Of a stretch of DNA of 64,000 nucleotides, positions 1 to 64,000 are shown piece by piece. Positions within the stretch are counted from its first letter, which is position 1; each line of letters starts with the position of its first letter. The notes below the pieces were generated by a model. The model did not search any database, had not been told where the DNA came from, and worked only from the letters and a program-made list of their open reading frames with translations. Source of the stretch: Macrocystis pyrifera (lineage: Eukaryota > Sar > Phaeophyceae > Laminariales > Laminariaceae); NCBI GenBank assembly GCA_031763025.1, contig JASSKH010000025.1:11878165-11942164 (forward strand), given 5' to 3'. A program made the translations under genes and the position numbers.

Positions 1-339
1 ACTGAGTCGCTCGGTGATTAATCTCCAATATTTCGAACAGAGTCTGAATTTTTGGGCTTGATACGGCCTTCCACAGAAACGTCTGTCGCGGTTGATCAAG
101 ATCTTAGTCAGCGCCTGCTTTATCTTTTGTATGGTCCCCCTCTTTAGTTGTGCGTCCTTTCAACCAAGTGGTTGACTACACGCTCGACCTTCTGACCGAG
201 CGTCACTTTATCTCGATTTTCCCCACTTGATTTCCCTTTTTCTACCCGCGGTAGAACAAACAGGAATACGACATATATCGGAACTCAAACCCGGGCTGTG
301 CCCTGCTCAGAATGTTTGGGATCCACCACCCAGTCACGG
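1..339 (+). mobile_element. tRNA-bracketed repeat, copy 1
   Basis: A diverged repeat with a tRNA-like module at each end, facing inward. The left module, on the plus strand, has a box A-like stretch near 4-20 and a box B-like GGGCTTGATACGG near 54-68. The right module, on the minus strand, has a box B-like GGGTTTGAGTTCC (plus positions 280-295) and a box A-like stretch near 321-339. The ~200 bp core is shared with the copies at 340, 908 and 2462. It looks like a dimer of two tRNA-derived SINE heads in inverted orientation. No coding capacity is seen. The copy may continue left of the window. Confidence 0.55.
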
Positions 340-681
340 ACGAAGTGGTTCAGTGGTTTGAGCCAGTTATAACGGGCCGAAAAAATGCCTTTGGGCTAGA
401 TACTATTAACCGCCGATAACATCCGCCAGTGTTGACTAAGCCCCTAATCAGCACCTGGTAGTTCCGTCACATGGTCCTCGCTCCCTGTTCGTGCGTTATG
501 TTACTGAAGTAGTGTACTCTACTTTGGCCTCTCCGGTCAATCGTTCTTATACCATGGTTTCCTTTACTTGATTTTCCTCGTTTTACCCTAGGCAGAAAAA
601 GCACGACGTCTGGCGGGACTCGAACGCGGGACGTTTATTGTTCGAAAAGTTTCGGATAAACCACTGAGATCCTCAGTCAGT
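340..681 (+). mobile_element. tRNA-bracketed repeat, copy 2
   Basis: Same layout as copy 1 and directly next to it. The plus-strand module at 340-361 contains GGTTCAGTGGTTT, with a box B-like stretch near 393. The minus-strand module has a near-canonical box B (GTTCGAGTCCCGCCAG, plus 612-627) and a box A-like segment at 659-681 that reads GACTGAGGATCTCAGTGG on the minus strand. Copies in tandem at this spacing suggest local expansion or repeated insertion at one place. Confidence 0.6.
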
Positions 682-882
682 TTGTCGTGCGTTCTTTTGC
701 TCAAAGGGTACCCTCCAGTCTCGACTCTCCGGTCGACAGCTCTTTTATCGTGGTAGTCTTTCTTTGATTTCCCTTGTTTTACCCGCATCAGGAAAAGTGG
801 AAATGCGACGTCTGGCGGGACTCGAACCCCGGACGTTTTTCGCTGGAGATATTTGGGATAAGCCACTGAGCAACTCAGTCGG
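682..882 (-). mobile_element. tRNA-bracketed repeat, copy 3, right half only
   Basis: This copy holds only the second part of the core and the minus-strand tRNA-like module. Its box B reads GGGTTCGAGTCCCGCCAGAC on the minus strand (plus 811-830). Its box A reads CTGAGTTGCTCAGTGGC (plus about 862-880). It is the clearest pol III-type A/B box pair in the cluster, with the two boxes about 30-40 bases apart as in a tRNA. The left module is missing. Confidence 0.6.
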
Positions 883-907
883 CGCAACCACTGAGCGTTT
901 CCGCCAG

Positions 908-1246
908 CACTGACTAAGTAGCTCGGTGGTAATTACAAAACATGAAGCTAAAAAAATATTTTCGGGCTCGATACGGCTTATCGCCGATAGCAGCCTCCGG
1001 GGTTGGTCAAACTGCTTCTCAGCGCCTGGTTGTTCCTTCACATGCCCCCCCTCCCTAGTCATGCGTTCTTTTGCTCAAGTGGGGCACCCCACTCTCGACT
1101 CCTCGTTTGAGTGTTCTTTTGTCTTGGGATTCTCCAGGTTATTTCCCTTGCTGTACCCGCGGCAGAGAAAATGGAATTGGACGTCTGGTGGGACTCGAAC
1201 CTGCGACTTGTTTTGTTCGAAATACTTGGTACTTGGTGTGATCTGA
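908..1246 (+). mobile_element. tRNA-bracketed repeat, copy 4
   Basis: A full-length copy. The plus-strand module has box A-like TAGCTCGGTGGT near 918 and box B-like GGGCTCGATACGGC near 964. The core follows, with its CACATG..CCCC segment near 1038. The minus-strand module has box B-like GGTTCGAGTCCCACCAGAC (plus about 1182-1201). The first module has the non-standard GGGCTCGATACGG form of box B in every copy, and the second has the standard form, so the two heads have different tRNA ancestry. Confidence 0.6.
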
Positions 1247-1250
1247 GTGA

Positions 1251-2452
1251 AATATTCATGGACTATAGATATAGATAATATTGTCTGCAGGTTTGTAGCA
1301 TCAGGAATACGAGAATAACCCAAAGAATAGACTAACCCGTCGGATATCCCGTTGGTCGAGATTAATGTTCTTAGACGGAGATATCACATAAAGGGAGAAG
1401 TTCTTATATTATTACGGGGGTCTATAGTTAACAGGACCTATGGCATACATAAACACCTATATATTTAGGTATTTTTACAAACAATATTTGGTCTCGTTCA
1501 CTATGGACCCCCGTAATAGCAGAAGAACCATCGGTGGCCATCGGAACGTTCCTTGGGATTACATCAGTTAAGAGGAATTTAAGAGAGCTTGTGGCGTGGG
1601 GTGGGACGAGTACGTATGGGTATCGAGTCCCTCACCCCTACCTCTCACTTCCCTACGAGAGCACCTCCCCAGCTCTCGCCATCAATAAAGGATACATAAA
1701 TCATGATAAGCGAAGCACTGCTTCGCAGCTGCCAGATACATTTGCGTCCTTGACCCTTACCCTACCTCGGCCATCACTTCACATCTGGCGTCGTCGGTAT
1801 AAGGGTCTTATTATGAGATGTGGGGCCCCATTTTTATTTGTTTCGAACAGCCGCGTCTTCGACCACCTTTCCTTGGCCATTTGGGATGAACTTTGTCATC
1901 CCCCTTCGACCATCTTGTGGTCTGCATATACGAATATTCAGGGTAGGCTAATGTGATATGAGTTAAGTACTCATGTGCTACAGATATAGAGAATATTGTC
2001 TGCAGTTTTGTAATATCAAGAATACGAGAATGGTTCAAAGAATTGACTAACCCGGCGGATATTCCGTTAGTCGAGAGTAAAGTTCTTTTAGGAATGTGTT
2101 CTCTAGGGCGAATAGCAAGTTATACGAAAGTAATGCTCCAAAAGGGAGATAGTACCATAAAGTGAGAAGTTTTTATATTAGCAGAAAAACGATCGGTACC
2201 CATAGGAAGGTGTTTTAGTAGTACACCAGATAGGAGGAATTTAGGAGAGCTTGTGGCGTGGGGTGGGACAGGTATATCTAGGTGTCGAGTCCCTTCCCCC
2301 TACCTCTCACTCCTCTACTAGAGCACCTCCTCCACTCTCAATATCAATAAAGAAGATCTAAATAAGAAGAAGCGAAGCACTGCTTCCCAGCTGCCAGATA
2401 CACTTTCATCCTTAACCCTTGCCTTACCTCGGCCATCACTTCACATTGGCTG
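1251..2452. repeat. Diverged direct duplication, ~500 bp units
   Basis: Two direct copies, about 1251-1790 and 1972-2452, share long blocks. Both contain AGATAATATTGTCTGCAG or a close variant, a GAGAGCTTGTGGCGTGGGG block, a C-rich CCCCTACCTCTCAC segment and a CGAAGCACTGCTTC hairpin-like motif. Both end in CCATCACTTCACAT. No protein is recognisable in either copy. The second copy runs straight into tRNA-bracketed repeat copy 5. This is probably a non-coding repeat family. Confidence 0.6.
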
Positions 2453-2461
2453 TTCAGTAAA

Positions 2462-2807
2462 CGCCGACTGGGTAGCTTGATTTCTCCCATGTATTGCGAC
2501 TAAAAGTAGGAACTTTAGACTCGATACGGCCTGCCGATACCATTCTCCTGGGTGGATGAAACCCCATATCGGTGCCTGTTTTGTTATATTTTCATGGTAT
2601 ACCTCACTAGTCGTGCATGCTTGCACTCAACTGCTTCACTCCGATTTCGGCTGTCTAGTTGAGTGTTGTTTCATCGCGTTCTCTCCACTTGATTTCCCAC
2701 TTTGTACCCGCGGCAGAACAAATGAAGGGTGCGACGACTCGTGGGACTCGAACTATTTAATAGGAACTTCTTTGGCTCGAAGTTAGATAAACCATTGAGT
2801 TGACTGA
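2462..2807 (+). mobile_element. tRNA-bracketed repeat, copy 5
   Basis: Same architecture as copies 1-4. The left module starts GACTGGGTAGCTTGATT near 2465, with box B-like GACTCGATACGGCC near 2520. The core contains CTAGTCGTGC and ACCCGCGGCAGAACAAATG. The right module on the minus strand has GTTCGAGTCCCACGAG (plus 2738-2753) and ends in a box A-like stretch near 2788-2807. It lies about 1.2 kb from copy 4, separated by the direct duplication. Confidence 0.55.
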
Positions 2808-3003
2808 GTAGCTCAGTGGTTTAACCCTTCATATATCGAAATATCGGCAGCTAGGTGGTTTATCCTACATGTAACGAACCACCGGCGATATGACGTATCG
2901 AGCCCGAAGGCACATGTTTTGTTCGTTGTATTAGAAAGGTTTAACCGCTGACCTACTGAGTCAGCGCTGACTTAGTAGCTCAGTGGTTTGTTCCCGCTAA
3001 TTC
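2803..3003. mobile_element. Cluster of isolated tRNA-like modules of the same family
   Basis: Three further modules without a full core. A plus-strand box A-like GAGTAGCTCAGTGGTTT starts at 2807. A minus-strand module follows, with GGGCTCGATACGTC (plus about 2892-2905) and a box A-like end at 2945-2965. A third plus-strand head, GCTGACTTAGTAGCTCAGTGG, starts at 2966. The modules abut, alternating in orientation, with no space for the ~200 bp core. They may be rearranged ends of neighbouring copies. Confidence 0.5.
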
Positions 3004-3009
3004 CGAACC

Positions 3010-6000
3010 TGGACGCCACTAGAAACAAATATGTGTAATTTCCTACGAAAAAACGTCTCATCCTCGTAAATAAACTAACGACAAAGAACGAAGTAATATT
3101 AAATCATTAAAATAAATACGAATGGCCTGTACAAATTAAGTATGCTTGTTATATAAAGAAATATTACGACAAACACGGGAGGACGGAAAAGCAAAAGCAA
3201 GAAACGGAAACAAGGTCACAGCATTACGAGCGGTTGGAGTAACGCTGCCGTGCCCCCTCGGGGGAGCTGCACTGGTTTGTGTACCAGGTACAACTTGTGC
3301 CGGCCCAATACTTTGTTTCGTGCTTCATTCCCTTCGGACTCTATTTAATTCCAAGGCACGATTCAGTGTCGCGCTACAAATGATAGAAAACGGGGGGGAT
3401 TCATAGTATGTATACTGTAGTGCCGTTGTCGCACCGCTACATAATACTTGATATTAGTACAGGCAAGCCTTAGAACCTTGCTGAGACGACCACCCAAAAC
3501 AACCGTGAGCATAGACCGGTGTACCGGATTAGAGTAGAGGTCACTGCTCGAAGCGACATATTAATCAAATTTTGGTACGTTCGAGTTTTCCCTCCCATGT
3601 GAGTGTTGTGTTCATCTTAGGGTTTTCCTTACTCCTGAATCTATACCCTCTACAGCACCGAAGCTGGTCTTACAGTAGCAACTGAACCCTCATGAATAAA
3701 GGATGTTTCCCGTCGGGGGTCGGACGGGACTCGTCAACGTTCGGGTGCTCACCTCAAGCAGTGGACCCCCACAATATTATCGTCAGAGTAAGCATTTCTC
3801 CGAAAACTCGGTTTCGGTCACGCGCTACTTCTCTTAGTTGGTATTCTGTGCAAGTAGTGTACTGGTACGTACCATGGCCGTGTCATGTGGGTGTGGCTTT
3901 CGCCGCAGTCTAATTTAAAGGCGGCTGTGTGTACCGTCAACGCATGCCCCTATGCCCCTTCGTAGTCGCGTGTCTTCATTACCGCGTCCCGATCGAACTC
4001 CTGCATCAGCATCGCTAATGCTCCCGCACTCATTCACGCCCTTCTGTCTGCGTTTATGCCCTTTGCGTCCAACCGTCGAACCGTCCGGTCCTCATTCAAG
4101 TTGTCTGCTTTCTTTTCATGTTTTGCATAGTCTAATTCGGAAACCACTCTAATTCCAAGTGGTTTGTCACCACAACGGGACTACAGTTGTACTGAACGGG
4201 TTGGTCAAACGTGCTCTTCCGTCGAGCACTTAATGCAAATCCTACGTGTACGTCCATTATAGGGATCAGATCAAAGTGAAACGGGTACTGTGTCAAAACA
4301 GCTTCAAAGGTTCGCTCAGATGTGGACTTTCTTCTCGAAGGGTGTATAGTCTACGCCAGCAGTAATATATGTGTTTACCATCTTTATTACCTGGGGATAT
4401 ACACCCTGGGAGCGCCGTGCCGATGGTGTTCGCATTAGGATATGGAGTGTTCGTATTATCGTGTGTTTTTACGCACTGTCTATTGCTGCTGTAGTCATTG
4501 TCTGAGCTCGATGGCGAGCAACCAGCCTAAGTTCAGTTGTTCCTGGGGGCGGTACAGGCAGGTAGACAGACGTGAATGGTTTTCCCGCTACAGTCAACCC
4601 AGTGCGATGCCAAGCTTATCCCAGTCAAGCGTGAAACTCAAAATCGGGGGAGACACATAATTACTCTTGGTTTACTCAGCCACGCTGCAATATCACGTAT
4701 ATACGTGGAAATTGGGGATCGGCACTCAACTCTGGCGTCGCAAGACTTCTGTACTTGTATTCCTAAACGCCAGTGGCTCCCGTGTTCTTGTTGTGTGGGC
4801 TCGTCATCTCTACAGCGCGTGTTTCATCCTCCAGATCATCTTCATCCCACAGGACTTTCGCCCCCTGCGATAGTCTCACCTGCTGTTTGACTTCGAGCGG
4901 ACGACTCTCCAGTCGAGTCTTTCGGGGCTCAAGGCGTCGTCAGAATCCCAGGCCTGAAACGATGCTGCCACGTATCTGTCGCGATTGTATGCCAGGTACC
5001 CGTGATTTAGAAGTATATATTATTTCTAATATAACTTGCGCTAGTGTTTGTTCGTGCTAATTCAGGGTATAAGCGTTATCCACCACAGAACCTCCGGTAT
5101 CCGCTGCGCTCATCGGCAAGGTGTCATTATATGTACCGTTGTCAGTTGTCAAAACAGATTTTTCTAGTAATTTCGCGACACATCGAACTTGGTGGTGGGG
5201 GGGCGTCCTTTGGTTTCGTGCCAATGAACGTCGGACCTCACGAGGGGTGAAAACCATGCGTCACCCGACCCGTATCAATTGGGTTGGGAACAGGTATATA
5301 TACGTGCCGATTTCCTAATTTCAGTACAGACGATATTATTTGCACGAAACAAAAAGGAGATAAACAATTAATGTGGCATGAACAAACCAGCTCAGCACAC
5401 CGTCGTGAGGAGTCTCGCTCGCCCCACCACCACCTCTCACCTCTTCGCGTGACGACAACATGGTCGAGGTCAGAGACCCGGCTGGAATACCCGAGTATGT
5501 TATCATACGCCAACGGACCAGCGGGATGCGGTGCACGACGCGCCCGAGGCAGAAGAAGGTATTCGCGAACCCAAACCGACAAGGCGACATTGCCCTCCAT
5601 GTCCCGTTCCCTTTTTGTGTCTAGTCTCGCTCAACAGACAGACAATAGCCAACAGCGGCACCTCCCATTGAGGATGATCTTATCCACCTCCCATTCCCGG
5701 GTATCCGAGTGGGTCTAAACACCATCTAGGTGATACATCGTAGTATAAAACCCTGTCACTTCTTTTGCACACCGTGTTTGGATCTTTGGCAGGTTGGTGC
5801 CTCGGATCGCAGACAGCAAGTGATACAGCTTGTTGTCGTGTCTACGACGGCTTGTGATTGTCTTCAGATTGACCGTGTACGCTTTGTCAACAGAGATCTA
5901 CACCTCAACTTCGAGGTGATCGGGTGCTAGAGAATGAACAATGTTTTAGGTATACCAAATGGGCAACAAAGAAAAAGCCCCACCTGAACGTTTGCACTTC

Positions 6001-6478
6001 GCTTGAAGACAGCCACAGCTCCTCACAAGCGACCACAGCCCGCAAAGCAAATCCACTGTCTTGAAGCGGCGTATAACGGTATCAGATGCTCCAGGTCGCA
6101 GTCCAGAAAAGGAATCTCGAGGTGGGTTGGTGAGCTCAAAGTTGCAGACCACCGTGCGAAACTCGATTAATCGCGAAATATTTCGTGTTCGCGTGGTGCT
6201 ATATGTGTTGATTTCACGAGCGGGCTCCTAGCATATTGATTACGTGACTACATCACCTGTCGTCCACCAACCGTTTCCTGGTCTCCTGGCGGATGGCTTG
6301 AACCATTCATCCGACGCGCTCTAATAAAGCGCGGAATGCGCCATTACGTTTCTATTGGTGTTGTTATATGTTTGAGCACAAAACGCGGTAAAATGGGGTA
6401 AAACGCTTCGTATTCTTCTTTTTTTGCCGCACGTATTATTCTGTGTCGAAATCAGTGTTTCTCTTGACAATACCTTCC
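3010..6478. other. No recognisable feature
   Basis: I see no protein family, RNA gene or repeat that I can support here. Open frames are short (under about 150 codons), occur on both strands and show no recognisable motif. A frame starting near 5464 reads plausibly as protein for about 50 codons but matches nothing I know. Confidence 0.4.
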
Positions 6479-6492
6479 GTGTTCGGTAAGGT

Positions 6493-6832
6493 ACGGGTAT
6501 GCTCGGTACCGGTACGGACATCGTACCGAACGTACCGAACTTCTCGGTACCGGTATGGACATCGTACCAAAGGTACTGAACGTCTCGGTACCGGTATGGA
6601 CATCGTACCGAACGTACCGAACTTCTCGGTACCGGTACGGATTATCGTACCGGCACCACCGGTACCGGTACGGATTGTCGTACCGGCACCACCGGTACCG
6701 GTACGAGTTTCGTACCGAACGTACCGAACTTCTCGGTACCGGTATAGACACCGTACCGAACGTACCGAGCTTCTCGGTATGGTACGGAAGCCCATACCGG
6801 TACCGGTACCGGTGATACCGGCGATACCGGCG
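6493..6832. repeat. GGTACCGG minisatellite, array 1
   Basis: Tandem ~41 bp units built on CGGTACCGGTACGGACATCG and TACCGAACGTACCGAACTTC, with shorter variants in which GTACCGGCACCACC replaces part of the unit. Unit starts near 6545, 6586 and 6627 give the 41 bp spacing. The array is rich in the GGTACC palindrome. Because 41 is not a multiple of three, the open frames across it on both strands are by-products of composition. Confidence 0.85.
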
Positions 6833-7321
6833 GTGTGTGTGCGGAGCGTCTCTCATATTGCCCGTCCAAAATGTCAATTTCAAAATGCACGTGGAAAAAA
6901 CAAAAATGTTTGTATGTGTGCGTGCAACAATGAAACCATTGAATGAAACCAAACAAAAAATAAAAATATTAACATTAATAATAATATTATACGGAGTAAA
7001 TCCGAGACTCTCCCCATTGAAAGTCGAACACAGGAGAGACCAGCAAATTCAAATTCAAACAAAAACGACAACCGATTTCAATTTCCAAGGTTGTGTTCGA
7101 AAATTCAAGATACGAATTTTTGTAATTTCAATTCCAGGCTACGAATCGTCCTGTTGCAAAATCAAAACAGGAACGGCCAACAAAGCCTAAAACTTAAAAC
7201 TACTCCTGTGTACCGAACGGACCACTTGGAACTTGTGCACCCACGCGACCAGTAACCAGGAAAATGCCCAGATATATCGTGTTAGAACAGAAGTCTCTCG
7301 ATATCATTCCGCCTAAGAATC

Positions 7322-7699
7322 CTATTCCTCCTCCATGCCAGCGGACATGCCATCGGCTGTCGGCGCCTCCGTGTTGTTGAGGAGGTCGAAGGTGCTTTCA
7401 GCCTCCAACAAGTCCTTGTCTTCCCCCGAAAAACGCCCGGGAAGACACGAGCGGATATTCTTCGGAGCGATCATGGGGATGGCACCGTACGCGGGGATGC
7501 TATCGAAGTTTGTTTTGAGGAACATCACTATCTCCACCCAGTACGTGTCCATGCGGCTCCGATTCGCGGTCAGGAGGTTACCGCAACCACTGAAATCGCG
7601 CTCGATTTGTGCAGCAGAGGCCTGGTTCCCGACCACCTTCTGGGCGACAGGCGCCAGGGTGGGGAAGTGGTTCTTGCCTACCTTCCCGATCAGCGCAGT
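7322..7699 (-). pseudogene. hAT transposase C-terminal dimerisation domain (fragment)
   Basis: The minus-strand frame reads FPTLAPVAQKVVGNQ, then a segment with QIERDFSGCGNLLTANRSRM, then VEIVMFLKTNFDSIP. This is the usual layout of the hAT-family dimerisation domain (hATC), in which a hydrophobic FP.L...A stretch is followed by S(A)..ER.FS..GN.. and a closing MFLK segment. hAT transposases cut and paste elements with 8 bp target duplications, and this domain mediates oligomerisation. A short acidic tail follows (EDKDLLEAES, ending MEEE). Upstream the same frame runs into minisatellite array 2 and continues open for about 120 more codons of low-complexity Arg/Tyr/Val/Pro sequence with no DDE or BED domain. 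I read it as a truncated transposase whose upstream part was lost or replaced by the array. Confidence 0.75.
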
Positions 7700-8043
7700 A
7701 CCGATATGCTCGGTACCGGTATACGCTCGGTACCGGTATGAACATCGTACCGAATGTACCGAACTTCTCGGTACCGGTATGGACATCGTACTGAACGTAC
7801 CGAAGTCCTCGGTACCGGTATGGACATCGTACCGAACGTACCGAACTTCTCGGTACCGGTACGGATTATCGTACCGGTACCGCCGGTACCGGTATGGACA
7901 TCGTACCGAACGTACCGAAAATCTCGGTACCGGTACGGACATCGTACCGAAGGTACCGAAGTCCTCGGTACGGGTACGAACATCATACCGAACGTACCGA
8001 TATTCTCGGTACCGGTATACCGGAGGTATACTACCGCTGGTAC
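7693..8043. repeat. GGTACCGG minisatellite, array 2
   Basis: Same unit and same orientation as array 1, with ~41 bp spacing (TACCGAACGTACCGAACTTC between CGGTACCGGTATGGACATCG blocks) and a few GTACCGGTACCGCC variants. It lies immediately upstream of the hAT domain on the minus strand. The two arrays are direct copies, not inverted, so they are not simply extended terminal inverted repeats. Confidence 0.85.
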
Positions 8044-8069
8044 GCCTCGGTATGTACCTTATCGAACAC

Positions 8070-8780
8070 AACCTTGAGGGGTATCTCCCAATATTTTGTT
8101 CTTTTTGGCGAAACGCCTACGTGCGCCTACTCGACAACAGACTGCTGAAAGAATTCCCTTCCCTTTTAATAGCGGTCGCAGCAATTTATATGTATGGCAT
8201 TCAGAGCGCCAGGCTAGGTCTCCTGCGCAACGAGGTCGTGCGAGTTGGCTTCCTTCTATGTATAAATGGCGTCGCCATGATGTTGCACCCACTCGGTGGG
8301 GTGCTGTATCGTTGCTTGGCTTGGACTGTGCAGGCTGTCCCGGGGTGTGCAGTGCGAGGACTTCGGCGGCGCCGCATTACGCTGTACCAGGGTATACATG
8401 AGCGTACGGCGTAGGTCAGCTGCGTGGGAGTTGAAATTGCTGAGCTAGTCGTTGAGAAGACCGGTACCTGTAGCTGTGCGCACCACCTGCCACACTTCGC
8501 AATATAATACATATAATTGTTCCGAATGTCTTGGCCGGGCAGAGGTTCCGCTGTCTGCCTACTGCCTACCAACAAGCCCAACCCAATCCAATATTTTCGT
8601 CAAGATGTGCCGATGTGCGGATTGACCCTTTGCTCCCGAGACCAGAAGAAAGTTCGCTTTTGTCTTGGTGCGAGACAGTTGGGGCCCCAACGAAATTGTC
8701 CAATATATGTTTCATGACGATTTGTGGCTTCAGGACATCATCCGATACGCCAACCGGCGCAAGGCGTTCGTTTATAAAGG
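8070..8780. other. No recognisable feature
   Basis: Short overlapping frames on both strands with no recognisable family. No repeat shared with the rest of the window was seen. Confidence 0.3.
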
Positions 8781-8781
8781 C

Positions 8782-8905
8782 TGACCGAGCGGCTCAGTGG
8801 TCTATGCTCTATTTTTCAAGCAAAAATGTATCTTTGGGCTCGATACGGCCTCCCGCCGATAATACACACCACCTTGGCTCACCGTCATCGGTCAACGCAC
8901 GCCGA
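8782..8905 (+). mobile_element. tRNA-bracketed repeat, left module only
   Basis: A head fragment of the same family as at 1-3000. CTGACCGAGCGGCTCAGTGG near 8780 is box A-like and GGGCTCGATACGGCC near 8836 is box B-like. CCGCCGATAA follows, as in the other copies. Similarity fades by about 8905, before the core, so the right module is absent. This shows that the family also occurs outside the cluster. Confidence 0.6.
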
Positions 8906-9025
8906 GACTGTCAGACTATGTTGAGGATAACTAATCTCCGAGCGATTCCTGTATCGCTAATCGCACTCGAATTGCGTACATTTTATCTTCCCCCCCAAAC
9001 TTCAAGTGTTAAAAAACAATTGCAG

Positions 9026-9201
9026 TTTGCACTTTGCTTTCGAAGTTGTATCATATTAATGCGCAACCCCCAGCCCGGAAAGGGGGGTTGGAGAAGGGGT
9101 GACTCCCCCGGGGCTGCCCCAATGGCAACCCCGCGCTAACATCCGTATACTCGAGTCAACTCCCAACCCAACTGGCGACACGGAACTCTCGACGCCAGCC
9201 T
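9026..9201 (-). repeat. Split direct repeat B2 of YR element 1
   Basis: A 176 bp copy beginning TTTGCACTTTGCTTTCGAAG and ending GACGCCAGCCT. The copy at 9882-10057 has the same length and about 96% identity. It contains a GC-rich AACCCC...GGGGTTGGAG hairpin. On the minus strand it forms the 3' end of the element. Confidence 0.85.
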
Positions 9202-9672
9202 ACCAAGCCGCTATCAGAAAAGCCGTTTCTGACAAATAACTCGAGAAACCACACCAAGTACAAGATAACCTCACATGTGAGAAAATCGACACGCACTTGT
9301 ACCAGGCATACACAAATAACACAAGTACATTTAAACTCACGATGCACTTCAATGTTAATATACGGATAACCCCCTTCTCCGATACTTTCAGATTGCGCGC
9401 AAAATCCGAGCCGATGCAACACCACGTCAACCCCACGTTTACTTTTATCAACTATAATAGTATGATATAAAGAAACCCCACTTGCATCGAACAATCCCAA
9501 ACGCCAAAGAAGGCGGCTAGCCCACGCCGCCACTCGCGCAATCTACGACACCCGGTCGCACCATCAGCGAAATTACCGGGTACGTATAACATACAGCAAC
9601 AAACGCAAACGTTACTGCGACTATTGAACTCTCCCCCACTGACTCCCTCAAAAGCACGGGCGGGTGGGTGGG

Positions 9673-9881
9673 AACTCAAACTAGTCTCACACCTTGGACC
9701 TGTAGCTCTGCCTCCGCATCACTGCGCTGATACGTGTAGGTCGCGGCTACGTACCAGACAAGGTGTGTTTTTAAAGGGCTACGATTCATGCTACCATGAA
9801 TCACCGCAGTCATCTGATTGGCTTGAACTTCTTACGTACGTACAAAACTCACATTCTCTCATTCTTCCGAGAATGTTCTGC
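9673..9881 (-). repeat. Split direct repeat A2 of YR element 1
   Basis: A ~209 bp copy beginning AACTCAAACTAGTCTCACAC and ending GAGAATGTTCTGC. It matches 14085-14291 at about 97%. A CATTCTC...GAGAATG hairpin lies at the outer edge, next to the element end. It joins B1 directly at 9881/9882. Confidence 0.85.
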
Positions 9882-10057
9882 TTTGCACTTTGCTTTCGAA
9901 GTTATATTATATCAATGCGCAACCCCCCGCCCGGAAAGGGGGGTTGGAGAAGGGGTGACCCCCCCGGGGCTGCCCCAACGGCAACCCCGCGCTAACATCC
10001 GTATACTCGAGTCAACTCCCAACCCAACTGGCGACACGGAACTCTCGACGCCAGCCT
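9882..10057 (-). repeat. Split direct repeat B1 of YR element 1
   Basis: A 176 bp copy matching 9026-9201. It sits between the recombinase fragment and A2, and its junction with A2 would equal the joint of a circular intermediate. Confidence 0.85.
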
Positions 10058-10166
10058 CCATCACACATGGGAGTTGACCCTATTTACTGATGTATTCTTA
10101 CGACCCCTTCCCCGTCCCACTTGCAATCTCGTAGGGAACGCATGTGATAACACACTTCACCATTAT

Positions 10167-10349
10167 TTACTTCTGCCTGTTCACCTCTAAGAGTGAATTA
10201 ACTCGCCCCCATTCAGTGCCCTGGCCCGGCTGGATCCCACCGCTCATCCCTTCGTGGGCCATAACGTCCGCTACCCAACTGGCATCCTTTCCGTGACTGC
10301 GAACATACGCCTTGTACGCATCGGACGCCCATCGGCCCTCACGCTGCAA
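10167..10349 (-). pseudogene. Tyrosine recombinase C-terminal fragment (YR element 1)
   Basis: The minus-strand frame contains LQREGRW followed by ASDAYKAYVRSH and a short tail with DASWVADVMAHEG. This fits the C-terminus of YR proteins of DIRS/Ngaro/Crypton type, where a GRW motif precedes the nucleophilic Tyr in a KxYxR setting (second Tyr, near plus 10305). The enzyme would cut and join DNA through a phosphotyrosine link at the element ends. The rest of the protein is not intact in one frame upstream, so this is a fossil. It lies about 110 bp inside repeat B1, where the recombinase ends in split-direct-repeat elements. Confidence 0.65.
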
Positions 10350-11039
10350 CGCCTTAGGTGGATCAACCCGCTCCCGCTCAGGTCCGGCGGGATCCCATTG
10401 TCACGACCATCCTAGGCCACTCCGTTTGCTATCCAGATGGCGTCCCGCCCCGTGGCGAAACACGTCATCAACCGCCGGGCTGCAACCCCTCTGGTACAGC
10501 TCCCCCTTTCGACGAGTTCGTTGCGCCTCCAATCCTCGGGAGTGCCGAGCGTACTCGTGCGCACACTCCCGCCAACGCAACCACTCGTCGCTAGGTTATC
10601 GGTCGATGAAGCGGAGTCCGCATAGAGCATCCGCCGCTGCAGACGCAGCACGTAACGAGGGGTCCGGCGAGGAAGAACAAAGGTAGTAACAAGACATACA
10701 CGCGAACGTGCGAAGGTGCGCAACGAACCCACACCCGAACACACGTAGAAACGGCCCCTTTCCCAAGCAGGTCACCTTTCAACTCACGAAACCACACCTC
10801 AACGCGGGCTGCACTGCGCTGCAAGTTAAACGGTTTCGCGATTGAAGTCAACATCAGTCCGTCGCACACGGACGGTATAAACAGCCCAACGCGCAGAACA
10901 CAAGGGGAAAAAATAACCAGGTGGAAAAAAAAAAAGAAAAAAACCACCTGGGAAAAAAAATTGACCAAGAATGCTCGCGGATCAGGACAGAAAATCACTG
11001 ACTGACTGAAAAAAAACACACCTTCCCCGCCCATGGACG

Positions 11040-13080
11040 GGTGCTGCGCACACGCACTGCAACAGCACACAAACCAACGTGTGGCTCATACTTCCCCAGA
11101 TGAACGATACACGAAATAAGGGCGACGAAGTCAACAAGTTGCGACACTTGCTTCGCTGAAGCAGATGCACACACTACAACAGGACACTGCCGCCCCCTGT
11201 GGACGGGTGTTAAGCACACGAAGAAACACCAAGATGCGACACCTGCTTCGCTGAAGCAGACGCACACACTGCAACAGCACACCGTCCCACCTTCTAGGCG
11301 GCTGTTACGCATACGAAGAAACAGGCACCCATGAAATCCGCGGCGGCGGAGATACGCGGTGTACCCATGGACACCACGAAACGCGTTGCGAAGAACCCCC
11401 CCAGATGACCGGGACACGGACATGCGCGAGGAAGCCGACGAGTTGCGACGCCTGCGCGGCGCTGAACCAGATGCACACACTGCACACACTGCAACGGCAC
11501 ACAGTCCAACGTGTATCACATGCTTCCCCGGACGAACGGCAAACAAAACGTGCACGAGGAAGCCGACGAAGTGCGGCATCTGCAAATATCTGACATGCAG
11601 CGCTGAAGCACACCCACACACTGCAACAGCACCCGGTCCAATCTGTGGCAAACGCTTCCGCGAATGAACGCCACATGAAACACGGACGAGGGCGCCAACA
11701 AACGCGACGCCTGCATCGCTGAAGCAGGCGCACACGCTGCGACAGCACACCGTCCCCCCTGTGGACGGGTGGTACGCAGACGAAGAAACGAGAACCGACG
11801 CAATTCGCTTTGGCGGCGATACGCGGTGTGCCCGCGGAGGTCACCAAACATATCGCAAAAAACCTTCCCCCGGATGAACAGCTAACGAAACATGCACGAG
11901 GAAGCCGACGAGTCGCGACACCTGTAGAGCTGGAGCAGATGCTCATTCTGCAACAGTATACAGTCCAACTTGTGCCACATACTTCCCCGGATGAACGGCA
12001 CACGAAGCACGGACGGGGAGCCAAAGAGTGACACCTGCTTCGCTGGAACAGACGTACGCACTGCAATAGCACACGGTCCAACTTGTGGCACACGCTCCCC
12101 CGGATTCCCGGATGAACGGCGCACGAAACATGGACGGGGAGCGAAAGAGTGACACCTGCTTCGCTGAAACAGACGTACCCACTGCAATAGCACACGGTCC
12201 AACTTGTGGCACACGCTTCCCCGGATAAACGGCACACGAAACACGGACGGGGAGCCAAAGAGTGACACCTGCTTCGCTGAAACAGACGTACGCACTGCAA
12301 TAGCACACGGTCCAACTTGCGGCACACGCCTCCCCGAATGAACGGCACACTAAGCACGGACGGGGAGCCAAAGAGCGACACCTGCTTCGCTGGAACAGAC
12401 GTACGCACTGCAATAGCACACGGTCTAACTTGTGGCACACGCTTCCCCGGATTCCCGGATGAACAGCACACGAAACACGGACGGGGTGCCAAAGAGTGAC
12501 ACCTGCTTCGCTGAAACAGACGTACGCACTGCAATAGCACCACGAAACATGGACAAGGAAATAAATAAGATACGACACCTGCTTCGCTGAAGCAGGCGCA
12601 CACACTGCGACAGCACACCGTCCCCCTGTCGACTGGTGATATGCACGACACCTGTAGTGCTGAAGCAGACGCACATGCTGCAACAGCACACAGTCCAACT
12701 TATGGCACATGCTTCCCCGGATGAACGGCACACGAGACACGGACACTGGAGTCAAGGAGTTGCGACACCTGCTTCGCTGAAACAGACGCGTGCACTACAA
12801 TAGCACATGGTCCAACTTGTGGCACACGCTCCCCCGAATGAACCGCACACGAAACATGGACGAAGAAGTCAACAAGATGCAACCTGTTTCGCTGAAGCAG
12901 GCGCACACCCTGCGACAGCACCCCCGACCCCCCTGTGGACGGGTGCTACGCAGACGAAGAAACGAGAACCGACGAAATCCGCTTCGGCGGCGATACGCGG
13001 TGTACCCACGGAGGTCACGAACCCGCTCGTGGAACTTCTCCCGGATTAACGGCTAACGTAATATGCACGAGGAAGCCGAC
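11040..13080. repeat. 114 bp tandem repeat array inside YR element 1
   Basis: Units centre on GACACCTGCTTCGCTGAAAC, GCACTGCAATAGCACACGG and GATGAACGGCACACGAAACA. Spacing between matching GACACCTG blocks is 113-114 bp, or 121 bp where a short CGGATTCC insertion doubles part of the unit. Units are most alike at 12,030-12,600 and more diverged outside. GCGGCGATACGCGGTGT blocks recur near 11,350, 11,810 and 12,990, which suggests a longer period. The minus strand stays open in three frames, the longest 448 codons (12651-11305), because 114 is 38 codons. The Cys-rich translation matches no family I know, and I do not call it a gene. Confidence 0.85.
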
Positions 13081-13349
13081 GCGACCCCCCCGATTGGCGA
13101 CCAGCAACTTGTACCACCATAGGTGGTTAAGCTACAGTGGAGCAACCGGTACCAGTTAGACCCCAATCCACGTATTATTGTAGCGAAGGACAATAAAATA
13201 TCAGTTACCACCGCTACCAGCTACACAGCCTGTATGCTCTGATAATCTCATACCACCAAGAAACAATCAGAGCGCCAATAGCTCAGAGTACGCTCTACCA
13301 GAATACTGCACAGGCCCTAGTTTCGGGAAACCGCTATCCCATACATTGG

Positions 13350-13770
13350 TAGTATACCCCGGTACGAGCATTTGACATATCGTACATACAACCGCTGCTG
13401 CACGAACACTGCTGTATACGCATGGCTGTACCAGTTATACTCACATAACCTTTTCTCGAGTTTGGTACCACCGATAAAAGTCTCGCATGAGGTATGATAT
13501 TTTGCATTAATATTATTAATAAAAGTACGAGCACTTGAAAGAACGTACGACCACTGCTGCACAAACCCTGCTGCTGTATCCGCACTTCTGCTGAACCCTT
13601 CATATTTACTATCAATAATCGTGCCTTTCCTCGAGTTTGGTACCAAGCAAAAGTACGAGGGGATGCGTCCGGTATAATATTCCCGCAAGCACACACTACC
13701 GGCCCATCGCTGCTGTACGCATGCGTTTGCAATTTGCGAACATAATGATACCACCGAGGGCGCAACATCC
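13350..13770. repeat. Diverged ~160-175 bp repeats, 2-3 units
   Basis: Recurring blocks CTCGAGTTTGGTACCA (near 13456 and 13632) and GCTGCTGYACGMAYRCTGCTG (near 13390, 13550 and 13705) mark two to three diverged tandem units. They lie between the 114 bp array and repeat A1 of YR element 1. The minus-strand frames across them have no recognisable domain. Confidence 0.5.
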
Positions 13771-14084
13771 CTGGTAAAGTTACACTGCTGTGCTACAGCA
13801 GTACACATCCCCTGTAACGTCTCACTGTGCTACGACATACCAGAGGTACCGATCTTGCCGATTCGTTCCTGTGCTGGCTTGTCCGGCCACGCTTGCCATG
13901 CCCTCCGAAATAGTCCCCAAGGTCTTCCGTCCACACTCCCAGCTAGCACCTCTTGTACACTCACAAGACACCACGAACGAGTCTCTCCAAGGAAGGTCCC
14001 TCGATCAAGAAAATAAAATAAAAAAGTGTCTGGCTGGCGAAAACCCTGCCTGCTCAGCGTTCAAACAGATCAGATCGAACGCTC

Positions 14085-14291
14085 AACTCAAACTAGTCTC
14101 ACACCTTGGACCTGTAGCTCTGCCTCCATCACTGCGCTGATACGTGTAGGTTGCGGCTACGTACCAGACAAGGTGTGTTCACCAAGGGCTACGATTCATG
14201 CTACCATGAATCACCGCAGTCATCTGATTGGCTTGAACTTCTTACGTACGTACAAAACTCACATTCTCTCATTCTTCCGAGAATGTTCTGC
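14085..14291 (-). repeat. Split direct repeat A1 of YR element 1
   Basis: A 207 bp copy matching 9673-9881 and forming the 5' end of the element on the minus strand. It carries the same terminal CATTCTC...GAGAATG hairpin. The differences from A2 are a 2 bp indel, one substitution and one short patch. Confidence 0.85.
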
Positions 14292-14530
14292 GCAAAAAAT
14301 GTCTTCAAATGGTCGTCTAGCTCTGTAATAGTCTCGTACGCCACTTGAATGGCCGTCTTTGAAGTCAGACAGAGAACTTCCACAATGCAGCAGCGACATG
14401 ACAGACGAACAACCGTCAAATGCCGGTAGGCTGGCTCTAAAATCTTCAACCACTTTATTGGACGGTTATCAGCGTAATATGTATTCGTTTCGTTGATTTT
14501 TCAGAAACACGAAGTCCGAGGAAAAATAAT

Positions 14531-14780
14531 GCGTAGTACCTCTAACTTCACGTGAGATGCATGTTTTGTTCACAACCGACGGAATTCATTATTTATAGTC
14601 ATGGGCTCTACCGACGGAAACTAAATGGCTTAATTTGTTCAGAGGCAGAGAGAACAGAAGAACAACCATACTCGCCCCGTGCCCCCTCCTAGCTTCTCGT
14701 GATAGGTGCACGAGTAGAGCACGGCACTGCTCGCTGCCGATTGATAGGCCTAGAGGCTAGGCCTACTGTTGCGGTTTCTC
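14531..14780 (+). repeat. Split direct repeat A1 of YR element 2
   Basis: A 250 bp copy beginning GCGTAGTACCTCTAA and ending TGCGGTTTCTC. It differs from 23220-23469 at about three positions. It contains a TAGGCCTA...TAGGCCTA palindrome pair near the inner end. Confidence 0.88.
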
Positions 14781-15439
14781 TGTTGCGGTTCCTCTTCACG
14801 TCAGCAACAGGCAGCAGCAGCAGCGGCGGTTGGCGAGCTGCAGCATCATGGAAAGGGAGGAGGATGAGCAGGGGCGACGCACGCTTTCCCGGTACGTGTG
14901 CGAGAGGCGTGCGAAAGAAGCGAGGGTCCGGGAATGTTCGGGGCTCTTATTTAGACCTTGAACTCGAGCGCAATAATTAATTAGGCGTGGGGCTGTCTAC
15001 TCTGATGCACAATGACTCACGAGCGTGCCTGATGCGTTACCTCGATCGCTTGGGGCCGCCAGCCATGATGTTTCCCACGAGGTTTCTGTTTTCTTGGCCG
15101 GTTCGCTCCGGTGTGTCTTGGTTGGGTAAGAGTTGCTTGCACACGCATGAAGGGTAATACGGGCAGACACTCGTATAAACTTTGGGTGTCCTTCCTGAAT
15201 CCGCGTATTCGCGAATCGGCCGTTCACAGGAGGGAACAACTGATGATATTCGCAACAGCGTAGACAGGACTCGTACATCAGTAGGGACATTCGATCGAGA
15301 CGCACCACCGCTGCAACGGGGCAAAGAGCACAAAGTCTGTACCTGATATCATGATATATCCATGCCCAGAATGGAGATAGCTACCCGCACACAGAGTATT
15401 TGGCTTTAATAGGGAATACTGATGGCACCTGAACGGAAC

Positions 15440-18400
15440 GCATATGTGCTGTACGAGCACTGTGCTGTACGAGCACGTACCAGGTTTCTTTTTCTCCTCG
15501 CAGACATGCCGCACCCAGGAATGGGGATACATACTCGCACGTACCGACATATACTTGACGTATACCGGGTATCCTCGATCTCACAGCTGACGTTGTTATT
15601 TCGCTGATATGTATGAACGACGCTACTTTGCCAGTGCCGTCGGCCCTTGGCCTTGTCCGTCACTAACGATACAGATCATACGTACACGTCGCGGGACACA
15701 ACGTACTGCTGTATGTACCAACAATACTGTGCCGGTGCGCTTAAAGGCTGTCGATGGTGAGGGACTTTGGGCCGGTGCAGGTCGCGTGCCAATGCGTCGG
15801 CCCTCGGCCCGTCCCTCACTATGAATAGCGATATCATACACGTCGTGAGGCACAATGCACGACTTTACGTACCAACACCGCTGGGCGGGTGCACTAAAAG
15901 GCGGTCGATGGTGAGGGACTATATGCCGGTGCAGGTCTCGTGGCCGGCGCTCACGCGTCGACCTGCGGCCCGTCCCTCACTAACGATACTATCATACACG
16001 TTGCGAGACACAATGCATTGCTGTATGTTCCTACGACGCTGTGCCGGTGCACAAAAAGGCGGTCGATGGTGAAGGACGACATGCCGGTGCAGGCCTCGCG
16101 ACCGGCGCCAACGCGTCGGCCCTAGGCCCGTCCCTCACTAACGATACATATAATAAACGTCGCGGTACACAACGAACGATGTATGTAAACCACCGCTGTG
16201 CCGGCGCACTAGAAGGCGGTCGACGGTCAGGGACTATGTGCCGGTGCACGGCTCGGGGCCGGCGCCGATGCGTCGACCCTCGGCCCTGCCCCTCACTAAC
16301 GATACCTATCATACGCGTCGCGATAAATATATACCTGGTGGCGATCTATGTCATACACGTCGTCAGACACAATGTACTGCTGTACGCCCCAACAACGCTG
16401 TGCCGGTGCACTAAAATGGCTGTCGATGGTGAGGGAAGATATGCCGGTGCAGGTCTCGTGGCCGGCGCCAACGCGTCGGCCTGTGGCCCGCCTCTTACTA
16501 ACGATACATACCGTACACGTTGCGGGACACAATGTATTGCTGTATGTTCCTATGACGCTGTGCCGGAGCACTAAAAGGCGGTCGATGGCGAGGAACCATG
16601 TTGCCGGCGCAGGCCTCGTGGCCAGCGCCAACGCGTCGGCCGTTGGCCCGTCCCTGACGAACGATACATATAATATACGTCGCGGTACATAGCGAACGAT
16701 GTATGTAACAACACCGCTGTGCCGGCGCACTAGAAGGCGGTCGATGGTGAAGGACTACTGTATGTGCCGGTGTACGCTTGGGGGCCGGCGCCGATGCGTC
16801 GACCCTCGGTCCTGCCCCTCACTAACGATATTTGTGCTACGCGTCGCGACGACTGTAGCGACATATATCATACACGTCGTGAGACACAATGTACTGCTGT
16901 ACGTACCAACAACGCTGTGCCGGTGCACTAAAAGGCGGTCGATAGTGAGGGAATATATGCCGGTGCAGGTCTCGTGGCCGGCACCAACGCGTCGGCCTGT
17001 GGCCCGTCCGTCATTAACGATACATATCATACACGTTGCGAGACACAATGTATTGCTGTATATTCCAACGACGCCGTGCCGATGCACTAGAAGGCGGTCG
17101 ATGCTGAGGGACTATGTGCCGGCGCAGGCCTTATGGCCGGTGCCATCGCGTCGGCCCTTGGCTTTTCCTCACTAGCGACACATATAATGAAGGTAGCGGT
17201 ACACAACGAACGATGTATGTAACAACACCGCTGTGCCAGCGCACTAAAAGGCGGTCGATGATGAGGGACTACGTGCCGATACACGGCACGGGGCCGGCGC
17301 CGACGCGTCGACCCATGGCCTTGCCCCTCAATAGCGATTATTCTCATACGCGTCGCGTCGAGTATAGCGATATATATCATTCACGTCGTGAGACACAATG
17401 TACTGCTGTACGTACCAACAACGCTGTGCCGGTGCACTAAAACGCGGTCGATGGTGAGAGAAGATATGCCGGTGCAGGTCTCGGGGCCGGCGCCAACGCG
17501 TCTGCCTGTGGCCCGTATCTCACGAGCAATACATATCATACACGTTGCGAGTTGCGAGACACAATGTACTCCTGATGTTCCAACGACGCTGTGCCGCTGC
17601 ACTCAAAGGCGGCCGATGGTGAGGGACTATGTGCCGGCGCAGGCCTCGTGGCCGGCGCCAACGCGTCGGCCCTTGGCCCGTCCCTCACTAACGATACACA
17701 ACGAACGAGAAGACCACTGTGCCGGCGCACTAGAAGGCGTTCGATGGTGAGTTACTACTGTATGTGCCGGTGCATGGCTTGGGGCCGGCGCCGATGCGTC
17801 GACGCTTGGCCCTCCCCTCACTAACGAGAGACACAATGTACTGCCATGAGTTTCAACGACGCCGTGCCGGTGCACGATAAGGCGGTCGATGGTGAGGGAC
17901 TATGTGCCGGCGCAGGCCTCGTGGCCGGCGCCAACGCGTCGGCCCTTGGCCCGTCCCTCACTAACGATACATACAATACACGTCGCGGTACACCATGAAC
18001 GATGTAGGTAACAATACCGCTGTGCCGGCGCACTAGAAAGCGGTCGGTCGACGGTGAGGGACTATGTGCCGGTGCACGGCTTGGGGCCGGCGCCGATGCG
18101 ACGACCCTTGGCCCTGCCCCTCACTGACGATGCATATCATACGTCGCGATCAATATATAGCGATATATATCATACGCGTCGTAAGACACAATGTACTGAT
18201 GTACGTACCAACAACGCTGTGCCGGTGCACTAAAAGGCGCTCAATGGTGAGGGACTATATGCCAGCGCAGGCCTCGTGGCCGGCGCCAACGCGTTGGCCC
18301 TTGGCCCGCCCCTCACTAACGATACATATAATAAACGTCGCGGCCCACAACGAACGACGTATGTGACAACACCGCTGTGCCGGCGCACTAGAAGGCGGTC

Positions 18401-19060
18401 GAGGGACTATGTGCCGGTGCACGGCTTGGGGCCGGCGCCGATGCGTCGACCCTTGGCCCTGCCCCTCACCAACGATACTTATCACACACGTCGCGATAAA
18501 TATATAGTGATATATATCATACACGTCGTGAGACAGAATTAACTGCTGTACGCCCCAACAACGCCGTGCCGGTGCACTAAAAGGCGGTCGATGGTGAGGG
18601 AAGATCTGCCGGTGCAGGTCTCGTGGCCGGCGCCAACGCGTCGGCCTGCGGTCCGTCTCTCATTAACGATACATATCATACACGTTGGGAGACACATTTA
18701 CTGCTGTGTGTTCCTACGACGCCGTGCCGGAGCACTGTAAGGCGATCGATGGGGAGGGGCTATGTGCCGGCACAGTCCTCGTGGCCGGCGCCAACACGTC
18801 GGCCCTTGGCCCGTCCCTCACTAACGATACACATCTTAGACGTCGTGGTACACAACGAACGATGTATGTAACAACACCGCTGTGCCGGCGCACTAGAAGG
18901 CGGTCGATGGTGAGGGACTATGTGCCGGTGCACGGCTTGGGGCTTACGCCGATGCGTCGACCCTTGACCCTGCCCCTCACTAACGATACTTAACATACGC
19001 GTCGCGACGCACAACAACGATGCCGTGCCGGTGCACTTTATGGCGGTCGATAGTGGCGGA
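15440..19060. repeat. GCCGGYGC satellite with higher-order organisation
   Basis: About twenty monomers built around GGCGGTCGATGGTGAGGG, GTGCCGGTGCA, GGCCGGCGCC and CCGTCCCTCACTAACGATAC. Starts of the GGTCGAT block fall near 15903, 16061, 16218, 16421, 16580, 16739, 16937, 17096, 17253, 17447, 17611 and so on. The spacing repeats as about 158, 158 and 195 bp. The long monomer carries an extra A/T-rich tail (CGATAAATATATA or similar). This is a three-monomer higher-order repeat of about 515 bp, less regular after 17.6 kb. Open frames on both strands are side effects of repetition. Confidence 0.85.
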
Positions 19061-19206
19061 GTTTGCGCCGGTCTACGTCTCGTGACCGGCGCACTGGCCT
19101 ACAGTCGAGATTGACCGGAATGCATGCTGGCGCATGCGTCACCCCCGTCCCACTAGCTATACATTCGTACCAAAGACACAGGCGCGTGTCACCCCAAGGA
19201 AAGCTC

Positions 19207-19690
19207 TCGGCCGGTGCACGAGATACGCGGTGCGGAGCACCAGATAGCGGATGCTGTTGATAGGAAGATGCCGGTGCATGTCAACAACCGCGGCTATAAA
19301 CAACGCCGGCGCGTACTAATGGTGTGCCGGCGCACACCAGCACGGGGACAACAAAGCCCCACCCTTGTCCAGGCCGGTGCATGGATAGAGCACCAGGTAG
19401 CGGATGCTGTTGATAGGAAGATGTCGGTACATGTCAACAACCGCGGCTATAAACAACGCCGGCGCGTACTAATGGTGTGCCGGCGCACACCAGCACGGGG
19501 ACCACCAAGCCCCACCCTTGTCCAGGCCGGTGCATGGATAGAGCACCACATAGCGGATGCTGTTGTTAGGAAGATGTCGGTGCATGTCAACAACCGCGGC
19601 TATAAACAATGCTGGCGCGTACTAATGGTGCGCCGGCGCACACCAGCACGGGGACAACCAAGCCCCACCCTTGTCCAGGCCGGTGCATGG
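19207..19690 (+). repeat. Three 153 bp tandem units
   Basis: Units are spaced 152-153 bp, with GCGGATGCTGTTG near 19249, 19401 and 19554. Each includes CATGTCAACAACCGCGGC and GTGCCGGCGCACACCAG, so they share the GCCGGYGCA motif of the neighbouring satellite and are probably a derived monomer. A plus-strand frame (19214-19717, 167 codons) encodes three 51-residue repeats containing HVNNRGYKQ and RRTPARG. Few unit-to-unit changes are available and they show no clear bias to silent sites. Coding status is doubtful. Confidence 0.8.
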
Positions 19691-19915
19691 ATAGTGCTCG
19701 CCGTCGCCTCTATCTAATATCGTTGCCGTCGCGCCGCCCCGTTCCGCTTCCGCGTCGTGTCATCGCGTCCGTTGTCGCCGTCGTTGTGTTCTCTTCCGCG
19801 TCCGCGTCGTCCGCTGTTGCCGTCACTGTGTTCTGTTACGCGTCCGCGCTGTCTCGCCGAGTCCAAATTTCGCAGAGGCCCGGCGAGAACGACGGCGGAG
19901 AGGGGAATTGGGACA

Positions 19916-21850
19916 ATGACGGGTAGCGACGGCGACGAGGAGGCTTTCGCGTCGCTGGCCGACTTTGCAACCTTCAAGCAGAGGATGGCGAACGAAGTCT
20001 CCTAGCTCCAGGCGGCGCTCCAGAGATCGATGAACGACATTATCGAAGCCTCCCGCCGTCCCGCCCTCGGGGGGGGGGGGCGGCGCCAGCAGGTTCGGAA
20101 CGCATCCCGGCAGCTCCGCTGCCGGGGCCTACCTGCTGGACCACTCTCCCAGCACCGCCCTGCTCGGATCGCCGGCCGGACAGCCGTTCGGGAACCCCGT
20201 CGCTGGGATCCTCCCGCCGACTCCCAACATCGCTGGCCAACCCGTCGATGGGGCCACGAGCGCCCGCGCGGGTCTGCGTGGGCTCCCCAACCCCGAGCAG
20301 GGCAGGCTCGCCGTAGGTCCGAGGCGGGCGTTCTGCCACGGCGGTACTCCGGACGGCACCCCTCTCGGACAGGCAGGTCCACTCGCCGTGGTCCCGGGAG
20401 AGCGGGCTACGGTAGTGTTTTTTTTTGGGGCGGTACCGAGGCCACCGTGGGCCCAGCGGAAGAAGTCGGCTACGGTGGCGCTTTGGCCGGTGCCGAAACC
20501 GCCCGCGCCCAACTCGGCCAGGCGAGCGGGCTCGCAGTGGCTCGAGGGGGGCTCGGCTACGGGGGCTATGTGGGCGGTGCCGGTGGTGCCGTCGCCTTCT
20601 CCGGAAAGGCGGGCGGGCACGCCGCCGGCTCGGCTACGTCCCGGGCGGGGCAGGAGCCAACAGCGTGCCATCGATTGCACTCGGCCACGCGGCCCGCGAC
20701 GGGCCGGGTGGGCTTGAGGTCGGCACGGACGTTTTACGGGGACGGCAGCGCCAGCAACCCGCTTACGCCTTGGGCCGACAACTTAACCAGATTATGACCA
20801 CCCACGCAAAGGCATCGTGGGCCAGCCCCACGACTCGGCTATGGCAGATTATCTGCGGTGGCCGCCTGGCGTCAATGCAGAGGGCGACCGTGCAGGGGTA
20901 CGTGGGAGCCACGGTCAACATTTCGGCCGGTGTCCATGGCACGTTGGAGCGTTGGACGACCTAGACTTTCTGGCCTTCACACCGCGCGGGGGGCAGGCAT
21001 CAACCGTCCACTGGCACGACACCTGAGCATTTTGAGGTACGCGATCGTTACGATCGCGTCCCGCGGGCTCCCACATAATGGCGCGGATCTCAATGTGACG
21101 CACGCTCGCTTGGAGGCGCTCGGACGAGCCTTCAGCGCGGGGGACACGATCATCAACGACCACGTTATGGAGCACGCTGCGGTCGCCGATCGCCCGGCAA
21201 ACTAGGCCAGGCTGGCGGCTCTGGTCACCAAAGACCTGGCGACCTTCACGCTCGACCTGCGCGGTGTCCCCGACTTCTGCGGCCACGCTTGGCCCTACCC
21301 CCCGCCGGCGGAGTCCCTTTCCTGCCATTCCGGGGCCGCACTGGCCCCGCCTTTCCGACTGCGTCGCCCTCGGCGGCCTTATCAACGCCGAAGTCCAGCA
21401 ACCTCGCCTTTCTCCATCCCGGCGGCTGGGGCCGGGGGTGGTAAATGCCGGCAACGGGGGGAAGACCAGCAGGTGCCGCTTCAGGGACACCTGTGTGTTC
21501 TCCCACGTCGGTCCCGCTCGCAAGACGGCTACCGGCGGGGGAGGGTCGGCCGATGGCGGCGTCGCAGCCAGCGGCGCTGTATCCGGGGAACCCTGGTCAA
21601 GAGGGCCAAGGGCAAGGGCAGGCGGGGGCTGGGGGTGGCGGTGCAATTAACGGGAGCAGCAGCCGCGGCAGTGGCAGCGGCGGTGGCAGCGGCAGTGGCA
21701 GCGACAGCGGGGCGTCGAGTGGGGGGCGCTTCACTCGGTCGGCGGCTGCCAAGGCCGATCGTAGGGCGCATGGAAACAGGAACGAGTTGCACAGCTTGTA
21801 TGTCCGGGGTCGGCGTCCGCTGGGAGCCCAGGTCTTGGGGCGAGCGGGTG
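19916..21850 (+). pseudogene. Gag-like GC-rich region of YR element 2
   Basis: A GC-rich stretch between the satellite and the recombinase. Pieces of protein-like sequence lie in more than one frame: an acidic start near 19916 (MTGSDGDEEAF), a Gly/Ala-rich GYGG-bearing stretch around 20.4-20.65 kb, and a CRFRDTCVFSH motif near 21478-21510. The last has a CX5CX3H spacing like the end of a CCCH zinc finger. By position and composition this would be the gag-like part of a YR retroelement. The region looks broken, with several breaks. No RT motif (YxDD) was found. Confidence 0.4.
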
Positions 21851-21857
21851 TCGCGCT

Positions 21858-22900
21858 ATGCTCAGTAGCGCTGGTAGCCAGCTCGTCCGCCAGTCGGTTG
21901 CGCCGTCATCTCACCGAGCTTACACGTCAGGTTTCGGTCTCGAATGGTTTATTTTTTTTCGGGGGTTAATAGAGGTGGCTGCGTATTTCGACACGCCAGC
22001 CTTCACTACGGATAAGATTCAGGCGTTGCTTAAGTTCGTAGCATGGTGTGCGTTGGAGGGCAACCAAGCCTGTACTGTTGCCAGTAAACTATCAGCCGTG
22101 TTCCACCGAGTAAACTTACAATGGAGTTTCCCATGTCGTCGCCGCTTGCAAAACGTGCATTGCAAAGGGGGGCACGGTCGCACATTGCCGCCGGTCCCTC
22201 ATGCAAAGAATCCGTCGCCCTATTTCGTGGGACACGTTGTTGGGAGGACAGGGCCGGTCCGTGTCGTGGGGCCCGGGTGGTCGAGTTCTTTGGCTGTCGT
22301 TGGCATTGGGCTATTTATTTATTTATTTTCATGGCGAAGTCTGACGAAATATTCGCTTATTTGTCCGGAGTTGTACACCCCGTGCATTGCTTGACGAGGG
22401 GTGACGTAGCGTTACTCACGGGGGAGCGGCGGTTGACCTCGTTGCAGTGGCATCAGGCCACCAGCATCAGGGTCCTGTTTCGGGGCCATTAAGGGTCCAG
22501 GCTCAGCAAAGGTCGGGTATCGTGCGCACACGCGACGACGCCTTCGGGGCGCGTTCCGGGGTAGGAGCAGGCGGCGGTGCCGTCGCTCTCATGGTGGAGT
22601 TGTTGTCGGAATATCCGACGCTGCCAGAAAAAGCGCCCCCCTGTCGTCGTATCGGTACGGTAAGGAGGTTAAAGTTGGGAGGTACACGCAGGCCCTCGGG
22701 GCACTTCGCGAAGTGGTAGCGGAAGCAGGAGACGGTGCCAGCGAAGTCGGCCTCCACTCATTGGGTATTGCGCAACCAATACGCTGATGGCCAGGGAGAA
22801 GTGCCGTAGAGGGCGATCTGAGAGAAGGTAGAGGGAAGCTTCAAAGTTTCCTACACGTACATTCGCAATAACCCAGAGGACGCGGGTATTGTGTACTCGT
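21858..22900 (+). pseudogene. Tyrosine recombinase of YR element 2 (fossil)
   Basis: The frame opening at 21858 contains RQSVAPSSHRAYTSGF, an aromatic FIFF segment, KIQALLKFVAWCALEG and a VASKLSAVFHRVNLQW stretch. This is the pattern of the N-terminal core-binding (SAM-like) domain of YR integrases: a PSS.RAY start, a helical bundle, then an S.LSA..H segment. Further patches in the catalytic half appear near 22.35-22.45 kb and 22.70-22.90 kb in other frames, including a degraded HSL-type patch and a tail resembling YIRNNPEDA. The gene is broken, with several breaks. It ends about 90 bp before repeat B1, as expected for a split-direct-repeat element. Confidence 0.6.
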
Positions 22901-22991
22901 AAACTAGCAGAGACGGGAAGATAGGCAGAGGCATCCAGGCCAGGGCACTGTTTGGGGGCCTAACACCGTAGTATCGACGCGACCTCGATAT

Positions 22992-23219
22992 TGGGGTATG
23001 TCAATGGTTTACTACCATTGGGGGTCTCGGTCGTCCGAGACTGCGTTTGTTAGAGCCCCGGCCAGTCGGCTGGGGGGGGGGAACTCCCGGGTACTGGCAG
23101 TACGATAGGCAACGAGAGTCAGCGGCCGGTGTCGCGGCTCTCGTACCACGCCAGTGGATTCCCCCCCCGACGTCGCAGAGAATAATAATAACATGACAAT
23201 TCGAAGGATACACAACAAA
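22992..23219 (+). repeat. Split direct repeat B1 of YR element 2
   Basis: A 228 bp copy beginning TGGGGTATGTCAATGG and ending GATACACAACAAA. It is nearly identical to 23602-23829, with about two differences. It joins A2 with no spacer. Confidence 0.88.
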
Positions 23220-23469
23220 GCGTAGTATCTCTAAGTTCACGTGAGATGCATGTTTTGTTCACAACCGACGGAATTCATTATTTATAGTCATGGGCTCTAC
23301 CGACGGAAACTAAATGGCTTAATTTGTTCAGAGGCAGAGAGAACAGAAGAACAACCATACTCGCCCCGTGCCCCCTCCTAGCTTCTCGTGATAGGTGCAC
23401 GAGTAGAGCACGGCACTGCTCGCTGCCGATTGATAGGCCTAGAGGCTAGGCCTACTGTTGTGGTTTCTC
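23220..23469 (+). repeat. Split direct repeat A2 of YR element 2
   Basis: A 250 bp copy matching 14531-14780 at about 99%. The following 132 bp (23470-23601) are not found in A1 and separate A2 from B2. They end in a purine-rich AGGAGAGTGGGG stretch. Confidence 0.88.
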
Positions 23470-23601
23470 CCGCCCACCCGCCCCTTTCTTCTTTCGAAGG
23501 TGGGTGGAACGGAGCGGCCACATGGTGCTGGCCACACCGTATTATACTTTTATTATTGTTTGCGATTAACTGGTTGCGATTCGGGGCTCTCACTAGGAGA
23601 G

Positions 23602-23829
23602 TGGGGTATGTCAATGGTTTACTACCATTGGGGGTCTCGGTCGTCCGAGACTGCGTTTGTTAGAGTCCCGGCCAGTCGGCTGGGGGGGGGGAACTCCCGG
23701 GTACTGGCAGTACGATATGCAACGAGAGTCAGCGGCCGGTGTCGCGGCTCTCGTACCACGCCAGTGGATTCCCCCCCCGACGTCGCAGAGAATAATAATA
23801 ACATGACAATTCGAAGGATACACAACAAA
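23602..23829 (+). repeat. Split direct repeat B2 of YR element 2
   Basis: A 228 bp copy matching B1 and forming the 3' end of the element. The outside flank begins TAATCTC. The flank outside A1 ends AAAAATAAT, so the two flanks share an AATAAT-like sequence and not a standard target duplication. Confidence 0.85.
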
Positions 23830-23850
23830 TAATCTCACTAATTTTACTAA

Positions 23851-25205
23851 GACCAACTATTATGGGAAATATTTGGAGGGGTCTCAGAACTGGCATTTTT
23901 TTGCTGAAAACCTGCGATTTACTCGACGTCACTGTCAAAAACACCGGTAGATTCCTCAAGATGCTCCCCTTAGTTTTCCGAGAGTTTTCTCGAGCACTTT
24001 TACGTTTCTCCATGTTAATATTAATAGTGGTATTTGGGCTGTTCGTCCATATTTCCAGTTCTGAGGGCATGGTGATTTTTCACTAAAAATCCTGCAAGAC
24101 CCACTATTTCTGGCCCCAGTTCTGACCAACAGCCTTATTTCCAGGGCTTTTCGCGGGTCAGGTCAAATCTCACGAGTCCGGTCGGGCCAGGTCGGGTTAC
24201 CTGACCCGACCCGACCCGTAGATTTTGAAAGCCTCTTGACCCGACCCGGCCCGACCCGCTAGATTTTAAAAGTTGTTGACCCGACCCGACCCGGACCCTT
24301 CGAATTGATCCGTGAGACACGGGTTTCATGTGGGTCGGGTCACCTTGACCCGCGAGACGATTTATCTTTACCCGCAGGTCCGACCTGCGGATCCGGCCCG
24401 TGAGTCGACACTTCGAAAAACAATTTAATATTCCTTTTTTGTGCCCACAAGCGATATGTGGCCTGGCTGTAGTAGGTATAAATGGATCCGGGCATGCGTA
24501 TACGGATTTGGCAATGTTTAAATGTTTGAATAAGATACCAAATGAATATTATTGAGGATTTGTACGAGAAAAGCCTTTGGGTAAGAGAGCGGGAAGTGTT
24601 TTGAGTGTCGGATCCGCGTTCCGCGGGCCGGATGCGTGGGTCCGACCCGCGGGCCAGCTGAAAAGCACTCGCGGGTCGCGCTGGTCCGACCCGCGAGTGA
24701 CCCGTTTTTTGTGGGTCATGACCTGACCCGACTCGTGAGCTCTTCATCATGGTCCGACCCGCGAGTGACCCGTTTTTTTTTGCGGGTCGTGACCTGACCC
24801 GACTCGTGAGCTCTAAATCACTTCCTGACTCGACCTGACCCGACCCGTGAGATTTGAAAACTTCTTGACCCAACCCGACCCGTGAAATTTCGAATACTTC
24901 CTGACCGGACCCTACCCGACCCGTGTCATTTTTAACACCCCGTGACCCGACCCGTGGGGCGCGTCATGATCCGCGAAAAGCCCTGCTTATTTCCGACCCT
25001 TCAGAGAAAAGTGATTGGCTGCTCCAAAAATTATATTAGGACCGTGGAGAAACGGAAAATTGTTCCCGAAATCTCGCAAGAAACTACGGGGAGCATTTTG
25101 AGGAGTCTATCGGTGGTTTTGGCTTTCCCGTCGAGTAAAATGCGTATATTCGGCCTAAGACCTTAGTTCTTAGAGCTCAGAAATAATTTCCCATAATAGT
25201 TGGTC
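23851..25205. mobile_element. PIF/Harbinger-like long-inverted-repeat element, split by a MITE
   Basis: The ends GACCAACTATTATGGGAAAT (23851) and ATTTCCCATAATAGTTGGTC (to 25205) are perfect inverted repeats. TAA flanks each side (23848-23850 and 25206-25208), the 3 bp TWA target duplication typical of PIF/Harbinger. Similarity continues inward: left blocks near 23955-24020 (TCAAGATGCTCCCC, TTACGTTTCTCCATG) pair with inverted matches near 25050-25110. The element is therefore a foldback of about 500 bp, cut into arms of 291 and 220 bp by the hAT MITE. No transposase is present, so it is non-autonomous. Confidence 0.75.
24142..24985. mobile_element. 844 bp hAT MITE with subterminal ACCCG repeats
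   Basis: Perfect 15 bp terminal inverted repeats, CAGGGCTTTTCGCGG and CCGCGAAAAGCCCTG, are flanked by an exact 8 bp direct duplication CTTATTTC (24134-24141 and 24986-24993). This is diagnostic of hAT. Both sides of the interior are filled with short GACCCGACCCG or CGGGTCGGGTC-type repeats spaced by TAGATTTTGAAAG-like linkers. In hAT elements such subterminal repeats are usually transposase-binding sites. There is no coding capacity. It is inserted in the PIF/Harbinger-like element and is therefore the younger of the two. Confidence 0.92.
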
Positions 25206-25399
25206 TAAGAGACAAAGATAATAAATCGCAGGTAATGCATATTTTTTATTTTAATTCTATTAATATACCAGGTACATACGTATCTCCTCTTTTTTTCTAT
25301 CCCCTTTTACAACAAAATATGCACACTATATGACCAGGCAAAAATATACATAGGTGGGGCGTGAACGTGGCTGGGACTCCTATACCTATATATATATCC

Positions 25400-25930
25400 T
25401 TAGCCTAGAGTATAACGTAGTAATCACAGCGCTGCTGCTCCCTGACTACGCCACCGCTCTGGGTGCTGGGTCGGGTCGCCAATGGAGCTACCAGGTAAAC
25501 GTTATGGACCGCCGATAGACAAATTCAGGTTATATTTGGTCTCGATCCTCATGCAACACTCCTTGCTCGTCTGTTTTTTTGTCGCTGTAATATCACAGGA
25601 AGGCTGATTCACCAACGAATTCATGCATGCCTTTCGACGACCAAACATATTCTCGAATTCAAACGCCAGCGGATTGTATAAAAGGCACCTCGGAGACCCC
25701 ACCCCTCAACCTAGAGTAAAATGCTGTAATCGCAGCGCTGCTGCTCCCTGACTACACCACCGCTCTGGGTGTTGGGTCGGGTCGCCCATAGAAGTAAACG
25801 TTATGGCCTACCCGTAGACGAAATCAGGTTGTATTCGGTCTCGATCCGCATGCAAGCACACTCGTCGCTCTTGTATACGTCTATCGCTCGCTGTTCTTGT
25901 ATACATGCCCAGTGCTGTTCCGTTCCTAAA
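25400..25930. repeat. Two ~300 bp units of a dispersed repeat
   Basis: GCGCTGCTGCTCCCTGACTAC occurs near 25431 and 25734, giving units of about 302 bp. Shared blocks include CATGCCTTTCGACGACCAAA, ACATATTCTCGAATTCAAAC and CACTCGTCGCTCTTGTATAC. The same family forms the four-unit array at 51.59-52.99 kb. No protein is evident. Confidence 0.75.
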
Positions 25931-26162
25931 ATATGGAAGCTTTATCTTTGGTTTAGAAAAAACCAAGGCTTATCACAGTGACTGAGAATCGTGACGGGAC
26001 GGGACGGGACAGATTTGAGTTGTTTGGCGGGAAAAAAAAATGAAAACGGAACGGGACGGTAAAATGAGGACATAAAACGTTGGCTGGACGGGACGGGACG
26101 GGACAGCGGGTGCCAAATTTCTCGGCGGGACGGGACGGTAAAAGTCAACGGGGCTGATTTTC

Positions 26163-26400
26163 ACCACGGGACGGGACGGTAAATATTTTCCCCTCGGCGG
26201 GACGGGACGGTAAATATTTTTTTCCTCGGCGGGACGGGACGGTAAATATTTCTTTCCTCGGCGGGACGGGACGGTAAATATTTTTTTCCTCGGCGGGACG
26301 GGACGGTAAATATTTTTTCCAACGGCGGGACGGGACGGTAATTTTCTTTTTCTTCGGCAGGGCGGGACGGTAAATACGTTATTCTTCTTTCCCGCCGCAG
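26163..26400. repeat. ~32 bp GGGACGGGACGG minisatellite, left end
   Basis: About seven units of CGGCGGGACGGGACGGTAAA plus a T-rich linker (TATTTTTTTCCT), spaced about 32 bp. Looser GGGACGGGAC repeats extend left to about 25994. The array lies just inside the left hAT-like end. Confidence 0.9.
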
Positions 26401-26413
26401 GGTCAGCACGGTT

Positions 26414-26645
26414 TATGGCCTCTGCCAGATGATATCAGCAAGAGGGCTTCCAGCGAGGGACTCCACCAGTCTCGCTGGCCTCGCACTCAGTAAGTCTTGT
26501 TCTTAGAGCTTGTATTATCACGGAGTGATCCTCATCGGACCACGAGCCAGGTGGCTAGGGGACATCACACAGGATCCCCGGCCACTGCTCCACTCACACA
26601 TGCGATTACACTGAAACCTCCACGGCTTGGTATCTTTTGGCTACA
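26414..26645 (-). repeat. 3' LTR of gypsy element 1
   Basis: 232 bp, identical as read to 31943-32174. Next to it inside the element is a polypurine tract that reads GCTTTGGGGGTGC on the sense strand (plus 26646-26658). Confidence 0.95.
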
Positions 26646-26723
26646 GCACCCCCAAAGCGAGTTCACTCGACACGAACGAGCTTGACAAAACCAAAAAACC
26701 AAGACGAAATCGCATGCGGCAAA

Positions 26724-29700
26724 TCACAAATCAATGCTGAACTCTGAAGCAATTTTAATCTTGAGCGCACGGGTCATCCGTAATTTGCGCAATTCCTTCA
26801 CGACGAATTCAGGCGCAGCAGAATAAATCGACCGCAAAGACTCCCACGTGCGCTCCTCTGCTTCGAAACCATCCCAATCGACCAAGACAATCACCTCGTT
26901 GGCATCATCTTCGGCCACATGCACCACAGCATTCATGCGGCATTCACCCTGCGCAAAGGAATGTTGGAAAACATCCTTCAGATCAGCGGTGACGTTCAAC
27001 GTCGCATCCGCATAAAATCGTAAACGAGCCACGTGAGCTTGATGCACCTTCCCAGAAACGATGTTCTGAACTGAGTACACATGATCATGATCAGCTGCTA
27101 CCACACGCCACGGACCAGTCCATGTGGACAACAATTTCGGTGTGACACCCTGCCGACGAACACGAGCATACAACACGAAATCACCAACCGCAAATTTTGG
27201 CAACACCACCTGGCCCTGAGCCTGTTTACGTTTGTTGTCGCGAGACACGGCAACAGCTGCGCGAATATCGGCGCAAAATCTCTCCTGCTCTGCAACGACT
27301 TCACGGACGTTCGCACGCAACAAGTCAGCATTCATCACGTCAACATTCCACCTGCCATCAGACTCAGAAACGAGCGCCGAGAAATCGGTACGCGGAGCAC
27401 GCCCAAACATCACGCTGTACGGAGTGCTTCGGTAACGTTCACGAAACGAAGTGTTCAAGGCCCACTGAGCGGCCGGCAAAACATCAACCCACTCCGAAAC
27501 CTGACGACGCTGTTCTGACAGAATGGAACGCAGAGCACGTACCACCTCTTTTACCATGCGTTCACACGTACCGTTCGACCACGGCGTGTAAGCGACAGCA
27601 AAACGATGTTCGATGTGCAACGCGTCGCTCAACAAAGCAAGCACCCTGTTCTTGAAATGCGTGGCGGTATCACTCACCCACACACGCGGCACCCCCAAAG
27701 TCTTACACCAGGCTAGCAAATGCTTCGCTGTGACCTCGGCTGTACAAGCCTCGGCCGGTTCCAACGCCACGTAGTTGGACAAATCATCCATGATGACCAA
27801 AACATATCGGAAACCATCCTCATCAGGCAGGCCATCGCTACCTTCGGGCCCGCTGTGGCCAACATACAAAAAATCAAAGTGCACCACTTCTCCCGGAGCG
27901 GTACCATGCACCGTGTCTCCGTAGGGACGAGGAATGAGTGCACCTGCACGCGTGTCTACACAGTGCAAACACTGGCGAACGAATTCGCGAACCTGAGAAT
28001 CCATGTGAGGCCAAACACAATATTCCTTCAGGCGAAACAAAGTCGGCGCCACACCACGGTGACCAGCCGAGCGCATGTGCGCGCACACCATCAAACGAGT
28101 TTGAAGAGCAAGATCATCCGGCGGAATCCACAAGACGTCACGCACCCCAACACGCACACGAAACAAACCATCATCGGCCAAGGTAGCTTGACCGAAGGTT
28201 GTCGAAAATTCATGAACACCAACGCCGATACGAGCGACAGACCTTTGTTGCGAGGCACGAATCACATCCAATGCGGGAAGCGAATCGTCAGCATTACATG
28301 GGCTGTGCACGGCAACCGAACGAACAGGCACCGTAGGAACTTTGACCCAACGAGACAACAGATCCCCCCAACAGTTTCGATCGCCAGGGATGTGTTCGAT
28401 TGCATAGCGGTATTGTCCTAAAACACCCTTCCAATTCTCTAGGCGTTGTGCCATGGTCTTTGTGACCGTCGTGACACACTTCTCCGGATTGAAAATGTAC
28501 TGCAAGTTTCGATGATCAGTAAAGATATGAACACCACCCCAAAGCAGGTATTCGAGCCTCCGGAACGTATTAACGATCGCAAAACCTTCTTTGTCGACAG
28601 TCGCCCAGCGCAACTGCGAACCTGTGAACGAACCACTCAGAAATCCGAGAGGCTCGTGAGACATGCTTTCCAACGCCAATCCACTGCGAAATTCGTGTTC
28701 AGGCACTTGGGTGAGAAAACTACCCCAATGGAAATCAGAAGCGTCAGGAAACATCAAAACAACGCACCCGGGACGAGGATGATGAAGCGGCACTGCTTGC
28801 GCCACCAAACCCCGTGCGGCATTCCACGCCCGCACCCGATCCTCCGTCCACGCGGTATCCTTGATGACACGATTGCGCGCCACTCGCTTAGTCCGACGTG
28901 TAGCCCCAACAAGGAGCTCCTCCAAAAAATCACGTAACGGTGCTACCGTTTCCGCTAAACGTGGTAACGATGTACGCAACCAGTTGACAGCCTGCAAGAA
29001 TTGCATTAGTTCTCCAGCGTTTTCGGGACGACGCATTTCACTTAAACCTTGCACTCGAGCGGGGTCATGGGACACGACACCATTGGAATACACCTTACCA
29101 CACCAGACCAGTTCACGAGAGAAGAAGGTACACTTGTGGGCGGCGACAAACAGTCCAACATTCTCCAGGCGTTCAAGAATGTCATCAAGCAGCTGCAGAA
29201 GAGCTTCTTCGGTGTCTGCGAAAAAGAAAACGTCATCGACCCAAACTTTGCAATCCAAACCACGCAACACTTCAGTCATGACACCTTGGAAATAAGAAGT
29301 CGCATTCAAAACACCTTGGGGAACACGGGTAGGCGTGAACAAACCGTCGCTTGTCGCCATGGTGAAGACGTCTTGCGCCTCCGGAGCCAAAGGCATCTGC
29401 CAGTACCCTTGAAGTAGGTCCAGCTTGCCGAAGAAACGCGCCCCCAGCAGATCTCCCATGTCTTCATGGTTGGGCATGACGCCCGGGGACTTCTCCACCT
29501 GTGCGTTCACCGCCGAGTAGTCGCTCACCAAACGGAAAGAGTCCTTCTTGGGCACCGCCATCGCCGGACTCGCCCACACCGCCTGGATGTTGTGGTAGAC
29601 AAAGCCAAAAAACACCAAAGCAGCAATGCACTTCGAGAGCCAGTCCCTTTTCGTCGGTTCGTACCGACGTGGCGTTGCCTTGACAGGCTTCGCCTGTTGC

Positions 29701-30938
29701 TTCAGCTGCACTCGCATCGGCTCCACTTGCGCTGGCGGATCACCACACAGCGCACGGCGAAAAGCACCCACGCGACGAGCCAAAATTTCGCGCAAACGGG
29801 TTGCTCCGCCGACGCTTAATCCACTCTGCTCTGCCTGCTGCACGCTGTCCTCCAACGCCCGTTCTCGGGCCGTCCGCTCCTCCTCCGGATCCATGAACAT
29901 GTCTGGCCCCCGGTCGACCAAATGTTCCACCGCCTTGTCCTCCGGAGCATCCACCGTAGCCTCGGTCTGAAAAGCACGCACGGAAACCGTCACTCTGCGC
30001 GCCGCAAGGTAACTCGGAGTCTCCACACCGGTCGATACCGGCACTGCGCGAGGGCGAAGCTTCTCCAGAGCTTCACGGTAGACGTCGATGCCAAGAGCTT
30101 TCATGGTAGCCATGCCAAACAGAACGACGTTATCTGTACCAGGCATGACCGCGAAAGTGATGGGCTCCAATTTCACCGCTCCCCACGGCGTCCGTACACT
30201 CACGGCAATCGGCACCGTTTTGTGCGTGACCATCACTGAAACACCCGTAGCGGTTTTCGCCTGCTGCGGGCCATTTTCGAACGGAATTTGCAGATCGGCG
30301 CCGCCGAAATGCGAAGACAGCTGCTGAAGTAAGCCGACACCGATGGACGTGAGCGCCGACCCCGAATCAAGGATCACACGCGCCATCAGCGAACCAACCG
30401 ACCCTGGCAAAGAGAGATCAGCGCGTAAACACTCAGCGCTGCGATCGACAGGCACTTCACCTGCCGTTGAACTCTGGTCGGTACCAAGAGTCACCTGACG
30501 CCATGGCTGCCCTCCTACAGCCGGCGCCGAAGAAATAGAATCGGCGGTCCACCCCGACCAAGACGTCGAATATACAGACGGTTCCGGCGCTACCGCCCCT
30601 GCAGCAGCACCAGACACTGACTCCGCCCGCTCGGTGGATGGCGAAGTTCTCGCTCCAGCAGCACCCACCGATGTTCCAGCTCCTCCAACGTATACAGCTC
30701 GGCCGGCAACAGACGAACCAGATCCCGACCCAGCGGCTCCTGCCGCTGGCGCACCAGAAGTTGAAGAAGCAACAGCAGAAGTTCCACCGCCCGCTGTCAA
30801 TTGATTGCCACCACGGCCACCGCGCCCGCGTCCATGGTTGAATCTGCCCCGGCCGCCATTGCGGGCCCCCCGCGATACCCTGACGACCCGCGCCCACCAC
30901 TGCTGGGAGCTGTGCCGCCACCGCGAGCTTTTGGGCAA
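26724..30938 (-). CDS. Pol polyprotein of gypsy element 1
   Basis: A 1,404-codon open frame. Domains in order: a protease-like segment with VILDSGSALTSIG near residue 190; reverse transcriptase from about 430 to 640, with FRLVSDYSAVN and the catalytic KVWVDDVFFF near 567; RNase H near 730-830 (VVLMFPDASD, TDHRNLQYIF); an integrase HHCC zinc finger with HMRSAGH (about 953) and CLHC (about 990); the catalytic core with HFDFLY (about 1020), VSDTATHF (about 1091) and CERMVKEV (about 1126); and a C-terminal chromodomain (VLVDWDGFEAEERTWESL, about 1353-1385). The product copies element RNA to DNA and inserts it, with the chromodomain likely guiding target choice. The frame overlaps gag by 142 bp in a different frame, which suits programmed frameshifting as in related elements. 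It looks whole. Confidence 0.93.
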   Translation of the reverse strand: MPKSSRWRHSSQQWWARVVRVSRGARNGGRGRFNHGRGRGGRGGNQLTAGGGTSAVASSTSGAPAAGAAGSGSGSSVAGRAVYVGGAGTSVGAAGARTSPSTERAESVSGAAAGAVAPEPSVYSTSWSGWTADSISSAPAVGGQPWRQVTLGTDQSSTAGEVPVDRSAECLRADLSLPGSVGSLMARVILDSGSALTSIGVGLLQQLSSHFGGADLQIPFENGPQQAKTATGVSVMVTHKTVPIAVSVRTPWGAVKLEPITFAVMPGTDNVVLFGMATMKALGIDVYREALEKLRPRAVPVSTGVETPSYLAARRVTVSVRAFQTEATVDAPEDKAVEHLVDRGPDMFMDPEEERTARERALEDSVQQAEQSGLSVGGATRLREILARRVGAFRRALCGDPPAQVEPMRVQLKQQAKPVKATPRRYEPTKRDWLSKCIAALVFFGFVYHNIQAVWASPAMAVPKKDSFRLVSDYSAVNAQVEKSPGVMPNHEDMGDLLGARFFGKLDLLQGYWQMPLAPEAQDVFTMATSDGLFTPTRVPQGVLNATSYFQGVMTEVLRGLDCKVWVDDVFFFADTEEALLQLLDDILERLENVGLFVAAHKCTFFSRELVWCGKVYSNGVVSHDPARVQGLSEMRRPENAGELMQFLQAVNWLRTSLPRLAETVAPLRDFLEELLVGATRRTKRVARNRVIKDTAWTEDRVRAWNAARGLVAQAVPLHHPRPGCVVLMFPDASDFHWGSFLTQVPEHEFRSGLALESMSHEPLGFLSGSFTGSQLRWATVDKEGFAIVNTFRRLEYLLWGGVHIFTDHRNLQYIFNPEKCVTTVTKTMAQRLENWKGVLGQYRYAIEHIPGDRNCWGDLLSRWVKVPTVPVRSVAVHSPCNADDSLPALDVIRASQQRSVARIGVGVHEFSTTFGQATLADDGLFRVRVGVRDVLWIPPDDLALQTRLMVCAHMRSAGHRGVAPTLFRLKEYCVWPHMDSQVREFVRQCLHCVDTRAGALIPRPYGDTVHGTAPGEVVHFDFLYVGHSGPEGSDGLPDEDGFRYVLVIMDDLSNYVALEPAEACTAEVTAKHLLAWCKTLGVPRVWVSDTATHFKNRVLALLSDALHIEHRFAVAYTPWSNGTCERMVKEVVRALRSILSEQRRQVSEWVDVLPAAQWALNTSFRERYRSTPYSVMFGRAPRTDFSALVSESDGRWNVDVMNADLLRANVREVVAEQERFCADIRAAVAVSRDNKRKQAQGQVVLPKFAVGDFVLYARVRRQGVTPKLLSTWTGPWRVVAADHDHVYSVQNIVSGKVHQAHVARLRFYADATLNVTADLKDVFQHSFAQGECRMNAVVHVAEDDANEVIVLVDWDGFEAEERTWESLRSIYSAAPEFVVKELRKLRMTRALKIKIASEFSIDL

Positions 30939-31735
30939 TCAGAAACATAATGGTTGGGATCACCACACTCGAAACAGACGCGAACAAACGACTTTTTCGC
31001 GGACTGCTGCTGTTTCGGTTTCTGCTGCTGTTGGCGTCGCGGTTCAGCTGCCCCTGCAGCATCTTTCCGACCATACGCCTCGATGAATTTCCACTGTTCT
31101 GCAGCAGAAAAAATTTGGTCCATGACCAATGCCGGGTCCTTCTTCCACCCTGCAGCGTACGTGAGCTGACCTTTTACGTACTTTTTGAACTCGGACGGCC
31201 ATAAGCCATCCACCAACGCCATGCTCACAAATTCCGCCGGTCCGGGCAACCACGAACGGTCCTGCGCGCGGTACATGGCATGCACCGCGTGATTCTCCGC
31301 AAAATACTTTTCCATAGCGGAGTTTACCATCATCGCGCGGTCTTTGACGGATGTTTCACCGCCCTGCTTTTCATCGCGCCTCATTGAGAGAACGCGACGC
31401 AAGTCCGCTGCCGCCCGCGAGGTGTCAAATCTGTTGCTGGTGGTTGTGTAACCGGCGTGCTGCCTAACAGCGTCCAACAACTCCGAGGCGGTCATCGTAG
31501 TCTGATGCTTGTAAAATCCCTCAAAACACCGATGAATGTAATTGGGGATAAGCTGGCCCATGCTCACTTTGGAGTGCTGAACCACCCCCTGAGCGTTGGC
31601 GAGCTGCAGCCGTTCCTCATAATCGAGGTACGCTGCGTAAAAAACACGAGAGGCCTGCTCGGTCCACACCTCTCCGTATTTCGGTGGAGTCAGAGACTCC
31701 CCTACCACCAGCGGCGTGCTTGCCGTGTGCGCCAT
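30797..31735 (-). CDS. Gag of gypsy element 1
   Basis: A 312-codon frame beginning MAHTASTPLVVGES. The N-terminal two thirds are mostly helical, capsid-like sequence without a signature I can name. A basic, Gln/Lys-rich stretch follows, then a CCHC zinc knuckle CFECGDPNHYVSDC near residues 252-266 (CX2CX4HX4C), and a Gly-rich tail. This is the usual nucleocapsid arrangement of Ty3/gypsy Gag, which packages element RNA. It starts about 210 bp downstream of the 5' LTR. Its 3' part overlaps the pol frame. Confidence 0.9.
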   Translation of the reverse strand: MAHTASTPLVVGESLTPPKYGEVWTEQASRVFYAAYLDYEERLQLANAQGVVQHSKVSMGQLIPNYIHRCFEGFYKHQTTMTASELLDAVRQHAGYTTTSNRFDTSRAAADLRRVLSMRRDEKQGGETSVKDRAMMVNSAMEKYFAENHAVHAMYRAQDRSWLPGPAEFVSMALVDGLWPSEFKKYVKGQLTYAAGWKKDPALVMDQIFSAAEQWKFIEAYGRKDAAGAAEPRRQQQQKPKQQQSAKKSFVRVCFECGDPNHYVSDCPKARGGGTAPSSGGRGSSGYRGGPAMAAGADSTMDAGAVAVVAIN

Positions 31736-31929
31736 AATCCACAGCAGTCCACCTGGACTCTACTGTAATAACGGAGAAACTGCCGCCTGACCTGTGCGTC
31801 CTCCAGCTCCCGGAGCGTCCTCCCCTGCTGTGCGCTTCAAGCCGTTTCGATCCGTCCAACGGGCCAACTGCCTTCCCAGCTGTGACCCAATACTCCGCAG
31901 CCGAAAACTCCTCCAACAGAAGTTCCGCG

Positions 31930-31943
31930 AATATCTAGATATT
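31930..31943. other. 14 bp perfect palindrome at the primer-site position of gypsy element 1
   Basis: AATATCTAGATATT is a perfect palindrome and touches the inner edge of the 5' LTR, where a tRNA primer-binding site normally starts. The usual TGG start of a primer site is not seen here, so the primer is unknown. Confidence 0.6.
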
Positions 31944-32174
31944 ATGGCCTCTGCCAGATGATATCAGCAAGAGGGCTTCCAGCGAGGGACTCCACCAGTC
32001 TCGCTGGCCTCGCACTCAGTAAGTCTTGTTCTTAGAGCTTGTATTATCACGGAGTGATCCTCATCGGACCACGAGCCAGGTGGCTAGGGGACATCACACA
32101 GGATCCCCGGCCACTGCTCCACTCACACATGCGATTACACTGAAACCTCCACGGCTTGGTATCTTTTGGCTACA
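31943..32174 (-). repeat. 5' LTR of gypsy element 1
   Basis: 232 bp, beginning TGTAGCC and ending CCATA on the sense strand, identical as read to the other LTR. The promoter should lie here, but I cannot place a TATA box with confidence. Confidence 0.95.
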
Positions 32175-32884
32175 GGTTGTACGTGAAAAATTTCCCGCAC
32201 ACTGCTGGTTCCGCGAAGGGGGCCGTCCCGACGCAGAAATTTTCTTCTCGACCCGCGCAGCCCAAGCCCCGAGAAGTGCTGCCACTACACGGGCGACGTC
32301 TTCTGATTTCTTCCACCCCTGCCCCAAGCGCTGTTGTTGCGTTGCCAGCTCATGGTGGCTGTTCTGATGGTGGTGCTTGCGCTGTGTTATTGGTGGTTGT
32401 GCAGGACTAGGTGGAGGTGGTGGCGGCGGCGGTGGTGACTATAGTGCCGCGCTGGTCGATCGACCCGCCCGTGAGATAGGCATCCATGGCGTCTGTGCCG
32501 GTCACACCAAACATGTTATTAACAGGAGACAGCACTTTCATCCCTTGACAGACAGCAACTTGGCATTGACTTTGACATGCTTTGACTGACACCAAACTAC
32601 TAGGTTTCAATGTGTAACACTCGGCCCTACATCCTTGACAGCGCACGTTTTTTTTTCGTCCCGCTTGCTGGCATGCCTCCTGAAATCGTTTTTGGCCACA
32701 CCAGTAGTAGTACTGGTGTGATCGTGGTCTGTGTGCTCTTTGTGTGTGGTGGCGAGCCTGTGGCAGGTGTTGTGTTATGATACTCTGCTTTCAGTTGCGA
32801 GTGGAAATAAAGTATGAAGATATGAAAAGAAAAAACACCAGGTGTACACTTACTACTTGGTAGTAATTTTCAAGGCTTATCACA

Positions 32885-33165
32885 GTGACTGAGAATCGTG
32901 ACGGGACGGGACGGGATAGATTTGACTCGTTTGGCGGGAAAAAAAAACGAAAACGGGACGGGACGGTAAAATGAGGACATAAAAAGTTGGCGGGACGGGA
33001 CAGCGGGTGCCAAATTTCTCGACGGGGCGGGACGGTAAAAAAAATTCACCTCGGCGGGACGGGACGGTAAATATTTTTTTCCTCGGCGGGACGGGACGGT
33101 AATTATTTTTTCCCACGGCGGGACGGGACGGTAATTTTCTTTTTCTTCGGCGGAGCGGGGCATTA
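32885..33165. repeat. ~32 bp GGGACGGGACGG minisatellite, second copy of the duplication
   Basis: Same unit as at 26163-26400 but fewer repeats, with CGGCGGGACGGGACGGTAA recurring at 33053-33135. The difference in unit number between the duplicated copies shows that the array changes length quickly. Confidence 0.85.
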
Positions 33166-34064
33166 AATATATATATTTTATTTCCCGCCGCACGGTCGGC
33201 ACGGTTGTACGTGAAAAATTTCCCTCACACTGCTGGTTCCGCGAAGGGAGCCGTCCCGACGCAGACGTTTTCTTCTCGACCCGCCCGAGCCCCGAGAAGT
33301 GCTGCCACTACACGGACGACGTCTTCTGATTTTTCTTCCACCCCTGCCCCAAGCACTGTTGTTGGGTTGCCAGCTCATGTGGGCTGTTCTGACAGATGGT
33401 TGTGCTTGCGCTGTGTTACCTGTGGTTGTGGAGGTGGAGGTGGTGGCGGCGCCGGTGGTGATTCTAGTGCCCCGCTGCTGGTCGATCGGCCCCGCCCGTG
33501 GGATAGGCATCCATCCATGGCGTCCGTGCCGGTCACACCAAAGATGTCAGGAGACAGCACTTTCACCCCTTGACAGACAGCAACTTTATGTTGACATTGA
33601 CATGCTTTGACTGACACCAAACTACTAGGTTTCAATGGGTAACACTCGGCCCTACATCCTTGACAGGGCACGTTTTGCGTCCCGCTTGATGGCATGTCTC
33701 CTGATATATTTTTGGGCCACACCAGTACTGGTGTGATCGTGAGTTGGGTGGTCTCTGCTGTTTGTGTGTGGTGGCGAGCCTGTGGCAGGTGTTGTGCTAT
33801 GATACTCTGCTTTCAGTTGCGAGTGGAAATATCAAGTTATGAAGATGCTTTAAAAGGAATGAAAAAAAAAAAACAACACCAGGTATACACTTACCACTGT
33901 ACTTGGTAGTAATTTTCATTATTTTTCGTAGATGGTCATATTTGTACTTACCTTCTTTTGAAAGTATGTAAAAACAAATCATCAACCTGCTGCTGATCAA
34001 CACTATCAGCACAGCTTTTTCTAGCAGAAGTAAATGCATAAATGAATATGGTGCCCAGCAATTT

Positions 34065-34140
34065 AGTACGTCCCCGGTGGCTTGGTAGGTGGTCCGCGAG
34101 CCCATCAAGATCAATTTCGTGAGTTCGAGTCTCACCGAGT
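34065..34140 (+). repeat. tRNA-like sequence (SINE head or tRNA relic)
   Basis: A box A-like GTGGCTTGGTAGGTGG (about 34077-34092) forms a D-arm-like GGCT...AGCC stem. Box B-like GAGTTCGAGTCTC (34121-34133) lies in a perfect GTGAG/CTCAC T-stem. The segment between the arms has only 16 bases, too short for an anticodon arm plus variable loop, so it is not a working tRNA. ACGTCCC before and GGGACGT after could pair as an outer stem. Confidence 0.5.
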
Positions 34141-34544
34141 GCATGCTCGTAGGGACGTTTTCTTGCATAAAATTGATTAGCGGAAAGCGCGAGAGCGTGA
34201 GTTAGCTGTACATTCGATGAAAGTCGACGAGCAGTGGTAATGCTAAACGCTATGCGCGATAAAAACTAAAGGCACGTACCGGGGGGTAGAAGGGACGACA
34301 CCTGTGACCACGGCTTGTCCAGAAGATCGTCGAGGGTAAAACCTCCTACGAGTGGGCTGGAAAGTAAAAGTGATGATGAAACAAAATCAAAATAAAATAC
34401 CACTGACGAGACCAGAGGTATTATATTATTATCAAGAAGAGAAAAATACGTAATCTATCTGTGAGTTCGACTGATAAACATATAAATATGATGAATAATA
34501 GAGTAGTTGATACCCAATTTTGCCAGCTGGGTAATACGCCTACT

Positions 34545-35027
34545 AAGAGTTCCTGACTCAATAGGAGTTCCGGCAACGTTACCGCCGGTGGGTCGTGATC
34601 CCACGTCTCTCTGTGGACACAGAGTGTTCTGTCTGTTGAACTACGACGGCTGAGTGATGACGTGACGAAGGGCTCAGACGAGGGTCTGATGACAGGACAG
34701 GAGGGAGAGAACGCTGAGAGAAGTGAGGAGGAGGGCGAGGAGGAAGCGTCACTCCTCCTGCCCTGCGGTCCCGGGACAACGGGACGACGGGGCATATATG
34801 GGCGACCCGGCGGGGTTTCTAGAATCCCGCCGGGACGTTGCATCAGGCGGCGGGGCCGTCCCAACGGATCCGTTGAGCAGATGTGGACCGGTGGCTTCCC
34901 GGCGATGTATGGTTCATGACAGTCTCCTGACATAACCGAGCGAACGCTCCCAGAAATGGAATCTGGAAGGAGCTGGGTTTTCGACTATATGCGTAGGCGT
35001 GTTGTTACCGGGGACATGGTATCCACA
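34545..35027 (-). repeat. 3' LTR of gypsy element 2
   Basis: 483 bp; the sense strand begins TGTGGATACC and ends GGAACTCTT. It carries a tRNA-like sequence at 34581-34650 (minus strand), as does the 5' copy. Confidence 0.95.
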
Positions 35028-36790
35028 TCACCCCCCAGTTTTGGTGGTGTTAGAGCTCGCACTCCACCAAAACTCGAACGTAATGGAAAACAGGGACAAA
35101 AAGGTTTACAACACGTCTATTAATAGTTGACATCGTAACTTTAAAGGCGATTCGCTCAATCGACGCCTTGAGTTACCTCACTCAATTTTACGGCAAGACA
35201 AGACAAAAATTGCCGGACTGTACAACAGTGACATATGCGCTGTTGCAGACAGGACAAGTGACCGCAGAGGACAAGTTGACAGACTGCTGTCGTACCGTGG
35301 ACATCTGGACGGCTAATATTAAAATATTGGGACAGTCCATTCAGGATCAGACAATAAATAGTGAGCGAAGACAAGAGAGTAATCCGTTTTCACAAAAACA
35401 TATGTAATATGTGTATTTGCGGCTGGCCAGCTGTGGATTATGACAGAATGATCCTTGACAAGAGCGTGCTAGAGCAACTGTGACAATTATCCCGGGATAT
35501 TCTGGCAGAAGTTTTGCTAGTGACAAGCACGCTAGACGACTGAGTGTGAACACCCGTCGTTCGACACATGGCTGAAGGCTCAATCACTGTCAAGGCACGT
35601 GTTATGCTTAAAAGCAACACGATGACATACCTGACGGCGACAATGACAGTGTTCCGGACATGACATACTGGACATCGACATGGGCTGAATTGGTTGCTTT
35701 GGCATCTGATGGGTATTCGAAACCGGATCAAATTCTTCGCAGTAGAATTGCCTTGGCGGTGATACGAAGTGACAGCCGCCTACAGTATGCCATTATTGTA
35801 GACGCGGTCCAACACGAAAAATACTGACGAAATAAAAACGTGTCACACAAACGCGGCTATCATTGTTGACTCTCAATCGTCTCGCACCTGGGCTCCGATG
35901 AGGAGGCCTCGAGGGTGTGGCGGTTGGAAGGTGTGTAATGGGTAACCGGTACAAGCGTAGAGACAAAAACAGACGCATTATGTATGCCGTGATCCATGCG
36001 GAACGTCAGGCATTTTGGTAGAGACAGATGGTATGCGCGAGCGCTTGATATTATTATCACATAACTTTCCCGGTGGTGTCCCACGTGCCGACTATCGCAC
36101 GTATGCTATCGTTAGTCTCTGAAACCTCGTGCCCGACAGTTAATCAAACCTAGTACAAAAACGACCCCCCAAATCGAGGGGAATCGGGTTCTTGATGGAT
36201 CGGTAGCCGGTGAGTGATGACCTCTAAAGGCACGATCCTTGACTACGACTATAATAGACGACATCCTAAATGGCAACTTCGGTTCAGATTTATACGCTGA
36301 GGAAAACAAGACAACGATTCTAGGAAGCACTAAACAAGCTTTCCACAAGGGCACTGTGGTTGGTGACAAACGACATTTTGGTAGGAACACACTCTTACAC
36401 ATGCTTGGTCGACGGTAATTAAAATATTGCTGATCACCCCATAAAACTGGGTTGACAAGTGATCGCAGCAACAAATCTACTGTGCAAGTCAGGCTTGCAC
36501 CGTCGAACCTGGACACCAAGCACCAGTCAACTAAAAGACTGGAACAGCGCTCACCACTAGGGGTGAGGACATCAAACAAGAGTGCACGGTACAAACACTC
36601 GACAAAACAAGCCATGGGGTGACAACACCTCTTAAGACAGAAAAATCAGACCTACTCCTATAGGAAAGCAGTCCAAGAAAAAATAATTTGATGGAAACGG
36701 TAGCACCGGGCATACATCATCAGTGGTTGCTCAGTCTGATGTGACAACATAAAGCGCTAAAACAAGACAAGACAAGCCCATTGAAATGTG

Positions 36791-37078
36791 CTACGTGACA
36801 GACGCGGTAACAAGACTAGATTTCCGCGGAGGAGGGTTAAATGCTGAGGGGTCCGTCGACAACACAACAGCGCGATAGGACGCAATCATTTCTCTGCACT
36901 GGGGAAGGGCGTTGACATGCCTCCAAACGCCCATCTGAGTTGGATATCCTTCCAGTTTTAAATGGTATTGAAAGTTCGTCAGAGATGCTGCGCCTACTCC
37001 TCTTTTATGTCCATCAATACTCTCTACCGTGAACGCACCGATCGTTACTTTTGACAAGGAGCCTTCTAGATCGGGCAC
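36791..37078 (-). CDS. Chromodomain-like frame of gypsy element 2
   Basis: A 95-codon frame directly downstream of pol. The segment VESIDGHKRGVG, then FQYHLKLEGYP, then MGVWRHVNALPQCREMIASY follows the chromodomain pattern: an initial VE.I, a strand ending in K..GYP, a W in the middle and a closing helix. Chromodomains at the C-terminus of gypsy integrases help target insertion to marked chromatin. Here it is a frame of its own beside the pol frame. Confidence 0.6.
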   Translation of the reverse strand: MPDLEGSLSKVTIGAFTVESIDGHKRGVGAASLTNFQYHLKLEGYPTQMGVWRHVNALPQCREMIASYRAVVLSTDPSAFNPPPRKSSLVTASVT

Positions 37079-37103
37079 GGGGAGTTTGGTCCCTAGGAAA
37101 ATA

Positions 37104-40100
37104 TCATCGAGCGCATCGAGGTCGGGGACATGGGACGACAGGGGGACAAAAGTATTTTTTCATTCGGCCGAGATGAACAGTAATCTCGGCTGGGTTCCCG
37201 TCTTTCGTGACGCGATAAATGACAGGTGACAATTGCGCTCGGACAGAGTACGGTCCACGCCATGGGCTGATAAGTTTGGGGTTGGGGCCGTCAGCGACAT
37301 TGTACGGGCGGTGGATCAGTACTTGTGCACCAGGTTTGAACCTGGGAAATGACAGTGTCTCATTGGCGACCGCTTGCTTATCCGCTCGCTCTTTAAGATT
37401 TCGGCGGGCCAGCTCGTATGCAAATTGCAACTTTTCGACAGTTTGTTTGGAATAGTCGAGCTGTGATTGCGGCGCTGAGGTGGAGGGCGTACCTAGAATG
37501 AGATCGACAGGCAGTACAGCTGCGCGTCCAAACATCAGGAAATGAGGTGTTTCTTGGAGCGTTGACGAATAGGCCGTGTTATGAGCTAGCTGGACAAACG
37601 GCAACAGCTCTGCCCAGTTATCGAATGACATATTGCTATACATAGCTAACATACCGTGGACAGTGCTGTGGACACGCTCTAAGACGGAGTTGCCCTGGGG
37701 GCGGAAGGCAGCTGTACGCGTTTTCTTATATCCAAATACTGACTGCAATTCTAGAACCAGCTGGTTTTGAAATTCCGTCCCCTGATCAGAATGCAGCGTT
37801 TCTGGAGGGCCAAACACCGAGAACACACGTTCGATTAAATGACGGGCGATCGTGCGAGCTGCCTTGTCTTTGATGGGGATCAAGATGACAAATCGAGTGA
37901 GATGGTCAATGACCGACAAAATAAAACGATTCCCTTCTGATAGGCTTTTATACTCGACAAGATCAACAGCGACGCACTGAAATATGCGCATGACAGGGCG
38001 GTGTCCCACTGGCAACTTGGGCGGGCGGTGAGATGACTTCCGGTGTTGGCATGACAGACAAGTTTTGACATGAGTACGGACATCCGTGGGCATGGTCGGC
38101 CACCGAAATCTATCTCGGATAGTATCGAATGTTCCTTTGAAAGCTAAGTGACCCCCTGATGCGGGTAGGTCGTGACACGAATTTATGACAAGTTTCCGGA
38201 GGGATGTAGGCACTACCAGCTGATCACGGAACGTGCTACGCTTCCGTAAGTAACCCGGAAGATATGACCGAAATAATAATCCTTCGTTCAAGAAGAAATG
38301 GCTCATCGTGTGCTCAGATTCTTTCGTAGGCAATGGGGCTGATGCTGGTGCACGGAGATAATCAAAGTACTGATAAAATTCCGCTCTCTGTAGATCGGCG
38401 AGTTTCGCTGGATCCACGGTAGGGAAGACAGACACGGCGCTCATGAATAACTCACGATCGCTTTCGACAGGTGCTACGTCGTGCAAATTAGAAGCGGACA
38501 GTTCGTATTCGCGGGGCCCGGGTGGGTAGTAAGGACCCTCTATTGGTACGTTCCGACAAATCGCGGCCAATCTGGGCTCTGATGGTATGGGTTCCCCGTT
38601 GACTTCACTAAAAGCACGCGACAGCATATCAGGCACGACGTTTAGTTTGCCTGGGACGTGTTTGACCGTAAAATCGTAATTCTGAAGTGCGATTGCCCAA
38701 CGGGTAAGCACGTTAGAGGTGTCCTGCATTTTGTACAAGTACATCAGTGCTTGGTGGTCAGTACAGCAAGTGAAATGCTTTCCCCATAGGTAGGGACGCC
38801 AGTGGGTGACAGCCCAGACCACAGCACAACGCTCTTTCATGGTCGCACTATAATGACGTTGACGTTTAGTGAAGCGGTTACTATATTCCGTGATGATATT
38901 CAAATCAGAGTCGGAGTTTCCGTCGAGTGATCGTTGAGCGAGAAAGGCTCCTACTCCGGCTTCTGATGCATCGGTATGGACAATGAACTCTTGACTGAAG
39001 TTCGGATATTTGAGGACCGGGGCGGACGTTAGGGCGCGCTTTGCACGTGCGAACGCTTCACTTTGCGCGGGCCCAAATGCCTTTTTGAACGCGGTCTTTT
39101 TGACATATTCCTTGCGAGTGAGTTCAACCAGCGGTGCTGTGATTTCAGCATAACCGTCAATGAAACGGCGGACATAATTGAGTGTACCTAGGAATGCACG
39201 ATTTTCTTTGATGCACGTAGGCTCAGTCAAGGCAAGAATGGCTTTGACGCGGTCGGCACCGATTGAGATGCCTTCTTCCGATATGACATGACCGAGGTAC
39301 TCGATTTCTTTCTGACCAAATTGGAGGTTACTCGGTTTTAAGGTTAGGCCTGCCGCCTGTAACGCTGAGAACGTTCGCTCGAGGGATTTTAGGTGGGATT
39401 CGAACGTGGAATTGATGCAAATGATATCATCCATATACGTAAGAATACCCGATTCCGGACCGAGGTGGCCGAAAGTGACAGACATCATGTGTTGAAACAA
39501 CCACGGTGCATTACTGACGCCGAAAGGCATACGTTTAAAACAGTACTTGCCGGTCGGGGTGACGAATGCTGTCCGGTCGATGTGCTCTTCCGCAACGGGC
39601 AGTTGCCAGAACGCGCTGAGGACATCGGCTGTAGAGATGAACTTGACCCCTTTGACTGCATCTAAGCACGAATCCATGTTCGGGAGGGGCCAGCTCTTTC
39701 GGACAATGTGACGATTGAGGGTATGACGATAATCAACACAGAAACGAGGTGTTCCGTTCTTTTTAGCGACCAACGTACACGGACTACCCCAGGGGCTCGG
39801 GCGCTCTTCGATTATGCCCCACTCTAACATATCATGGACGCACTTATCGATGACACTGGCAGTGCGAGGGTTAGTGCGATACGGAGCCCGATCGACAGGA
39901 CGAGTGTCAGGCCGCAATGGGAACGTTGCTTCGGTATTAGTGCAACAACCAAGCTCTGACATTGACAATGAAAAGACAGGACGGTACTGTGCGCATAAGT
40001 TGAGGACAGCGGCTTGTTGGTCGGTTGACAGTTTTGTATTTGTGAAAGCTGTGGACAAGGGACCTTCAAGCTCGGATTTTGCATGAGCCAGTTGTTCCAT

Positions 40101-41234
40101 GGATTCGGGTGTTTTCGCTACAGCGTTAACGTGTAACTGGTCAGGCGTCACGACAGACACGGTGTATAGCTGACCAAGACATAACCCGATCGGACGTGCA
40201 ACCCCATCGGACGATGGGTTAGCAACTTGCACAGCTACTGAACCATCGGCAGCGTACCAGGTAGCTAAAGTGCGAGCGACAATAATTTTCTCAAACACTG
40301 TCGAGCTACCAGACTGCAGAAATTCAGGTTCGGACATGATTCGCTGTTCGACAACAACAGTACGATCGCGCAAAGGGAGACAATCAGTAAAAGCCACGAC
40401 AAGAGCTTCGTGTCTAGGTTTGAGGTCGACACGTTCGCGCAAAATGTCATCAATTCCTTCTGCATCATGGTGGACAGCAGCGACGGACATGGTATTGTCG
40501 CTAGGGGCAGGGGAGGGGGCGGCGTGAGAGGCAGAATGGCTAATACGATGTATCGCTGGGATAGTAGTACCAGCGGACGGAAACGACAATGTTTGGTTTT
40601 CCCAATCGAGGACAGCTCCAAACGTAGACATGACATGATTATCTAGGAGCAATGAATCGGGACCAAGAGACGGTACAACTAGCGCGTCGACGTTATGAGT
40701 GATTGTACTCAATGTAAGTGACAATGTGACAAACCCCAAAATATTCAAAGGCGAACCATTCGCTGCCCGTAAAGCAACGGCGGCCGGAGGGACAGGTTGA
40801 ATATTTATTTCACGCAAAGCTGGATTGGACATCAGCCACGCGTGGGAAACGACAGAGACATCAGTAGCAGTATCGAGTGTTATTGCGGACACTGGACAGT
40901 CGTCTACATAGCCAGAAATCTGCACTCTGCGAGACGAAAAAGACAAAGAGAAAGGATGGGATCTGTGCGCCAGCATTGAGCTGTACCACACGGTAGTCGT
41001 TTTATTACTTTTTGCTGGGTGGACCCGGGTACTCGAAGATCGACACTCGGACGCATACTCGGACACGGGGAAATCGATAGCAAACGTCACGCGTTTACGC
41101 GGACGTTGTGAGGATGATACCCCACTGCTAAGACTCGAGACAGAGACACCCCCCCCAGAAAAAGAACTACACTCAACTCCCCGGTTGACTCCTTCTTTGC
41201 TAACAACACTCGGTACAGGGGACTCAGCACCCAC
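37104..41234 (-). CDS. Pol polyprotein of gypsy element 2
   Basis: A 1,376-codon frame. It has a retropepsin-like ITLDTATDVSVV near residue 120; reverse transcriptase with RFCVDYRHTLN and the catalytic ILTYMDDIICIN near 600; RNase H with FIVHTDASEAGVGAF near 750 and a CTDHQALMYLY segment; an integrase zinc finger (H..SGGH and CLSCQ, about 1025-1075); and an integrase core with VAVDLVEY, LHSDQGTEF (about 1148) and SVLERVH. This is a typical Ty3/gypsy pol order. Plus-strand GACA (TGTC in sense) is conspicuously common through the frame. Confidence 0.93.
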   Translation of the reverse strand: MGAESPVPSVVSKEGVNRGVECSSFSGGGVSVSSLSSGVSSSQRPRKRVTFAIDFPVSEYASECRSSSTRVHPAKSNKTTTVWYSSMLAHRSHPFSLSFSSRRVQISGYVDDCPVSAITLDTATDVSVVSHAWLMSNPALREINIQPVPPAAVALRAANGSPLNILGFVTLSLTLSTITHNVDALVVPSLGPDSLLLDNHVMSTFGAVLDWENQTLSFPSAGTTIPAIHRISHSASHAAPSPAPSDNTMSVAAVHHDAEGIDDILRERVDLKPRHEALVVAFTDCLPLRDRTVVVEQRIMSEPEFLQSGSSTVFEKIIVARTLATWYAADGSVAVQVANPSSDGVARPIGLCLGQLYTVSVVTPDQLHVNAVAKTPESMEQLAHAKSELEGPLSTAFTNTKLSTDQQAAVLNLCAQYRPVFSLSMSELGCCTNTEATFPLRPDTRPVDRAPYRTNPRTASVIDKCVHDMLEWGIIEERPSPWGSPCTLVAKKNGTPRFCVDYRHTLNRHIVRKSWPLPNMDSCLDAVKGVKFISTADVLSAFWQLPVAEEHIDRTAFVTPTGKYCFKRMPFGVSNAPWLFQHMMSVTFGHLGPESGILTYMDDIICINSTFESHLKSLERTFSALQAAGLTLKPSNLQFGQKEIEYLGHVISEEGISIGADRVKAILALTEPTCIKENRAFLGTLNYVRRFIDGYAEITAPLVELTRKEYVKKTAFKKAFGPAQSEAFARAKRALTSAPVLKYPNFSQEFIVHTDASEAGVGAFLAQRSLDGNSDSDLNIITEYSNRFTKRQRHYSATMKERCAVVWAVTHWRPYLWGKHFTCCTDHQALMYLYKMQDTSNVLTRWAIALQNYDFTVKHVPGKLNVVPDMLSRAFSEVNGEPIPSEPRLAAICRNVPIEGPYYPPGPREYELSASNLHDVAPVESDRELFMSAVSVFPTVDPAKLADLQRAEFYQYFDYLRAPASAPLPTKESEHTMSHFFLNEGLLFRSYLPGYLRKRSTFRDQLVVPTSLRKLVINSCHDLPASGGHLAFKGTFDTIRDRFRWPTMPTDVRTHVKTCLSCQHRKSSHRPPKLPVGHRPVMRIFQCVAVDLVEYKSLSEGNRFILSVIDHLTRFVILIPIKDKAARTIARHLIERVFSVFGPPETLHSDQGTEFQNQLVLELQSVFGYKKTRTAAFRPQGNSVLERVHSTVHGMLAMYSNMSFDNWAELLPFVQLAHNTAYSSTLQETPHFLMFGRAAVLPVDLILGTPSTSAPQSQLDYSKQTVEKLQFAYELARRNLKERADKQAVANETLSFPRFKPGAQVLIHRPYNVADGPNPKLISPWRGPYSVRAQLSPVIYRVTKDGNPAEITVHLGRMKKYFCPPVVPCPRPRCAR

Positions 41235-41509
41235 GGCTACTGCGGAGAGTTTCCTCTTCGCGCCAACCTTGCCTACCGCTTTAGGAGCAAGGCGAGTCCC
41301 AACGGTTGGTAGCGCTCCACCAGCTGGGCCCCTTCAGGTGTCGCCGTTGGTGCTGCCCGCCTGGCTGTCCCGGTCGTCGTCGTCGTCGTTGCGGTTCCGG
41401 CGGGAGCGGCGATGACCGGGGAGGGGGAGCGGCTGCGTGTCGAACGGTCGCGGTCGCGCTTGCCGCTCGAGGGGTCGCGGAGATGACCCAAATCGCGTTC
41501 CTTTTGGAA

Positions 41510-42765
41510 TCAATCCTCCTCCTGGTGTCCGATAGGTTTATGGCACCTATGGTAGGTGCAGCGGGGGCGAGGCTTCCTCTCCTGAGGCTGGCGGCGTGGC
41601 TGTCTGAGGTCGGTTTTCCGACGATGCTGCTGCCGCTTCGGCGTTGTGTGGCTGTTCATCTGGTGAGCAGCGGCACGGTTTGGGACAGGGGTGAACGACA
41701 AGGCACTGACGGTGGCGGCGCCAGTAAGGCGCGCGGCTTCATGGCGCCTTGCACGATCGACAGCCTCTTTGAAAGAGGTAACAGGTTTTTCTCCGCTTTG
41801 CAACAGTTGCAGTGCGGGGGGCAGGCTGTGTTGCCAGAGCGTGACAGTTATGGCTGCCCAAGGTGTGCGGCCTTTGGCATGGCGATCGACAGCAGACTCG
41901 AAGCGCGACATTAGCGCGCGGAACCGGAGGGCCGAGGCGGAGACAGTTCCACCATTGTCAGTCTTGAAAGTGGCCAATTTTGTGGCACATTCCTCTACGC
42001 TGTTCGCAGGCATGAGGATATCCAGGATCGCTAATTTGAGCTCGTCCCAGCTGGACGGGGGCGTGAACGAGCCCGGGTTATTGACATCCTCGGTATTGAC
42101 AATGTTCGCGCACCAATCGATCCTACCAGACATGAGTTGTTGGTACAACGTAAGACAGGGCCCATCGCAAATGAGTGACAGATGCTCAAATGCTGCTTTG
42201 TCCGCAAAGACTTCATCATCGGGGGCGACACATTTGGCTTTAAAACCGACAACCAGACGAAACTGTGACAGTACCTCCGCGACATCGACATCTGCACTAC
42301 CGTTTAGCCTAGGTAGACTGGGTACGTCGTTCGGTGTGAGCGAGACAGACTTGGGTGCGGACAGCACAGCTGCGTACGAGGAGCGGGGGTGACAAACTGG
42401 GCTGAATTCGACAACCCGGACAAAGAGACAGTGGAGTCGGAGCTACTATTACCAACATTAAGACTTGCCAGTTGGTGGAGCATGGAGTTGTGTTGCTCTA
42501 ACAGCTCCTCGATTTCGCCATTTTCAAGCCGTTCCAGCTGCCGGTTGACGATTCGGGTGAGCCTCTCGTCAATCATCTGCATGGGTGGGGTCGCTGGCGC
42601 TCTGTTGGGGTGGGGCTCCGTACTCCCGCCTTTCTCCTCTAGGTCGCCACGCGCTGATGTAGTGGTCTTGGGGGCTGCCGTGTCGTCCGGGGTCTCACGG
42701 TAGGGGGGTGGGGTGGGGTACTGGGACTGCTCGTATTCCGACATCACTCTGAACGTAGGTGACAA
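41510..42765 (-). CDS. Gag region of gypsy element 2
   Basis: Two overlapping frames: 42765-42304 (153 codons, Pro/Ser/Glu-rich, with a coiled-coil-like ERLTRIVNRQLERLENGEIE) and 42367-41510 (285 codons). The second looks like capsid, with FEHLSLICDGPCLTLYQQL, WDELKLAILDIL and FRALMSRFESAV, ending in a basic tail with CTYHRCHKPIGH that may be a poor zinc-binding motif. This is the expected content between the 5' LTR and pol. Gag and pol are not in one frame, which may be partly decay. Confidence 0.8.
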
Positions 42766-42803
42766 GTGACAAGTTGGTTTATCAACCGCCGTCCGACGCC
42801 AAT

Positions 42804-43286
42804 AAGAGTTCCTGACTCAATAGGAGTTTCGGCAACGTTACCGCCGGTGGGTCGTGATCCCACGTCTCTCTGTGGACACAGAGTGTTCTGTCTGTTGAAC
42901 TACGACGGCTGAGTGATGACGTGACGAAGGGCTCAGACGAGGGTCTGATGACAGGACATGAGGGAGAGAACTCTGAGAGAAGTGAGGAGGAGGGCGAGGA
43001 GGAAGCGTCACTCCTCCTGCCCTGCGGTCCCGGGACAACGGGACGACGGGACATATATGGGCGACCCGGCGGGGTTTCCAGAATCCCGCCGGGACGTTGC
43101 ATCAGGCGGTGGGGCCGTCCCAACGGATCCGTTGAGCAGATGTGGACCGGTGGCTTCCCGGCGATGTATGGTTCATGACAGTTTCCTGACATAACCGAGC
43201 GAACGCTCCCAGAAATGGAATCTGGAAGGCGCTGGGCGTTCGGCTATATGCGTAGGCGTGTTGTTACCGGGGACATGGTATCCACA
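42804..43286 (-). repeat. 5' LTR of gypsy element 2
   Basis: 483 bp, same length as the 3' copy. The sense strand runs from 43286 down to 42804, then two bases, then the primer-binding site TGGCGTCGG. Confidence 0.95.
42840..42909 (-). ncRNA. tRNA-like sequence inside the 5' LTR of gypsy element 2
   Basis: The minus strand reads as a 70-base cloverleaf: acceptor GCCGTCG pairs with CGGCGGT (two G-U pairs), D-stem GTTC/GAAC, anticodon arm CTCTG/CAGAG with a short TGTCCA loop, and T-stem GTGGG/CCCAC with loop ATCACGA. Box A-like TAGTTCAACAGA is good, but box B lacks the TTC. It is probably tRNA-derived and no longer a working tRNA. The same sequence is in the 3' LTR (34581-34650). Confidence 0.55.
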
Positions 43287-43499
43287 CTACTACTATTATA
43301 TACGTATTTCATTGATAGATGGGAGTTGTGCACAATTTATAATAACACATGTATTTACATAGGAATTACTATTGAAGCTTGGTACAACTCCAAATTTCTT
43401 GATTAATTTCGTAGTTCGTGGTGGAAATGGATGGGAACAGACGACCATGAATGTTTCTTGTAGGGGAAGAGGCAAGTTATGTCCGCCAGAAGCGGTGCC

Positions 43500-43862
43500 A
43501 CGACGGGACGGAACGATAAGGTCCGACGGGAGAGGTTTTAACGGCGGGACGGGACGGTAATTTTCGGTGTCACGGCGGGACGGGACGGTAATTTGTCCGT
43601 GTCACGGCGGGACGGGACGGTAATTTTTCGGTGCCACGGCGGGACGGGACGGTAATTTTTCTGTGTCACGGCGGGACGGGACGGTAATTTCCAACGGGAG
43701 AGATTTTGTAGGCGGGACGGGACGGTAAGTGACGACGGACAAGGATTTTGTCGGCGGGACAGGACGGGACGGGACGGCGGGACCATTTTTGCGGCGGTTT
43801 TATCGTCCCGTCCCGCCGTTACCGCCGTTACCGTCCCGCCGAAATTACCGTGAAAAGCCTTG
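43500..43862. repeat. ~32 bp GGGACGGGACGG minisatellite, right end
   Basis: Units of ACGGCGGGACGGGACGGTAA with TTTTCGGTGTC-type linkers, spaced 31-32 bp (near 43542, 43573, 43605, 43637 and 43669). The array closes with an inverted stretch (CCCGTCCCGCCG, GTTACCGTCCCGCC) leading into the hAT-like terminus that ends at 43862. Confidence 0.9.
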
Positions 43863-43870
43863 GAAAAAAC

Positions 43871-46690
43871 GAAACAGGCCCCGTGTTAGAAAACGCCACA
43901 AGAGGACTCTACAAACTATTTAATCAGTCGAACTCACAGGTAACGTATTTCAAAATTTATAAAACCAACAGGGAAATGATCTCTTGCGAGGAAGGGGCAG
44001 AGTTGAGGTGAAGAGCTCCACACACAGCGGATCATCCAAGGTCAACACTTCCTGGCTGCACCGAGTGTGGTGAGTACGAGTGCTCGCAAGAGGTTTTGCG
44101 TGTTTCTGTTATCCGCACAGCGCGTGGTGGCAGGGTAAATCTGTCGCACCTCACAGGGTTGAACCCAAAACGTACCACAAGCACCCAGCAGCAGCACAGA
44201 TCAGCACGACCAGCATCGAAGCTCGCCGCGGCTTGCGTGTGCATTGCGCTTACAAGCCGTGGTGCTCCCTGTCTTGCATGTAGCCGTACAAGTCACGACA
44301 CGACCGAGTCCCTCCCTTGTGTGGCGCAGAAGTATGGGCGATGAACTCATCGAAACAGTACCATTTTTCGGCTGCTGTTCCTGGCTACTATAGGAGATAT
44401 AGAGCTACACAACAAAACCGAGTAAAACCCGAGCATGAACAGCAGTCACATGAGCCTTACTGTACAGTAGATGATGTACATACATCTGAGCGGAGTGGTA
44501 TGTGTATAGACAGGAACTCGCGCTTGACAGCCCGTTATGCCCCTCTTGTCTTGCATATACCAGCCAAGATGAAATACGTGCACCCCATACTCAGCGACTA
44601 TGGTCCCTATGACGAGTCTGGAGACACTGATCGCTGACGTACCGCGTACAAGACGGACACTCTGCTGTCTGCTGTGATGATTCATGAATTACGAGGGACC
44701 AGTATTCAGGACCCACAATGTCTCCCATGTTTATACCCGATCTTGGACCCGATTACTACAGCAGTACGTCAACGCGGAAAAAGGCAACTGCTACAGAGGG
44801 GCATATGTGCAGTATACAGGACCGACGAGGGACATAACTAAATAGCACTATGTTTTACAACGTGATTTGGTCCCGATTAGTAGTATGTATGAAGGCAGTC
44901 GGAGTCCACAGTTATTCTGATGGAAAGTGGTGCTATCGCAGTGATGATGCGTGCTATGCCCCAGCCATGATGTAGAATCACCCGTGCGCTGCTAAGTCCA
45001 GAGCGTTAGCAAAAATGGTACGGGCTATTCTGCGTTTTTTCTTGTGTGTTGCTTTTCTTGTTAATGAGCGTATCAGCAGTGCACGATGTATGTTGATCTG
45101 CACGATTTTCACACTTGGCACTGTGTACTGTGACAGTGCGACAGAGCCGACCCAACTTGATAACAGCGTAGTGGTGACAACTCAACCAAAAACAAGAATA
45201 GCGTGGCTGCTCTGCTGTGTTGCTTAGATGGTCAGTTTTACGGTAAAAGCGTGCTTTGTCTCGACTCCTGTCTTTATGTATCATGATCTGGGTTGTGATG
45301 TTAAAATACTTGTAGGCGATTCGCGGCCATGCACGTTGTCCTTGGCCTCACCAAGTAGGCGTTGTCCCGCCGCGCGTCTAGTCGATGACGCTGCTGTTTA
45401 GATGTATTATCACAGCAGTTGACATCGATATACTACGCATACTTTCCATATATGCAAATGGGCGTGTCTACAGTAGATGTTAATGCTGCTGCAGCGAATG
45501 GTTTGATGTGTACAACAGTACCTACGAACTGACGAAGCGTTCGAGCGCCCACCTGTAGTGCGCAGGTGGGGCGGTGTCATGTCACGCTTAACTTCATTAT
45601 TACAGCAGACTTATGCAGCCGGTGTGCTTGTGCTGTGGATGAATATATCGAAGGTTCGTAAAATGTTGCGATCCGAGTGTACCGCAGATAACAGCGAAAA
45701 GGAGTAGGGGATCGGTGGTCCACCTGGTTAGCGGAATAACGTACAGTAGTAACTGCTGTTTTCCATACTTGCTTGTAACGAAACCATTTCCTTGGGCTTG
45801 GCATTTGTTTACCTCAGGACACGCTGAATTCTTCAGGTGCTGGGGACGAGGTGTTTGCCCCGGGCGAAACAGGCGCGGAATGGGGTGTACCCGCTAACAG
45901 GATCCGGCAAAATGGATTCAGGTGACAGGCGCCGAGACACGAGGCAGACAGTAGATGCAGCAGATTTTCGGCGCCACAGTAGTTACCGCCGTGTTAAAAA
46001 AATGGCGTGATTTTGCGGTGTGGGCGTATTCCCCTCCAATGTATTTTCAGGACAAATAAGGCTACAACTGACACGACATTTCAACGCTGATTGTTCGCGT
46101 CTTGAATATCTAGTGTTATGCAAAGAGTGGGCACGTTGGACTTGCACCGCTTAGAAATGTTGGGCGACGTGCACGATTGCGTCGTTCTAACGCAGGAGGG
46201 GAGGAACAGGGGAGGTTACGCAACAAAAGGAAGGAAATACCCAGACGAATTCGTCACCCCCACTTGCCGCTTCTGGGTCCGTCCTAGAGTCCGCGCCTCT
46301 ATCCCAGTCGCAACTTGGTCACAGCAGTCGGCGATCGGTTCGTCGTCGCGTTTTCCCCCCATGAAAGGCAAAAAGAGAATGGTTTGTCTGGAGAAACAAA
46401 TCCGTCAAGTGCAAATAACCAGGACCCCCGTCATTCTTTTCTTTCGAGATATACCACCGACACAACGATTGAAAAAAATACAAAAGCGATAGGGTTTTGT
46501 CAGGAGGCAAAAATGAACATGAGAGAACGACGTGACTTCCCCCCACCCTGTGTAACAAAATACGTGCGGCTGCCTTGAAAAATTACATTAGTCGTTAATG
46601 TGAAATCCTTAACCCATGCGTGTACTCGTGCAACGCCAGACAACGAGAACGAGTTCGGCCTATGGAGCGGTACAACCCGACAGACACGCG
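43871..46690. other. No recognisable feature
   Basis: Short frames on both strands, none with a recognisable domain. No repeat shared with other parts of the window was noticed. Confidence 0.35.
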
Positions 46691-46699
46691 GCCAAACCG

Positions 46700-47320
46700 G
46701 GGGCCTTGACGTCACGGACGCGTTTGAATGGGACGGAGACACCGGTGACTTCGAGGAGATGGGGGAGCCTGGTGGGGAGGAAGATTTCTTCTGGCTCCGC
46801 ATTGTGAGTAGGCGTTCTGTTGTCGAAAAGTGTTCTTCGCGTTCGTCTGCTGAGCGCGCCGTCACATCTTTGAAAACAAACAAGTCCGGAGCGAGTGAAC
46901 GTACGTACGGTCATTACGAGTCTAACGAGTCGCTATCACGTCGTTCCCCTCTTCGGCGCACCCCGCACGTACTGAAAATACAGGTTGATACGACACTGGG
47001 AGGGACGAGGCTTGACGTCGCGGGACCGTCAGAGACGGAGACGCCAGTAATTTAGACCGCGCGGACGAACGTTGCGGCAAGGACATTTTTTTCTCTACGC
47101 GCGTACTGACGATACAGATTTGTTGAAACTGAGGGAGCAAAAAGATTTGACGTCACGGACGCGTTAGACACGGAGAATCCGGTACTTTAGAAAACACGGA
47201 AGAGCCCTGAGAAGAGGACACTTTCCTGCGGAAACCTACGTTTTCCTATACCAAGTAGACACTGAGCGAGGGAAAATAACTCAGGTCACGGACGCGCTAG
47301 GCTCGGAGATGGTATTCTTT
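46700..47320. repeat. Diverged ~135 bp repeats with GACGTCACGGACGCG
   Basis: The block TTGACGTCACGGACGCG, or a close variant, followed by a GGAGAnncCGGT-like segment, occurs near 46705, 47010, 47145 and 47280. The last three are spaced 135 bp. A plus-strand frame (46600-47055) passes through the first two but shows no known domain. Confidence 0.55.
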
Positions 47321-47520
47321 CTGGTTCCGTATAGGGGCGTGCCTTGCTCGGCAAACGCCGTGAACGTTTGTGTTGCGTTCAACTTGCTGCCGCCGTCCTT
47401 TTCGAGGCAATGCCCGGCCGCCATGAAATTGACCTCGCCCGTGATGTGGGAGTAGAAATGACTTGTTCGGGCCATAATTTTAACCTCGCGCAGGAAAAGT
47501 GGGATCAGACAGGTGTTATG

Positions 47521-48320
47521 AAAATTTGTATTATAACTTCGACACTTCGATCTTGATTTTCAACTGCTCCTGGATGGTCATGATAAACCGCGTGAAAGCG
47601 CTTCATCTCCAGAACGCATCCTCGCGCAGGAATCAGCCCATTAACGCGTCGATTCTCACCTTGCCCGTCATAATTCAGGAGTCATACCTTAGTGCACACG
47701 ACTACCATGTCTTCCCTCAGGTCTATGGGACATCGGACATCACCATCTCACGGCGTAGTAAATATATTCGCCCTACCCTAAGCCTTCCTACAGAAGTAGC
47801 ACCGGTCGCAAATCAAACTTAACAATTATCGCCCAGTGCATTCTTAGCCCTTTACTGTACTATAGCCGGCGGGCAATCGCAATGTCACGACGGTTTTAGT
47901 CACAATTCCAACGCGCAAAATCAAGCAGAATGTGCTAAAAAAATATATTATAACTTTGACACTTCGACTTTGATTTTCAACTGTTCATGGATAGTCGTGA
48001 TAAACCGGGCGAAAACAGTTCATTCCCAGAACGCATCCTCGCACAGGAACCTACCCGTTATTACGTTGTTTATCGCCTTACCCGTCATACTTCGCGACTC
48101 GTACCTTACTGCACAAGACTACTATGTCTTCCCTCAAGTCTGCGAGACATCGGATGTCACCCTCACAAGATCTAATTATAATATTCGCCCGACCCTAAGC
48201 CTTTCCACAGCACTAGCACCGGTCCCAGAGCAAACTTAGCAGACATCGCCCAGTGCTATGGCCGGCCGGAATTCTCGACGTCGGAGCGTTTTGAGTCACG
48301 GTTCCAACGCGCAAAAAATA
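47521..48320 (+). repeat. 417 bp tandem duplication
   Basis: Copy 1 (about 47521-47937) and copy 2 (about 47938-48320) share TATTATAACTTYGACACTTC, TTGATTTTCAACTG, CAGAACGCATCCTCGC and CGCCCTACCCTAAGCC-like blocks at roughly 75-80% identity. Both keep one plus-strand frame of about 90 codons (from LIFNCSW to an AP..QT ending) that closes at homologous stops. By my count, amino-acid-changing differences outnumber silent ones about four to one, which gives no sign of selection for a protein. I treat it as a duplication, not as two genes. Confidence 0.7.
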
Positions 48321-48658
48321 GCCTGCACACGTGGGAGCCTCCCCTCCGGTCCGCAATACCAAACAAACCACGCTTCCGTTGCGCTACACTCCCTACCGCG
48401 ATACACAGCACGCGGCAGAACAACCAGTGTGTGGGGAGGGTTTTTATTCAGCCAGGTACCCCGCGACTTGGTGGGCTCAAGAAAACTAAGCCTCAGCTTG
48501 AATGCCACCCCAGAACGCGCGACACGTAATGCTTGCTTCAAAATAGAAAGTACATTCTTGTATGACGGCGAAGTCACGATCCAGTCAGGGCGTTTGTCGT
48601 CGTCCATGAACACGTGGCCGAATCCCTCTGATGCTGCGTCCAGGTGAAAATCAGCCAT
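48296..48658 (-). CDS. Methyltransferase-like C-terminal fragment
   Basis: From the ATG at 48658 the frame has 120 codons. It contains MADFHLDA, KRPDWIVTSPSYKN, LKQALRVARSGVAFKLRLSF, LEPTKSRGTW, VVLPRAVYRG and STEAWFVWY. The order resembles the second half of Dam-like and other amino-methyltransferases: a motif IV of TSPPY type (here TSPSY, near plus 48554-48574), a helix, a VAFxLRLSFLE strand and a closing WFVW. Such enzymes methylate adenine or cytosine amino groups with SAM. The frame is open upstream to 48745, where a TAG lies in CTCGTATTTTTAG, so an upstream exon with a splice acceptor there is possible. No SAM-binding FxGxG motif is seen, so it is partial. It could be a host gene exon, a transposon-borne gene or a relic. 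Confidence 0.45.
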   Translation of the reverse strand: MADFHLDAASEGFGHVFMDDDKRPDWIVTSPSYKNVLSILKQALRVARSGVAFKLRLSFLEPTKSRGTWLNKNPPHTLVVLPRAVYRGRECSATEAWFVWYCGPEGRLPRVQAIFCALEP

Positions 48659-48754
48659 CAACCTGAGGAATGCATGCCGATTGACAGTTGAAGAGTTGTG
48701 GAATTCGCTTTGAGGTTGACGTGTTGTAATTTTTTCAGTTTTTGACTAAAAATA

Positions 48755-51585
48755 CGAGCTGGTGTGGGTGTAGCTAGGAGATCTTTATCAGCGGATATAT
48801 TTTGGGACCGTCCCCGCTTTTACGCGTTCTGGTGATTTTTTAATCAGGATCAGGGAATAAACGTTGAAACCCGGGCATACCCTGACATGATTTTACAAGT
48901 TTTTATTCATTTCAACAATCTAGTGTGTTGAGTAACCGGAGTGCGAAAACAAATGTACTTCTTACATTGGTAGGAGATTTTGTAAATAACCACCCCCCCC
49001 CCATTCCAGGCATTTTTGAACGTGTAGTTGCGGATGGCACGGCAAATTTTAAACGTCACGCAACGACTTTCGCGAACTTTGATTGCACGCTGCGCAATGA
49101 AAATAAAAGCCCTGTTATGGCAGCCTCTGGAGACTAGAGCGAACTGTTGTGAGAATCCTCGGCAGACATCGATCGACAAAACAAACGACTACGTCATGAA
49201 GTCTCGACGGAATGCGCTGCTGGTTAGGGTCTCCGACCCACCCTATTAATGGTGCACAGTAGGTGATATTTGACGTGGGTGGGCCAGACGTCTACCAAAA
49301 ACATATTTGGCAGCTGATGTGTAGAAAACAGACGACACAAACTCTAGATCCCTCTCCCCTGGCACAAAACATATTTTTTTTCAAAGTTTGGACGAACAGC
49401 GTCGGACGCCGCGGCCAACGTCTCGCCCCATAGACCGCGGATTCCAATAATACCTTCGAGGCCATCATTTACACTCATTGACCTCGCCCGCTACGGAGCT
49501 CCTTGACCGTGGGTTGATTGTACGTCGTGATAGAAGGTAAAATCGTCGCGTTACTGCGGGGTGTGAACGAGCTGCTCGCTGTGTCTGTCTATCTTCTTGC
49601 TTGTGTGCGGCGTGATATCGGGTTTCGCGGTACTGCATCGATTTGATTAATAGATAGCTGGCGTCAACTGCCCCGTGTTATTTTAGACTTGCCGGATGGC
49701 GCCCAAGTGCCTTCCAAACAGCAACAACATACGAGGCGAGTTATACTGCCAAATTGACTTACATGGCGATGACGTTGCTTGTTGTTGCATTCTATATATA
49801 TATATACACCAGCGGTCCGCTAACGTGCGAACAGCAGTACAACATACTATTGATACCACAGCAGTCAGTACTATCGCTCAAGCATAACGACCGTCTGTTG
49901 CAGTTATTAGGATCTAAACGGCCATTAAATTTCGGGACATATTGCTCCATCATACTTCGGAGTTGTTCAATACACACCGCGTACGAGTACCGAGCGTTCG
50001 AGTACTCGTACGGCAGATTGAGAAAGCCCATGCATGGTACACCCGCTGATGTTTGCGGCGGCCTGAACGTTGTTCACACACAGCGATGCGGGTCGACTGA
50101 AAACACATACCTGCGATTTAGGTCGTTGGTGGCAACATGCAAGCCGTGCGTGGGGTGAACCCTGCCGATCGCATCTCCTGTCGCTCCACAGGAATCTAGC
50201 ACTCGACCCTCGACAACGACGTTGGCCAGGAGACCACGGACTTGCACAACCAAAAGGGACAATCATCTACGAATAAACAACCACTAACGACGCACAAACC
50301 CACAACAACCAGTAATACTGCCAGCTACGGAACGCACCATACACCACAGCAGACACAACCAGCTGCTCTGGTTTTCAGTGCTGTCTTCCCTTCGTTGTGC
50401 AGGCTTGGCCGCAACATCATGAACAAGATACGTCGAAGTATATGGACACCTATATACCTGGTACTCACGATTCTTACAGCAGAACAGAAGTTGCAGTCAG
50501 TACAATGCACAACAAACTAAACTACACGGTTGAGAACAGCATGTTTCGTGTCTCGTACTCGCCGCTAAAAGCTGTTTCCTGCACATACCTGAGAGCTGGT
50601 GGATGGGTAGCGCCCCATTGGCGAAGGCTGTCCAGTCGCCATTTTGTCGAGTGAGCCATGCTCGTCCTTCAACACCTCCCTTTTGTACTTCCCGTACAAG
50701 TTGTGAACGCAACCGGGCCGAGTGCAGATGCATTCTCCGTATTGGAGAGGGGCCTCAGACAGGTCACGGTCGAACACCCAAGCAGGGCCGACGTGTGCAG
50801 CCCATTCCCTCAGGGTCTCCCAGTATGGGCCGTCCCCGACATGTCTCCATCCACCCGCGATTCCATCACGTCCTCCCAGTCTTCCGCAAGCAAAACAGCT
50901 CCCGATGTCTCCACCAGCAGTAGCCTTCCCATGTACGGCACACCCACAGGCCGCTCGAGGCATTTTCAGCAGGAATCGGTACGAAAAAGAGACATTTTTT
51001 CATCCGAGCGAGACGCTAATTTCTCAACAGGCTCTCCTTCATCTGGCGATCAGACAGGTCCTGTGCCTTGCCTGACACTCCCACTACCCCGCACGATGGT
51101 CACCGAATCCTGTTCTGGACCGGACACCAGATTGTCGCGACTCCTGACCAGAGGAGTCGTTTGAGCCACGATCGAGCCACGATTTTGAGAGGCGCCGAGA
51201 AACAATGCACACGTTCGCGTTCAGCGACAAAATTTCGCCTCCCGAGCACCACGAGGGTGTACTGAGCGTTGCCTGTGGATCTCGCGCCCGGCAATACCTT
51301 GCGTCGGCCGCTATGCACGATCATGCGATCAGGTGCCCTGTGGGGGTGCTTTTATGTGGAGACCCCTATGGATATGACGCCTGCCATGTCACGAAATCCC
51401 GAAAACAATAATCGATCTCGCCCACAGGCGCCCACCACGAAGACCATCTGCTAACAAGGACGCCTATCGGTAGCTGTGCATCTCAGCTACACACCCGTGG
51501 CGTCGCGAGGTCCTGTGTGACACGCTATAGCATGTAAGGATGAAAACTTAAACATGCGGCGGAATTAAACGGAACAGCACTGTGC
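48755..51585. other. No recognisable feature
   Basis: Several frames of 60-170 codons occur, including overlapping ones on both strands at 50.56-51.16 kb, but I recognise no domain, and the two strands are about equally plausible there. No tRNA or repeat found. Confidence 0.3.
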
Positions 51586-52985
51586 CTCATCGCATATCAC
51601 ATGAATGGTTGTTCACCAACGAATGCATGCATGCCTTTCGACGACCAAACATATTCTCGAACTTAAAAGCCAGCGGATTGTAATGAAAAGAACCTCGGAT
51701 ACCCCACCCTTGCCGAACTCACGATTCTTATTGAATCAACCACTTCAACGTGCCCCCCCCGTCAACACCTAAATTCGTTAGAAATGAATTGTTCTCTTGC
51801 ACAGCAACTACTGGGATCGGGTCGCCATTGGAACTCAACGTTTTAGTCACCCCGTACACAAATCCAGAATATATTTGGTCGTGAATCGCATGCAAGCACA
51901 CTCGTCGCTCTTGTATACGTCTATCGCTCGCTGTGCTTGTGTGCATGGCACATCGCATATCACATGAATGCTCGTTCACCGAGGAATGCATGCATGCCTT
52001 TTATCGACCAAACATATTCTTCGAATTCAAACAAGAGCAGAATGTATTGAAAGGAACCTCGGAGACCCCACCCCTCCCTGACCCACGTTTCTTATTGAAT
52101 CCGCCGGAGCAACGTGGTTCCCCGTCAACATCTCCATTCATTCCCCAGAAGTTGTTGCTTTTGCGCAGCAACAGCCGGAGTCGGGTCGCCACAGAAACTC
52201 GGCGTTATTCTCTACCCGTAGACGAACTCAGCATATATTTGGTAGTGAATAGCATGCAAGCACACTCGTCGCTCGTCTATACATCTATCGCTCGCTGTGC
52301 TTGAATGCAAGCCTCTTCGCATATCACATGAATGCTCGTTCACCAACGAATGCCTGCATGCCTTCCGACCACCGAACATATTCATGTAATGAAAGGGACC
52401 TCGGCGACTCCACCCTTGCCGAACCCACGTTTCTTATTGAATCAACCGGAGCAATGTGGCTCCCCGTCAACACCTTAATTCGTTCGCGAGGAATTGTTCT
52501 CTTGCACAGCAACCGCTGGGATCGGGTCGCTATTGGAACTCGACGTTATAGTCAGCGCGTAGACGAATTCAGAATACATTTGGTCTTGAATCGCATGCAA
52601 GCATACTCGTCGCTCTTCTTTACGTCTATCGCTCGCTGTGCTTGTATGCATGCCACATCGTATATCACACGATTGCTCGCCCACTGACGATTGCATGCAT
52701 GCCTTTCAACGACCAAACATATTCTCGAATTCAGACACGAGCGGAATGTAGCGAAAGGAACCTCAGAGACCCCACTCCCCCCCGAACCCATGTTTCCCAT
52801 CAAATCAGCCGGAGCGACGTGGTCCCTTGTCAGCACATATAAATATATATATGTATTCATTCGCAAGGAGTTATTTGTTCTCTTGCGCGGCAAAACGCGC
52901 TGAACGAGCTTGGAAGACGGCCGAAGTATTAACAATCTCCAATCGTAGTGCTGCTGCCCCCTGACTACACCGCTCTGAAGAAACG
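51585..52985. repeat. Four ~340-365 bp tandem units with a stem-loop
   Basis: TATCACATGAATG or a close variant recurs near 51597, 51957, 52324 and 52661, giving spacings of about 360, 367 and 337 bp. Each unit contains GCATGCATGCCTTT, ACCAAACATATTC, ACCTCGGAGACCCCA and GTCGCTCTTGTATACGTC. GCATGCAAGCACA and TGTGCTTGTATGCATGC flank a ~30 base loop and can pair (for example 51888-51949). The final unit ends near GCTGCTGCCCCCTGACTAC, a block also present at 25.43 and 25.73 kb. No protein is evident. Confidence 0.82.
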
Positions 52986-52989
52986 TATA

Positions 52990-54035
52990 GTTACAAGGGA
53001 TTCCGACAGCAACGTCAATATGGAAACCAACCAAGGAACCTCCGGCGTCGCCAACAAACAATGGGGAAGCACTTCTCACAACGCCGGACCGACATGCAAT
53101 ATGCAAGAGAAGGGAAAGGTCGCATTGTGCTCGCGTCTCTACGACGGAGACTGATGTGGTGCAACGCGAGTTGAATGCGAACACCATCAAGTGAACCAAA
53201 AAAAGTCAAAGCTAAGTGCTCTGCGATATCCGTCCTGTTGACCCCCAGCCTTCGGGTATCATGGCGAACTCAGGGTGATCTTAGTGCATTTCGGGAGATC
53301 GGAATGTTTGAAAAACTGTGAAACGATGTCCATCGTGCTTTTATACCATCTCACATTCAATCTTGGGTATTAGTTTATCGTATACTAGGTACGTGTGTAC
53401 ACCTGTTTTTGTTGTGGACAACCAGCATTATTGCCGCAATGATTTTACTACATCGGAAGAAATAGACCGATCGTCGGACATAGGTGGTGCATTTCTAGCA
53501 AGACACCTAGACGACTGAACGACTATACAGTTTGCACACCCAATGGAAGGTACGAGGCACGTTTGACCTTTTTTGATGCCCACGGTTCCACCATTGTTTG
53601 TGTTACATACCAACCGAGCGTTGTATAACACTTAAAGGACTGAACACCGAGCAATACAGGAACGTAGAAGGAAAACTGGAGCAGATGGAGAGCGGGTACT
53701 CAAACACTTGTGGGACACGGGTCACACGTGGTGAGATAGTTTCAGCTGGGCGTGATGATGCGCTTGCACACAAGAGAGGGAGGGGAGGCTTGATGTGTCC
53801 GGAGGGCTCGGGCTGTATGATAGATATACAATGCAGCCAAGCCTGACCCCTACGCGGCTGACAGGTATGTAGCGGGTGTAACACAACCGAATGCTTGTTT
53901 TTTCTCATTGTTCTGATGTTGTGCCCACCGTGGAAAATGCTGATAGGTTTCTTACTGTAAGGTATACCTTACCTTAAGCGAACATATCGGGGCGGGGGGC
54001 TGTGTCGCACGGATTGAAGTTATTCAGTCACGGAG
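52990..54035. other. No recognisable feature
   Basis: Only short frames with no recognisable domain or repeat. Confidence 0.3.
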
Positions 54036-54044
54036 TGGGTTGTT

Positions 54045-54345
54045 ACCCCACCACAAGCATGATTTCTCTCTACCTTGGGCCTATATCTCTTGCTTCTATT
54101 GGGGTGGGGCTATTTACCTTTGTCCCAATACATATATATGTGTACAGAAAAGATCCATTTGAACAAGTCATCTTAACTCGCCGAAAAAAAACACGTACCC
54201 GGAGGATGTATATATGGCATTCATACAACTAGAACTTCACCTGGTAGGACGCATGGCAAGATCTCTCTGGACCCTCGGGCCTACCATTCTTTTTGCTTCT
54301 ACTAGGGTGGAGATATTTACCTTTTTCCCACATATGTACAGCAGT
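54045..54345. repeat. Diverged ~202 bp tandem pair
   Basis: A block of the form TGCTTCTAnTnGGGTGG followed by ATTTACCTTTnTCCCA occurs near 54090 and 54292. The flanking GGGCCTA and CTCTCT segments match as well. Only two units are seen. Confidence 0.55.
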
Positions 54346-54419
54346 GTGTATCTTACTACCGCAGCAGAGCATCACACCGCTGTCCCCCGGCAGGAAGTAT
54401 CTGTATAATGTCGTTCAAC

Positions 54420-55525
54420 TGTGGAGTACAGCAAGCAGGCCATCATTTGGGTGAAAGCATCCTATCAAAGCTATGTGGAAACTGATGACTACCAGAAGAA
54501 ACGACAACTCTTGAAAATATATGCTATCACATAGCTCGTCTTATGGTGTTCTCGTACCTGGTGCGTTGGCCTTTAACTTGCTTTACCCATTAATCTGCGA
54601 TTATTTCTGGTTGATCTCAGTCTGCACATAATTATTAATAGTATCTCTCTAATGTAAGAACTCAGAACGGACACTGGTTTGTACTGATGAAGTTGGGTCA
54701 AAAGGGCGGTATGTGAAGATAACACACATATTACCGTAGTTACAAACGATATTCGAGAGGTCGCAGTACAGGGATAGTACCACAAGCGTATACACACGAC
54801 CGCTTTACATTTTTAGGCTTACTGCAAAGTATGTTTTCTCTACATCATTCATATGCGAAGTATATTCAGTATATTCAGTATATCGAGCTGCCTCGCACAG
54901 GCGAAGGCTCAGTTTAGTCTTGGCAGATATGCAACATACTTCTGTACACCATGCTGCCGAGGTGAGCGATGAGATAGCTACCGCTGTGAATGAGCTACGA
55001 TACTACTGACTGTACTTCAGAGTTTATATTAAGGCCGAAGATTCGATAGACTTTTCAAACTCGCAAAAAATGTCAATAGTACAGACACACAAAGATTCGA
55101 TTACCTTTCGGGCCTCGATGTATTTACCCCGGATCTGAGTCGTGCTAGTAACATGAAATAGTCTTTATGGTTTTGATCGTGGTTGACATTGGTTCCTTTT
55201 GTATTTGATCCAAAGACTCCCTATGGTCTACAAAAATGCTGTAATTTGCCGCTGCTGTTATTAGCGTGAGTCCTGAAGCTCAAACCTCACCATAGGCGAG
55301 GCTGTGATTTTCGCACTATGTACGAAGTCGTCGGTAACGGGGAATAGATAAGCTAAATTCGTGATGGTTTTTCGTTCGCGCAGACACTCTAGTGATTACT
55401 TTCAGGGGGTTCTGCACGAGACGATCCTATATGTAATTTCAAGCAGAACTATACCTTACTATTATCTGGTAAACTTTCAGCGGTAGTGGCTTGGTAGCGT
55501 ACATTGCAACAGTAAAATATGTTGT
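54420..55525. other. No recognisable feature
   Basis: A/T-rich, with few frames over 60 codons. Nothing identified. Confidence 0.3.
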
Positions 55526-55680
55526 ACATGTCGACGAGGCGTTGGTCTGCGTGCGTGCGTATGTATGCATGTGGACGAAGCAACGCGACGTCAGGGACTA
55601 GCGTTGGCATGCGTGTGTGCGTATTCGTGTGAACGAAGCGTTGGTGTGCGTGCGTGCGCGTGCATGTATGTGGATGAAGC
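55525..55680. repeat. TGCG-rich short tandem repeats
   Basis: Three loose units of GCGTTGGTNTGCGTGCGTGCG followed by TATGCATGTGGACGAAGC-like sequence, with internal TGCG runs. The His/Thr/Arg-rich minus-strand frame across it is a product of the repeat. Confidence 0.7.
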
Positions 55681-55884
55681 GAGTTTGACTTGAAAAATGA
55701 AGTTGCACAAGTGGCATCAACTTTCCCGAAGGTACAATGTTGTTGGTGAACGTGCATATTTGATTTGCATACATTATTTCGACATTGCCATGGGAGTATG
55801 TGTACACGCACAGTTGCAGCCGGTAAACGAGCATCCAATTGAACGAAGAAGCGGCCATGCATGCACAGCAAGCGACATTCCTTT

Positions 55885-55945
55885 GTTTTCGAATGGTTAG
55901 GGTATATGACTTTCATTGATTAGGCCCTGGTTCGATTCTGGCGGG
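55885..55945 (+). repeat. tRNA-like A/B box pair
   Basis: Box A-like TCGAATGGTTAGGGTA (near 55889) and box B-like GGTTCGATTCT (near 55929) lie about 30 bases apart, as in a tRNA. The T-stem does not pair and the acceptor stem is unclear, so this is a SINE head or tRNA relic. Confidence 0.4.
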
Positions 55946-56765
55946 GGAGCTATGTTGCGGGAAGCGTCCTATGCGCATCACGGTTTTGTACACCTGTGAA
56001 TCGTCCTAGTATCGCATGAGACACCGTATTAAAGTATGCATTTCATTCTACGGTCTGACCCGGGTGGGTTCCCGGAGATCATGGCAAATCGGAGGGGTAG
56101 GTCAAACGGGTGACGCGCGAGCGTGCAGATAACGTTCCAGCAATCAGGGCGAGTGTTCCGTGCGTTCAGAGCAAGCGTTCCGTGTCAAGGATTCAAAAGG
56201 TCATCACATGTTCTCAGCTTGGTTCAAGTCCATGCTATCCAGTGATCGACATACCCAGCTCCCCCCGAGTCCCACGCACGTTTAGTCGATCCCGTTTTCG
56301 CAATCGCAATCTTTCCGAAGTACTACAACTCCGGGTCTACAAATAAAACATGGTGAAATGCCCTCTGCTCGCCGTGACAGTACCCAGTACTAAAATCAGA
56401 ACAACTGAACACTGAACGTGTCCGCAACTGATAAGCGTACATACCTCGTAGCAAAATATCTCGAGTCCTTTTGGAACGTTGAACTTGATAGCAGCGACCC
56501 CTGCGGATCTCCCCAATGACAGGGCTCAACGGTTCCTCTGTTCGATGTACACGGCACGCTCACGTTCGAGGCCGTCGGCTCTGTTTCATAGAAGACAACC
56601 TTGTGAGTGCAGGTAAAAAATGGTTGTCGTGTTCGTCGTGATCCAACGTCAACATTAGCGTTGTTTTCCGTGAGCCTCTGCAACGTTCTGTTTGAAACAC
56701 GAACGAGATCCTGTATAATACATGGGGTACTTATACCTCGGGATATCGCATCTGGTACGCTTTGC

Positions 56766-57017
56766 TGCGGCTGCCGCTCCCATTACCCCCGCTAGTTTGC
56801 CGCTACTACTACAACTACACCTACTCCTACTACTGCCACAACTACTGCTACTGCTGCTATTTGTACTTTACAGTAGCATCACCACACTAAGTTTGTACTG
56901 CAGTAGATATTACACGTCGTTTAGAACAAAAATGTGTAGTGCTGCTCCTGCTACCACTAGCACTACTGCAACTACAGTAGTACTTCGACTACTACCACTA
57001 CTATTTCTACCACTCAT
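56766..57017. repeat. Imperfect CTA/CTG triplet repeats
   Basis: Two blocks, about 56766-56876 and 56930-57017, of imperfect CTACTA/CTGCTA triplets. No coding frame through them is recognisable. Confidence 0.8.
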
Positions 57018-57019
57018 TA

Positions 57020-58210
57020 CCCAAATTTCTTGATGGCGTTGTGTAACGTGCAGGAGAGCAAGGAAAGCGTCGTTAGTATTGCGGACGGCGGAATTGTTGA
57101 GACCGCATAGGATATTCGCTACTATCTCGACTCGATCATCGTGTCTAAGATGGCCAAACCGGGACAAGAGCTGGTATGTCAATTCGCTCACCCATCAATG
57201 AGTGGTGTTTCCCGTTTTGTTGAGTACAAGCTGGAGGTAGCGAAGAACAGGACAGGAAGACCCCCATGTATCCCTACCGTCAAGCAACGCTCCTAGAACA
57301 TTTGGATCCATCCGTTTAAATGGCGCGTTAGGCTATCTAACTTAGCATTCTCGGTACATGTGCTATACATAATGCATAGTGTGAACCACAGCATACCCGG
57401 CATGTACGTTCATGGCGGCAGATGTTTCTGCCAAAGTTACGAAACATCACCAGCTCGCAGGGTGTCCGCCTCCCGCAGATGTTCTCTTTTCTGCGCCGCG
57501 TGGATATTGCCGCAGGGCGCATGCCTTAATTGTTGCTATACTCCAATCAAACCTTTGAAGCACGCGCGGTGACCCTTGTCGCTTTAACCGAAACATCCCT
57601 GTTTTGACGTTTAGACAATGGCGTATCGTGGGGAGTCGGAATTTCCTTTGTAGCACCGCTGATCATTTGAGTTTAGACCGCGGGTGCGGCTACGACGTAC
57701 GATTTCCGACTGTTGAATTCCTCATCGCCTACCTACGTCTGTTTGGTGTTTACACTCACGGCTCACGAACAAGATGCCACATTGTGCGAGTACTGTACGC
57801 AGCTTGTTGATACTACTCTGGTGATGCCTTCAAGAAACAAAAACGAATATTTGGTTCAGCATGTGCTGAGCTCTATCGCCCAAATAAGGTTTTTCCTATA
57901 TCCCCGTATCTAGAACACTACCGATCTGTAGATAAACTCCTTCCACAGGTAGAAGGTATTGAGGTGAATCGGATATGTTAGACTCAATATTCGATGCTAA
58001 TAGACAGTCAGAAAAAAACGGCGGAGTCGTACTCCGACAAGAAAAACCTGATCTACAACTGCTGCTTCAGATGGTCACCCATCGTTTACTGCAGTATCCA
58101 AGCCAAGACAGTCGGTTAGCGTAACACACAGGTACTGACTGCTTTTGGTGTGACCGCTCTGTTCGAACACCGGCGGTGAACCCTCGATACCTATGTCATT
58201 TCCTGTGACT
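57020..58210. other. No recognisable feature
   Basis: Short frames only, with no known motif or repeat seen. Confidence 0.3.
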
Positions 58211-58212
58211 GT

Positions 58213-58776
58213 TTGACGGTACAGGATGAACCCGCCAGACAGCCCGTGGAGCTTAGTCCCGCGCTCAAGACCTCTCTAGCGGCGTTTCGCGCCAAACACG
58301 GCCATGCCCGACGATGTTGCCTCCCCCCCCCCCCCCCCGCCCCCGTCCCGTCCATCTCCACTCCCCCTTCAGCTTCATGCATTCCATCCGACAACAGCGG
58401 TGGTAATGACAGCGAGAGCGTAGCATTGGTTTTGACCAGCTACGTTGACACGACGGGCGGACCGGAAGCGCTTCACTCGGCACAATTCCGACATGCTCAC
58501 GCGGAGACGGCCACCAAGAATGCGGAAGACTCCTGCGTGAGCCGCTCTTATTTCAATGCTGACCACGACCTTATCGACGACAGTAGGAGCCCAGCCGCCA
58601 GCCCTGCATTTAGAACCGTCTCAACCCCTGCACTCGCTTCAGTCCCATTCCCAGCCCCGGCGCGGAGCCAACCTACGTCACCCCAAGAACCCCAGATAGC
58701 CCTGACCCTCCCCCCGCCGCTGTCCCAGCTCCACGCCCACCTTCCACTCCGGGAGCTCCAACAGCTCCAACAGTAA
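58213..58776 (+). CDS. Possible Ser/Pro-rich hypothetical protein
   Basis: A 187-codon frame beginning MTVQDEPARQPVELSP, with a short Leu/Ala-rich N-terminus (SPALKTSLAAFRAKHG), a poly-Pro run encoded by an 18-base C tract, then low-complexity Ser/Pro/Ala sequence and a Gln/Leu-rich end. The C tract is prone to sequencing and replication slippage. Other frames continue with Ser/Gln-rich sequence to about 58.93 kb, and a minus-strand frame (59187-58678) also looks plausible. No domain is recognised and the function is unknown. Confidence 0.22.
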   Translation: MTVQDEPARQPVELSPALKTSLAAFRAKHGHARRCCLPPPPPAPVPSISTPPSASCIPSDNSGGNDSESVALVLTSYVDTTGGPEALHSAQFRHAHAETATKNAEDSCVSRSYFNADHDLIDDSRSPAASPAFRTVSTPALASVPFPAPARSQPTSPQEPQIALTLPPPLSQLHAHLPLRELQQLQQ

Positions 58777-59249
58777 CAGCCAGTCACGGCCACAGCCGCA
58801 ACCACAGCCTAAATACGTCCTCCACCCACACTCCCACTCTCGGCAGCCCCGGACGTCACCAGTGGGAGTCGGATCACGATCAGTCCGGATCTGGAAGCAA
58901 CAGCCACGCCCGAAGCTCGCCCTGTAAGTGGGAGAGGTGTTGAACCCGCCAGATTTTTCCGGGAGCGTCAAATCGATCCTGTGGCCCGCCGGAGCAAGGT
59001 TCATCATGTTCCGCAAGGTGCTGGAAGGAGCTTCCTCAGAAATCACGAATTCCAAAGGAAGCGCACGGACTGTCTCGACCGTCATGGTGGCCCCGGATGC
59101 TGGCAGCCTCAAGCGTGTCTTCCTAGACAGAATGGCACTGAGGAAGGGAAAGCCGGAGGAAAGCGTCCCCACCAGCGGGAAGGACAAGTGGGTCGCTGGG
59201 GGGTGGCTTCCGAAGCGGTGACAACACCCTCAAGATGTTGAGAGGGCCA

Positions 59250-62200
59250 GGGGGCGCCTTGGTGAGGTTGAGATGACACTCGATGACAGGGCAGGCGCGG
59301 TGAGTCTTGATTGGTTGTTGTTTTGAGATGAAGGATCGAATCCAAATCTGCAAATATGCTAAAGTATTGCCCCCCCCGTAGCTTTTGAATGACCGTAGCG
59401 TATCCTGGTCTCGTTCGGGCTCTAAAGATGCGACGTAGAGCTGTGCTTTGTGCCGGTGGTTGGTTTTCTCGGTTGACGTGCAGGTTGTTGCCCCCGAAGA
59501 TACCTAAATGGTGAATCATTCTGGCGAACCCCCAACCTTATCGGGCATTGTACGACTCCGACAGGGAAGTCCTTCTTACCTTCTATCCAACTCCGCTGCT
59601 TCTACGGTTTCCATGCCTTCAACGCAGGACGTTTATCTTGAGGGCACGAAGATGGTAGAGCGATCTGGCCCCAACAAGCAGGAATGGGTCAACTAATTTC
59701 CTTGGAGGCGGCGCAAGAGCAAGAATTATGAGCTTTACGTGACTGAGGATGGATTCATTCGAGGTTAAAATGGGCAAAAGGAGGATATGGGGTGTCGCAG
59801 CGGACATGATTAAGTGATGCCTTTGTTTGCGATACCAACAGGATCAGCACGTTTGTATTGATGTGTATGGTTTGGTGCGCGAGTATGGTAGACTGGGGGG
59901 GGGGGGGGGGCGTCTGACCAACCTACAAATGCTGTGTCGCGTAAGATTAAGTCCGAGGGCTCGAATGGAATTATATTCATGTTTTGCGTGTTGAGCGTTG
60001 TCGCTAGTGGTTTCGTGCATGACCTCTACGGCCTCACCGTAAATACAATGTGAGCACGCAACTTTATCGTGTGGAATATTGTATTCTGCCCTTTTATCCG
60101 CTGGCATCGCCGCCGATATGACGAATGAGATGATGGTCTCACAGCCTGTTCTGCGTTGTCCACCGATAGTAGCCCTGCGCTGCTCTCGTTGAAAACAGTG
60201 GGACAATCGTTACACATGCCTCTCGGATACGCCGCGGTTAGCATCCAAGTACGTTATGCAGAAGGTGCGGCACATCGCTGCGGTATACCTGGGGGCTAGC
60301 CGAGGGCTGACACAGCAAATTTGCGTCGGTGAAAAGCTATTGACTTCTTTTCAACCAATCTGGTTCGTGTATTGCAATTCAACTACCCTAGCCCATCTTG
60401 ACACCGCGGGCTGGCTACTATCAATAGGGCTCTTCGGATGTTACCGGCGGCGTTCATAGCGAAGAATCTACCGAAATGTGGTTGACGGAGAAATCCTCAA
60501 GTCAGGTCTATCGTCTGCGGTCGCCTCGTCGGCCGATGCGACAAGAAGAAAAATCATTGATCAACCGGTAGCTATTTTGGTGAGCGTCCCTCAGAGCCGG
60601 AATGCAAATACGACAGCCCGCGCAGGGGTGATTCAGTGCAGGGAAAGGCAAGTTGCCCCGTATTCTCTCACGGACGCCCCCTGCTCACCCCCCCCTCAAT
60701 ACGCCAGATAAATACAGTACAAAGTGTCTACGCGGGTTAAGCAGCAAAGAGTTATATTTACCCGTGAAGGGCTGCACTCCGTGTGTGGGGATGTATTATT
60801 TACATTTTAGAGTGAGGTTGAGATATGTCTGCACAGTGCAATACCAGAAGGGTTAAATGCCCCCCCATGTTCCAATGCAGTCGTCCACGGTACCACACTT
60901 CCCCGCCAACGGCTGTACGATAACAGGACTAATCTCCAGGTCTTGGCTGGGCGAGCGCCGGTGTTGATCGGAAACCGATTGGAGGCGTTGGTCCTGGCCT
61001 ACCGTCAGCTTCTCCATCTCGAAGAAAAGTCGGGCTATTTCCTTATCAGCCTCGTACCTATTTCAAATCGTATCTAGAAAACGTCACCGCGGTTGAAATA
61101 TTGTCGTCGTATATTCAAGAAGCCAACGGCCTGGAATGCCAGCTACCAAAACGGGACGACTATAATGGTCCTAAATGGTTCCAAGTGTTTGGAGTTATTT
61201 CGCCTGGCGGCTCCCAGCCACGTTGGGTCCGGAATATCACACCTTTTCCGGGGTGGTTGGCTCGTGGATGAACTTGTACTTAGCAGCAGAAGTACCTAGT
61301 CGTAAATATCGCTCGGTGGTGGTGAATTAAACTAACACTGAGGGACGGCGTGAAGTTATTTTGCCACATAATGCCCTTGTATATCACAGTTGATCAGATG
61401 CGGTGTGGTCTAACAAGTGGCCAAAGTGTTTGTGCACCTAACGTCGGTTATGGTTCCAACTAGCAAGTCGAAACGTAAACGCCTCCACCAATGTTCGAAC
61501 TAGAAATAACTCCTTCGTCCCACTTCTCTTTTATGACATCACCTCGTTCGGAACAAACGCCTTAAAACTGAACGTTCCCCCTGGTCGTACTGTATAGCTT
61601 TGACGCAGAAAAACGGATGTGCGCATTCTGTTCTCAAGGCTAATGACATAAACCACTTTCTCCTTTGTATGATGCAGCCTTTGCCCATCGCACCCTTCGC
61701 AACGATGCCGCCACCTATGTTATCCTTTTATGAGTGTCTGTATAATATAGAACAGACAAACTAAAGGACCCCCATACGTTATCACTCGATGTATCCGAGG
61801 TTTTGCATATTTTTGTCCATTCGCCCCGGGCATATGAGCGCGGCTTGCGAAGCGTCGAGGAACTTGGTGGTCACGATTAAGATATACCCGGGGCATTCAT
61901 CACCCCGTCGAGGACATTCAGAAAGCTCTGAAAAATATTAGTGTGGGATACGGGCATGCCGCTATCAACGCGCTGGTGGCAGACGCGCGGTTCGGTCCAG
62001 TTTGCACCGTACATTGTTCATTAGGATACTCACTTGAGGAGCTATTACTCCTCGCACCCAACAACCGATGTTGGGAAGCTTTGCAAGCTATACTTGACAC
62101 GAGATCTCATAGGTCCTAGAGGTATCTGAAATGAACTATATTGTATCGCACGTACACCTCGCCTTAAAACCGGTATTGCACGTAGACTCTCGGTGAGAAG

Positions 62201-62330
62201 CCCCGCAAGTCCTGAATACTCTGAATACAAACATGCAACCACTACCCACGGCTCGGCAGGAATGCACGTTGTACGTGTACGTGTGTAAGACACGTATATG
62301 GGCTTGGACGACAAGGTACGTGGGGGGTTC
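59250..62330. other. No recognisable feature
   Basis: No frame over about 140 codons and no known motif. A G tract lies near 59886. I see nothing else to annotate. Confidence 0.3.
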
Positions 62331-62334
62331 ACCT

Positions 62335-62960
62335 CATTGTTTGGTAAATGGGTGGAAGCTTCCACTCGACTTCCAAAACTTCCATTTGGAAGTAAAGAAC
62401 TTTCAAAACTTCCATTTTGACTTCCAAATGGAAGTTATGGAAGTGAAAATGGAAGTTTTGGAAGTCAAAATGGAACTTGTGGAAGTCAAAATGGAAGTCG
62501 GGTGGAAGCTTCCAAACGGAAGTATCTAACTTCCAAAGGGAAGTTGTGGAAGTGCAAATGGAAGTTTTGGAAGTCAAAAGAGGAAAGTTTCGAACTGCTG
62601 GCGGAGCTTCCATTTTGACTTCCAAAACTTCCAGTTGGACTTTCACAACTTCCGTTTGGAAGTTATTGGAAGTCAGAAACTTCCATTAGCAAGTCGAAAA
62701 CTTCCATTTGGAAGTCGAACACTTCCATTTGGAAGTCGAAAACTTCCATTTCGAAGTCGAAAACTTCCGTTTGGAAGTCGAAACATCCATTTGCAAACTT
62801 AAAACTTCTCTTTGGGGAAGAAAAACCAATCCGTTTGGAAGTCAAAATAGAGGTTTTGGAAGTTGAATGTAGAATGGAATTCGCGTGGTAAGCTCATACC
62901 TGACTTCCAATACTTCTATTTTGACTTCCAAACTTCCATTTTCACTTCCAAAATGAAGTC
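62335..62960. repeat. GGAAGT minisatellite, dense block
   Basis: Near-continuous units such as GGAAGTTTTGGAAGTCAAAAT (about 21 bp) occur in both orientations. The block opens in CTTCC orientation (62360-62420), switches to GGAAG orientation (62430-62590) and back. Stretches of Met-Glu-Val-Leu-Glu-Val-Lys in translation come from the 21 bp period. The inverted blocks could form long hairpins. Confidence 0.88.
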
Positions 62961-63039
62961 ATTAGGCCAAAGACCCACATGCATATGGACCCCGGGGAGT
63001 GGATAGAAGCGTCTGCAGACGTAGGTGTGAGTTTTCCAT

Positions 63040-64000
63040 GGTGATACAAGGCAAACGTATTTCTTGGGAGTTTAATGGAAGTGGATGAAAGCACGTGGAA
63101 GTACGTGAAAGAATGCTGAATTTATTCTTGCATATGATAGTGTATGGAAGCTTCGGCAAACGCTGATATGAATTTCCGTGTCAGTAGGGGTTACATGTAA
63201 CTTTGGAAGTTGGATAATTGGAAGTGGGATTAGGTGGAAGGTAAGCTTGAATACAGGAGTGAATGGAAGCGTCTGTGGACGTGCGTGGAAGTTTCCATTG
63301 AAGTGGAAGTTAAATGGAAGATGAATAAGCAAGTAAGCTGTAGCCATTGGAAGTTTAATGGAAGTGCGTGGGAAGTACGTACAAATAGGTGGAAGTCGCG
63401 CTTGAATATGGGGGGAGTGGTCAGAAGATTCTGCGTACTCAGATGCGAGTTTCGTTGAAATTAAATGTAAAAAGGAAGTTTTGAAAGCCAAACGAAAGTT
63501 ATGGAAGTTGAATGGAAGCGGATGCGAGTAGATGGAAGTAAGTGGAAGTTACGATGAGGATGGAAGTGGACAGAAGATTCTGCGGACGCCGATGGAAGTT
63601 TCCTCGAAGGTAGAAGTCAAGCGGAACTTCTAGACGTGAAGTGGAAGTGGGTGACGGTAGGTGAAAGTATATCATGGTGTATGCAAGCTTAGTGGAAGCT
63701 GGACGAAGCTTCTACCGGGCATGGCAGTGGAAGCTTCCACTTTGCTTCCACTGGCTTCCGCTGTGGAAACGTACACTGGCTTGCACTAGCTTGGACTAAA
63801 TGGAAGTTTCCACTGGACTTCCAAAACTTCCCATTTGGAAGTAAAAAACTTCCAAAACTTCCATAACTTCCATTTTGACTTTCACAACTTCCATTTGGAA
63901 GTCAAAAACTTCCATTTAAAATTTCGCAACTTCCTTTTGGAAGTAAAAAACTTCCATTTTGACTTTCACAACTTCCATTGGAAGTCAAAATGGAAGTCTT
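63040..64000. repeat. GGAAGT minisatellite, dispersed then dense, to the window edge
   Basis: GGAAGT or TGGAAG occurs every 15-40 bases from about 63070 to 63720. A TGGAAGCTTCCAC palindrome then occurs near 63730, and a dense two-orientation block runs off the end of the window. The dispersed part includes repeated GTGGAAG/GAAGATTCTGCGGAC-like units at a longer, irregular period. Confidence 0.8.

Follow-up and report, generated by a model that had tools for sequence, protein, structure and literature searches.

Two diverging split-direct-repeat elements of Macrocystis pyrifera with broken putative tyrosine recombinase genes and quadruplex motifs bordering A2

Repeat layout of the two elements

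The window, the whole stretch of DNA analysed, comprises 64,000 nt from Macrocystis pyrifera (GCA_031763025.1, contig JASSKH010000025.1, positions 11,878,165-11,942,164, forward strand). It contains two adjacent elements, e1 on the minus strand from 14291 to 9026 (5266 bases) and e2 on the plus strand from 14531 to 23829 (9299 bases). Their features are listed in the sense direction of each element.

Features of e1:
14085..14291, minus strand: repeat A1, the left end, beginning GCAGAAC; 202 of 209 alignment columns identical to A2
13100..14084, minus strand: about 1 kb without recognised features (no Pfam match of note)
11026..13081, minus strand: tandem array with units of about 113-117 bp (repeat detection)
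10170..10400, minus strand: putative remnant of a tyrosine recombinase (YR) C-terminus (REGRWASDAYKAYVRSHGKDASWV ... PGQGTEWG), from the open frame, e1/e2 similarity and a reading of known YR motifs, with no usable library match
9882..10057, minus strand: repeat B1; 172 of 180 columns identical to B2, 3-4 flank bases included
9673..9881, minus strand: repeat A2, abutting B1 to the base (alignment to A1, junction sequence)
9658..9672, plus strand: quadruplex motif GGGCGGGTGGGTGGG on the antisense strand of e1, in the first bases of the gap
9202..9672, minus strand: gap of 471 bp between A2 and B2
9026..9201, minus strand: repeat B2, the right end, a repeat of B1 ending ...GTGCAAA

Features of e2:
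14531..14780, plus strand: repeat A1; 247 of 250 positions identical to A2
15638..19004, plus strand: tandem array with units of about 158 bp (repeat detection)
19235..19694, plus strand: second array, 3.0 copies of 153 bp (repeat detection)
19916..21510, plus strand: possible broken Gag-like region (by eye)
21465-21506, plus strand: CCCH-like zinc-finger remnant (CRFRDTCVFSH)
21846..22960, plus strand: broken putative YR gene, interrupted by stops and by several shifts of frame; HSLG in place of the expected HxxR, PGQGTVWG at 22935-22958
22992..23219, plus strand: repeat B1; 226 of 228 positions identical to B2
23220..23469, plus strand: repeat A2, abutting B1 to the base (alignment to A1, junction sequence)
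23469..23484, plus strand: sense sequence CCCGCCCACCCGCCCC at the border of A2 and the gap, where the antisense strand has a quadruplex motif
23470..23601, plus strand: gap of 132 bp between A2 and B2
23602..23829, plus strand: repeat B2, the right end, a repeat of B1 ending ...CAACAAA

Both elements have the order A1 - interior - B1|A2 - gap - B2, which in e1 holds on the minus strand. The two diverge, and their A1 ends face each other across 239 bp (14292-14530). The B1|A2 junction is exact to the base, with the sense sequence ...GTGCAAA|GCAGAAC in e1 and ...CAACAAA|GCGTAGT in e2, so that AAA|GC stands at the junction in both; likewise each element begins with GC and finishes with AAA. With A1 at one end, B1, A2 and B2 at the other, A1 matching A2 and B1 matching B2, this is the layout of the Ngaro, PAT and VIPER YR retroelements. 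The initial annotation had described the four repeat pairs, the head-to-head arrangement, the abutting repeats, the shared termini, both gap sizes and a split-direct-repeat layout of Ngaro/PAT type, and self-comparison, repeat alignments and junction sequences bear all of these out.

The A and B pairs of one element diverge alike. Counting substitutions without indels, and four adjacent changes as four, e1 has 5/207 in the A pair and 7/179 in the B pair (p 0.56), and e2 has 3/250 and 2/228 (p 1.0). Pooled, e1 has 12/386 against 5/478 in e2 (p 0.046), and e1 appears to be the older. Both results are expected if the repeats of each element were made alike at insertion.

Between the elements, the repeats show little kinship at the nucleotide level. 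Among four A/B comparisons only B2 with B2 (52.0% identity) lies above its 8 shuffles (37.8-47.3), while the other three fall within or below theirs. Local alignments also stay within the shuffles, the score being reached by 353 of 500 for B1 with B1 and by 154 of 500 for A2 with A2.

The window is rich in tandem arrays, with 34 rows that overlap in part, and they cover 1006 of the 5266 bases of e1, 3543 of the 9299 bases of e2 and 3225 of the 49435 bases outside.

Recombinase remnants and coding capacity

The putative YR genes of both elements are broken. YR-like protein had been noted just inside B1, which is correct, but the sequence is thinner than described: in e1 it is one 77-aa open piece with GRWASDAYKAYVR, and in e2 it is several out-of-frame pieces. 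We take both remnants to be YR from known motifs of the family and from their similarity to each other. In a frameshift-tolerant search of the window with the e1 C-terminus as query, run with one set of penalties, the e2 site next to B1 was the sole outlier, with a score of 63 compared with 40 for the next place and 47 for the best of six shuffled queries. When 52-aa windows were scanned without frame jumps the e2 site came second (44, behind 45 at 58700), so the claim of kinship rests on the frameshift-tolerant scan. By protein, then, e1 and e2 look like one lineage, as had been proposed.

Library searches gave no YR profile match in either element (Pfam on sets of 10, 10, 123 and 9 proteins, 8 of the last 9 being the Ty3 control described below; PHROGs on 2). 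Nor did PDB sequence searches with the element proteins return a YR or an RT, RNase H or methyltransferase (MT), the best E values being 0.28 and 0.33, and phage records gave no match. Several candidates were set aside. The match of the e1 piece to phrog_7468, of unknown function, which covers its GRW part at residues 29-65, is too weak to use at E 0.021, as is that of the e2 zinc-finger remnant to Pfam zf-CCCH_2 (E 0.07, below its cut-off). The predicted fold of the N-terminal piece of the e2 YR is all-helical, with pLDDT 53.2 and no PDB match at E <=0.001. Searches of viral contigs for relatives by protein gave 13, 7 and 15 pattern matches, none confirmed, and a second motif search there gave 0. 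One motif match in a viral contig (L001) is not within any of the 13 listed frames of at least 100 aa, which are phage-like by eye, and one in a genome contig (L002) is on the strand opposite a 658-aa frame that looks kinase-like by eye; both were taken as chance.

No Pfam family for RT, RNase H or MT was matched at E up to 1 among 123 six-frame pieces of e1 and e2 (pieces of at least 45 aa, outside the array parts 11001-13049 and 15671-19699), a search that in a positive control, the intact neighbouring Ty3-type frame cut into 80-aa pieces, finds RT in two of the eight pieces and RNase H in one. In e2 the zinc-finger remnant and the YR region are about 340 bp apart, which leaves no room for RT between them. 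In layout e1 and e2 resemble Ngaro and PAT; since none of these domains was found, they are assigned to neither family.

Comparison with known elements

Ngaro elements, as outlined in the relevant parts of PMC8547959 and PMC4157794, have the order A1-[ORFs]-B1A2B2, a YR, internal repeats downstream of the YR and no MT domain. The likeness to e1 and e2, whose YR is putative, extends to all of these, although the lack of MT (0/123 pieces) means little in decayed copies, and Ngaro differs in having RT/RNase H. PAT-like elements (PAT1, Kangaroo and TOC elements such as TOC3) share the split direct repeats and a YR, which is putative in e1 and e2. They are defined by RT/RNase H together with an MT-like domain, not found among the 123 pieces; in addition the nematode form of PAT1 is described in PMC4157794 with internal repeats between MT and YR, whereas in e1 and e2 the YR precedes B1.

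The gap between A2 and B2 had been regarded as a departure from known elements, and this is not supported. In the pertinent part of PMC6681497, VIPER of Trypanosoma cruzi has A1 at its 5' end and B1, A2 and B2 at its 3' end, and SIRE, its short form, consists of the A2 to B2 region with about 30 bp of exclusive sequence. VIPER thus has the same repeat order, and SIRE resembles the A2-gap-B2 part of e1 and e2, with the difference that their gaps are 471 and 132 bp. The published order of the nematode form of PAT1 also implies unrepeated sequence ahead of the last repeat. VIPER codes for RT/RNase H, and VIPER/TATE elements are marked by RT/RNase H of the VIPER clade, which was not found among the 123 pieces. 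In contrast to DIRS1-like elements, with their inverted terminal repeats and internal complementary region, the repeats here are direct, and the one inverted pair of at least 40 nt in 8000-25000 (24142/24944) lies outside both elements. TOC1 of Chlamydomonas, as Day et al. reportedly described it in 1988, has long split repeats flanking a large core, does not code for RT, and has 123 bp of unique sequence separating the last two repeats. If so, it would come closest to a gapped layout that lacks RT.

The A2 edge and the origin of the layout

What this analysis newly observes is a quadruplex motif where A2 meets the gap, present in e1 and e2 alike. The window holds only two strict G3N1 motifs, both at this edge and in the same orientation, and the identity of A1 and A2 ends at the motif in each element. 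Simulated windows contained no strict motif (0 in 60), while looser loops of up to 7 give 15 motifs in the window; quadruplex energies were computed with RNA parameters, not DNA. The probability that both strict motifs would land on a repeat edge by chance is about 2e-6, a rough estimate made after the fact. The C-rich starts of the two gaps align only weakly, 26 of 1000 shuffles reaching the score; it is the position and the quadruplex form that stand out.

It is likely, on balance, that e1 and e2 are two decayed members of one split-direct-repeat YR lineage that moved through RNA and circular DNA with RT from elsewhere and, possibly, a quadruplex stop at the end of A2. Movement through RNA and a circle is the most likely route, and the elements probably depended on RT supplied in trans, given that their YR is broken and no RT is recognisable. 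The B1|A2 junction inside the element would serve as the template on which the B and A ends of an incomplete copy are rejoined into a circle. Insertion of the circle by the YR would then regenerate A1 - interior - B1A2 - gap - B2. This explanation is favoured by a layout common to elements whose repeats are largely unlike, by the base-exact B1|A2 junction, the like divergence of A and B pairs, the YR kinship and the placing of the two strict motifs, and by the circle model for DIRS1-like elements, for which PMC3266345 gives a 3-bp junction and no target duplication. Several points count against it. No RT, RNase H or MT was matched among the 123 pieces, in e2 there is no room for RT between the zinc-finger remnant and the YR region, and without frame jumps the e2 site ranks second. 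YR retroelements in general insert without target-site duplication at a short sequence that matches the circle junction; here the left flank fits the AAA junction in two of three positions in e2 (AAT) and does not match in e1 (TGC). Possible 4-bp flank repeats (TAAT/TAAT in e2; TTGC/CTGC, 3/4, in e1) are not predicted by conservative YR insertion, HSLG replaces HxxR in e2 and no library profile calls YR, and the quadruplex case consists of two elements noticed after the fact, in a window with 15 motifs at looser loops and with energies from RNA parameters.

It is possible, though doubtful, that each element is an ordinary dead Ngaro- or PAT-like copy from which RT was deleted and in which arrays filled in, the quadruplex being there by chance or as a promoter-like sequence (GC-box/CACCC). 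This account overlaps the preferred one; the two part over the way RT was lost and over the meaning of the motif. The broken coding remnants and the abundance of arrays agree with it, and the part of PMC12477816 that bears on Ngaro elements reports them as common in at least one alga. Against it, no RT is recognisable in either element, the e2 zinc-finger remnant and YR are almost adjacent, and chance placement of both motifs is improbable by the estimate above.

The order can equally be read as [A...B][A gap B], that is, two DNA elements in tandem at each locus, a long Crypton-like YR element followed by a short non-autonomous one inserted at its end, with no RNA step. No RT was found among the 123 pieces and YR is the only recognisable enzyme, as in Cryptons, which have a YR without RT and whose 4- to 6-bp terminal direct repeats (PMC3212892, in the portion describing them) resemble the TAAT on both sides of e2. 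However, the same portion presents Cryptons without long direct or inverted terminal repeats, and here there are direct repeats of 176-250 bp. Joining through a 4-bp repeat should also leave it between B1 and A2, where both junctions abut, and the long-then-short order would be needed twice, in elements with largely unlike repeats. That the A and B pairs of each element have diverged to a like degree also speaks against this origin, which is unlikely. A fragile site at the quadruplex, where replication slippage or template switching in DNA made the A duplication and no circle was ever used, would fit the end of A1/A2 identity at the motif but leaves B1/B2 and the base-exact B1-A2 abutment unexplained, and is very improbable.

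If the elements were copied through RNA and a circle, plus-strand synthesis, with the first cDNA strand as its template, would have run through B1 and A2, and the antisense quadruplex may have halted it where A2 ends. A strand terminating in B1-A2 would then transfer to A1, making A1 a copy of A2, and the stop would set the length of A. We suggest, as a tentative proposal that may well prove wrong, that such a stop at the 3' edge of A2 acts in split-direct-repeat elements much as the primer-tRNA stop does in LTR retrotransposons, here in a lineage with its own recombinase and a borrowed RT. A self-coded YR beside no recognisable RT raises the question of whether the elements are parasites of RT-bearing relatives. 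How split repeats are kept alike during the copying of YR retroelements has so far been modelled from layout. The A repeats of these two relatives share no detectable sequence, yet the same rare motif stands at their edge, offering a concrete signal for the edge-fixing step, one open to checking wherever a genome has intact copies of Ngaro, PAT, TOC or VIPER.

Split-repeat layout and known kinds

Two neighbouring, decayed split-repeat elements, e1 and e2, occupy 9026-23829 of the window and are oriented away from each other. The repeat layout is as the initial annotation had observed it: four direct-repeat pairs in the order A1, interior, B1/A2, gap, B2, with B1 and A2 abutting to the base. 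No base lies between the repeats at this junction, which reads AAA/GC in e1 and e2 alike. In alignments, A1/A2 and B1/B2 have 202/209 and 172/180 identical columns in e1, and 247/250 and 226/228 in e2.

Features of e1 and e2
14291-14085, minus strand, e1 A1
10057-9882, minus strand, e1 B1
9881-9673, minus strand, e1 A2
9672-9202, minus strand, e1 gap
9201-9026, minus strand, e1 B2
14531-14780, plus strand, e2 A1
22992-23219, plus strand, e2 B1
23220-23469, plus strand, e2 A2
23470-23601, plus strand, e2 gap
23602-23829, plus strand, e2 B2
9882-9900 and 9026-9044, minus strand, B-repeat ends with TTCGAA...CAAA, by eye
23200-23219 and 23810-23829, plus strand, B-repeat ends with TTCGAA...CAAA, by eye

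By eye, the B repeats of both elements have TTCGAA 19-20 bases from the end and CAAA at the terminus, a sequence arrangement that may be a recombinase-binding arm.

TOC1 of Chlamydomonas reportedly has split repeats, a 123-bp unique stretch and no reverse transcriptase (RT). The A1 / B1 A2 B2 order that e1 and e2 share is known from Ngaro and VIPER, and split direct repeats are found in PAT as well (PMC4157794, PMC8547959, PMC6681497). SIRE, the A2-B2 part of VIPER, is described as having about 30 bp of exclusive sequence (PMC6681497), like the A2-gap-B2 of e1 and e2, and in nematode PAT1 the internal repeats are placed between methyltransferase and tyrosine recombinase (YR) (PMC4157794). Cryptons are without long direct repeats (PMC3212892), whereas e1 and e2 carry them. 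With SIRE and nematode PAT1 as precedents, the A2-B2 gap is not new; the initial reading of a split-direct-repeat layout stands, but not its view of the gap as a departure from the textbook layout. The two elements look as if they work like Ngaro, PAT and VIPER, but they are not filed as members of these groups because RT and RNase H were sought and not found.

A quadruplex motif at the repeat edge

The position of a quadruplex motif at the edge of A2 and the gap offers a testable molecular signal. The strict motif (four runs of at least three G with single non-G loops, on either strand) occurs twice in the 64 kb, and in none of 60 first-order Markov windows.

Strict quadruplex motifs
9658-9672, e1, adjoining 9673, the sense end of A2
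23469-23484, e2, where A2 ends at 23469

Identity between A1 and A2 ends at the motif in e1 and one base inside it in e2. Both motifs read C-rich in element sense and G-rich in antisense. Allowing any single-base loop adds two matches, both homopolymer runs, and with loop lengths from 1 to 7 the total rises to 15 places. By a rough, after-the-fact estimate, the two motifs would both touch a repeat edge (16 edges in all) by chance with a probability of about 2e-6, for a case of two examples. With RNA parameters, antisense folding gives -39.3 and -40.4 kcal/mol with quadruplexes versus -15.0 and -18.3 without. A literature search on quadruplexes together with DIRS, Ngaro, split direct repeats or strand transfer gave no description of a quadruplex at this edge among the 15 matches listed out of 203; in the single listed match with both quadruplex and DIRS/Ngaro terms, quadruplex appears just in the title of a reference.

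In the published model for DIRS1-like elements, the ends are rejoined on an internal junction copy, and the resulting circle inserts via YR with a 3-bp match and without target duplication (PMC3266345). The most likely mode of copying for e1 and e2 would be similar, but with direct repeats: RT would be supplied in trans, the antisense quadruplex might stop the plus strand at the A2 end, the halted B1-A2 strand would transfer to A1, and the circle would insert by YR. The flanks count against this mode, as does a motif case of two examples; compared with AAA, the left flank is TGC in e1 (no match) and AAT in e2 (2/3). Two possible 4-bp flank repeats, also counted against it, could be weak duplications or chance.

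Possible flank repeats
14527-14530 and 23830-23833, e2, TAAT/TAAT
14292-14295 and 9022-9025, e1, TTGC/CTGC in element sense

Kinship, age and coding remnants

The putative YR remnants support the proposal of the initial annotation that e1 and e2 are two members of one lineage. Element e1 has a single open piece (10170-10400, minus strand), REGRWASDAYKAYVRSHGKDASWV followed by PGQGTEWG, in which GRW...Y is presumably the second half of the tyrosine recombinase catalytic box. The e2 counterpart is scattered over frames and terminates in PGQGTVWG (22935-22958); across all six frames of the window, PGQGTxWG is present at two sites, one in each element. The 54-aa C-terminus of e1 was compared with both strands of all 64 kb by frameshift-tolerant local alignment under a single set of penalties. 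The e2 site just inside B1 scored 63 and the next-best place 40, while the best of six shuffled queries reached 47 and the reversed query 42. When frame jumps were disallowed, the e2 site came second among places (44 vs 45). One lineage is thus supported by the frameshift-tolerant match and the shared PGQGTxWG. The repeats contribute little to this case: B2/B2 identity between e1 and e2 (52.0%) exceeds all 8 shuffles, and neither the other three A/B comparisons nor local alignments of A and B rose above shuffles.

Substitutions, excluding indels, affect 5/207 positions of the A pair (four adjacent changes scored as four) and 7/179 of the B pair in e1 (p 0.56), and 3/250 and 2/228 in e2 (p 1.0). 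The similar divergence of A and B pairs within each element fits a single origin at insertion. Pooled counts (12/386 in e1 vs 5/478 in e2, p 0.046) suggest that e1 is the older.

Pfam, PHROGs and PDB sequence searches of element proteins did not return YR. Among 123 stop-to-stop pieces of at least 45 aa on both strands outside the array parts (9026-11000, 13050-14291, 14531-15670 and 19700-23829), models for RT, RNase H, methyltransferase, DDE integrase and YR had no match at E up to 1; 14 other families matched one piece each (best E 0.022). As a positive control, the intact neighbouring Ty3-type frame, cut into 80-aa pieces, gave RVT_1 in 2/8 and RNase H in 1/8. A decayed, distant RT could escape such a search. 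What may be a broken Gag-like region in e2 has an ATG at 19916 and a CCCH-like remnant (21465-21506). The YR region begins about 340 bp beyond this remnant, and therefore an RT cannot fit between them. Tandem arrays sit between A1 and the coding remnants in both elements, covering 1006/5266 bases of e1, 3543/9299 of e2 and 3225/49435 outside the elements.

Neighbouring Ty3-type elements and arrays

Two long open frames of the window look Ty3-type by eye; RT and RNase H domains lie in one of them. The element at 26413-32175 (minus strand) combines long open frames, which include RT and RNase H, with end repeats of 234 bp that are identical (100%), and apparently inserted very recently. Related 32-bp-unit array sequence flanks it (25964-26413 and 32871-33206), which would fit insertion within or next to such an array. 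The second, recognized by eye (34536-43286, minus strand), has 492-bp end repeats that are 97.4% alike, an open frame of 1409 aa and, upstream, another frame separate from it. Arrays at 26167-26376, 33018-33153 and 43541-43690, each near a Ty3-type element, are built of 32-bp units (CGGGACGGGACGGTAA...) that closely resemble one another. Arrays of 41-bp units rich in CGGTACCGGTACGG lie at 6502-6788 and 7713-8018, and a 364-bp unit is repeated 3.5 times in tandem at 51583-52826.
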